Shown here: in pieces, positions 1-37,835 of the stretch
Numbering within the stretch: position 1 is the stretch's first letter
Layout: every line of letters starts with the position of its first letter
From: Prevotella sp.
Lineage (GTDB): Bacteria; Bacteroidota; Bacteroidia; Bacteroidales; Bacteroidaceae
DNA length: 37,835 nt
Assembly (NCBI GenBank): GCA_017474845.1
Contig: JAFVGS010000032.1
Span: 1-37,835, forward strand
Reading direction: 5' to 3'
The notes under the pieces: generated by a model
Database searches by the model: none
The model's input: only the letters and a program-made list of their open reading frames with translations
Told to the model about the DNA's origin: nothing
Program-made: the position numbers and the translations under genes

Positions 1-141
1 ATGTGGAAAATTATGGTGGCTGACCACAAAAATCAGGCTCCGCATCGAAACGAGGTGTCCCAAAACGCCCTTTTGGAGAATTGTATATGCTTCATTTTCA
101 GACAGATGACTTTTTTGAGACAAAAACTTGCGGAAAACAGG
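1..141 (-). other. Open frame across the dinD breakpoint, possible pyridoxamine-phosphate-oxidase-like remnant
   Basis: From about position 141 to the left edge a second minus-strand frame stays open and reads FLSQKSHLSENEAYTILQKG followed by VLGHLVS. This resembles the N-terminus of small flavin proteins of the pyridoxamine 5'-phosphate oxidase/Nim family (pattern 'xxEAxxIlxkgxxGhLs'). Past that point the similarity seems to move into another frame that reads DFCGQPP before a stop. It may be a decayed gene fused to dinD by deletion. The similarity is weak and judged by eye only. Confidence 0.25.
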
Positions 142-704
142 CGTTTCTTCATCTGGTCCGTAGAAAGTCCTCCAAATAGGGCATAGTCGCCTTTTGAACG
201 GATACGTCCAAAACCACGGTCATCCACTCCACGTTGGTAGATATTGCGACTTAATTGCTTTTCGGAAGCTCGTAAGCGTTCACGAGTATTCAGACGCGCC
301 ACTTCGTTTAATCGTTCTTCAATAAGTTCAGCTTTGCGGGTCTGGACTGCGAAGTAACTTTGTGCAAAAGCTATTTCCTCTTTCTTTGGATCACCATTCT
401 GCGCTATCAAATAGCAAGCATATCGTGTGAGCATGAAGTCTTGAACTTCACGTTGAGCGCCTTTGGCCAAAGCTATCATTTTCGTGACCTCACGAAAATG
501 ATCATCCACATTGATTCCCAAGGTCTTACACGATTCCAAAGCACGACCAATAGCCACCACGAAATTCTCCCATCGCGCATAGCCTAACACTTGTTGCAAC
601 TCACGTGCATACCATACTTCGATAGAGTTTCCTTCATCGTCCTTGATGTCTTTTGCTATCAAGTCGAAGGCAGATTTGTATTGTTGTATTTTCTGTATAT
701 CCAT
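33..704 (-). pseudogene. dinD: DinD-like DNA-damage-inducible protein, 3' end disrupted
   Basis: Residues 1-189 read as a DinD-type protein (Bro-N-like N-terminal part with VWYARELQQVLGYARWENF, later GFGRIRSKGDYALFGG and MKKRL). Family members usually continue for about 80 more residues with a conserved domain after MKKRLG. Here the frame turns, near position 137, into an unrelated cysteine- and lysine-rich tail of about 34 residues and stops at 223 aa, so the C-terminal part is lost. The function of DinD is poorly known; in E. coli it is SOS-induced and affects RecA filaments. The gene lies 11 nt downstream of a small HTH gene and is probably cotranscribed with it. I treat it as a truncated gene, although a shortened protein could still be made. 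Confidence 0.72.
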
Positions 705-715
705 AGTCCTTATCC

Positions 716-946
716 TTAATTCTTTATCTTTGACAATAGGAACTGCTCGTATTCTCTAACCAACAACTCTTTTATATCAACCTCCAGCAAGTCGGCAATT
801 TTAAGCAGACTTGCAACATCGGGCTGTGAAGAGTTAGTACACCACTTGCTTACTGTAGATGGATTAACACCCATCTGCATTGAGAGCCATCGTGCAGTAC
901 GCTTTTTCTCTACCAATACGACTTTCAGTCGGTTTATATCTTCCAT
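716..946 (-). CDS. Small XRE-type helix-turn-helix regulator
   Basis: A 76-aa protein beginning MEDINRLKVVLVEKKRTARW. It has a Cro/C1-type HTH: LSMQMGVNPSTVSKWCTNSS forms the turn and recognition helix, followed by QPDVASLLKIADLLEVDIKE, the usual helix 4-5 region. The ATG at 946 is preferred over an in-frame TTG at 967 because the TTG lies inside the promoter box TACCTTTG (965-972). The gene precedes dinD by 11 nt, and the two form a minus-strand pair. Such small regulators often repress their own operon or act as antitoxins; which applies here is not shown by the sequence. Confidence 0.8.
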   Translation of the reverse strand: MEDINRLKVVLVEKKRTARWLSMQMGVNPSTVSKWCTNSSQPDVASLLKIADLLEVDIKELLVREYEQFLLSKIKN

Positions 947-964
947 ACTTATAGCTTTATTCCA

Positions 965-972
965 CAAAGGTA
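965..972 (-). promoter_or_regulatory. Promoter -7 box of the HTH-dinD pair
   Basis: TACCTTTG on the minus strand matches the Bacteroidetes -7 consensus TAnnTTTG and lies 18 nt before the ATG at 946. Confidence 0.6.
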
Positions 973-1370
973 GTGATTTATTTTCAATTGTTTTCTGTTT
1001 TACCCAAACAATCTACCTAATTTTTTCGTATTTTGCTATTTTTAAACACTTTATCACATTTTTATGGATATTTGGTTAGTCCGTGAAATGTTAAAAAAAA
1101 CACTTTCTACTGCAAAAAACCTGTTTAGTTATTTTTTTGTTGTTCTTTTGCAGCCGTTTTTTAAGGATAACAAACAATTAGTCCGCATGACTATTAGTTG
1201 CGGATTTTAGGTTTCAAGATGATTACAATAAAATATCTTCTATGTTTGCATGGTGTTTGGTCATAATACAATGATTTAGACTTTGGATAATAGCACTATT
1301 TCTATTTGCCTCTACCAAAATGCTCGCATATTGCTGTATATGAATGATTTAGCTGAAATTTTACATCTAT

Positions 1371-1672
1371 TTTCCTTCTACTTTTCTTCTACTTTGCCAC
1401 TACCTTGCTTCTACTAATCATCTACAATTAGGAAGTAAGGTGTGATATTGTCCTGATGTGATTCAAAAAACAGGATGACAGAATTCAAAAATACAATTAG
1501 GCAGAAAAAATGTTCCCACACTGGGAATATGGTGTTCCCATACTGGGAACGTGACATTCCCACCTTGGGAATAAGCAGTGAGCCTACGGCTTTCTGATTG
1601 TCGAGATAAGATGCTTAGTAGAAGCAAGGTAGTGGCAAAGTAGTGGCAAAGTAGTGGCAAAGTAGAAGGAAA
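1371..1672. repeat. Long inverted repeat around a 200-bp core
   Basis: The left arm (1371-1416) is close to the reverse complement of the right arm (1616-1672). The right arm holds three exact tandem copies of an 11-bp unit TAGTGGCAAAG (1630-1640, 1641-1651, 1652-1662), whereas the left arm has one copy, so the arms differ by copy number. Beyond the arms the sequences TTTGCCTCTA (near 1309) and TAGAGGCAAA (near 1741) pair as well, so the symmetry may extend over about 450 bp. No transposase was found. Confidence 0.75.
1513..1571. promoter_or_regulatory. Three 15-bp palindromes at exact 22-bp spacing
   Basis: TTCCCA-N3-TGGGAA occurs at 1513-1527, 1535-1549 and 1557-1571. The arms are identical in all three copies; only the 3-bp centre varies (CAC, TAC, CCT). 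Starts are 22 bp apart, about two helical turns, so a dimeric protein could bind all three on one DNA face. Function unknown. Confidence 0.7.
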
Positions 1673-1824
1673 TAATTATAGGATATTTGCTAAAGTCGCT
1701 TAAAATCAACAACTTAGCATATTGATGCCAATCATTCTGTAGAGGCAAATGTGAATTCGATGAATTTAATTATCTGACTTTTATGTCAAGAGTATGTAGT
1801 TAGCAATCTTACACTACTGTCACT

Positions 1825-1847
1825 GAAGTAAAACAATGTTTTACTTC
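1825..1847. terminator. Perfect hairpin 3' of the patatin-like gene
   Basis: Arms GAAGTAAAAC and GTTTTACTTC pair perfectly (10 bp) around an AAT loop. It lies about 70 nt after the patatin-like stop codon on the minus strand. The stem is AT-rich, so it could be a weak terminator or an intergenic palindrome of another kind. Confidence 0.4.
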
Positions 1848-1856
1848 TCGTAACTA

Positions 1857-1917
1857 TATCTCTTCCACCTTAAAGAGCAATCCTTTGCTGCTACGCTTGC
1901 GTTCATAGCCTATTTTA
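1857..1917 (-). pseudogene. Possible 3' remnant of an unidentified gene
   Basis: Immediately after the patatin-like stop another minus-strand frame reads KIGYERKRSSKGLLFKVEEI and stops. The pattern 'lGyerkRsskGllFkVeei' resembles the C-terminal end of mobile-element primase/VirE-type proteins. It has no start codon and only about 20 codons, so it is at best a gene fragment. Confidence 0.2.
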
Positions 1918-2871
1918 GTTGCCCAAAGCGCGGATTTGTGGCAGGAGCTGGCGTGTGGCGTCGGCTCCTGACTGAATCATACGGGCTGCGATCTTGTTGC
2001 CGAAGCTGGTGACATCGTAGTCTGGCAGATAGGGATGGATGAGGATATCGGCCTGTTGTTTATTGGCGATATACTTCTCAATGTCAGGACGGTTCAGGAT
2101 CCAGTTGAGGATGCCACCCACGCCTATGAGGTCGGCAAGGGCGGAGAGTGCTGACAAGTCTGTCTGCTTATGGGGTTTCTGATCATTCTGCTGCAGGTCG
2201 ACGGCGATGACGATGTCTGCCCCCATCTCCCGGCAGACATCGACGGGCAGATTGTTGAGCATACCGCCATCAACGAGTTTACAACCACCTCTGTCTACGG
2301 GCTTGAACACGCCTGGTATGGCCATCGAGGCTCTCATGGCCTGCGCCAGCTTACCCTCACGGAGTATCACCTCAGAGCCGCTGCGGATGTCGGCAGCCAC
2401 ACAACAGAAAGGAATCTTGAGCGAATCGAAGCTGGCACAGCCTTTCGCGCTGGCCATCGAGTCGAGCAGGTGTTCAATCTGTCCCCCTTTCATCACGCCC
2501 CACCCTTTCGACCGACGATCGCGAATGGGGAAGCCGAAGACGTAAGTCACGTCGTCGACGGTCGTATAGGGCTCGTTAGCCAACGAGGCCTTGCGGTCGG
2601 TGAGCAGCGTGAGCCACTCCTGGGTCTGGAACATCGTCTCGAGTTCCGCAGCGGTATAGCCTGCCGCATAGAGACCTCCCACGATGGAACCTATCGAGGT
2701 GCCGACGATATAATCCACTTGGATGCCCGATTCTTCGAGCACCTTCAACACGCCAACCTCTGCGGCACCCTTGGCACCGCCGCCTCCCAGCGCCAGTCCG
2801 ATCTTCGGACGGTCGGCCAATGCCGGCATCATCAGCGCCAGGCATAACACCATATTGAGTATTCTCTTCAT
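1915..2871 (-). CDS. Patatin-like phospholipase, secreted or envelope-bound
   Basis: A 318-aa patatin-family serine lipase. The N-terminus MKRILNMVLCLALMMPALAD is a signal peptide. The oxyanion-hole glycines GGGGAKG follow at about residues 29-35, the nucleophile Ser59 lies in GTSIG, and the catalytic Asp lies in LVDGGMLNNLP. Members hydrolyse acyl chains of phospholipids or other lipids at the envelope. The frame is open further upstream, but the ATG at 2871 is chosen because the signal peptide starts there and the promoter box (2895-2902) lies upstream of it. The gene is monocistronic, with hairpins and repeats downstream. Confidence 0.88.
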   Translation of the reverse strand: MKRILNMVLCLALMMPALADRPKIGLALGGGGAKGAAEVGVLKVLEESGIQVDYIVGTSIGSIVGGLYAAGYTAAELETMFQTQEWLTLLTDRKASLANEPYTTVDDVTYVFGFPIRDRRSKGWGVMKGGQIEHLLDSMASAKGCASFDSLKIPFCCVAADIRSGSEVILREGKLAQAMRASMAIPGVFKPVDRGGCKLVDGGMLNNLPVDVCREMGADIVIAVDLQQNDQKPHKQTDLSALSALADLIGVGGILNWILNRPDIEKYIANKQQADILIHPYLPDYDVTSFGNKIAARMIQSGADATRQLLPQIRALGN

Positions 2872-2894
2872 ATCAGCATTTCCATTTGAAGCCG

Positions 2895-2925
2895 CAAAAG
2901 TAGCAATTATTTCCCAAATAGCAAA
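2895..2925 (-). promoter_or_regulatory. Promoter of the patatin-like gene
   Basis: On the minus strand, TTTG (2922-2925), a 19-nt spacer and TACTTTTG (2895-2902) match the Bacteroidetes -33/-7 pair. The box ends 23 nt before the ATG. Confidence 0.65.
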
Positions 2926-2993
2926 AGAAATGAAAAAATAATTGTAACTTTGGCTTCGCCGAAGGTACTCACGTTCGGAAATGCTCAAATAAA

Positions 2994-3025
2994 TTTGGCA
3001 TTTCGCTCACTTATTCGTACCTTTG
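2994..3025 (+). promoter_or_regulatory. Promoter of bglX
   Basis: TTTG at 2994-2997, a 20-nt spacer and TACCTTTG at 3018-3025, 28 nt before the ATG. It sits in a segment (about 2945-3025, with GGCTTCGCCGAAGG) that looks like a promoter-bearing intergenic repeat seen in Prevotella-type genomes; that last point is recollection, not tested. Confidence 0.7.
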
Positions 3026-3053
3026 CACCATAAATAACAAAAAGACCATCGAT

Positions 3054-5327
3054 ATGAAACTAAAAAGGCTATTCTTAGGAGTGCTGGTGCTCGTGGCTGG
3101 GCTGAACGGTCTGGCACAAAACCAGAAGGACGGTCTGACAGAAGACCAGAAGAAGATGATGAACGCGTTTATCGACCAGCTGATGTCGAAGATGACCGTC
3201 GAGGAGAAACTCGGACAGATGAACCTGTTGCCTGGCACCTCAGCCACGACGGGAGAATTGAAGAACAGTCCGCTGCTGACATTGATAGAGCAGGGAAAGT
3301 TGGGAACGGTGCTGAACCAGAAAGGCGTAGACGGTATCCGACAGTTGCAGGACGCTGCCAAGAGAAGCCGTCTTGGCATCCCCGTGCTCGTAGGTATGGA
3401 CGTGATTCACGGCTACGAGACCATCTTCCCCATCCCCCTGGGCATGTCGTGTAGCTGGAATCTGGAGGCCATCGAGCAGGCTGCGAGGATAGCCGCCAAG
3501 GAGGCCACTGCCGACGGCATCTGCTGGACCTACAGTCCGATGGTGGACATTGCGCTCGACGCCCGCTGGGGCCGCATCGCCGAGGGCAACGGCGAGGATC
3601 CGTTCCTTGGCTCCCGGATCGCCGAGGCCTTGGTGAGGGGCTATCAGGGCAACTACGGCCCAGAGAACATGATGGCCTGCGTGAAGCACTATGCCCTTTA
3701 TGGCGGAGCTGAGGCAGGGCGCGACTATAACACGGTGGACATGAGTCACGTGAGGATGTACAACCAGTTCTTCCCGCCCTATGAGGCAGCCGCCAAGGCA
3801 GGGGCAGGCTCGGTGATGACCTCGTTCAATATTGTGGACTACATTCCAGCCACTGCCAACAAATGGCTCATCGACGACGTGCTGCGCAAGCAATGGGGAT
3901 GGAACGGTTTCGTGGTGACCGACTACGGTTCCATCGCTGAGATCACCAAGCACGGACTGGGTGACCTGCAACAGGCCTCGGTGCTGGCCCTGAAAGCGGG
4001 CACTGATATGGACATGTGTGCCGAAGGCTTTATTAACACCCTCGAACAGTCGCTGAAAGAGGGCAAGGTGACGATGGCCGAGATCGATCAGGCCTGCCGT
4101 CGTGTGCTGGAGGCGAAATACATCTTAGGACTCTTTGAGGATCCCTACCGTTTCCTCGACCCCAAGCGCCACGAAACGGACATCTACACCACAGAGCACA
4201 GACAGGCTGCACGCCAACTTGCTGCGGAGTCGTTTGTGCTGCTGAAGAATGAGAACAGTCTCCTACCGCTAAAGAAGCAGGGGAAGATCGCGCTCATCGG
4301 ACCGATGGCCGACAACCGCATCAACATGGCAGGCACCTGGGCTCCGACAGCCACCAACGAGCGATATGCCACGCTGAAAGAGGCGATGGAGAAGGCATTA
4401 GCAGGCAAGGCGACGCTCAGCTATGCACAAGGCTGTAACTTCACCAGCGACTCCACCATACAGAAGGACGGCGGATTCTACCGGCAGACACCTTTCAAGG
4501 ATGCCGAACTGTTGAAGCGCGAAGCATTAGACATCGCCCGTGATGCCGATGTCATCGTCTGCGCCATGGGAGAGTCGGCAGAGATGAGTGGCGAGTGCAG
4601 CAGCCGTGCCACGTTGGAGATGTTCGACACACAACGGGAGCTGCTGGAAGCCCTGCTCGCATTAGGCAAGCCCCTGGTGGTGCTGAACTTCGCCGGCCGT
4701 CCGACGGTACTGACATGGGAGAACAGTCACGTACCTGCCATCCTGCAGGTATGGTTTGGCGGCAGCGAGGCAGGTGATGCCATCTGCGACGTGCTCTTCG
4801 GCGACAAAGTGCCATGCGGCAAGCTTACCACCTCGATGCCTCAGGCCACAGGACAGGAGCCGCTTTACTATAACTATCTGCCGACGGGAAGACCTGTGGG
4901 AGAAGACCTGAGCACATTCTCGAAATTCGGCAGCAACTATTTCGACGTACGCAACGACCCACTGTTCCCATTCGGGTTCGGACTGAGCTATACCACCTTC
5001 GAATACAGCGACATCCACTTTAACGGACGGAAAGCATCTGTGACGGTCACCAATACAGGCGACTATGACGGCGTAGAAATCGTACAGCTCTATATTCACG
5101 ACGTCGTGGCCAGCATCACCCGCCCTGTGAAGGAACTGAAAGGATTCAAGCGCATCCATCTTAAGAAGGGCGAGAGCAAGGAAGTGACGTTTGAGATCAA
5201 AGATGACCTGCTGAAGTTCTATAACAGCAGCCTCGACTACGTCTTAGAGCCTGGCGAGTTTGAGATTATGATTGGTCCGGACAGCAGCCTGAAACATCTT
5301 AAAAAGGCAGTGATGACCGTAAATTAA
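3054..5327 (+). CDS. bglX: Periplasmic beta-glucosidase, glycoside hydrolase family 3
   Basis: A 757-aa GH3 enzyme, the usual length for BglX. A signal peptide (about residues 1-22, ending GLAQ) exports it. The N-terminal TIM-barrel domain has [30 protein letters not shown] and VVTDYGS, where Asp290 is the expected nucleophile. The alpha/beta sandwich domain carries [10 protein letters not shown], the region of the acid/base glutamate in close homologues. A fibronectin-III-like domain ([13 protein letters not shown] to about residue 750) closes the protein. It removes terminal beta-linked glucose, or related sugars, from oligosaccharides in the periplasm. pepT follows after 19 nt and may be cotranscribed. 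Confidence 0.95.
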
Positions 5328-5346
5328 ATGCGATAATAACACAGAT

Positions 5347-6591
5347 ATGAATATTACAGAAAGATTCTTAAACTACACGAAGTTTGACACGCAGTCGGCT
5401 GAGGACAGCCAGACGATGCCGAGTACTGCGAAACAACTCGTATTTGCGGAGTACCTGAAAAAGGAGTTAGAGCACGAGGGCCTAAGTAACGTCGAGCTCG
5501 ATGACAAAGGCTATCTCTACGCCACGTTGAAGTCGAACATGAAAGGATCGGATTACAAATCCTCCCAACCAGTACCCACCATCGGCTTTATCTCGCATTA
5601 CGACACCAGTCCAGACTGTTCTGGGGCAGACATCAAACCGCAGATCGTACGCAACTACGACGGCTCAGACATCCTGCTATCAGAGGGCATCACTTCGAGT
5701 CCCCAGCGATTTCCAGAGTTGCTGAATCACATAGGCGAAGACCTGATTGTAACTGACGGCCACACGCTCTTGGGAGCCGACGACAAGGCGGGCATCGCAG
5801 AGATTGTCGAGGCGATGTGCTGGCTGAGGGCCCATCCTGAGGTGAAGCACGGTGACATCCGCATCGCCTTCAATCCAGATGAGGAGATCGGCATGGGTGC
5901 CCACCACTTCGATGTAGAGAAGTTCGGTTGTGACTGGGCCTACACGATGGACGGCGGCGATGTGGGAGAACTGGAATTCGAGAACTTCAACGCCGCCAGC
6001 GCTAAGATATATATAAAAGGTGTAAGCGTGCATCCCGGCTACGCGAAGGGCAAGATGGTGAACGCCTGCCTTCTGGCGGCTGAGTTCGTGGCGATGCTGC
6101 CGGCAGAAGAGACACCAGAGCAGACGGAAGGCTACCAGGGTTTCTACCACCTGACGGGTATGCAGGCCAACGTGGAGAGCGCCAAGCTGAACTACATCAT
6201 CCGCGACCACGACCGTGAGCGCTTCGAAGACCGCAAACGCACGGTCCAGAAGTGTGCAGACCAGATGAATGAGACATACGGCGAGGGAACTGTCACCTGC
6301 GAAGTGAATGACCAATACTATAATATGAAGGAGAAGATCGACCCTCAGATGCACGTCATCGACCTCGTGCTGCATGCCATGCAGGACTGTGGCGTGGCGC
6401 CCAAGGTGAAGCCTATCCGTGGCGGTACCGACGGTGCCCAATTGTCATTCCGTGGTCTCCCCTGCCCCAACATCTTCGCCGGCGGCGTGAACTTCCACGG
6501 ACCGTATGAGTTTGTGAGCATCCAGTCGATGCAGAAGGCCGTCGAGGTGATTGTCAGGATCTGTGAACTGACGGCGGGATACAATTCTTAG
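5347..6591 (+). CDS. pepT: Peptidase T (tripeptide aminopeptidase)
   Basis: A 414-aa M20B metallopeptidase that removes N-terminal residues from tripeptides in the cytoplasm. The two-zinc site is intact: His84 and Asp86 in SHYDTS, Asp145 in GADDKAG, Glu179-Glu180 in NPDEEIG, Asp202 in YTMDGGD, and a late His in the NFHGPYE region. [17 protein letters not shown] is also typical of PepT. No signal peptide. It starts 19 nt after bglX, and its stop overlaps the convergent antiporter gene by 4 nt. Confidence 0.95.
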
Positions 6592-8846
6592 GCTTTCATC
6601 AGGGCGTCGAGCGCCTCGATCTCACCTACCACCCAGATGATATCGCCCTCCTTGAAACGGCGGTTCGGACGGAAGGTGGAAAGGCTTTCCTTTCCCTCTT
6701 CCAGGCCGACGACCATACAACTGTACAGGTCGCGGATGCCACTCTCGATGAGTGTCTTGCCGATGAACGGACTGTCGTTGCCGATGACCAGCTGCCGCAG
6801 TTTCATCTCGCGCATCTCCATCTCCGGGTCCTCGCCGAAGCGCTCCCTTTCAAGTGCATCGCGGAAAGCCGTGAACTGTGCGTCACTACCAATCACCTGG
6901 AGCACATCGTGGGGGAAGACGATATAGTCACCGTCAGGAATATTCACACGCCGGCCACCACGCAGGATGCTGCTGATCATCACCCCATACTTCTGTCCCA
7001 GGTTCAGCTGCTTCAGCGTCTGTCCCATCCACATCGAGTCGGCAGGCACCTCAAACTCAGCGATATGGATATCACGGTCGAGCAGGCGCCCTTCGTAGAG
7101 CGGACGCTTCTTGCCGTGTACCTGAGCCTCAATCTCACGGGAACGGAGATTCTGGATGAAGAGTCTCTCGAGCGTGATGCTGCGATGCTTGATCCAGCGG
7201 GAGAATACGATGCCCCACACCACGACGATGCCGAAGCAGATCAGCAAGGCGCTGGCAAATTGTGTCAGATAATTGCAGATATAGAAGATGAATGCCACAG
7301 CGATAATCACACGCACCAAGATGGTGAAGATCAGCGGCAGGCGGTTGCGGTTGCTCTCCCGCCACAGGGCCTTGAACTCCTCGCTCTTGTTCTTCTTCAT
7401 CACCATCGCCCGCAGGAACGGCGCGATGAAGAGTATCGTCAAGATGCCCGTAATGGCATTTGCATAAGGTCGCAGTTCCTGACCCGGCAGCAGCTTGTGC
7501 ATGAAGGGCAGCGCAAAGGTGAACATCAGGGCAATGCCTGCAGACGAGAGGATAGAATATACGACGGTATTGATGCTCATCTGCGTCAGCAGCCGCTTCC
7601 AGTTACTCTGCTGCTGCGTGTGCTGATGACTCATCGACAGATGGTTCAGCGACAGGATGAGCTTCTTGGGCAGATGGTGCTCCAGACGGTTATAAGCCGG
7701 TGTGGCCAGACGGATCATGTAGGGCGTGAGGAAAGTGGTGATGACAGATACGGCCACGACCACAGGATAGAGGAAGTCGCTGATCACACCTAACGACAGA
7801 CCTAATGAGGCGATGATGAACGAGAACTCACCGATCTGTCCCATCGAGAATCCACAGCGCATGGCCGACTTCAGCGACTCACCGCCCAGCATGAACGAGA
7901 TTGTGCCGAAGACTGCCTGTCCGACAAGAATCGTCAGCACCAACAACAGGATGGGCAAGGCGTACTCCACCAAGATCTTCGGATCGACAAGCATACCCAC
8001 CGACACGAAGAAGATGGCACCGAAGAGGTTCTTCACCGGTTCCACCAGCTTCTCGATGCGCTCTGCCTCGACCGTCTCTGCCAGGATGCTACCCATGATG
8101 AAGGCACCGAAGGCTGAACTGAAGCCTACTTTCGTCGACGTCACCGCCATCGCGCAGCAGAGTCCCAGTGACACCACCAGCAGCACCTCGTTGTTGATGA
8201 GGCTGCGCACCCTTCTCAGGAACAGCGGGATAGCAAAGATTCCCACTACCAGCCAGAGAATGAGGAAGAAGCCAATCTTGATGACCGCCCCGATCATCTG
8301 CCCGCCCTCCAGGTCGTTACCTGTAGCGACGGCACTCAGCATCACCATCATCACGATGGCCAAAATATCCTCCAGTATGAGCACACTCATCACCATTCCG
8401 GCGAACTGTTGCTGCCTAAGACCCAGATCGTCAAAGGCTTTATAGATAATAGTGGTCGACGACATGGCCAGCATACCACCGAGGAAGATGCAGTCCATCT
8501 TCTCCCAATGGAAAGCCTGCCCCACCAGCACTCCCAGCATCGACATGCAGAAGATGATGGTGCAGGTGGATATGATCGGCGAAGCACCCATCCTCAGGAT
8601 CTTCTTGAACGAGAAGTCGAGACCCAGCGAGAACAGCAGGAACATCACGCCGATGTCTGCCCAGAGATGCACGCTGGCATGATCGACCACAGACGCCGTA
8701 TAGGGCATGTTGGGACTAACCAGGAACCCGGCGACGATATAGCCGAGTACCAGCGGCTGCTTGAGCCGCTTGAACAACAGTGTCACAATGCCTGCCACTA
8801 TCAAGATCAGGGCGAGGTCTTCAATCAAACCGGGAATCTCTGACAT
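6588..8846 (-). CDS. KefB-type monovalent cation:proton antiporter (CPA2)
   Basis: 752 aa. Residues 1 to about 390 form the Na+/H+ exchanger domain (12 or so membrane segments, with [25 protein letters not shown] and [15 protein letters not shown]). Further membrane segments follow (about 430-560), an extension beyond the core exchanger. Two C-terminal RCK_C/TrkA_C-like domains come last ([14 protein letters not shown]... and [14 protein letters not shown]...[13 protein letters not shown]). No full NAD-binding RCK_N domain is visible. It likely exchanges K+ or Na+ for protons at the inner membrane under ligand control by the C-terminal domains. It lies 44 nt after the lptD-like gene on the same strand. 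Confidence 0.88.
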
Positions 8847-8890
8847 ATTTTTACGTAATTACGGTATAACGATATAACGGAATAATGGAT
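8847..8890. repeat. Short near-tandem repeat between the LptD-like and antiporter genes
   Basis: The intergenic stretch holds near-repeats of CGGTATAA, CGATATAA and CGGAATAA (8-bp period). It resembles the other simple repeats at gene edges in this window but has a different unit length. No promoter box was seen, so read-through from the LptD-like gene is likely. Confidence 0.4.
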
Positions 8891-11800
8891 TTAGTACCAC
8901 TGCACGGCATTGGTCGAGCCAGAGCGCTTGTCGTATTTCAGGGCGTCTGTCAGCGTCGAGGCGTTGCAACGGAAAGAGAAGTTATAACTGGTGTAGGGCG
9001 CCAACATGACATCGGCCGACATGCTGAAGCAGTGCAGGTCGCGGGAGAGCGACATGCGCGTCATCGAGATCTTCTTGTTCTCGAAGTCGTAGCCAGAGCT
9101 GAAGTTGATGTTCCAGCCGTCACTCAACGTCACATTGCCGCTGAGGTTCAGCGTCTGGGTGATCTTGTAGGGATAGCGCATCGTTTCGTAGTTGAACTTC
9201 TTAACATCCCTATTCTCACGCAAGGAGACGGTATAGCCGATGTTCAGCGTCCAGGGCATCTTGAACTTCATATAGCCGTCCTCGTCAGTCTCAGCCTTCG
9301 ACTTATCACCTGTGGGGTGCTTGGCCTTCTCCATCTCGAGGTCTACGTTACTCTCCACGGAGTCCCAGTCGTCATCGTCATCTTGCTTCTTCTTATTCTT
9401 TTTGTTCTTGTCGTCGTCCACCTTCTGACCCGTCAGCCGCTTGAAGAGCTTGATCACCTTCTGATTGTCAAGTTTGTAGTTGAGACTTTGGTCGATACCC
9501 GTCCAGCGGCCCCATTTGCCTTGCCCCCAGTAAGTGGTGTGCTCACTCTCTCTCGGCGTGGCACCCACACTGTCGGCCTCATAGACGTATGAGGCGAAGG
9601 TAGCGTTAAGATTCAGGGTGTACGACTTCGTGAGCTTCAGCCTCAGGTTGGTGCGCAAGTCACTCAGTGGCCTGATGTCCGTGGCAAAGTTATACGACAT
9701 GCTGGCCCCAAGCTCATCAATCAGACTGATTTTCTTTACACCCGTGGAGTCATCGTCCGACTTAATCTTCATTTCAAGGTTGTTCTTGATGTCGAAATTG
9801 ATGGTCCCCTTTTTGCCCTTGCCTGGTGCAGTATAGATATTAATATCGTAAGGCTTATACTCCACGAACGACACATTGCCGTCAGCATCCGTCTTCGTGT
9901 AGGTCTTGTAGTAGCCGTAGCAGGGGTCACCGAAGTCAGGCGCATAACTGAAACTAACCATCGGCGTAAATACGTGGCGGATAGCTTGTATCTTGTCGCC
10001 GAAGAGCTTGCGGCTGGGGACATAGAAGCCGTACAACTTCGTGTCGACAGAGACGCTCGTCGACCAGTCGTAGACATTATAGAAACCCGTCACCGTATCA
10101 GTGACCTCCTTCTGGGCATCAGTGTCCCAGTGTTTCTCCTGCTTTCTGAAGAGCGTACGGTCGGTGAAGTTGAAGCCAGGGGTGACATTCAGGAATCCAA
10201 ACACCGAAAAAGTGGCCTTGATGGGAATCGAGTGCATCATGCCGTTCTGCCAGTCTTTAGCCAAGTTCGTGTGAAAGAGTTGGCTCTCCTTCACGTTGTT
10301 GATCTGGTTCTTGAAATTACCCGTATACGACATCGAGATCTTCTCATACCATCGTTGTTGACCAGCCGCCTTCTTGCGTTTGAAAGGATAGAACTGGGCG
10401 ATGGTGATACCGAGTGTCGGCAGCTCGATGCTCAGCGTGGAGTCTTTCATGTTCTGCGTCAGGTTGGCCGAGGAGTTGAGACTCATGCCGATGCTGGAGA
10501 AAGACGTATTGAAACCGACGGCCGATGTACGTGTGGACTGTGTCCGCGTCTGCGGGTTGTACATCGAGGTGAGGTTGTTCTGTTCGTAGCTCTGCGAGGA
10601 GTAATTCACACGTGCCGTAAACGAGCGTACGGGATGTGCCTTGGTGTCCTGGCTGTGGTTCCACGTCAGCTTGAAGTCCGTCGCCTTCTGATAGTCAGGC
10701 ATGTTCTTGTCGCCCGTGACGGAGTTCTGGTAGCTCACCAGAAAACTGCCATTGTAACGATAGCGCTTCCTATAGTTCGACGTGGCGGTGACACCCCATG
10801 AGCCTTTCGTATAGATCTCGCCCAGCAGTTTCAGGTCCATCTTGTCGCTGATAGCGAAATAATAGCCGCCGTCGCGCAGGTAGAATCCCTTGTTCGACTC
10901 GTCGCCATAGGTAGGCATGATGAGTCCGCTTGAATAACTCTTGGTAAAGGGGAAAAAGCCGTAGGGGACGGCCAACGGCAGCGGCACGTCGGCCACGACG
11001 AGGTAGGTCGGTCCGAATACCACATCCTTGCCAGGACGTACCTTTGCACGCGACATCGCCAGATAGAAGTCTGGATGCGGATCATCGCAGGTTGTATAGC
11101 GGCCGTGCTGGATATACATCTCCCCCTCAGGTCCGCGCTTCGACAGCTCACTGGTCAGAAAACCGTCGTCCTGCTGGGTGTACACATCCTTGATCAAACC
11201 CTTCTTCGACTTGAAGTTGAACGACATCGGTCCCGTCTGATACTCGTCGCTGCCCATCTTGAACACCGGCGAGCCTATTGTCTCCTGCGTGGTCGAGTCA
11301 AGCCTTCCCTCCGCATGCACGATATTGCTGTCGAGGCTCATGAAGATCTTCTCACTCGCCAGGTCCATGTTCTGGTACTTCACCTTCGAGTCGCCATAGA
11401 GCTTGGCCTGCGATGTGGCAGCGGTATAGGTCAGGGAGTCCTTGGCAGAATACTCCACCGGCGAGTCGATACCGCTCTTGCGGCTACGATTGATGCTATC
11501 GAGGGCCAGCGAGTCGTCGACAGCCTTGTTGTGTTTCCAGATGGCCAGCTCCAACGAGTCCATTGTCGTCGTGTCGCGCTTCAGTTTGGCAGCCGCCTCC
11601 TGCAGCACCGTCGTCGGCGATGCCGGTTTCACCAGCGAGTCGCCCTTGGTAAAGCCGTCGCGGATCACGTCGAGCGCCGCTTGAACGCTGTCGCGGGGTA
11701 CCTCGTCGGCCAAGAGGCTGTCTTCTGGGATGATAGTGGAGTCATTTCGAGGAAGGAGGAAGGAGGAAGGAGGAATAAGATTACCTTGAAGGGTGCTTTC

Positions 11801-11977
11801 TCCCCCAAAATAGGGGGAGCCAGAGGGGGTCTGATCCGCCTCCGAAGTATCCTCATTCCTCATTCCACCTTCCACATTCCTCGATTTCCTATCCGACCTC
11901 AGGGATGCAGGCGTACACGCCATCATCAGCATGAAGGCGACCATTATACATATGATGACCGATTTACTACTCCTCAC
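8891..11977 (-). CDS. lptD: LptD-like outer-membrane LPS assembly protein
   Basis: 1028 aa. An OstA/LptA-like periplasmic domain (about residues 185-330, including AKLYGDSKVKYQNMDLASEK and AEGRLDSTT) leads into VFGPTYLVVADVPLPLAVPY and a long series of amphipathic strands ending at VQWY, as in Bacteroidetes LptD. It would insert LPS into the outer leaflet. The start is uncertain: the GTG at 11977 gives a charged n-region before VIICIMVAFMLMMAC and lies in a repeat, while an ATG at 11944 would give a shorter signal. Two oddities stand out: a linker at about residues 35-77 encoded by an inserted palindromic repeat (11749-11885), and an Asp/Lys-rich insert near residue 860 (NKKNKKKQDDDDDWD). Confidence 0.82.
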   Translation of the reverse strand: MRSSKSVIICIMVAFMLMMACTPASLRSDRKSRNVEGGMRNEDTSEADQTPSGSPYFGGESTLQGNLIPPSSFLLPRNDSTIIPEDSLLADEVPRDSVQAALDVIRDGFTKGDSLVKPASPTTVLQEAAAKLKRDTTTMDSLELAIWKHNKAVDDSLALDSINRSRKSGIDSPVEYSAKDSLTYTAATSQAKLYGDSKVKYQNMDLASEKIFMSLDSNIVHAEGRLDSTTQETIGSPVFKMGSDEYQTGPMSFNFKSKKGLIKDVYTQQDDGFLTSELSKRGPEGEMYIQHGRYTTCDDPHPDFYLAMSRAKVRPGKDVVFGPTYLVVADVPLPLAVPYGFFPFTKSYSSGLIMPTYGDESNKGFYLRDGGYYFAISDKMDLKLLGEIYTKGSWGVTATSNYRKRYRYNGSFLVSYQNSVTGDKNMPDYQKATDFKLTWNHSQDTKAHPVRSFTARVNYSSQSYEQNNLTSMYNPQTRTQSTRTSAVGFNTSFSSIGMSLNSSANLTQNMKDSTLSIELPTLGITIAQFYPFKRKKAAGQQRWYEKISMSYTGNFKNQINNVKESQLFHTNLAKDWQNGMMHSIPIKATFSVFGFLNVTPGFNFTDRTLFRKQEKHWDTDAQKEVTDTVTGFYNVYDWSTSVSVDTKLYGFYVPSRKLFGDKIQAIRHVFTPMVSFSYAPDFGDPCYGYYKTYTKTDADGNVSFVEYKPYDINIYTAPGKGKKGTINFDIKNNLEMKIKSDDDSTGVKKISLIDELGASMSYNFATDIRPLSDLRTNLRLKLTKSYTLNLNATFASYVYEADSVGATPRESEHTTYWGQGKWGRWTGIDQSLNYKLDNQKVIKLFKRLTGQKVDDDKNKKNKKKQDDDDDWDSVESNVDLEMEKAKHPTGDKSKAETDEDGYMKFKMPWTLNIGYTVSLRENRDVKKFNYETMRYPYKITQTLNLSGNVTLSDGWNINFSSGYDFENKKISMTRMSLSRDLHCFSMSADVMLAPYTSYNFSFRCNASTLTDALKYDKRSGSTNAVQWY
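11749..11885. repeat. Palindromic repeat element inside the lptD-like frame
   Basis: On the plus strand there are four heptamers (GAGGAAG three times, then GAGGAAT; 11749-11776), a central perfect palindrome CTCCCCC-AAAATA-GGGGGAG (11800-11819), and an opposite-strand heptamer array (ATTCCTC-type units, about 11843-11880). The outer arrays are inverted relative to each other. The element is translated in frame in the lptD-like protein as a linker rich in Gly, Ser, Pro and Asn. Confidence 0.7.
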
Positions 11978-12032
11978 TTCTCTGTGTCAATCCACCTTTC
12001 TGTGATCATCTGTGTAATCTGTGGCTCAATCT
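11972..12032. repeat. Repeat between the HD-domain and LptD-like genes
   Basis: A segment with ATCTGTGTAATCTGTGG and CCACCTTTCTGTGATC, of the 'cacagattacacagatgatcacag' type that I remember as common in Bacteroidales intergenic DNA. It overlaps the GTG start chosen for the lptD-like gene. Confidence 0.45.
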
Positions 12033-12569
12033 CTACTCAAACAAGTCCACCCACTTCTGGAACCGTCTGATGCCGTCCCAGCCGAACTTCTCCAGCGCCC
12101 GCATCGCCTCTACGACAGTGCGCTCGCTGCCCGGTCTGGTCTTCGAATAGAACTTATCCGCGTAGCACACCACCTGTTCCTCCAGTTCCTCGGGCATATA
12201 ATCTTCGTGGGGCAAGGGCAGTTGTTGCTGCTCAATGTCCCACGCCGTCAGACCTGTGCCCGTATGCCTTTCACACACGCGCGCATGACGAATCCACCCC
12301 TCCTCGCGCAGCATCCGGCCACCAATGATACCGTGGCGGATATACGGCTCCTTGCCATGACAGTGGATGCCCGGTGCGTCGCATTCGCGGATGCCGATAT
12401 CGTGCAGCATCGCCGCCTCTTCCAGAAACTCCGTGTCGAGCTTCAGCTCCGGGTGTTTCTTCGCAATCAGCAGGCAGCGATCCGCTACCTGCCGACTGTG
12501 AATTAATAGGAGTCTCCTGAGTTCATCGTCCTCAGGATAGTACTTGTCAATGATCTTCTGATAGTCCAT
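12033..12569 (-). CDS. HD-domain phosphohydrolase-like protein
   Basis: 178 aa from the ATG at 12569. This start overlaps the upstream stop as TAATG and so suggests translational coupling. HD-superfamily metal ligands are visible: His24 in LLIHSRQV, His56-Asp57 in AAMLHDIGI, later histidines in YIRHGIIGG and CERHTGTGL, and a late Asp in CYADKFYSK. Such proteins hydrolyse phosphate esters of nucleotides or other small molecules; the substrate cannot be told. It stands in the operon between the carboxyltransferase-type gene and the lptD-like gene. Confidence 0.82.
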   Translation of the reverse strand: MDYQKIIDKYYPEDDELRRLLLIHSRQVADRCLLIAKKHPELKLDTEFLEEAAMLHDIGIRECDAPGIHCHGKEPYIRHGIIGGRMLREEGWIRHARVCERHTGTGLTAWDIEQQQLPLPHEDYMPEELEEQVVCYADKFYSKTRPGSERTVVEAMRALEKFGWDGIRRFQKWVDLFE

Positions 12570-14347
12570 TACGCTTCTCTCTCGATCCAAGCAATAGTAT
12601 CGCCCTGACGGATCTGCTGTCCGGGCTTCACGCTGATGTCCACCAGCTTACCGCCCATGGCAGCGGGGATCTCGACGATCTCGCCCCACTTCGTCTGGAG
12701 ATAGCAGAAGATATCGCCTTCCTTGTATTTCTGACCGATGTACGGCTCGATGCAGGCAGCAGGCACACCCTCGCCGCCGAAGCTCCAGATCAGCTGTCCG
12801 GCCAACGGCGACTTCACGGCATCGGCCTTTGCGTGCTTGATGGCGTCGATCTCCTCCTGCGAGATCTTCTTGCCGCCGCCCAGCTTTGCGTCCTTCGCTT
12901 TCTGGATGTCGGCCAGCAGATTCTTCTTCGCCTGTCCGCTCTTGAACGGACGGTACTGCTCGGGGTGCATAGCCAGCTCGAACAGTTCCTCGTCGTCGGG
13001 ACCATATTCCCAGCCGTTCTCGTCCATCTCCTTGCGGAAGCCGTCGAGGGCGTTCTCCAAGAGCGTATGGGGATCCACGTCGGTAAACTCCAGCTTCTTC
13101 TGTGCAGCCAGTTCCTTCAGTTCGGGAGCAATCTCGCCGGGCACCTTGCCACTCTTGCCGAGGATCATGCCCCAGATGGCGTCGTCCATCATCACATAGC
13201 GACCCTTGCCCTGCTCCATCGTCAGGAGATTCATCAGGGCGATGTTCTTCGTGTACTGCGAGAACGGCGTCACCAATGGGGGATAACCCACCTTCGGCCA
13301 CACGTACTCCACCTCGTTGAACAGCTTCACGAGCATGTCGTCCATCGTCAGCTCTGCCTCACCCTTCTGTGCACGCAGCTTATTGATCATCGTCATGATA
13401 CCGCCCAGGTCGGCCATCATCGAACCCATCATACCGCCAGGCAGTCCGCAACCGAGCAGCAGGCTCGACATGTGCTTATTGGCGGGATTGATGAAGTAGC
13501 CCAGCCAGTCGTCGATAAACTCCTGCGTCAGCGTACGGGCCTGCATATAGGCGTTCATGTTCAGGTCAGCCACCTCGAAGCCCTCGTTCTTCAGCATCGA
13601 CTGCACAGAGATGATGTCCGGATGCACCTTACCCCAGCTCAGCGGTTCGATGGCGGTGTCAATCACATCGGCACCGTTGTTACAAACCTCGAGGATTGAA
13701 GCCATCGACAGGCCGGGGCCCGAATGGCCGTGATACTGCACGATGATGTCGGGATGCTTTGTCTTGATAGCCTTCGTCAGGGCACCGAGCATAGCGGGCT
13801 GACCGATGCCGGCCATATCCTTCAGACAGATCTCCTCGGCTCCAGCAGCAATCACCTCCTCAGCAATCCTTGAGTAATACTCCACGGTATGCACGGGACT
13901 CGTCGTGATGCAGAGCGTGGCCTGCGGCGTCATGCCGCCCTCTTTCGCCCACTTGATGCTGGGGATAATATTTCGCGTGTCGTTCAGTCCGCAGAAGATA
14001 CGGGTGATGTCCACACCCTGTGCGTGCTTCACCTTATACATTAACGCACGCACGTCATCGGGCACAGGATACATTCTCAGGGCGTTCAGGCCTCGGTCGA
14101 GCATGTGGGTCTTGATGCCCACCTCGTTGAAGGGCTTACAGAAGGCGCGTACGGCGAGGTTCGGATTCTCACCCGCCATCAGGTTCACCTGCTCAAAGGC
14201 GCCACCGTTGGTTTCCACTCGGGCGAAACAGCCCATATCGATTATCACCGGGGCAATGCGCTCCAACTGATCCTTACGGGGCTGGAACTTGCCTGAACTC
14301 TGCCACATGTCCCGATAGACGAGACTAAACTGGATTTTTTTCTTCAT
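12569..14347 (-). CDS. Carboxyltransferase/biotin-type subunit (pyruvate carboxylase B or oxaloacetate decarboxylase alpha)
   Basis: 592 aa. Residues 1 to about 290 are the HMGL-like carboxyltransferase barrel with YRDMWQSSGK, ICLKDMAGIG (site of the active-site lysine) and the metal-binding HxH in QYHGHSGPG. The conserved PYC/OADA domain follows, then a C-terminal biotinyl/lipoyl-like domain (about 515-592). There the usual AMKM is replaced by QTKWG, keeping only the modified-type Lys553. Relatives move CO2 between biotin and pyruvate/oxaloacetate. No biotin carboxylase or membrane decarboxylase subunit is encoded nearby, so the complex cannot be named. A promoter box lies at 14384-14391. 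Confidence 0.85.
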   Translation of the reverse strand: MKKKIQFSLVYRDMWQSSGKFQPRKDQLERIAPVIIDMGCFARVETNGGAFEQVNLMAGENPNLAVRAFCKPFNEVGIKTHMLDRGLNALRMYPVPDDVRALMYKVKHAQGVDITRIFCGLNDTRNIIPSIKWAKEGGMTPQATLCITTSPVHTVEYYSRIAEEVIAAGAEEICLKDMAGIGQPAMLGALTKAIKTKHPDIIVQYHGHSGPGLSMASILEVCNNGADVIDTAIEPLSWGKVHPDIISVQSMLKNEGFEVADLNMNAYMQARTLTQEFIDDWLGYFINPANKHMSSLLLGCGLPGGMMGSMMADLGGIMTMINKLRAQKGEAELTMDDMLVKLFNEVEYVWPKVGYPPLVTPFSQYTKNIALMNLLTMEQGKGRYVMMDDAIWGMILGKSGKVPGEIAPELKELAAQKKLEFTDVDPHTLLENALDGFRKEMDENGWEYGPDDEELFELAMHPEQYRPFKSGQAKKNLLADIQKAKDAKLGGGKKISQEEIDAIKHAKADAVKSPLAGQLIWSFGGEGVPAACIEPYIGQKYKEGDIFCYLQTKWGEIVEIPAAMGGKLVDISVKPGQQIRQGDTIAWIEREA

Positions 14348-14383
14348 AAATGCTTTTCTTGTCAGTTATATACTTACAAATTG

Positions 14384-14412
14384 CAAAAGTAGGCATTTTA
14401 TTTCAGACACAA
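14384..14412 (-). promoter_or_regulatory. Promoter of the carboxyltransferase-type operon
   Basis: TACTTTTG on the minus strand (14384-14391), with a TTG-containing -33 region about 18 nt upstream (14410-14412). The leader before the ATG at 14347 is about 30 nt. Confidence 0.55.
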
Positions 14413-14589
14413 GCACATTCCCCGCACTTTTTTTGATTATTTATGATTGGAAACGTCATTTGTAAAAAACGATATAGGCAAATCAGGCATGACACAACCT
14501 CACAAATCCTAAAAGACCACCAAAAGGGCCATGCGGTTAAAAAATGTTATTTTCAGGAGAATAATTGTTATTATTACTCGAGAATATAC

Positions 14590-14597
14590 TATCTTTG
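14590..14597 (+). promoter_or_regulatory. Promoter -7 box of the beta-barrel gene
   Basis: TATCTTTG, 40 nt before the ATG at 14638, with TTG (14565-14567) about 22 nt upstream. Confidence 0.6.
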
Positions 14598-14637
14598 CAA
14601 AACTAAAACAACATATTCAAATTTAAAACAAAGTATT

Positions 14638-15252
14638 ATGACAAGAGCAAAGTTTTTCAGCGCAGTAATCGTGATGGCATTCATAGCTGCCATTCCTGCA
14701 AGTGCCCAAGGCGTCCAATTCGGTGTGAAGGGTGGTGTTAATTTTACCAAGATGAGCCTCGATAATGACGCTGTTGAGACAAAGTCCGGTGTAGGTTTCT
14801 TCGTCGGTCCGACGTTGAAGATCGACTTCCTGCCATTCCTCGGTATCCAGGGAGCCTTGATGTATGAGCAGTCCAACAGCAAGGTAGCCGATGAGACCGT
14901 CAAACGTCAGGCCATCGTCCTGCCCATCGATCTCCGCGTGAACCTCAAGCTCAATGAGGCAAGCGGTCTCTATGTGGCCACAGGTCCGCAGTTTGACTTC
15001 AACGTCGGTTCCGATTTCGAGTTTAAAGGGGACAAGCTCAAGGAAACATTCGATTTCAACACGGCGATGTTTGGCTGGAACTTCGGCGTCGGCGTCATGC
15101 TGAGCAAGAAGTTTGAAATCGGCGCCGTCTACAACCTCGGAATCTCCAAGACGGGTGAGTTAGAGGCTGAGTATGAAGCAGCCAAGGCCAGCGGCAAAGA
15201 CCTGAAGCCCAAGTCGAGCTCCTGGAAAATCGGTGTCACCCTCTTCTTCTAA
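14638..15252 (+). CDS. Small outer-membrane beta-barrel protein
   Basis: 204 aa. A clear signal peptide (MTRAKFFSAVIVMAFIAAIP, cleavage after ASA) is followed by GVQFGVKGGVNFTKM, typical of the PorT/OmpX-like eight-stranded barrels of Bacteroidetes. Alternating hydrophobic strands run to the end, which is the aromatic SWKIGVTLFF expected for barrel assembly. The frame is open further upstream, but the ATG at 14638 is chosen because the signal peptide starts there and the promoter (14590-14597) lies just before it. Its exact role (porin, assembly factor or structural) is unknown. Confidence 0.85.
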   Translation: MTRAKFFSAVIVMAFIAAIPASAQGVQFGVKGGVNFTKMSLDNDAVETKSGVGFFVGPTLKIDFLPFLGIQGALMYEQSNSKVADETVKRQAIVLPIDLRVNLKLNEASGLYVATGPQFDFNVGSDFEFKGDKLKETFDFNTAMFGWNFGVGVMLSKKFEIGAVYNLGISKTGELEAEYEAAKASGKDLKPKSSSWKIGVTLFF

Positions 15253-15288
15253 GGGATGACGGAGTTCTGATACTTCTGATGAGAACCG

Positions 15289-15315
15289 CCCTCGTCTGCT
15301 GTCTGGCAGACGAGG
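15289..15315 (+). terminator. Strong hairpin after the beta-barrel gene
   Basis: CCCTCGTCTGC and GCAGACGAGGG form a perfect 11-bp stem around TGTCTG, starting about 36 nt after the stop; a weak T-run follows. It is a likely rho-independent-type terminator. The same sequence recurs, almost unchanged, inside the signal-peptide codons of the DUF4421 gene near 17468. Confidence 0.6.
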
Positions 15316-15340
15316 GTTTGACTCAAATAATTCTATCAAT

Positions 15341-15838
15341 ATGAGACTACACAAGAAACCTATTTCTTTATTGCTGTTGGCAGTGCTGCTGGCCGGATGC
15401 TCGCACCGCAACTACCCCACGGAGGTCGCGGAGGTATCGGGTTCTAGCAGCTGGCATTTCCCACTACCGGGTGCAAAGGTGATCAGACCATACGGTCAGC
15501 GTGGGGGCAAGCAACATACAGGGGCCGACCTGAAGACGAAAAACAAGGATAAGATCTATGCGGCGTTTGCCGGTGAGGTGGTCTTCGCTGACAAGTTCTC
15601 TGGCTATGGCTACCTGATACGCATCAGGCACGACAACGGCCTGGAGACCTATTATGCCCACAACTCGAAAAACCTGGTGAAGAAGGGCCAGCACGTAAAG
15701 GCCGGCCAGGTGATAGCCCTCGTAGGCCAGACGGGCCGCGCCACGACACCCCATCTGCACTTCGAGACGCGCGTCGACGGCAAGCCCCGGAACCCAGCCA
15801 ACTATTTCGACCTGAACAGAGGTGTGATCCGAAAATAA
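15341..15838 (+). CDS. M23-family peptidase lipoprotein
   Basis: 165 aa. A lipoprotein signal ends in the lipobox LLAGC, with Cys20 as the acylated residue. The LytM/M23 domain (about residues 38-160) has all zinc and catalytic residues: His59 and Asp63 in QHTGADL, His107 in YYAHNSK, and His138 and His140 in PHLHFE. It would cut peptide cross-links of peptidoglycan in the periplasm. The domain is compact and lacks a long coiled-coil region, unlike EnvC. It lies 28 nt before the alpha/beta-hydrolase gene, so the two may be cotranscribed. Confidence 0.9.
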   Translation: MRLHKKPISLLLLAVLLAGCSHRNYPTEVAEVSGSSSWHFPLPGAKVIRPYGQRGGKQHTGADLKTKNKDKIYAAFAGEVVFADKFSGYGYLIRIRHDNGLETYYAHNSKNLVKKGQHVKAGQVIALVGQTGRATTPHLHFETRVDGKPRNPANYFDLNRGVIRK

Positions 15839-15866
15839 GTAAACAATTAGCATAACTATACAGAAG

Positions 15867-17423
15867 ATGAAAAAAATCCGTCAATGGGCGTTAAGGCTTT
15901 TGCCTGCCCTCCTGAGCTGTCTTGTCGGCAGTGCATGGGCTGCCGAGGTTTCGGACAGTCTGAAAGAAATGAAAACCATTGGCCATTGCACGACCTACAC
16001 CTATAACTACCCGTCGAAGAACGCTGCGGGTGAGGACGTGGTGCTCTCGTCGGCGCTCTTTGCCTGGTTGCCCGAAGAGCCCGAGGAAACCGACAGCATT
16101 GAGTCGCTCCACATATATAGCCACTTCACCATTACCGAAGACGACGAGTGTCCGTCATCGGAACTTAACCTAAAGGAAAGTGCGCTCTTTGCCGTCTTGC
16201 TGAAAGACAAGTACGCGTTGGAAATGGACCCGGCCCAGGACTTCATCAGCCACGCCGTCATCATCGCCCCCGACTTCGAGGGCTATGGCGCCACCAAAGA
16301 CGTGCCCCACCCTTATCTGTCACAGGAACTGACAGCGCAACAGGTAATGGACGCTGTGGAGTACGGCTTGGAACTCTATAAGAAACATGTCGACGACAAG
16401 CGGGCGCTGCCCTTCAAGAGCGACTGGCGGTCGTTCGGCTTCGGATTTTCGCAAGGAGGTGCCGTGGCCTTGGCCGTGCAGCGATACATGGAGGAACAGG
16501 GACTGGACGAGGAGTTGCGCTACCGTGGCACAATCTGCGGCGACGGTCCTTACGACCTGATAGCCACCCTGCGCTACTATGTAGAGGATGACGGCGACAG
16601 CTACGGTCAGCAGACCGACCATCGCAAGGGAGTGAACACCATGCCGATGGTGGTGCCCATGATCATCAAGGGAATGATCGACACGCACCCCGACATGAAG
16701 GACCATGCACTGGAGGACTATCTCTCACAGCAGTTCCTCGACACGGGCATCATGGAATGGCTGGAGAGCAAGGAGGACAAGATCAATGACATCCATGGGA
16801 AGTGGTACGACCAACTGCAGGAGGGACTTGACGCCGGCGAACGGCAATACACCAAGGAGCAGATGGCAGAGTTGTTCGAATCGCCCAAGGAGAATCGCGT
16901 GTGGGCCCACCTCGACAAGCTCTTCACACCCGCCTTCTACGAGTACATGAGTGACGCCTCGAACTTCGACACCGTGCCGACGGAGAAGGGAGACGCATGT
17001 AAGGATCTGCACCGGGCGCTGGCCGACAACAGCGTTGCTACAGGCTGGGAACCCAAGCACCGCATACAATTCGTACACTCGAAAGGCGACATGGTGGTGC
17101 CATACGGTAACTACCTCTCCTTCCGCGAGGCCCATCCCGACGGTGAGGACACCCTCTACAAGATAGATGACCAAGATACTTGCGACCATATAGACATGGG
17201 AACGACCTTCTACTTGAGCCTCACCACTACGGGCACTTACGGCAAGTACTTCCAATGGATCGACGAGGATGGAGCCACGGGAATCCAGCCAATTGATAAT
17301 GGAAAATGGAAAATGGATCATTATGCTGACGGCTGGTACGACCTGCAGGGTCGCAAGCTCTCAGGCAAGCCGACGCAAAAGGGTATCTATATCTATAAAG
17401 GTAAGAAACAGATCATCAAGTAA
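15867..17423 (+). CDS. Secreted alpha/beta hydrolase (secretory-lipase-like)
   Basis: 518 aa. A signal peptide (MKKIRQWALRLLPALLSCLV, cut after AWA) leads to an alpha/beta-hydrolase domain with the nucleophile elbow GFSQGG (Ser195) and later candidate Asp (SKGDMVVPYGNY) and His (DTCDHIDMG) residues, arranged as in secretory lipases/esterases. The substrate is unknown. The C-terminus (WYDLQGRKL...KGIYIYKGKK) is the short tail common on secreted Prevotella proteins and may act in sorting or attachment. Just before this tail, the codons for NGKWKMDH come from a 7-bp repeat array at 17297-17317. Confidence 0.8.
   Translation: MKKIRQWALRLLPALLSCLVGSAWAAEVSDSLKEMKTIGHCTTYTYNYPSKNAAGEDVVLSSALFAWLPEEPEETDSIESLHIYSHFTITEDDECPSSELNLKESALFAVLLKDKYALEMDPAQDFISHAVIIAPDFEGYGATKDVPHPYLSQELTAQQVMDAVEYGLELYKKHVDDKRALPFKSDWRSFGFGFSQGGAVALAVQRYMEEQGLDEELRYRGTICGDGPYDLIATLRYYVEDDGDSYGQQTDHRKGVNTMPMVVPMIIKGMIDTHPDMKDHALEDYLSQQFLDTGIMEWLESKEDKINDIHGKWYDQLQEGLDAGERQYTKEQMAELFESPKENRVWAHLDKLFTPAFYEYMSDASNFDTVPTEKGDACKDLHRALADNSVATGWEPKHRIQFVHSKGDMVVPYGNYLSFREAHPDGEDTLYKIDDQDTCDHIDMGTTFYLSLTTTGTYGKYFQWIDEDGATGIQPIDNGKWKMDHYADGWYDLQGRKLSGKPTQKGIYIYKGKKQIIK
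17297..17317 (+). repeat. 7-bp tandem array within the hydrolase gene
   Basis: TAATGGA, AAATGGA, AAATGGA: three heptamers of the type NAATGGA inside the coding frame, between the enzyme domain and the C-terminal tail. Related heptamers occur at 28648-28675 and 31949-31980. Confidence 0.65.
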
Positions 17424-17433
17424 AAAAAACGGG

Positions 17434-18558
17434 ATGATAATGTTTCAGAGAAGTCTGATGGTCATTGCCCTCGTCTGCTGTCTGGCAGGCGAGGGTATGG
17501 CACAGAAGAAGGACTTCTGGAAAAGCATCGTGGCCTACTTCGACTCTTCCAACGTGAAGGGCGTCGATCCAGCCTATATCACCCAGCCCGACAAGCCCTG
17601 GGCCCTCGTGCTCAACTCCAATACCGGGCGGACGGATCTTGAGGTGTCGTCCACCATGAAGTTGCAGACAAACAAAGAAGACTTGACCATCAGCCTGGAT
17701 ATCAAGCCTCCCGTATCCTCCTCCATCGGTCTGTGGGCCGGCTACCGTGGCTGGGGTGCGGGCTACTCCCTGTCGCTGTCGGGCAATAGCGGATATAACT
17801 TCGACCTCAATATGGTGTCGACAAGCTATGGCATCAATCTCAGCATCAAGCGTTTTTCCTTTGACAAGCCGAAAAGTTCCTTCACTTTGAGCGGGGCTGA
17901 TGGCTCTGAGATCAGAAGCGGTATGTTCGACGATAAGTTAGTAGATAAATTGCTGAGCAGTCCGATGAAGATCGGGACGGTCATGTTCGACGCTTATTGG
18001 ATTTTCAATAAGAAGCGGTTCTCCCTGTTGGCTGCCTACGACCAGTCGACCATACAGCGGCGTTCTGCGGGCTCGCTCATCGCAGGCATCATGTACTATT
18101 ACCAGAAACTGGATTACGATAGCCCGAAGAACTTCTTCTTCATCGAGCATGGTGGCAACGTGGGACTGATGAAGGTCTATCAAGGCAGCATCGGACTGGG
18201 CTACACCTACAACTGGGTGCCTGCCCGTGGGTTGGTGGTGAATGCTGTGGCCATGCCGGTTCTGACAATTGTGAACAAGGTCAAGTCGTCGCGCTACGAA
18301 ATCGAATACCCTGACGATAAGGATTTCAATAACCAGGAAGACTACTTCAATGCCATCAAGATGACACACACCGGTGACGAGATGCTCAACGGCGGCGTGC
18401 GCCTGAACCTCGACCTGCGCATGAGTGCCTCGTATAGCGTTAAAGACTGGTACTTCGGCGTCACAGGCCAGGGCAGACGCTACCATTCGAATAACGACAA
18501 CACCACCATCAAACTAACCGACTGGAACGTCAAAGCCTTCATCGGCAGAAGGATATAG
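17434..18558 (+). CDS. DUF4421-family envelope protein
   Basis: 374 aa from the ATG at 17434 (an ATG at 17440 is equally possible), 10 nt after the hydrolase stop. An N-terminal signal peptide (MFQRSLMVIALVCCLAGEGM, then AQ) is followed by a DUF4421-type sequence: an early DPAYI segment, IGLWAGYRGWGAGYSLSL and many amphipathic strands up to the end, AFIGRRI. Proteins of this kind are probably outer-membrane barrels of Bacteroidetes with no known role. The DNA for the signal peptide (17468 on) nearly repeats the hairpin at 15289-15315. Confidence 0.72.
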   Translation: MIMFQRSLMVIALVCCLAGEGMAQKKDFWKSIVAYFDSSNVKGVDPAYITQPDKPWALVLNSNTGRTDLEVSSTMKLQTNKEDLTISLDIKPPVSSSIGLWAGYRGWGAGYSLSLSGNSGYNFDLNMVSTSYGINLSIKRFSFDKPKSSFTLSGADGSEIRSGMFDDKLVDKLLSSPMKIGTVMFDAYWIFNKKRFSLLAAYDQSTIQRRSAGSLIAGIMYYYQKLDYDSPKNFFFIEHGGNVGLMKVYQGSIGLGYTYNWVPARGLVVNAVAMPVLTIVNKVKSSRYEIEYPDDKDFNNQEDYFNAIKMTHTGDEMLNGGVRLNLDLRMSASYSVKDWYFGVTGQGRRYHSNNDNTTIKLTDWNVKAFIGRRI

Positions 18559-18621
18559 AGTTCCAAAATTCACAAAATATGTTTCAAAATTGACTGTTTT
18601 TGCCAATTTAAGGGGGAAACT

Positions 18622-18653
18622 TTTGTCTAATACTGAAAAAATGACTACCTTTG
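18622..18653 (+). promoter_or_regulatory. Promoter of the S66-family gene
   Basis: TTTG (18622-18625), a 20-nt spacer and TACCTTTG (18646-18653), 43 nt before the ATG. Confidence 0.7.
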
Positions 18654-18696
18654 CACCCCCGAAAACAGAAAATGTTTATCAGGATAACAGATAATA

Positions 18697-19668
18697 ATGA
18701 TTAGTCAACCTACGTATTTAAAAGAGGGAGACAAGGTGGCGCTTGTATCTCCTGCCTATTGGATGCCTGAAGACACCCTTTTGGAAGCCGCAGAAGTGAT
18801 TAGAAACTGGGGGTTGCAACCGGTTATCGGTCCACACACCAACAGCCTGAACGTAAATGTCTATGCAGGAACGGCCGACGAGCGGGCTGCCGACCTGCGA
18901 TGGGCGCTCAACGATGATAACATCAAGGCCATTGTATGCTCCAGAGGCGGCTATGGCTGTATCCACTTGCTGAACCGCATACCATCGGAAGCCTATCAGC
19001 GCCATCCGAAATGGCTGATCGGCCATGGTGACATCACCATGCTGCTCAATGCCGCCGTCGGAGCCGGGTCGATGTGCATCCACGGACCCATGGCATTCCA
19101 GATTGCCAACGAACAGGAACCTGCCACGTCGCTTACCCGCAACATGCTTTTTGGTAACATCCCGCAATACAAGCTTGCCAGTGCGCCCTATAACAGATGT
19201 GGTCATGCAGAAGGCTTTCTGATTGGCGGCAACCTGTCGAGCTATGCAGCCATAGCCGGAACCAGGTTTCATCTTCCACCGGATCAAGACATCATCCTCT
19301 TTATCGAGGAAGTGGAAGAAGCGCTGCACGACATCGACAGACTGTTCTATATGCTGCGTCTGATACTTGACTTCGACAGGGTGAAGGGCATTATCTTCGG
19401 TACATTCAGCTCCATCAAGTTCGACCTTCAGTTCGGCAGTGTGGAGCAAATGCTGGTAGCCCATCTGCGCGATCTGGAAATCCCCGTATGCTGCGGATTC
19501 CCCGTAGGCAGCAACAGTTGCCTTCCACTCATGGAAGGTGCACCGTGCTCACTCGATGTCACATTAGACAAAGCCATACTGACCTTCAATGTCGAAGGTT
19601 CCATAGAGCCATACGATATAGGAAGAGAGCAGCCTCAACTGTTGAAGCCCGAACTGGTAGCCATCTGA
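18697..19668 (+). CDS. S66-family LD-carboxypeptidase-like protein with altered active site
   Basis: 323 aa with the S66 layout: EGDKVALVSPAYW at the N-terminus, VCSRGGYGCIHLLNRI (residues 80-95), LFIEEVEEALHDIDR (catalytic-type Glu at 204-205) and GFPVGSNSCLPL. In the family the nucleophile is Ser in G[YF]SD; here the motif is GHGD, with Gly111 in its place. The catalytic His of GHG is replaced by Ser272 in GSNS. LD-carboxypeptidases trim the terminal D-Ala of muropeptides during cell-wall recycling in the cytoplasm. This copy may be inactive, use other residues, or have changed function. It is transcribed alone from its own promoter. Confidence 0.8.
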   Translation: MISQPTYLKEGDKVALVSPAYWMPEDTLLEAAEVIRNWGLQPVIGPHTNSLNVNVYAGTADERAADLRWALNDDNIKAIVCSRGGYGCIHLLNRIPSEAYQRHPKWLIGHGDITMLLNAAVGAGSMCIHGPMAFQIANEQEPATSLTRNMLFGNIPQYKLASAPYNRCGHAEGFLIGGNLSSYAAIAGTRFHLPPDQDIILFIEEVEEALHDIDRLFYMLRLILDFDRVKGIIFGTFSSIKFDLQFGSVEQMLVAHLRDLEIPVCCGFPVGSNSCLPLMEGAPCSLDVTLDKAILTFNVEGSIEPYDIGREQPQLLKPELVAI

Positions 19669-19670
19669 TT

Positions 19671-20162
19671 TCACTTCATCTGGTACTCCATGAGGCGGCG
19701 CTCGGCGAGGTCGGCATATTTCGTGCCTGGCTGGCCGTAGTTGGCGTAGGGGTAGATGGAGATGCCGCCACGGGGTGTGAAGAGCCCAACGACCTCGATG
19801 TATTTAGGTTCCATCAGACGGACAAGGTCCTTCATGATGATGTTGACGCAGTCTTCATGGAAGTCGCCGTGGTTGCGGAAGGAGAAGAGGTAGAGCTTGA
19901 GGCTCTTCGACTCTACCATCCGACGGCCGGGGATATAGAGGATCTTGATCTCCGCGAAGTCGGGCTGGCCCGTGATGGGACAGAGACTGGTAAACTCGGG
20001 ACAGTTGAACTGTACCCAATAGTCGTTGTCGGGGTGCTTGTTCTCAAAAGTCTCCAACACTTCCGGCGCATAGTCCATCCGGTATTCGGTCTTACGGCCC
20101 AAGGCCTGCAGGCCTTCCTCACTCCTCATTACTCGTTCCTCGATTCTCTCTTGCTCGTTCAT
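19671..20162 (-). CDS. queF: 7-cyano-7-deazaguanine (preQ0) reductase
   Basis: 163 aa of the short, type I QueF form. It reduces the nitrile preQ0 to the amine preQ1 with NADPH during queuosine synthesis for tRNA. The catalytic Cys61 (FTSLCPITG) and Asp68 (QPDFA) are present, and [20 protein letters not shown] is the QueF signature. The C-terminal [15 protein letters not shown] is also conserved. The first 14 or so residues ([15 protein letters not shown]) come from a 7-bp repeat array, so the start could be the ATG of residue 12. It follows the transporter gene by 5 nt. Confidence 0.95.
20110..20158 (-). repeat. Heptamer-like array at the queF start
   Basis: Read on the minus strand, successive 7-bp blocks GAATCGA, GGAACGA, GTAATGA and GGAGTGA share the pattern GRRNYGA. 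They encode the non-conserved N-terminus of QueF. Confidence 0.45.
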
Positions 20163-20167
20163 AAGGC

Positions 20168-20863
20168 TTAGTTCAGATTCAGTTTAAAGATGTTATACAC
20201 CATGCCATTGTCGTAGACATCCTCATGGTCGTGCTCCTTGGTGAACTTCACGACACGGATGGTGACCGGCAGGACGATGATCTCATAGACGGTCTTCAGC
20301 GTGACCTGGGTGATGATTAACGACGGCATCTCCTCCCAGGGAATGACGCCACCAAGAGCCAGGGGGAAGAAAATGATGGAGTCGGTCAGTTCTCCGCCGA
20401 TTGTGCTGAGCACAGCACGGGCAGAGAAATTCTTGCCCTTCGACGAGAGCTTCATGCGGCTCATAATGTAGGCATTGATGAACGAACCACAGATGAACGC
20501 CAAGAAGGAGGCGCCTGCGATACGGGGAGCCAAGCCGAAAATCTGATGGAACCCCTCTTCACCGTCCCAATAGGAGGCACCGGGAATCCAGTCGGCGATG
20601 GCACCCATCGTCACGAAGAAGAAGTTCATGGCGAAGCCTAACCAGATGAGCATACGGGTACGGCCATAGCCCCATACCTCGCACACCACGTCGTTGATAA
20701 TGTAACTGACGGGGAAGACAATGAGTCCAGCCGTCATGTTCGCAGGACCTAAGGATATCTGCTTGGTCTCAAGCACGTTTGCCGTGATCAAGCAGACGCA
20801 GAACAGTATGCTGTAGAACATGAACAGCACACTGATACGTTGTTGTCTCTTTTGTTGTTCCAT
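20168..20863 (-). CDS. yhhQ: Queuosine precursor transporter (VUT/YhhQ family)
   Basis: 231 aa with about six membrane segments. Family signatures are the early [35 protein letters not shown], and [12 protein letters not shown]...[10 protein letters not shown]. It imports preQ0/preQ1-type precursors across the inner membrane. Its placement 5 nt before queF supports a joint salvage route: import the precursor, then reduce it. The 44-nt leader between the preceding antiporter stop and this ATG contains an uninterrupted run of ten C on the coding strand. Confidence 0.92.
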
Positions 20864-20878
20864 TTTTGTTTTGATAAA

Positions 20879-20888
20879 GGGGGGGGGG
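20879..20888 (-). repeat. C10 homopolymer in the yhhQ leader
   Basis: Ten consecutive C on the coding (minus) strand, 15 nt upstream of the yhhQ ATG, after GGGGTCGACG, with which part of the run could pair. Such tracts slip easily and are also prone to sequencing error. Confidence 0.7.
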
Positions 20889-20907
20889 CGTCGACCCCTG
20901 TGTGTTA

Positions 20908-21894
20908 CTATATGAGGTAGAACAGCCAGCCCATATATAATAGGAAGCTGAGAACCAGTACTGCGCCCTCACGACGAGAAACGTAGTATTTTGTGAATGC
21001 GAAGAGCCAGAGGAAGCCAATAGTCACCAGCAGTACCATGAGATCGACGATGGTGATACCCATGATGCGCAGCGGGTGGATGACGGCCGTGGTACCGAGG
21101 ATGAGCAGGATATTGAACACGTTGGAGCCGATGACATTGCCGATGGCAATGGCAGAACGTCCCTTGTAGGCGGCAACCACGCTGGTAGCCAGCTCTGGCA
21201 GCGACGTACCACCTGCGACGATGGTCAGGCCGATGACACTCTGACGAACGCCAAAACGATGGGCAACATAGGTGGCAGCATCGACAAAGAGGTTACTGCC
21301 ATAGATGAGGCAGCCCAGGCCGACGACAATCCAGAAGAGGTTACGGCCGAGACGGGAGTAGTCTTTCGGCATCTCGGCATAGTCTTCAAGCTCCTCTTCC
21401 GTGGGCATCAGACCGTCTTTCTTGGCGACATGGAAGGTGTAGATCATGAATCCGACGAAACCTAGGAGCAGAATGATGCCGTCGGAACGGCTAATCTCGT
21501 TGCCCCACAGGTGGGGAGAGTCCATATCGTCGAAACAGAGGACGAAGAGCGCCAGCGAGGCGACAACGGCGAAGGGGATATCCTTGCGGACTGTAGACTT
21601 CTGCACCATCATCGGCGCCACTAAGGCAGAGCAGCCCACAATGAGCGTCGTGTTAAAAATATTCGAGCCAATGACGTTACCTACGGCAAGGTCGGCGGTG
21701 CCCTTCAGGGCTGACATCAGACTCACGAACAACTCTGGCGCTGAGGTGCCTGCCGCCACGATAGTCAAGCCGATGACAATCTCGGGAACATGCATGCCAC
21801 GAGCCAGGGAGGAGGCGCCCTCCGTCAGACGGTCAGCACCCCACAGGACGAGTGCCACGCCAATGATAATAAACAGAATATTCAGCCAAGTCAT
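20908..21894 (-). CDS. Calcium/sodium antiporter (CaCA, YrbG-like)
   Basis: 328 aa with two homologous halves. Each half carries an alpha-repeat: GTSAPELFVSLMSALKGTAD...GNVIGSNIFN and GTSLPELATSVVAAYKG...GNVIGSNVFN, with the conserved glutamates that bind Ca2+. About ten membrane segments with a central acidic loop (TEEELEDYAEMPKDYSR). It would extrude Ca2+ in exchange for Na+ or H+. It lies upstream of the queuosine genes on the same strand, with no evident functional link. Confidence 0.92.
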   Translation of the reverse strand: MTWLNILFIIIGVALVLWGADRLTEGASSLARGMHVPEIVIGLTIVAAGTSAPELFVSLMSALKGTADLAVGNVIGSNIFNTTLIVGCSALVAPMMVQKSTVRKDIPFAVVASLALFVLCFDDMDSPHLWGNEISRSDGIILLLGFVGFMIYTFHVAKKDGLMPTEEELEDYAEMPKDYSRLGRNLFWIVVGLGCLIYGSNLFVDAATYVAHRFGVRQSVIGLTIVAGGTSLPELATSVVAAYKGRSAIAIGNVIGSNVFNILLILGTTAVIHPLRIMGITIVDLMVLLVTIGFLWLFAFTKYYVSRREGAVLVLSFLLYMGWLFYLI

Positions 21895-21917
21895 AAGATT
21901 TACTGATTTTAGATTGA

Positions 21918-22415
21918 TTACTCTTCGTCATCGAAGTCATCACCAAAGAAACTGTCGAAGTCGCCTTCCAATGATGGGCCGACGAAGGCGTCCATCGCAC
22001 GGCGGTCCTTCTTGGTAGGACGGCCGGTACCTCGGGCACGGTTCACGAAACCGCTGATGCGGTTCATCTCCAGGAGTTCGTACTGGTCTGGCGTCGTCAC
22101 ATTCTCATAGATTTCAGGAATCAACTTCGCCCCTACCCTCTGTTCGATGGTCTTCAGGATGCGGAAAGAATAGGTCACGGGAGGCTTACGGACACTGACC
22201 GTCTCGCCAACCTTGACGGTATGCGAGGGGTTCACGTTGACACCACCGATGGTCACACGGCCGTTCTTACAGGCGTCTGCCGCAATGGAGCGGGTCTTGA
22301 AGATCCGCGCTGCCCACAGCCATTTGTCGATACGGGCGAACCCACCCCCACCCCCTCCCGATGGGAGTGGTGATTGGTTACCTTTATGATTCATATCTCC
22401 ATGCATATACTTCAT
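21918..22415 (-). CDS. S4-domain RNA-binding protein (Hsp15-like)
   Basis: 165 aa. The S4 domain starts at about residue 27 (ARIDKWLWAARIFKTRSIAA, then CKNGRVTIGG and KVGETVSVRK) and resembles the heat-shock protein Hsp15, which binds free 50S subunits carrying nascent chains. An acidic C-terminal tail ends FGDDFDDEE. The first 26 residues (MKYMHGDMNHKGNQ, then a Gly-rich run) are not conserved and are encoded by a GC-rich inverted repeat shared with the 3' end of pth. It starts 8 nt after the pth stop. Confidence 0.88.
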   Translation of the reverse strand: MKYMHGDMNHKGNQSPLPSGGGGGGFARIDKWLWAARIFKTRSIAADACKNGRVTIGGVNVNPSHTVKVGETVSVRKPPVTYSFRILKTIEQRVGAKLIPEIYENVTTPDQYELLEMNRISGFVNRARGTGRPTKKDRRAMDAFVGPSLEGDFDSFFGDDFDDEE

Positions 22416-22466
22416 CGTAAAGTCTATTCAGACTCCCCTCCTCTGGGGAGGGGTTGGGGGTGGGTT
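22340..22466. repeat. GC-rich inverted repeat at the pth/S4 junction
   Basis: CCCACCCCCACCCCC (22341-22355) faces GGGGTTGGGGGTGGG (22450-22464) on the same strand, forming inverted ends of a roughly 125-bp segment. Within it are small hairpins CTCCC-GAT-GGGAG and CCCCTCC/GGAGGGG. The segment supplies the last codons of pth ([12 protein letters not shown]) and the first of the S4 gene. Confidence 0.6.
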
Positions 22467-23032
22467 TTCCCCAATTTATTAAATTGGTTCATGGTGACAT
22501 CAATCCCAGCGAGGACAAAGCTCTGGATGATCTCAACACCCAGGTCGATCGCGGGCTGGAGGGCCTTGAGTTCTTCCTCGGAATAACGGCCGAGTACCCA
22601 GTCGATCTGCATGCCACGGGGAAAGTCGTTGCCGATGCCCATACGCAAACGGGCATAGTCCTGACCGATGAGCTGTTGGATATGGCCGAGGCCATTGTGA
22701 CCACCGTTGGAGCCATTGGCCTTCAGGCGGAACTGCCCCAAGGGCAGCGCCACATCGTCGCTGATAACGAGCAGCCGCTTCTGATCGATGTTCTCCTTGT
22801 TCAACCAATAGCGCACGGCATTGCCGCTGAGGTTCATGAACGTGGAGGGCTTCAGCAGGAACACTTTCCGTCCCTTGACCGTTGTCTCGGCCACAAAGCC
22901 GTAGCGCCGGTCGTCAAAATGAATATTGGATGCCTTAGCAAAAGCATCCAATACCATAAACCCTGTGTTGTGGCGGGTGAGTTCGTATTCGTCACCGACA
23001 TTACCCAAGCCAACAATCAAGTATTTGTCCAT
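22424..23032 (-). CDS. pth: Peptidyl-tRNA hydrolase
   Basis: 202 aa. Pth releases tRNA from peptidyl-tRNAs that fall off the ribosome. Conserved residues are present: the catalytic His21 in LTRHNTGF, Asn in PSTFMNLSG, Asp in ISDDVALP and Asn in GSNGGHNGL. The final 15 residues ([14 protein letters not shown]) exceed the family core and derive from the GC-rich repeat at the junction with the S4 gene. It follows rplY on the same strand, a common pairing, with a 24-nt gap. Confidence 0.95.
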
Positions 23033-23038
23033 GAACTA

Positions 23039-23062
23039 CTGTAAACTGTAAACAGATTACTC
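23039..23062 (-). repeat. 24-bp repeat, copy 1 (rplY-pth)
   Basis: CTGTAAA twice, then CAGATTA and CTC on the plus strand. It is identical to 27849-27872. The stop codon of rplY lies inside it. Confidence 0.85.
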
Positions 23063-23656
23063 AGCAGCCTCGGCAGCAGCGGCAGAGCGCGATGCACGGG
23101 TAGCCTTCACGGAGCAGACAACCACCTGGGCAGGAGTTGCGATCTCGAGCCCCTCGAAGTTCAGGTCAGCCACCTTGATGGCCTTACCAAGGGCGAGCTT
23201 CGTCACGTCGATCTCCAGCGTCTCAGGAATCTGCTTGTAAGGAGCGGTCACATTCAGCTGACGCACAGCCTGGCTCAGACGACCACCATCGCGGACACCC
23301 TGGGCATGACCGGTCAGTTTCACGGGGATACCGATAGTAATGGGTTTCTCCTCGTTCACCTCGTAGAAGTCGATATGGAGCAGGGCATCCGTTGTGGGAT
23401 GGAACTGCAGTTCCTTCATCACGGCCTTGTGAGCCTCACCGTCGATGGTCAGGTTGACCACATACACATCGGGAGAATAGACGACCTTACGGAGCTGAGT
23501 AGCGGGGATTGCAAAAGCAACGGCCTCGGGAAGACCATTCTCACCCTTCTTCTCACCATAAAGATTACAGGGAACAAGTCCCTCCTTGCGCAGCTCCTTG
23601 GCTGCCTTCTTGCCTGTCGTGGCACGCTTCTGGCCACTTACACTGAATTCTTTCAT
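23057..23656 (-). CDS. rplY: Ribosomal protein bL25/Ctc
   Basis: 199 aa of the long, Ctc-type bL25. The N-terminal 5S rRNA-binding domain (VSGQKRATTGKKAAKELRKE, then GLVPCNLYG) is followed by the beta-rich Ctc domain (LLHIDFYEVNEEKPITIGIP and later). An Ala/Glu-rich tail ends the protein. It is the first gene of the minus-strand run rplY-pth-S4 and has a promoter box at 23751-23758, giving a leader of about 90 nt. Confidence 0.93.
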   Translation of the reverse strand: MKEFSVSGQKRATTGKKAAKELRKEGLVPCNLYGEKKGENGLPEAVAFAIPATQLRKVVYSPDVYVVNLTIDGEAHKAVMKELQFHPTTDALLHIDFYEVNEEKPITIGIPVKLTGHAQGVRDGGRLSQAVRQLNVTAPYKQIPETLEIDVTKLALGKAIKVADLNFEGLEIATPAQVVVCSVKATRASRSAAAAEAAE

Positions 23657-23750
23657 AATTTGTGTTACTCTAAATTAAGAATTTAATAATACTTGCCTAA
23701 TTCACCATCACACGTTACATTTTCTGATTGTGCTTTGAGAAAAAGCGGTG

Positions 23751-23758
23751 CAAAGGTA
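23751..23758 (-). promoter_or_regulatory. Promoter -7 box of rplY
   Basis: TACCTTTG on the minus strand, 94 nt upstream of the rplY ATG. Confidence 0.6.
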
Positions 23759-23829
23759 CACCTTTTTTCTGAAATGAGAAAATGAAAGCATGAAAAAATG
23801 AAAAAAAAGACGATTTTTCTCTTATTTTC

Positions 23830-23860
23830 TTGCATATACAAGGAATTTTCCCTACCTTTG
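23830..23860 (+). promoter_or_regulatory. Promoter of the nusB operon
   Basis: TTG (23830-23832), a 20-nt spacer and TACCTTTG (23853-23860), 32 nt before the nusB ATG. The upstream A-rich stretch contains near-repeats of ATGAAAA. Confidence 0.65.
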
Positions 23861-23892
23861 CATCAAGAAACAACAAATAAACATCAAGTGAG

Positions 23893-24942
23893 ATGATTAA
23901 CAGAGAGATTATCAGAAACAAAATTGTTCAGTTAACCTATGCCTACTATTTAAACGGTAACAAGAACATTGACACGGCTGAAAAGGAACTTTTTTTCAGT
24001 CTGTCCAAAGCGTATGACCTTTACAATCACCTGTTGTCGCTGATTGTCGCAGTGACCAAAGAGGCACAGCGCAGACTCGAAGTGACTCAGGGCAGAGCCA
24101 AGCGCGAAGGCACGGAAGAGCCCTCGCAGAAGTTTGCCTACAACCGCTTTGCCATCCAACTGCAGGAGAACAAGGCGCTGAATGAGTTCATCGGCAACCA
24201 GAAGACCAACTGGGCAGACACCCCTGTCCCAGGACAACTCTTCGAGACCATCGAACAGAGCCAGATCTACAAGGACTACATGGCCAGCAGCGAAGACACG
24301 TACGATGCCGACCGTGAGCTGTGGCGCAAGCTCTACAAGACGTTCATCCAGGAGAACCCCGACCTCGACAACGTGCTCGAGGACCAGAGCCTCTACTGGA
24401 ACGACGACAAGGAGATTGTGGACACCTTCGTGCTGAAGACCATCAAACGCTTCGCCGAACAGAACGGCACCAAGCAGGAACTGCTGCCCGAATGGGACAG
24501 CGACGAGGAGAAGGAGTTTGCCCGCAAGCTGTTCCGCTCCGCCATCCTCAATGAAGTGGAGTATCAGCACTACATGAACGAGGTGTCACGCAACTGGGAC
24601 CTCTCCCGTCTGGCCTACATGGACATCGTCATCATGCAGATTGCCATCGCCGAGCTAATGACCTTCCCCAACATTCCCGTCAGCGTGACCATCAACGAGT
24701 TTGTCGACATCGCCAAGCTCTATTCTACCTCGAAGAGTGGCGGTTACATCAACGGCATGCTCGATGCCATCGCCCGCAACCTCATCAGGACCAACCGTCT
24801 GATGAAGCACATGGATCCGCAGAAGGGCAGCCAGGAAGCCCCCACCCCGGATGAAGCTCCGGCAGAGATCAATGCCGTGCCCGTGAAGATGAGGCATCGC
24901 AAGTGCATTATCCGTAAAGACAACGACGAGAAAAAGGATTAA
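23893..24942 (+). CDS. nusB: Transcription antitermination factor NusB, long Bacteroidetes form
   Basis: 349 aa, about twice the length of E. coli NusB. The NusB fold lies at the C-terminal side (about residues 205-305: FARKLFRSAILNEVEYQHYM, RLAYMDIVIMQIAIAELM, VTINEFVDIAKLYSTSKSGG and the helix FINGMLD-like YINGMLDAIARNL). The N-terminal half (MINREIIRNKIVQLTYAYYL onward) is the extension usual in Bacteroidetes. NusB binds boxA RNA with NusE in rRNA antitermination. A charged tail follows residue 315. It is first in an operon with yajC, ybbR, coaE and a DUF5606 gene. Confidence 0.92.
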   Translation: MINREIIRNKIVQLTYAYYLNGNKNIDTAEKELFFSLSKAYDLYNHLLSLIVAVTKEAQRRLEVTQGRAKREGTEEPSQKFAYNRFAIQLQENKALNEFIGNQKTNWADTPVPGQLFETIEQSQIYKDYMASSEDTYDADRELWRKLYKTFIQENPDLDNVLEDQSLYWNDDKEIVDTFVLKTIKRFAEQNGTKQELLPEWDSDEEKEFARKLFRSAILNEVEYQHYMNEVSRNWDLSRLAYMDIVIMQIAIAELMTFPNIPVSVTINEFVDIAKLYSTSKSGGYINGMLDAIARNLIRTNRLMKHMDPQKGSQEAPTPDEAPAEINAVPVKMRHRKCIIRKDNDEKKD

Positions 24943-24967
24943 AATATAATATAATTAAGGTATAGAA

Positions 24968-25288
24968 ATGACAAACATCATCATCGCTGCACAGTCAGCA
25001 CAGGGAGGTGGCATGAGCATGATCATCATGATGGTCGCCATCTTTGCCATCATGTATTTCTTCATGATCAAGCCCCAGCAGAAGAAACAGAAGGAGATCC
25101 AGAAGTTCCAGAACGAACTGACCGAGGGCACGCAGGTCGTCACCGGCGGCGGCATCTACGGCACCGTGAAGAGCATCGACCTGGCCAAGAACACCGTCGA
25201 CGTGAAGATTGCACGTGACGTGGTCATCACCGTCGACAAGGGTTCCGTATTCAAAGATCCTTCCAGCACCCCACAGCCGCAGAAATAG
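24968..25288 (+). CDS. yajC: Preprotein translocase accessory subunit YajC
   Basis: 106 aa. One membrane segment (MIIMMVAIFAIMYFFMI) is followed by the signature KPQQKKQKEIQKFQNELTEG and TQVVTGGGIYGTV. YajC associates with SecDF and the SecYEG translocon at the inner membrane. It is 25 nt after nusB and 26 nt before ybbR. Confidence 0.95.
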   Translation: MTNIIIAAQSAQGGGMSMIIMMVAIFAIMYFFMIKPQQKKQKEIQKFQNELTEGTQVVTGGGIYGTVKSIDLAKNTVDVKIARDVVITVDKGSVFKDPSSTPQPQK

Positions 25289-25314
25289 AGAGAAAGAAAT
25301 AGCCACCACCGCGT

Positions 25315-26295
25315 ATGACCTTTCGAAGCGTATGGCGAGCCATCAGGGAGTTCCTGTTCACGAAAGCGAGCAAGGAATTCTTGATATTCCTGTTCTTCCT
25401 GGCTCTCTCGGGCATCTTCTGGCTGTCTCTGACACTCAACGAGACCTATGAACGCGAATTCGCCGTTCCCGTCTCTGTCGTTGGCATCCCCAAGAATGCC
25501 GTCCTCACTTCCGACGAGGTCGACACCGTCCGTGTCACCATCCGCGACAAGGGCATCATCCTCGTAGCCTATCGATACGGTGAGACCCTCAGCCGCATCG
25601 ACCTGCCTTTCCGCAACTATACGCACAACAACGGCACAGGCCTCATCCCGGCCTCGGAGATACAGAAGTACATCTACCAGCGGCTGGGCAGCAGTTCGAA
25701 GATCACCGCCATCAAACCCGAGAAGATGGAGTTCTATTACAGCTACGGTTCCAAGAAACAGGTGCCCGTTCGTTGGAGCGGGCGTGTCATTCCCGAAGAA
25801 CTCTACTTCATCTCGCGGGTGACATACAGTCCTGACAGCGTCACCATCTTTGCGTCGGAAGAGAAGCTCGACAGCATCAGCATGGTCTATACCGAACAGC
25901 TGAACTACGCCAACTTCCGCGACACGCTGACCGTAGACTGCAACCTGGCGAAGCTCAAGGGGGTGAAGACCGTTCCCGACCATGTACGCGTGAGTTTCTA
26001 CACCGACGTGCTGACCGAGGAGCGCATCTCCGGCATCCCCATCGTCGGCATCAATTTGCCCGAGGGTAAGGCGCTGCGCACCTTCCCCGCCAAAATCTCC
26101 GTCAGTTTCGTGGCAGGCGTCAGCGTCTACCGCAACCTGAAACCGGAGGACTTCACCGTCATTGTCGACTACAACGAGATACAGCGCAATCCCTCGGAGA
26201 AGTGCCGCATCTATCTGAAAGATACGCCAAGCGGCATCTCACGGGTGAAGTTAGAGACGACTATGGTTGACTATCTCATCGAATCACAGGAATGA
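25315..26295 (+). CDS. YbbR-domain membrane-anchored protein
   Basis: 326 aa. A single N-terminal membrane segment (KEFLIFLFFLALSGIFWLSL) is followed by a periplasmic beta-rich region with YbbR-like repeats (about residues 40-120 and 130-210, the latter with VRWSGRVIPEELYFISRVTY). In Firmicutes YbbR/CdaR regulates the c-di-AMP cyclase; no cyclase gene is nearby here. In Bacteroidetes it commonly stands between yajC and coaE. Its last codons overlap coaE by 4 nt (ATGA), which suggests coupled translation. Confidence 0.85.
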   Translation: MTFRSVWRAIREFLFTKASKEFLIFLFFLALSGIFWLSLTLNETYEREFAVPVSVVGIPKNAVLTSDEVDTVRVTIRDKGIILVAYRYGETLSRIDLPFRNYTHNNGTGLIPASEIQKYIYQRLGSSSKITAIKPEKMEFYYSYGSKKQVPVRWSGRVIPEELYFISRVTYSPDSVTIFASEEKLDSISMVYTEQLNYANFRDTLTVDCNLAKLKGVKTVPDHVRVSFYTDVLTEERISGIPIVGINLPEGKALRTFPAKISVSFVAGVSVYRNLKPEDFTVIVDYNEIQRNPSEKCRIYLKDTPSGISRVKLETTMVDYLIESQE

Positions 26296-26891
26296 AAATC
26301 GGCATCACAGGAGGTATCGGAAGCGGCAAGAGCTATGTCTGCCGGCTTTTGGAACAGCGGGGCTATAAGGTCTACGACTGCGACAGTGCCGCCAAGCGAC
26401 TCATCCGCACCTCACCTTTCATCCGTCGGCGTCTCACTGCTCTCATCGGACCGGAGACATATTTTAAGGAGTCAGGAGACAGCAGTCAGGAGTCAGGAGA
26501 ATACATTCTGAATAAGAAGGCTGTAGCTGAGTTCCTGTTAAAATCCGAGGACAATGCAAGAGCCATCGACCGCATTGTGCATCCCGCCGTCTTCCGAGAC
26601 TTCATCGAGAGCGGCATGGAGTGGATGGAGAGCGCCATCATCTACGAGTCGGGTATCTACCGCCTCGTCGACCGCGTCATTGTCGTCACTGCTCCTAAGG
26701 AACTGCGCATCCAGCGCGTCATAGCCCGCGACGAGATCTCACGGGAGAAAGTGCTCGAATGGATGAGCCGCCAGTTGCCACAGGAAGAGGTCAGGCAGCG
26801 CGCGGACTTCGAGATCGTCAACGACGAACAGGCTGACATCAACCGGCAACTGGATGACATATTGGGAAAAATTTATAATATATCAAAGTAA
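26292..26891 (+). CDS. coaE: Dephospho-CoA kinase
   Basis: 199 aa. It phosphorylates dephospho-CoA in the last step of CoA synthesis. The P-loop GGIGSGKS is at residues 7-14; YDCDSAAKRLIR and HPAVFRDF are the substrate-binding segments. Residues about 59-69 (KESGDSSQESGEY) form an insert encoded by a 7-bp tandem array at 26471-26498; family members usually run through here with a shorter loop. The rest looks intact, so it is probably active. It overlaps ybbR by 4 nt. Confidence 0.95.
   Translation: MKIGITGGIGSGKSYVCRLLEQRGYKVYDCDSAAKRLIRTSPFIRRRLTALIGPETYFKESGDSSQESGEYILNKKAVAEFLLKSEDNARAIDRIVHPAVFRDFIESGMEWMESAIIYESGIYRLVDRVIVVTAPKELRIQRVIARDEISREKVLEWMSRQLPQEEVRQRADFEIVNDEQADINRQLDDILGKIYNISK
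26471..26498 (+). repeat. 7-bp tandem array inside coaE
   Basis: GTCAGGA, GACAGCA, GTCAGGA, GTCAGGA: four heptamers in the coding frame. The gain or loss of one unit would shift the frame of an expectedly essential enzyme. Confidence 0.75.
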
Positions 26892-26922
26892 TAAATAACA
26901 ATAAATAAAGAAATAATAAATT

Positions 26923-27369
26923 ATGCAACAGACCATTTTAGCCATTTCCGGCAAGCCCGGACTCTACAAACTCGTTACCCGGGGTAAGAACAACCTCATC
27001 GTCGAGGCACTCGATACGACACACCGCCGCATGCCTGCTTTCTCCACAGACCGTATCACGTCGCTGGCCGATATCGCCATGTTCACCGAGACTGATGACA
27101 TTCCCCTGATGGACGTTCTGGAGAACCTCAAGACTCTTGAGGCAGCCAAGAAAGCCTCCGTCGATCCCAAGAAAGCCTCAACAAAGGAACTACAGGACTA
27201 CTTCACAAAGGTGTTGCCCGAGTGGGACCGTGATCGTGTCCACGTCAGCGACATCAAGAAGCTCATCAGCTGGTACAATATACTAATTGAAGCCGGCATT
27301 ACCGACTTCAAGGAAGAAATGCAACCCACCGAAGGCGATAATATCGACGATCGGAAGACGCAAGAATAA
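26923..27369 (+). CDS. DUF5606-family protein
   Basis: 148 aa. It begins ILAISGKPGLYKLVTRGKNN and continues VEALDTTHRRMPAFSTDRIT, matching the small Bacteroidetes family DUF5606, followed by VLPEWDRDRVHVSDIKKLIS and YNILIEAGITDF. No signal or membrane segment, so cytoplasmic; function unknown. It is the last gene of the nusB operon and lies 31 nt after coaE, behind an A/T-rich tandem stretch. Confidence 0.82.
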   Translation: MQQTILAISGKPGLYKLVTRGKNNLIVEALDTTHRRMPAFSTDRITSLADIAMFTETDDIPLMDVLENLKTLEAAKKASVDPKKASTKELQDYFTKVLPEWDRDRVHVSDIKKLISWYNILIEAGITDFKEEMQPTEGDNIDDRKTQE

Positions 27370-27377
27370 AACTCTGA

Positions 27378-27848
27378 TTAGAACTTGGCCATCTTAATGG
27401 CCACCACCGCACACTCGTCGCCCTTGTTGCCCAATCGGCCTCCGGCGCGGTCCTTGGCCTGCTGAAGATCATTCGTCGTCAGCAGGCCAAAAACTACGGG
27501 TATGTTACTGGTTGCATTCAGACGGGCAATGCCCTCTGTCACACCCTGACAGATATAATCGAAATGGGGGGTCTCACCACGGATCACGCTGCCGAGGATA
27601 ATCACGGCGTCGTAACCGTCGTTGAGCGTCATCTGGTGAGCACCGTAGATTAGTTCAAACGAACCGGGCACGGTCTTCACATGGATATTCTCGGGCAGAG
27701 CGCCATGCTTCTCCAACGTGGAGACGCAGCCATCGAGCAGAGCCCCGGTAATCTCGGGATTCCACTCGGCGACAACTACACCGAAGATCATGTTCGATGC
27801 GTCAGGCACCTGTTGTGCATTATACTCTGACAGGTTCTTTGTAGCCAT
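27378..27848 (-). CDS. ribH: 6,7-dimethyl-8-ribityllumazine synthase
   Basis: 156 aa. It condenses the ribityl-pyrimidine intermediate with dihydroxybutanone phosphate in riboflavin synthesis. Family motifs: [56 protein letters not shown] (with the catalytic-type His) and [20 protein letters not shown]. It lies 18 nt after a TPR-protein gene and shares that gene's promoter. It converges on the DUF5606 gene with 8 nt between stops. Confidence 0.95.
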
Positions 27849-27872
27849 CTGTAAACTGTAAACAGATTACTC
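27849..27872 (-). repeat. 24-bp repeat, copy 2 (TPR gene-ribH)
   Basis: Identical to 23039-23062 and built from CTGTAAA twice plus CAGATTA and CTC. As in copy 1, the stop codon of the upstream minus-strand gene falls inside the CAGATTA unit. Confidence 0.85.
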
Positions 27873-28547
27873 TGAACAGCGCTCGATATAAGCGTCGATC
27901 GTCTGATAAGCCATCGAGTTGTAGTACTTCTCCTTCACCGTCTGATACAGTTTCAGAGCTTCGTCCTTCTTACCCTGGCTCTCGAGAATCTCACCAGCCT
28001 GAATCAGGAACGTGGGAGACAGCGAGTTGTTGTCAGCCTTCTCGGCAGCCTTCTTCAACGTGGCCACAGCTTTGTCCAGCAGGTTCTGGTGGGCATAGGC
28101 ATTACCCAGTGCTCCGAGGGCGGCAGGAGAGATCATCTGGTCATCGGCACCGTCATAATTCTCCAGATACTTCACGGCGTCATCCCACTTGCCGAGCTGG
28201 GCGTTGCAGAGTCCGGCATAGAGGTTTGCCAAGTTACCGGCAGCGGTGCTGCTATAGTCACTGGCCAGCTTGACGAAGCCCTTATAGCCTGTGCTGTCAC
28301 CCAGGAGAGCCTTCTCGAACTGACCCTGGGCGAAATACTCCTGACCCTTGGCGATGGCCGTGGAAGCCTTCTGCTCGTTGGGTTCTGAAATATAAGTCTT
28401 GTAAAGTACGACACCAGCGATGATGACAATCAGAGCCACCACAGCGGCGATGATGGCCTTCTTGTACTTCAGGAAGAAAGCCTCACTCTTGTTCAGGGTC
28501 TCCTCCATCGTAGGAGCTGCCTGAGGTTGATTTTTTGTTGTTGCCAT
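27867..28547 (-). CDS. Membrane-anchored TPR protein
   Basis: 226 aa. A short cytoplasmic N-terminus (MATTKNQPQAAPTMEETLNK) and one membrane segment (about residues 33-50, AIIAAVVALIVIIAGVVLY) lead to a periplasmic TPR-type solenoid: AIAKGQEYFAQGQFEKALLG, NLANLYAGLCNAQLGKWDDA, ALGNAYAHQNLLDKAVATLK and QAGEILESQGKKDEALKLYQ. The layout is like YfgM, which assists the Sec translocon with periplasmic chaperones; direct orthology is not shown. It leads the two-gene unit with ribH, from a promoter box at 28582-28589. Confidence 0.85.
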   Translation of the reverse strand: MATTKNQPQAAPTMEETLNKSEAFFLKYKKAIIAAVVALIVIIAGVVLYKTYISEPNEQKASTAIAKGQEYFAQGQFEKALLGDSTGYKGFVKLASDYSSTAAGNLANLYAGLCNAQLGKWDDAVKYLENYDGADDQMISPAALGALGNAYAHQNLLDKAVATLKKAAEKADNNSLSPTFLIQAGEILESQGKKDEALKLYQTVKEKYYNSMAYQTIDAYIERCSE

Positions 28548-28581
28548 TATAATATTTGTATTATTTTTCGAAAATCGGCTG

Positions 28582-28589
28582 CAAAGTTA
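28582..28589 (-). promoter_or_regulatory. Promoter -7 box of the TPR-ribH unit
   Basis: TAACTTTG on the minus strand, 34 nt before the ATG at 28547. Confidence 0.6.
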
Positions 28590-28599
28590 CAAAAAAAAA

Positions 28600-28675
28600 G
28601 TAAAAGTGAAAAACGAAAAGTGAAAAATTTGCTTCCGCTGCATAAAATTATCCGTTATCCATTATCCATTATCCA
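28600..28675. repeat. A-rich and heptamer repeats upstream of recF
   Basis: An A-rich stretch with repeated AAGTGAAAAA-like units (about 28601-28630) is followed by four heptamers at 28648-28675: TTATCCG, then TTATCCA three times. These are the reverse-complement type of the NAATGGA units elsewhere in the window. Confidence 0.7.
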
Positions 28676-28684
28676 TTTTTTTCG

Positions 28685-28692
28685 TACCTTTG
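28685..28692 (+). promoter_or_regulatory. Promoter -7 box abutting recF
   Basis: TACCTTTG ends only 4 nt before the recF ATG. If used, transcription would begin at or near the start codon. No clear TTTG is present 19-20 nt upstream, where the heptamer array lies instead. Confidence 0.5.
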
Positions 28693-28696
28693 CACT

Positions 28697-29788
28697 ATGA
28701 TTTTAGAGAAACTGTCGCTCATCAACTATAAGAACATCCGGGAGGCCACGCTCGACCTCTCGCCGAAGATTAACTGCATGATCGGCAGCAACGGCGTCGG
28801 TAAGACCAACATTCTCGATGCCGTCTACTTCCTCTCCTTCTGCCACTCCGCCTCCAATCCCATCGACTCCGCCGTCATCCGCCACGGCGAGGATTTCCTG
28901 ATGCTCGAGGGGAACTATGGCGAAGTCACCATTTCCTGTGGCATGAAGCGTGGCATGAAGAAGCATTTCCGTCGCGACAAGAAAGAATACCGCCGACTGT
29001 CGGAGCACATCGGACTCATCCCTTTAGTGATGGTATCCCCTGCTGACACCCTCCTTATCGACGGTGGCAGCGAGGAGCGCCGACGGCTCATGGACATGGT
29101 CATCTCACAATACGACCACACCTACATGGAGTCAGTCAACCGTTACAACAAGGCCTTGCAACAGCGTAACACCATGCTCAAACAGGAAACGGAGCCCGAT
29201 CCCGACGTCATCAGCCTCTGGGAGGAGCAGATGGCCGTCGAAGGCGAACGCATCTACCAGCGTCGCGATGCCTTCGTCCGCGAACTCACGCCCATCTTCC
29301 AGCGCTACTACGAACGTATCTCCGGCAACCGCGAACAGGTTGCTATCGAATACGTCTCTCATTGTCAGCGGGGTTCCCTCCTCGAGGTCATCCAGCGCGA
29401 CCGCGCCAAAGACCGCATCATGGGCTACTCCCTGCACGGTGTCCACCGCGACGACCTCATCTTCACCCTTGGCGGCCATCCCATCCGCCGCGAAGGTAGC
29501 CAAGGTCAGCACAAAACCTTCGTCGTCGCACTGAAGCTTGCTCAGTTCGACTTCCTCCGTCGTACCAACGGCGGCAACACCCCTATCCTACTCCTCGATG
29601 ACATCTTCGACAAGCTCGATGCCAGCCGTGTCGAACAGATCGTCACCCTCGTCGCCGGAGAGGAGTTCGGTCAGATCTTCATCACCGACACCAACCGTTC
29701 GCATCTCGACCAGATCCTCGCCGCCTCCTCCCACGACTACAAGATCTTCCACGTCAATAATGGTGAAGTAAATGTTCAAACGCAATAG
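28697..29788 (+). CDS. recF: DNA replication/repair protein RecF
   Basis: 363 aa, full length. The Walker A motif GSNGVGKT is at residues 30-37, the signature-type segment REGSQGQHKT near 265 and the Walker B ILLLDDIFDKLD near 300, as in RecF. The start MILEKLSLINYKNIREATLD aligns with the family N-terminus. RecF loads RecA at gaps with RecO and RecR. It overlaps the next gene by 17 nt, the usual recF-DUF721 pairing. Confidence 0.95.
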   Translation: MILEKLSLINYKNIREATLDLSPKINCMIGSNGVGKTNILDAVYFLSFCHSASNPIDSAVIRHGEDFLMLEGNYGEVTISCGMKRGMKKHFRRDKKEYRRLSEHIGLIPLVMVSPADTLLIDGGSEERRRLMDMVISQYDHTYMESVNRYNKALQQRNTMLKQETEPDPDVISLWEEQMAVEGERIYQRRDAFVRELTPIFQRYYERISGNREQVAIEYVSHCQRGSLLEVIQRDRAKDRIMGYSLHGVHRDDLIFTLGGHPIRREGSQGQHKTFVVALKLAQFDFLRRTNGGNTPILLLDDIFDKLDASRVEQIVTLVAGEEFGQIFITDTNRSHLDQILAASSHDYKIFHVNNGEVNVQTQ

Positions 29789-30062
29789 CACACTTATTAA
29801 GGACATCATCCTCAAGAACCTCCGAGATCAAGGATTAGAGACGCCCCTCCTCCAGAAGCGCCTCATCGACTCATGGCCCGAGGTCATGGGCGACGCCATC
29901 GCATCATATACCGCCAACCTCTGCATCCGCAACCAGACGCTCTTCGTTCACCTCACCAGTCCCGCCCTTCGCATGGAGCTCTCCATGCAGCGTCAGGACA
30001 TCGTCCGCCGCCTCAACGAACACGTCGGCAACCAAGTGATCGCCGACGTGAAGTTCAATTGA
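29772..30062 (+). CDS. DUF721 (DciA-like) protein
   Basis: 96 aa. SWPEVMGDAIASYTANLCIR followed by TLFVHLTSPALRMELSMQRQ and a C-terminal VIADVKF fits the DUF721/DciA family. DciA proteins load or support the replicative helicase in bacteria lacking DnaC. The gene starts inside the end of recF, so translation is probably coupled, and both act in DNA replication. Confidence 0.85.
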   Translation: MFKRNSTLIKDIILKNLRDQGLETPLLQKRLIDSWPEVMGDAIASYTANLCIRNQTLFVHLTSPALRMELSMQRQDIVRRLNEHVGNQVIADVKFN

Positions 30063-30099
30063 ATCTACAGTTCCTATAACAGGTATATCTTCTGTCTCA

Positions 30100-32049
30100 T
30101 CATCTTATTATCTGCATATTCTTTGTGTCCATCAAATGACGGTCAGTGAGTTTGAGGTTGGGGATGACGGGCAGCGCCATGAAGGCCATGGTGATGAAGG
30201 GCGACTTCATCGTACAGCCAATGTCGCGCACCATCTCGCAGAGCATCATCGTTCGGAAAGCTATCTCATACCCCGACAACGGAGCCATCAGGCCGGCAAT
30301 GGGCAGCGGGATGTCGTTCTCCTCGTCGGCACTGACCACCACCAGTCCGCCCCCCATCTCAATGACTCGGTTGACAGCCCGCACGATGTACCCGTCGTTG
30401 GATCCTATGGCCACAATGTTATGGCAGTCGTGAGCCACCGAGCCGGCGATGGCCCCATTGGAGATGCCGAACCCGTGTATCAGCCCTACCATAGGCTTTG
30501 CCCCAGGCTGATAGCGGTTGTAGACCACTATTTTCTCTACCTCCAGCCATGGATGGGTGTCGCTGAACATACTTGCTCCCATGTGCCATACTTCGTGTCC
30601 GGTGACCAGGCTGCCGTCTTTCGCGTTGATGATATGTTCGGCATCGCCAGGCTTGACTTGGTAGAAGATGTCTTCTTCTGTGATGGGTGCAGCCACGAAG
30701 TTGTTGGGATAATCCTGATTGGCATTCATGTCAAACACCTCGTTGGCCATGTCGACGGCTTCGCTGGTACGCTCCAACAACAGTCTATAGGTGCTGATGT
30801 CGTACATGGTCGATGTCACGTCCTCCCTCAGTGTACGCTCTGCCTCGTCGAGTGCACTCTCCTCGCGCTCCACCCATGCCTTAGCGGCTGCATGGCGGCT
30901 CTTGGCGGCTCCGTGATCCATCAGCGGCACACTGAGCGTGACGGCTCCAAGGGCATACAGCTTCTGGTCGCGGAATGCATGGCCTAGCACATTGTCCACC
31001 TGCTGCATACCCACATTGACATCGAGGGCAACGTTGATGCCCTTCTCCTTGTATGCCTTCTGCTCCTGATGGCGCGACTCGGTGAGGGTGGCTATCTGGT
31101 GCTGGTAGACGGGACTGTTGGCCAGGGCCATGTCAATGGCCTGGGCGGTCGAAAGTTTGATGTTTTTGGGATTGCGTGGATACTCGAGGCGCATCGTCGG
31201 TGACAGACTGTCGCCGCAGAGTCTCAGGAAGGAAGCTAACTGTGTGCGGGCCACCTCTTCCTCAGTACGGGCCATGGCCAGTGCGTTGGCGACATTGACG
31301 CGTTGCAGTTCCATTGAGCGCAGTTCGGCTATGGTCACCATCGCGATACTGGCTTTCTCGCGGGCGATGGCACAGAGTGTGTCGGCTGTCTGCAGGTTGC
31401 TCTGGTACATTTCCAACTCCCCTTGTGTGCAGACCAGTCGGAAGAAGCGCTGTGTCACCTCTTCGGCTATGCGGTTCTTGTCATATTCGTGTTGCTGACG
31501 GGCAGCTTTCAACCGCTGGTCTTCGACGGCTTTCTCCCAGCGGTAGGGATTGTAGCCCAAGAGCGTCTGGCGGTAGCCCACCAGGAGGGGGGCAGCCATG
31601 AATTGTCTGGCCTCTGTCGCCTGTGAGTTGAAGTATTCGCTCCAGATCGCCTGTGTGCCGATATAGGCCTCGCCACCCCAATTGAGCATCTTCTGGGTGA
31701 GCTTGACGCTGGCTGCCGCCGACAGATTGTCGTAGTTGCGCAGATAGACGTAATCGCGGGAGAGGTCGCTGACCAGACGTGAGTAGTTCGGTGCCACACG
31801 AAGGGTCAGTTGCGGCTTCCGCAAGGCGGTGAACTCATCGTAGTGCAGCTGGTAATAGTCGTACTCGTGCTGGCTCTGGAAGGCGATGATCGTACTGTCC
31901 TGTGCCTGGCGGATGGCCTGCTCAAGGCTCAGCTGCGGCTGAGCCTTGCAATGGATAATGGACAATGGACAATGGATAATTGCTGCGCACAGCAAGAGCC
32001 GCAACAGCCATTTCCCAGATCCTATTATCTTATTCCTGTATGTAATCAT
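30100..32049 (-). CDS. Chimera: TolC-like outer-membrane factor fused to adenine deaminase C-terminal domain
   Basis: 649 aa from the ATG at 32049 (a TTG at 32058 is less likely). A signal peptide leads to a TolC/OEP domain (to about residue 444) closely similar to the TolC-like protein at 36760-37835; both have GMQQV, LYALG and PLMDHGAAK. Where that protein continues with YANGLCDINTF and a last helix of about 45 residues, this one changes (about 30700-30727) into NFVAAPITEEDIF and on through YNRYQPGAKPMVGLIHGFG, SVAHDCHNIVAIGSND and IPLPIAGLMAPLSGYE, the adenine deaminase C-terminal domain (about 200 residues). The metal-binding amidohydrolase part is absent. Neither half looks complete. It is last in the export operon, 19 nt after the ABC gene. 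A real deletion fusion or an assembly misjoin would both explain it. Confidence 0.85.
   Translation of the reverse strand: MITYRNKIIGSGKWLLRLLLCAAIIHCPLSIIHCKAQPQLSLEQAIRQAQDSTIIAFQSQHEYDYYQLHYDEFTALRKPQLTLRVAPNYSRLVSDLSRDYVYLRNYDNLSAAASVKLTQKMLNWGGEAYIGTQAIWSEYFNSQATEARQFMAAPLLVGYRQTLLGYNPYRWEKAVEDQRLKAARQQHEYDKNRIAEEVTQRFFRLVCTQGELEMYQSNLQTADTLCAIAREKASIAMVTIAELRSMELQRVNVANALAMARTEEEVARTQLASFLRLCGDSLSPTMRLEYPRNPKNIKLSTAQAIDMALANSPVYQHQIATLTESRHQEQKAYKEKGINVALDVNVGMQQVDNVLGHAFRDQKLYALGAVTLSVPLMDHGAAKSRHAAAKAWVEREESALDEAERTLREDVTSTMYDISTYRLLLERTSEAVDMANEVFDMNANQDYPNNFVAAPITEEDIFYQVKPGDAEHIINAKDGSLVTGHEVWHMGASMFSDTHPWLEVEKIVVYNRYQPGAKPMVGLIHGFGISNGAIAGSVAHDCHNIVAIGSNDGYIVRAVNRVIEMGGGLVVVSADEENDIPLPIAGLMAPLSGYEIAFRTMMLCEMVRDIGCTMKSPFITMAFMALPVIPNLKLTDRHLMDTKNMQIIR
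31949..31980 (-). repeat. 7-bp tandem array encoding a signal-peptide core
   Basis: On the plus strand: CAATGGA, TAATGGA, CAATGGA, CAATGGA and a partial TAAT. Read on the coding strand it gives AIIHCPLSIIHCK, part of the signal peptide of the TolC-like chimera. One unit more or less would shift the frame. Confidence 0.75.
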
Positions 32050-32068
32050 AATTATCAACTCTCAATTC

Positions 32069-34144
32069 TCATTGAATCAGATCTTTCACTTTCTCATAGG
32101 GACCGTCGGCCGCCACACGCCCGTTGCGCAGCACGATGACGCGGTTGCACTGCTGGATAGTGCTCAGGCGGTGAGCAATGACAATACGCGTACATTTTAG
32201 TTTGGCGAGATTCTCAACAACGATGTGCTGGCTGATATTGTCGAGTGCCGATGTAGCCTCGTCGAGGAAGAGTACCGTGGGGTTTCTTACCAATGCACGG
32301 GCAATCAGTATTCGCTGCCGTTGTCCGCCCGACACGCCTTTACCGTCAACAGTGATGGGTGTATCCATGCCTAAGGGGAACTGGCGGATGTCACCGTCGA
32401 GGGCAGCCAGATGGGCGGCCTCCCAGGCATCATCGTCTGTCAACAGCGGATCATTGAAGATGATATTGTCGCGGATGGTACCCTCAATGAGCTGGCCGTC
32501 TTGCATACAGATGCCGATGCAGTACCGTCTTAGGCTGCGCAGATTAATGTCGCTCAGGTCATACTGGTCGTAGAAGACGGATCCGGCCAAGGGATGTTCC
32601 AGTCCAAGCATAAGGCGCATCAGCGTGCTCTTGCCGCAGCCAGAACCTCCGACAAGTGCCACGTAGTCACCACTGTTGATGGTCAGGTTGAGACCATCGA
32701 AGAGCAGGGGCATGTTTTCGGCATAGCGAAACTTCAGGCCACGTATCTCCATCTGGCCCGTTATGCTCTTTACCACCTGGCGGTTGTCCTTGAATTCAGG
32801 CATTGCCGCCATGATAGGCTGGCAAAGTCGTATCTCAGGTAACAAGCGAGCCCCATCCTTTGTAATATTCTGCAGCTGCATCATCGCTTCGTTGACAAGC
32901 ATCAGTACAGCGCAATAGGCAATATAGTCGGAGAGTGACAGACCATAATACCAGGCAGCCCACATGGTTACTATCATGGGCATCAGTTTCATGCAATAGG
33001 AAATGCCGTTTACATAGAAACTGGCTATGGGTTGACGACAGCTGTATATCTCTGATGGAGCATATGCCTTTGCCCACTGAAGGAAGGCCCGGAACTCTGC
33101 ACCACTGGTCTTGAGTTTCTGGATGCCAGAGAACAAGTCGAACAGTGTACCTACAAGATGTGAGCCTTCATTGTTCACGTTCAATTGCACTCTCCTCGTA
33201 TAGTAAAAAACCAGTACAATGGTAGCAAATTGTATGATCATGACAACGATGCCAGTATAAAATAATGGGCCGCCATAGATGAAGAACTGCACGAACATAA
33301 TGCCGGAAAAGAGGAAGGTGAGTATGGTCGATAAAAAGCTGACTGTGAGATTAGAACTGACACGTGATATCGACAACAGGCGGTTGGATAGGTCGCCGGG
33401 TGAGAACTTCTTGGCAAATGTGGCGGGCAACAGCAGTAGGCGCGACATGAAGGCCGTTTGCAGCGCATGCTCCACCTTGTCCTTGATACGAACAACTACC
33501 AAGTTGCGAGCAATCTGTACCATCGCCAGGCCAATGGCAGCGCTGAATAGTAGCGTGACAATGGGCACAATCTGGCTGGCATCGCCCGAGGGGATGACCT
33601 CCGAGAAGATCAGTTTGCACACGTATGGTGTGAACATGGTCAGCAAAATAACACTTACGCAAGCCACCAGGCTGTAAAGGAAATCATACTTGCAGAGACT
33701 ACTCACGGCATAACGTACAATTCCCTTGACGGTCAGTTCACCGTCTGAAAAAGGAAAGCAGGCAATCACTGCCTTTTTCTTCAGCAGGTGGGCACTTTTG
33801 CTCGCCCTCATGCCCTCGCCTGTCTTGGGATGGACGAAAGTATAGTCCGTGAAGCCGGGTACGAGTATAACAGGCGAGTCGTCATCGGCCATAAATCCTA
33901 ACATATAGCCCGTACAAAGGCGCCACCAGCCTTCGGTCAGCTTGATACTACGGAAAAAGACGTTATATTTATCAAGCAATGTCTCTATCTGCTCTAAGTC
34001 CTGGGGCAAGTCCACGCTTGATTCCATCTGCTTCCACAGCTTACGGTCTATCATGGAACGCAGGATTTCCAACGTCTTCTTCATGGCCCTGCGGTCACCG
34101 TCCATGCGCTGGGACAACTGCTGAAGGAATAAATTCGTTTCCAT
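32069..34144 (-). CDS. ABC transporter, NHLP/NHLM bacteriocin-exporter ABC2 type
   Basis: 691 aa. The N-terminal domain (about 1-155) reads LTEGWWRLCTGYMLGFMADD, SPVILVPG, VHPKTGEGM and FPFSDGELTVKGIVRYAVSS, the arrangement typical of the ABC2 protein of NHLP-type exporters. Six membrane segments follow (about 160-430), then the ATPase with Walker A GGSGCGKST, signature VSGGQRQR, Walker B VLFLDEATSAL and H-loop IAHRL. It should pair with the ABC protein encoded 4 nt upstream and export a peptide-like product through HlyD and TolC partners. No C39 peptidase domain is present. Confidence 0.82.
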   Translation of the reverse strand: METNLFLQQLSQRMDGDRRAMKKTLEILRSMIDRKLWKQMESSVDLPQDLEQIETLLDKYNVFFRSIKLTEGWWRLCTGYMLGFMADDDSPVILVPGFTDYTFVHPKTGEGMRASKSAHLLKKKAVIACFPFSDGELTVKGIVRYAVSSLCKYDFLYSLVACVSVILLTMFTPYVCKLIFSEVIPSGDASQIVPIVTLLFSAAIGLAMVQIARNLVVVRIKDKVEHALQTAFMSRLLLLPATFAKKFSPGDLSNRLLSISRVSSNLTVSFLSTILTFLFSGIMFVQFFIYGGPLFYTGIVVMIIQFATIVLVFYYTRRVQLNVNNEGSHLVGTLFDLFSGIQKLKTSGAEFRAFLQWAKAYAPSEIYSCRQPIASFYVNGISYCMKLMPMIVTMWAAWYYGLSLSDYIAYCAVLMLVNEAMMQLQNITKDGARLLPEIRLCQPIMAAMPEFKDNRQVVKSITGQMEIRGLKFRYAENMPLLFDGLNLTINSGDYVALVGGSGCGKSTLMRLMLGLEHPLAGSVFYDQYDLSDINLRSLRRYCIGICMQDGQLIEGTIRDNIIFNDPLLTDDDAWEAAHLAALDGDIRQFPLGMDTPITVDGKGVSGGQRQRILIARALVRNPTVLFLDEATSALDNISQHIVVENLAKLKCTRIVIAHRLSTIQQCNRVIVLRNGRVAADGPYEKVKDLIQ

Positions 34145-34148
34145 GGTG

Positions 34149-35900
34149 TCAGGCGTATTTTAAGAGATTGCTATACAGACCGTCCATCTGTCTCAGTTCG
34201 TCGTGAGTACCATGCTGGGTGATGCGTCCGTGTTCTACCACGTAAATCTGGTCGCAACCGGCAATGGTCTCCAACCGGTGGGCAATCATGATCATGGTCA
34301 TACCCATGTCGTAGAGATGCTTCATCAACTTAGCCTCTGTCTGGGGATCCAAGGCAGAGGTGGCCTCATCCATCAGCAGGATGGTGGGCTCCTTAGCCAG
34401 TGCTGTGGCTATCTCGATGCGCTGCCGCTGTCCGCCGCTGAAGTTCTTGCCGCGCTCCATGACGGCTCCCTGATAGGCACCCGGACGTTCCAGAATCTCG
34501 TGGTGTATCTGCGCATCATTGCATGCCAGCACCATGGCAAAGTTCTCTATCGACTCGTCCCACATCTTCACGTTGTCTGCAATAGTGCCCTCAAAGAGCA
34601 CCACGTCCTGATTGATGACCGATACCGAGTTGACAAACGTCATACGTTCGATGTCCTTGCGCGGCTTGCCGTCAAATAGCACCTCACCCTCCCAGGGTTC
34701 ATACAGCCCTGACACGAGGCTCAGTACCGTGCTCTTACCACAGCCCGAGGGGCCTACCAGGGCTATGCGCTCACCAGCCTTGATCTTCAACGAGAAATGG
34801 TTGAGGATGGGTGGCAGGCTGCGGTCGTAGCCGAAGGTGACATCGCGCAACTCTATCTCTCCCGTCAGTTTCGCTATATCAGGCAGATCGTCGCCTTCAG
34901 GCAGGCTCAACTCTGCGCTTTCCTGACCAAAGTCAGTCACGTCCTTGATACGCTGGATGCTCGAGTGGGCTCTTAGTACGCCCATGATGCTTTCAATGGT
35001 TTTATTGATGGGAAAGACAGCCTCGTTAATCATTCCCTGCGAGGCCAGAATCATACCAGGTGTCAGTTCACCATCCATGACATACCAGGCACCCATACAT
35101 AGTATAGAAGCATTGGTGAGTTGTAGCATCAGCTGCGGTACAACACTCAGGAAGATGGTATTCGTCGAGGATTTGACGCGGGCATTGATTGATTGCGTAT
35201 AGATTTCTTCCCAGCGTTCAAAGAAATACTGCTCGCTTCCTAACGACTTGATCGTTTCCAGATTGCTCATGCCCGTCATCGTGACATTCTGAAGTCGTGC
35301 CTCCGTCACCTCCAGATCCATAGCATACTGCTTCTGCAGCTTGGAAGTGGTACGCATCACATAAAGCAGCATGAGAACAGCGAAAATCTCTAATATAGCC
35401 AGTTTCCAACTATAAGATATAAGGATATAACAGCATAGAATAGGTACAAGCATTAAGACCAGAGCAGGCGATGCAGTGTCCAGCGACTTAACTGTTTTTG
35501 ATATGCTTGTATAGCGTGCCACCAGTTCGCCTGCTGTGAATTGGGTCAGAAGTGACAACGGCAGCCGAAACACAGTCCATATATATTTCGTAGATAAAGT
35601 AATGATGATTCTTGCATAACTCTTTCTGCGTATGACGGAGAACGATGTCCAGATGGCAAGCTCTATCACAAACAACGCGACATAGAACACCATCAGCGGG
35701 GCAAACCACTCAGGATTCTTGTGCGTGATGATATTGTCGGTATAGACCTGCTGGAACAACGACGGGAAGATGCGAGTCGGAATGTCAAAAGAATAGATCG
35801 TGACACTGGAGAGGATGAACAATATATTACCCTTAAGGAAAAACTTAAGGGCAGAAACTACCGATAACTTCGACTGGCGATTAGGCTTTTCCTGCATCAT
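34149..35900 (-). CDS. ABC transporter, NHLP/NHLM ABC1 type lacking the peptidase domain
   Basis: 583 aa. The membrane domain (about 20-310, starting KGNILFILSSVTIYSFDIPT) and the ATPase (Walker A GPSGCGKST, signature FSGGQRQR, Walker B ILLMDEATSAL, H-loop IAHRLE) resemble the transmembrane/ATPase part of NHLP ABC1. The usual N-terminal C39 leader-cutting peptidase is missing: the protein starts directly before the first membrane segment, and there is no room for it upstream because the hlyD-like gene ends 18 nt before. It lies 4 nt before the ABC2 gene; the two proteins probably form a heterodimer. Confidence 0.8.
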   Translation of the reverse strand: MMQEKPNRQSKLSVVSALKFFLKGNILFILSSVTIYSFDIPTRIFPSLFQQVYTDNIITHKNPEWFAPLMVFYVALFVIELAIWTSFSVIRRKSYARIIITLSTKYIWTVFRLPLSLLTQFTAGELVARYTSISKTVKSLDTASPALVLMLVPILCCYILISYSWKLAILEIFAVLMLLYVMRTTSKLQKQYAMDLEVTEARLQNVTMTGMSNLETIKSLGSEQYFFERWEEIYTQSINARVKSSTNTIFLSVVPQLMLQLTNASILCMGAWYVMDGELTPGMILASQGMINEAVFPINKTIESIMGVLRAHSSIQRIKDVTDFGQESAELSLPEGDDLPDIAKLTGEIELRDVTFGYDRSLPPILNHFSLKIKAGERIALVGPSGCGKSTVLSLVSGLYEPWEGEVLFDGKPRKDIERMTFVNSVSVINQDVVLFEGTIADNVKMWDESIENFAMVLACNDAQIHHEILERPGAYQGAVMERGKNFSGGQRQRIEIATALAKEPTILLMDEATSALDPQTEAKLMKHLYDMGMTMIMIAHRLETIAGCDQIYVVEHGRITQHGTHDELRQMDGLYSNLLKYA

Positions 35901-35918
35901 TCGAACTTTTGCTCCTGG

Positions 35919-36767
35919 TTACGGATTTGAGGGCGGGAGGCTTTGTACAGTTATAAATGCTGTCATGCCTGGCGCCAGATGCGGATGCGGTTGTAGCGTG
36001 GCTTCCACGTGTCTCATGCCATTGTCATCAACCGCACCGACGCCTGAAATCGTAGCAGGATGCTGCTCTGAGGGGAATGCAACGGTAGAGACGGTGAGAA
36101 TGGCTCCATCCCAATATCGCGCCACTTCGTTTTCGAGTACGTCGAAACTTACCTTCAGATGCTCTATATCCACAATATAGAAAAGGGCTTCGCCCGGCTG
36201 GGCCATACCATAGAGCGTGTTCTGAATTTTGATGACATATCCAGAAATGGGGGCGGTAATGGTACAATAGGACAGTTCATGCTCCAGTTCGTGCAGCTCG
36301 GCCCTCGCTTCGTTATATCCACTGCTGATACGAGCCATTTTCTTGATGTTTTCAGGTGCTGCATCCAGGTTGTCGTGCTTATAGCCCTGCCCCATCAGAA
36401 TGGCCTGATACTGGAATTCGGCTTTCTCCAGTTTAGCACGGCTGTGGGCTATCTTCTCACGCAAGGCAGCGTCGCTAAGTCGTGCAACAACCTGACCTTT
36501 CCTGACTTCCTGTCCGCTATTCTCTATGGCGAACATAACAATCTGTTCTCCGATACGACTATAGACAGGAACCTCGCGCACTGCTTCTATCTTCCCCTTG
36601 ATAGCAGTTGAAAAATTCGGAGCCTCTTGGGGCGAAGGGGCTTTTGTCGATTGCACAGCAGTCGTATCACTCTGCTGAGGAGTGGATTTCACGTCGCCTT
36701 TCGACTGACAAGCAGTGAGAAGTGAAAAGAGCGTGACGAATAGTGAAATACTGATATACTTATTCAT
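35919..36767 (-). CDS. HlyD-family periplasmic adaptor lipoprotein
   Basis: 282 aa. A lipoprotein signal ends at LLTAC with Cys20. Then come the biotinyl-lipoyl-like segment (REVPVYSRIGEQIVMFAIEN, EVRKGQVVARLSD), a helical hairpin (LREKIAHSRAKLEKAEFQYQ to about residue 150), the second lipoyl half (CTITAPISGYVIKIQNTLYG) and a beta-barrel domain. It should bridge the inner-membrane ABC pair and the TolC-like channel. Its ATG overlaps the stop of the upstream TolC-like gene by 8 nt, so translation is coupled. Confidence 0.85.
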   Translation of the reverse strand: MNKYISISLFVTLFSLLTACQSKGDVKSTPQQSDTTAVQSTKAPSPQEAPNFSTAIKGKIEAVREVPVYSRIGEQIVMFAIENSGQEVRKGQVVARLSDAALREKIAHSRAKLEKAEFQYQAILMGQGYKHDNLDAAPENIKKMARISSGYNEARAELHELEHELSYCTITAPISGYVIKIQNTLYGMAQPGEALFYIVDIEHLKVSFDVLENEVARYWDGAILTVSTVAFPSEQHPATISGVGAVDDNGMRHVEATLQPHPHLAPGMTAFITVQSLPPSNP

Positions 36768-37835
36768 AATTGATGAGAGTTTGCAGATGATAGTGGCTCA
36801 CCCAGAATTCTTCCAAGGCAGCCAGGTAATTAGTGTAGGCAGTAGCCCATCGCGACTCTGCCAGAGTGAAGGTGTTGATGTCACAAAGACCGTTGGCATA
36901 GTTGTCGGCCGTCTCATTGTACGTCTCTTCTGCCAATTTGATGGTCTTTTCGGTGCTGATAAGCCTGTCTCTGCTGGATTGCAGCTTCTGCAGCGTCACA
37001 GCGGCATCTTCTGCCAACAGACGCTCAACCTCCTGGGATGCCAGTTCCTGTCGGTTCGCCCAGGCCGTAGCTTTCTCATGACGCTTTTTGGCTGCACCAT
37101 GATCCATCAGCGGTATTGAAAACTGCACGGAGCCTAAAGCATACAATTGCTGGTTCTTGTAGGCACTGCCGAATGTATTATTGACTTGTTGCATTCCCAG
37201 ATTGATGTCAAGCCCGACATTGATGCCCCGCTCTTTGCGCGCCTTGTATTCCTGATGGCGCGCTTCGGTAAGCTCTGCCAGCTGGTGCTGGTATGCCGGA
37301 CTGTTGGACAAGGCAAGCTTTACGACCTCCTCCGATGTATAGCTGACAGGAGGGAGCATATCTGGTATGCTTAATAGGGGCAGGTCGGCAGGCAATTGTT
37401 CCAAGCGCAACAAGGATGCCAGCTCTGTCCTTGCATTCTGCTCATCTTTTCGCGCCACTTCCACCTGGTTGGCGGCATTCTGCTGCTGCACCTCTATTGA
37501 GTGTAGTTCTGCCAGAGTGACGATAGCAATTGTTGCTTTCTCGCGGGCAATGGCCAGAAGTGTGTCGTTCAAATACATTTCCTCTAAACGCATCTGCAAC
37601 ACCCGTTGCTTACACGCTAAGCGGAAGTAGCGCACGGCTGCTTCTTCGGCAAGAAGTCGCAGATCGTACTCATGTTGACAACGTGCTGCCTTCAGACGCT
37701 GGTCTTCCACCCTTTTCTCCCAACCGAAGGGGTTGTAGCCCAACAGTTCATGACTATAGCCTACCAACAGCGGACTGGCCACGAACTGTCGTGGGTATCC
37801 TGAGGCTTCTTCACGGAAGAACTCACTCCAAATGG
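36760..37835 (-). CDS. TolC-like outer-membrane factor, 5' end beyond the window
   Basis: At least 358 codons; the frame stays open to the right edge (reading IWSEFFREEASGYPRQFVAS there), so the start lies outside. It shows the TolC/OEP pattern of long helices with repeated halves, LLGYNPFGWEKRVEDQRLKA, GLDINLGMQQV, YALGSVQFSIPLMDHGAAKK and a complete C-terminal helix ending TLINYE. It is the intact counterpart of the truncated TolC-like part at 30717-32049 and the first visible gene of the export operon. It should form the outer-membrane exit duct. Confidence 0.88.
   Translation of the reverse strand, partial: IWSEFFREEASGYPRQFVASPLLVGYSHELLGYNPFGWEKRVEDQRLKAARCQHEYDLRLLAEEAAVRYFRLACKQRVLQMRLEEMYLNDTLLAIAREKATIAIVTLAELHSIEVQQQNAANQVEVARKDEQNARTELASLLRLEQLPADLPLLSIPDMLPPVSYTSEEVVKLALSNSPAYQHQLAELTEARHQEYKARKERGINVGLDINLGMQQVNNTFGSAYKNQQLYALGSVQFSIPLMDHGAAKKRHEKATAWANRQELASQEVERLLAEDAAVTLQKLQSSRDRLISTEKTIKLAEETYNETADNYANGLCDINTFTLAESRWATAYTNYLAALEEFWVSHYHLQTLINYE

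Follow-up and report, generated by a model that had tools for sequence, protein, structure and literature searches.

The window, by which we mean the whole 37,835-nucleotide stretch of Prevotella sp. DNA analysed here, contains a minus-strand open frame of 649 codons, from an ATG at 32049 to the stop at 30100–30102, in which the front of a TolC-like outer-membrane factor is continued by the back of adenine deaminase (ade). This frame is most likely a broken gene junction and not a new protein, and we lean towards a recent, one-off deletion scar as its origin. The preliminary description had offered a deletion scar, a misassembly and a new fusion as explanations. The first two fit the data and the third is disfavoured: the junction was found in one genome only, the TolC end and the deaminase barrel are lost, and the two halves show no sign of a long shared history.

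The single frame with a TolC-like front and an ade C-terminal back, as originally described, was borne out by Pfam and NCBIfam matches, and both domain assignments are far above chance. The best Pfam OEP stretch covers residues 303–440 and profile positions 3–138 of 187, so that the second OEP repeat is interrupted at position 138. The paralogous TolC on the same contig (36763–37782) does carry on where the fused frame departs from the family, as had been claimed, with an OEP match extending to position 186 of 187. The N-terminus is hydrophobic when read by eye and presumably a signal peptide, and genes for HlyD and an ABC exporter lie next to the frame, the expected context of a TolC gene. 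On the deaminase side, Pfam Adenine_deam_C matched residues 503–645 (profile 25–168 of 169, E 2.8e-47), and the NCBIfam ade model TIGR01178 matched residues 444–648 from model position 347 to 550 of 552, with a score of 185 against a cut-off of 472.5. No amidohydrolase match was listed, and the ade model was matched only from position 347. Compared with G160, the nearest relative found, the TolC part has 90% amino acid identity over 440 residues and the ade part 86% over 204 residues. For an open joined frame to arise, two genes on the same strand need merely be joined in frame, which we estimate to happen about one time in three. A repeat of ≈32 bp, which occurs about a dozen times across other contigs and this one, has copies within the presumed signal-peptide stretch (31950–31981) and at 28646–28677.

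Table 1. Positions of the fused frame, its join and the neighbouring genes in the window.
Feature	Position	Strand	Remarks
recF	28697..29788	+	94% amino acid identity to G160; name from the preliminary description
DUF721 gene, complete	29772..30062	+	G160 copy equal in length; name from the preliminary description
37-bp spacer between the stops of DUF721 and the ade part	30063..30099	.	the two genes converge here with intact ends
Adenine deaminase C-terminal (lid) domain, residues 444–649 and stop	30100..30720	-	natural ade 3' end present, no catalytic barrel
Join	30719..30722	-	coding direction ATG AAT GCC / AAT CAG GAT TAT
TolC/OEP portion of the frame, residues 1–443	30721..32049	-	lacks the last 48–49 residues of the family
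ABC transporter 2 of exporter	32069..34144	-	changes from G160-like to C81/G032-like DNA at ≈32160
ABC transporter 1 of exporter	34149..35900	-	–
HlyD-type membrane fusion protein	35919..36767	-	–
Second, paralogous TolC	36760..37833	-	C-terminus complete, 5' end cut by contig end; 95% to G032 copy

DNA alignments to relatives placed the switch from TolC to ade at 30720/30721, inside the interval of 30700–30727 given in the preliminary description. The ade DNA of G160 aligns to 30106–30721 at 87%, and the ade alignments of four further relatives end at 30708–30715. From the other side, the exporter alignment begins at 30721 in G160 and G245, and at 30703 in three other relatives. The overlap at the join that is common to both G160 parent genes amounts to ≈1 bp. 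In G160, the hexamer GAGAAC is present after the break in TolC and before the break in ade, with neither copy found in the fusion. This hints at short homology near the break, as judged from the genes of G160.

Compared to the TolC/OEP outer-membrane factors (PF02321) of ABC exporters with HlyD, the fused frame is alike in its N-terminal 443 residues and in its place after ABC2, but the C-terminal 48–49 residues are replaced. This lost segment includes 19 columns that are invariant in 17 relatives, and the same 19 were invariant in an 18-sequence TolC alignment made without the window. Compared to adenine deaminase (ade/adeC; TIGR01178; PF13382; PDB 3NQB; YerA 9JQL), the frame has a near-complete C-terminal domain with its natural end, but no amidohydrolase barrel and hence no metal site. 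The C-terminal region of YerA is described as a non-catalytic lid that folds and crystallises alone (structure 9JQL), with the metal ligands in the barrel (PMC12133300), and OprM is reported to lose function with VceAB when 20 of its C-terminal residues are removed (PMC8277102). Because both the conserved TolC end and the catalytic barrel are lost, the fused protein is predicted to lack channel function as well as deaminase activity.

A working fusion would be an outer-membrane channel with a periplasmic deaminase lid domain serving as a binding or plug module. Such a protein would make sense of the open frame and of two halves that are not clearly decayed, and it could draw on the ability of the YerA lid to fold by itself and on TolC-like proteins with extra C-terminal regions, such as Bucl8 (PMC8277102). 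In Bucl8, the extra region likewise lies behind the TolC-like part, but that part is described there as canonical, whereas here it is cut. Since the frame has lost the conserved residues, has a broken second OEP repeat and occurs in a single genome, and since youth explains the lack of decay equally well, we consider a working fusion very improbable. Equally improbable is a newborn expressed chimera, an exported channel-type protein that would show the lid domain in the periplasm before selection or decay had acted.

Whether the same junction recurs elsewhere, a point raised in the preliminary description, was answered in the negative: the fusion was found in 0 of 397 other genomes in a genus sample and in 0 of 398 in a family sample, two overlapping sets. 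The genus sample comprised 398 genomes, of which 73 matched (E ≤ 1e-40), and the family sample 399 genomes, of which 113 matched (E ≤ 1e-30); at most three candidates per genome were scored in both. In a sample of 60 relatives, 29 genomes matched (E ≤ 0.001). The three samples share genomes, and each includes the source genome (G000), which is 59% complete and consists of 93 contigs. The matches that reached furthest across the join covered 29 residues on one side (415–643, G705) and 11 on the other (18–454, G492), and resemble normal frames of ade or TolC. TolC and ade are separate genes in G160 and in the other listed matches. None of 346 matching plasmid records covered 80% of the fused query in one place, and a degenerate pattern for the junction peptide had no matches in genome_contigs or viral_contigs, where own or very near records were possibly excluded. 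The architecture was thus confined to one genome in the genome, plasmid and peptide-pattern searches, and a family of such fusions was rejected for these collections. A literature search for such a fusion, or for in-frame deletion chimeras, returned nothing pertinent among the matches listed.

The divergence from G160 is similar for the TolC part (dS 0.358, dN 0.060), the ade part (dS 0.440, dN 0.078) and the flanking recF (dS 0.407, dN 0.029), and both halves therefore look native to the lineage of recF. Their GC3 values are also close (72.9, 71.4 and 76.4, respectively). A foreign origin of the ade piece was rejected, as its divergence resembles that of recF and of two genes on contig C12 of the source genome, a permease (dS 0.488) and buk (dS 0.538). 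The dN/dS ratios of the ade part (0.178) and the TolC part (0.168) are higher than those of recF (0.072), the permease (0.027) and buk (0.022), and are within the range of other ade pairs with the window or G160 (0.091–0.246). At ade columns invariant in 25 other sequences, the window is altered at 1 of 69 and single sequences at 0 to 6; at near-invariant columns, the window is altered at 7 of 107, G160 at 6 of 107 and the others at 0 to 13. When the ade amino acid changes were polarised with L064/L065, 10 fell to the window, 9 to G160 and 8 were ambiguous; with the 24 remaining ade sequences together as outgroup, these counts were 7, 4 and 16. For TolC, four outgroups gave 13 changes in the window, 12 in G160 and 21 ambiguous, and 1 of 128 columns invariant in 17 relatives was altered before the break. 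The frame contains no stops and its changes are balanced with those of G160, unlike an old, decayed pseudogene, and an old fusion under decay was rejected on the polarised counts. These comparisons make it unlikely that a useless fusion has persisted for long; since neither half is clearly decayed, the join would be either very young or not present in the cell.

The fusion itself carries little weight, as a single broken junction, and serves as a caution against inferring domain fusions from single incomplete genomes. Its surroundings are more useful, starting with a site that is disrupted both here and in G160. In 22 of 24 relatives examined (from 30 in which recF was found), DUF721 is faced by fau and/or an S41 protease gene, names that were read from the sequences; the exceptions are G034 and G160. 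The DUF721|fau pair is broken in the source genome, G160 and G034. A single contig of G160 carries both S41-fau and DUF721-recF, separated by ≈19 kb of other genes (C191, about 14240–33260; L173/L076). The disrupted site supports a rearrangement at this place, though not the join itself. Contig C13 of the source genome carries fau-S41 next to a SpoIIE-domain gene, which shares 69% identity with the one at the head of G160's exporter operon; genes of this kind head the exporter in G160, G175 and G348. This arrangement agrees weakly with an exporter island at the site; the support is weak because further SpoIIE-like matches lie on contigs C18, C54 and C23 of the source genome. An exporter beside fau or recF was not found in seven exporter loci of relatives, nor was fau found on the exporter contig of G160.

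The preliminary description had suggested that ade originally stood beside recF-DUF721 and that the export operon was joined onto it. The first part was unsupported in relatives: among 30 asked, 3 gave no recF, and recF and ade were on one contig in 1 of the 27 with both, ≈290 kb apart in the one-contig genome G274 (the relatives are mostly drafts, in which contig ends limit linkage). In G160, ade adjoins the permease, which the source genome has on contig C12 without ade. The second part fared better, in that it is plausible that the exporter was brought into the DUF721 site, where G160 likewise has ≈19 kb of other genes. A dispersed repeat lies upstream of recF (28580–28638, with matches of up to ≈120 bp) and occurs at ≈25 other places in the genome and also in G033 and G160.

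The HlyD-ABC-ABC-TolC-HlyD exporter operons occupy sites that vary from genome to genome, and they appear to recombine. Among 18 annotated loci of relatives, 15 have the order HlyD1-ABC1-ABC2-TolC-HlyD2, two are truncated where their contigs end, and one, in G306, has the tandem order HlyD1-ABC1-ABC2-TolC'-HlyD'-ABC1-ABC2. The order in the window is TolC'-HlyD'-ABC1-ABC2-TolC::ade. Since G306 shares the HlyD'-ABC1 order, we rejected the idea that this is another anomalous join. The TolC gene and the last part of ABC2 are ≈90% like G160, and to the right of ≈32160 the DNA resembles contig C81/G032 and is ≈75% identical to G160. This switch makes ABC2 a mosaic; compared with G160, ABC2 and ABC1 have dS values of 1.418 and 1.608 and, unlike the two halves of the fused frame, do not look native to the lineage of recF. 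The switch (32141–32200) could mark a place where exporter operons recombined, or else another misjoin. Contig C81, from the same genome, terminates at a position matching 32141, and a collapsed repeat (the ABC2 end and TolC start) was not supported as the cause of the contig ends.

In the deletion that we favour, an illegitimate, short-homology event in this lineage would have fused the distal TolC gene of a tandem exporter cluster, at codon 443, to an ade gene located downstream in the same direction, at approximately codon 354, in an island between DUF721 and fau. Lost in the deletion would be the end of TolC, the HlyD gene usually found behind it and the catalytic barrel of ade, at least 2 kb in all, and the frame would have remained open by chance. 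Export may go on via the paralogous upstream TolC, the two copies being presumably redundant. The fused gene would then be like the deletion-fusion pseudogenes that arise from illegitimate recombination, which we take to run from mid-gene to mid-gene, with minimal homology and in a single genome; it differs from them in that the frame happens to remain open.

This deletion is favoured by the separate TolC and ade genes of G160 and the other listed matches, by the like divergence and GC3 of the two halves and recF, which give no sign of a foreign piece, and by the sharp mid-gene break with its minimal overlap and adjacent hexamer, which is unlike a repeat-driven assembly join. The split of DUF721 and fau in G160 as well, with the exporter on the DUF721 side and the SpoIIE gene on the fau side here, and the precedent for a tandem exporter order point in the same direction. 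Furthermore, searches of the rest of the 59%-complete assembly for the ade barrel, the TolC end and its HlyD2, in which the DNA searches scored 40 of 82–146 candidates, found no orthologue and nothing beyond weak matches to paralogues on the contig of the window itself; at this completeness, the absence favours deletion only modestly. The deletion is weakened by its occurrence in one fragmented, incomplete genome and by a DUF721|ade neighbourhood that is unsupported elsewhere, leaving two unconfirmed borders of the ade piece. It also needs ade downstream of TolC-HlyD, an order seen in no exporter or ade locus examined, and the high divergence of ABC2 and ABC1 from G160 makes the contig a mosaic.

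Undecayed halves would also be expected if the join is absent from the cell, and an intact TolC and an intact ade may have been wrongly joined through a chimeric molecule, a strain mixture or a misjoin. We regard such an assembly or library artefact as a serious possibility, less probable than the deletion. It would account for a junction in a single incomplete genome whose halves both evolve like intact genes, on a contig that also changes origin within ABC2. Nor are chimeric contigs uncommon among metagenome assemblies: one comparison gives 22.15 per genome for megahit and 2.63 for SPAdes, counted as joins between different reference genomes (PMC11261854). However, an overlap of ≈1 bp is too short for an overlap-driven misjoin, the halves diverge like recF, so that any misjoin would be within one lineage, the ade and DUF721 gene ends are both complete, and the missing pieces have no orthologous match in the assembly, a weak argument at its completeness.

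Some further genes were observed around the exporters. A VapE/BT4734-type gene adjoins the exporter in contig C81 (L111, 1571–3658), and in G031 a short fragment (L063, 4644–4826) and a longer gene (12483–14642) with similar starts, as read by eye, flank the exporter. This arrangement hints at mobility. A Bro-N domain gene is located at the start of the contig, at 36–704 in the window.
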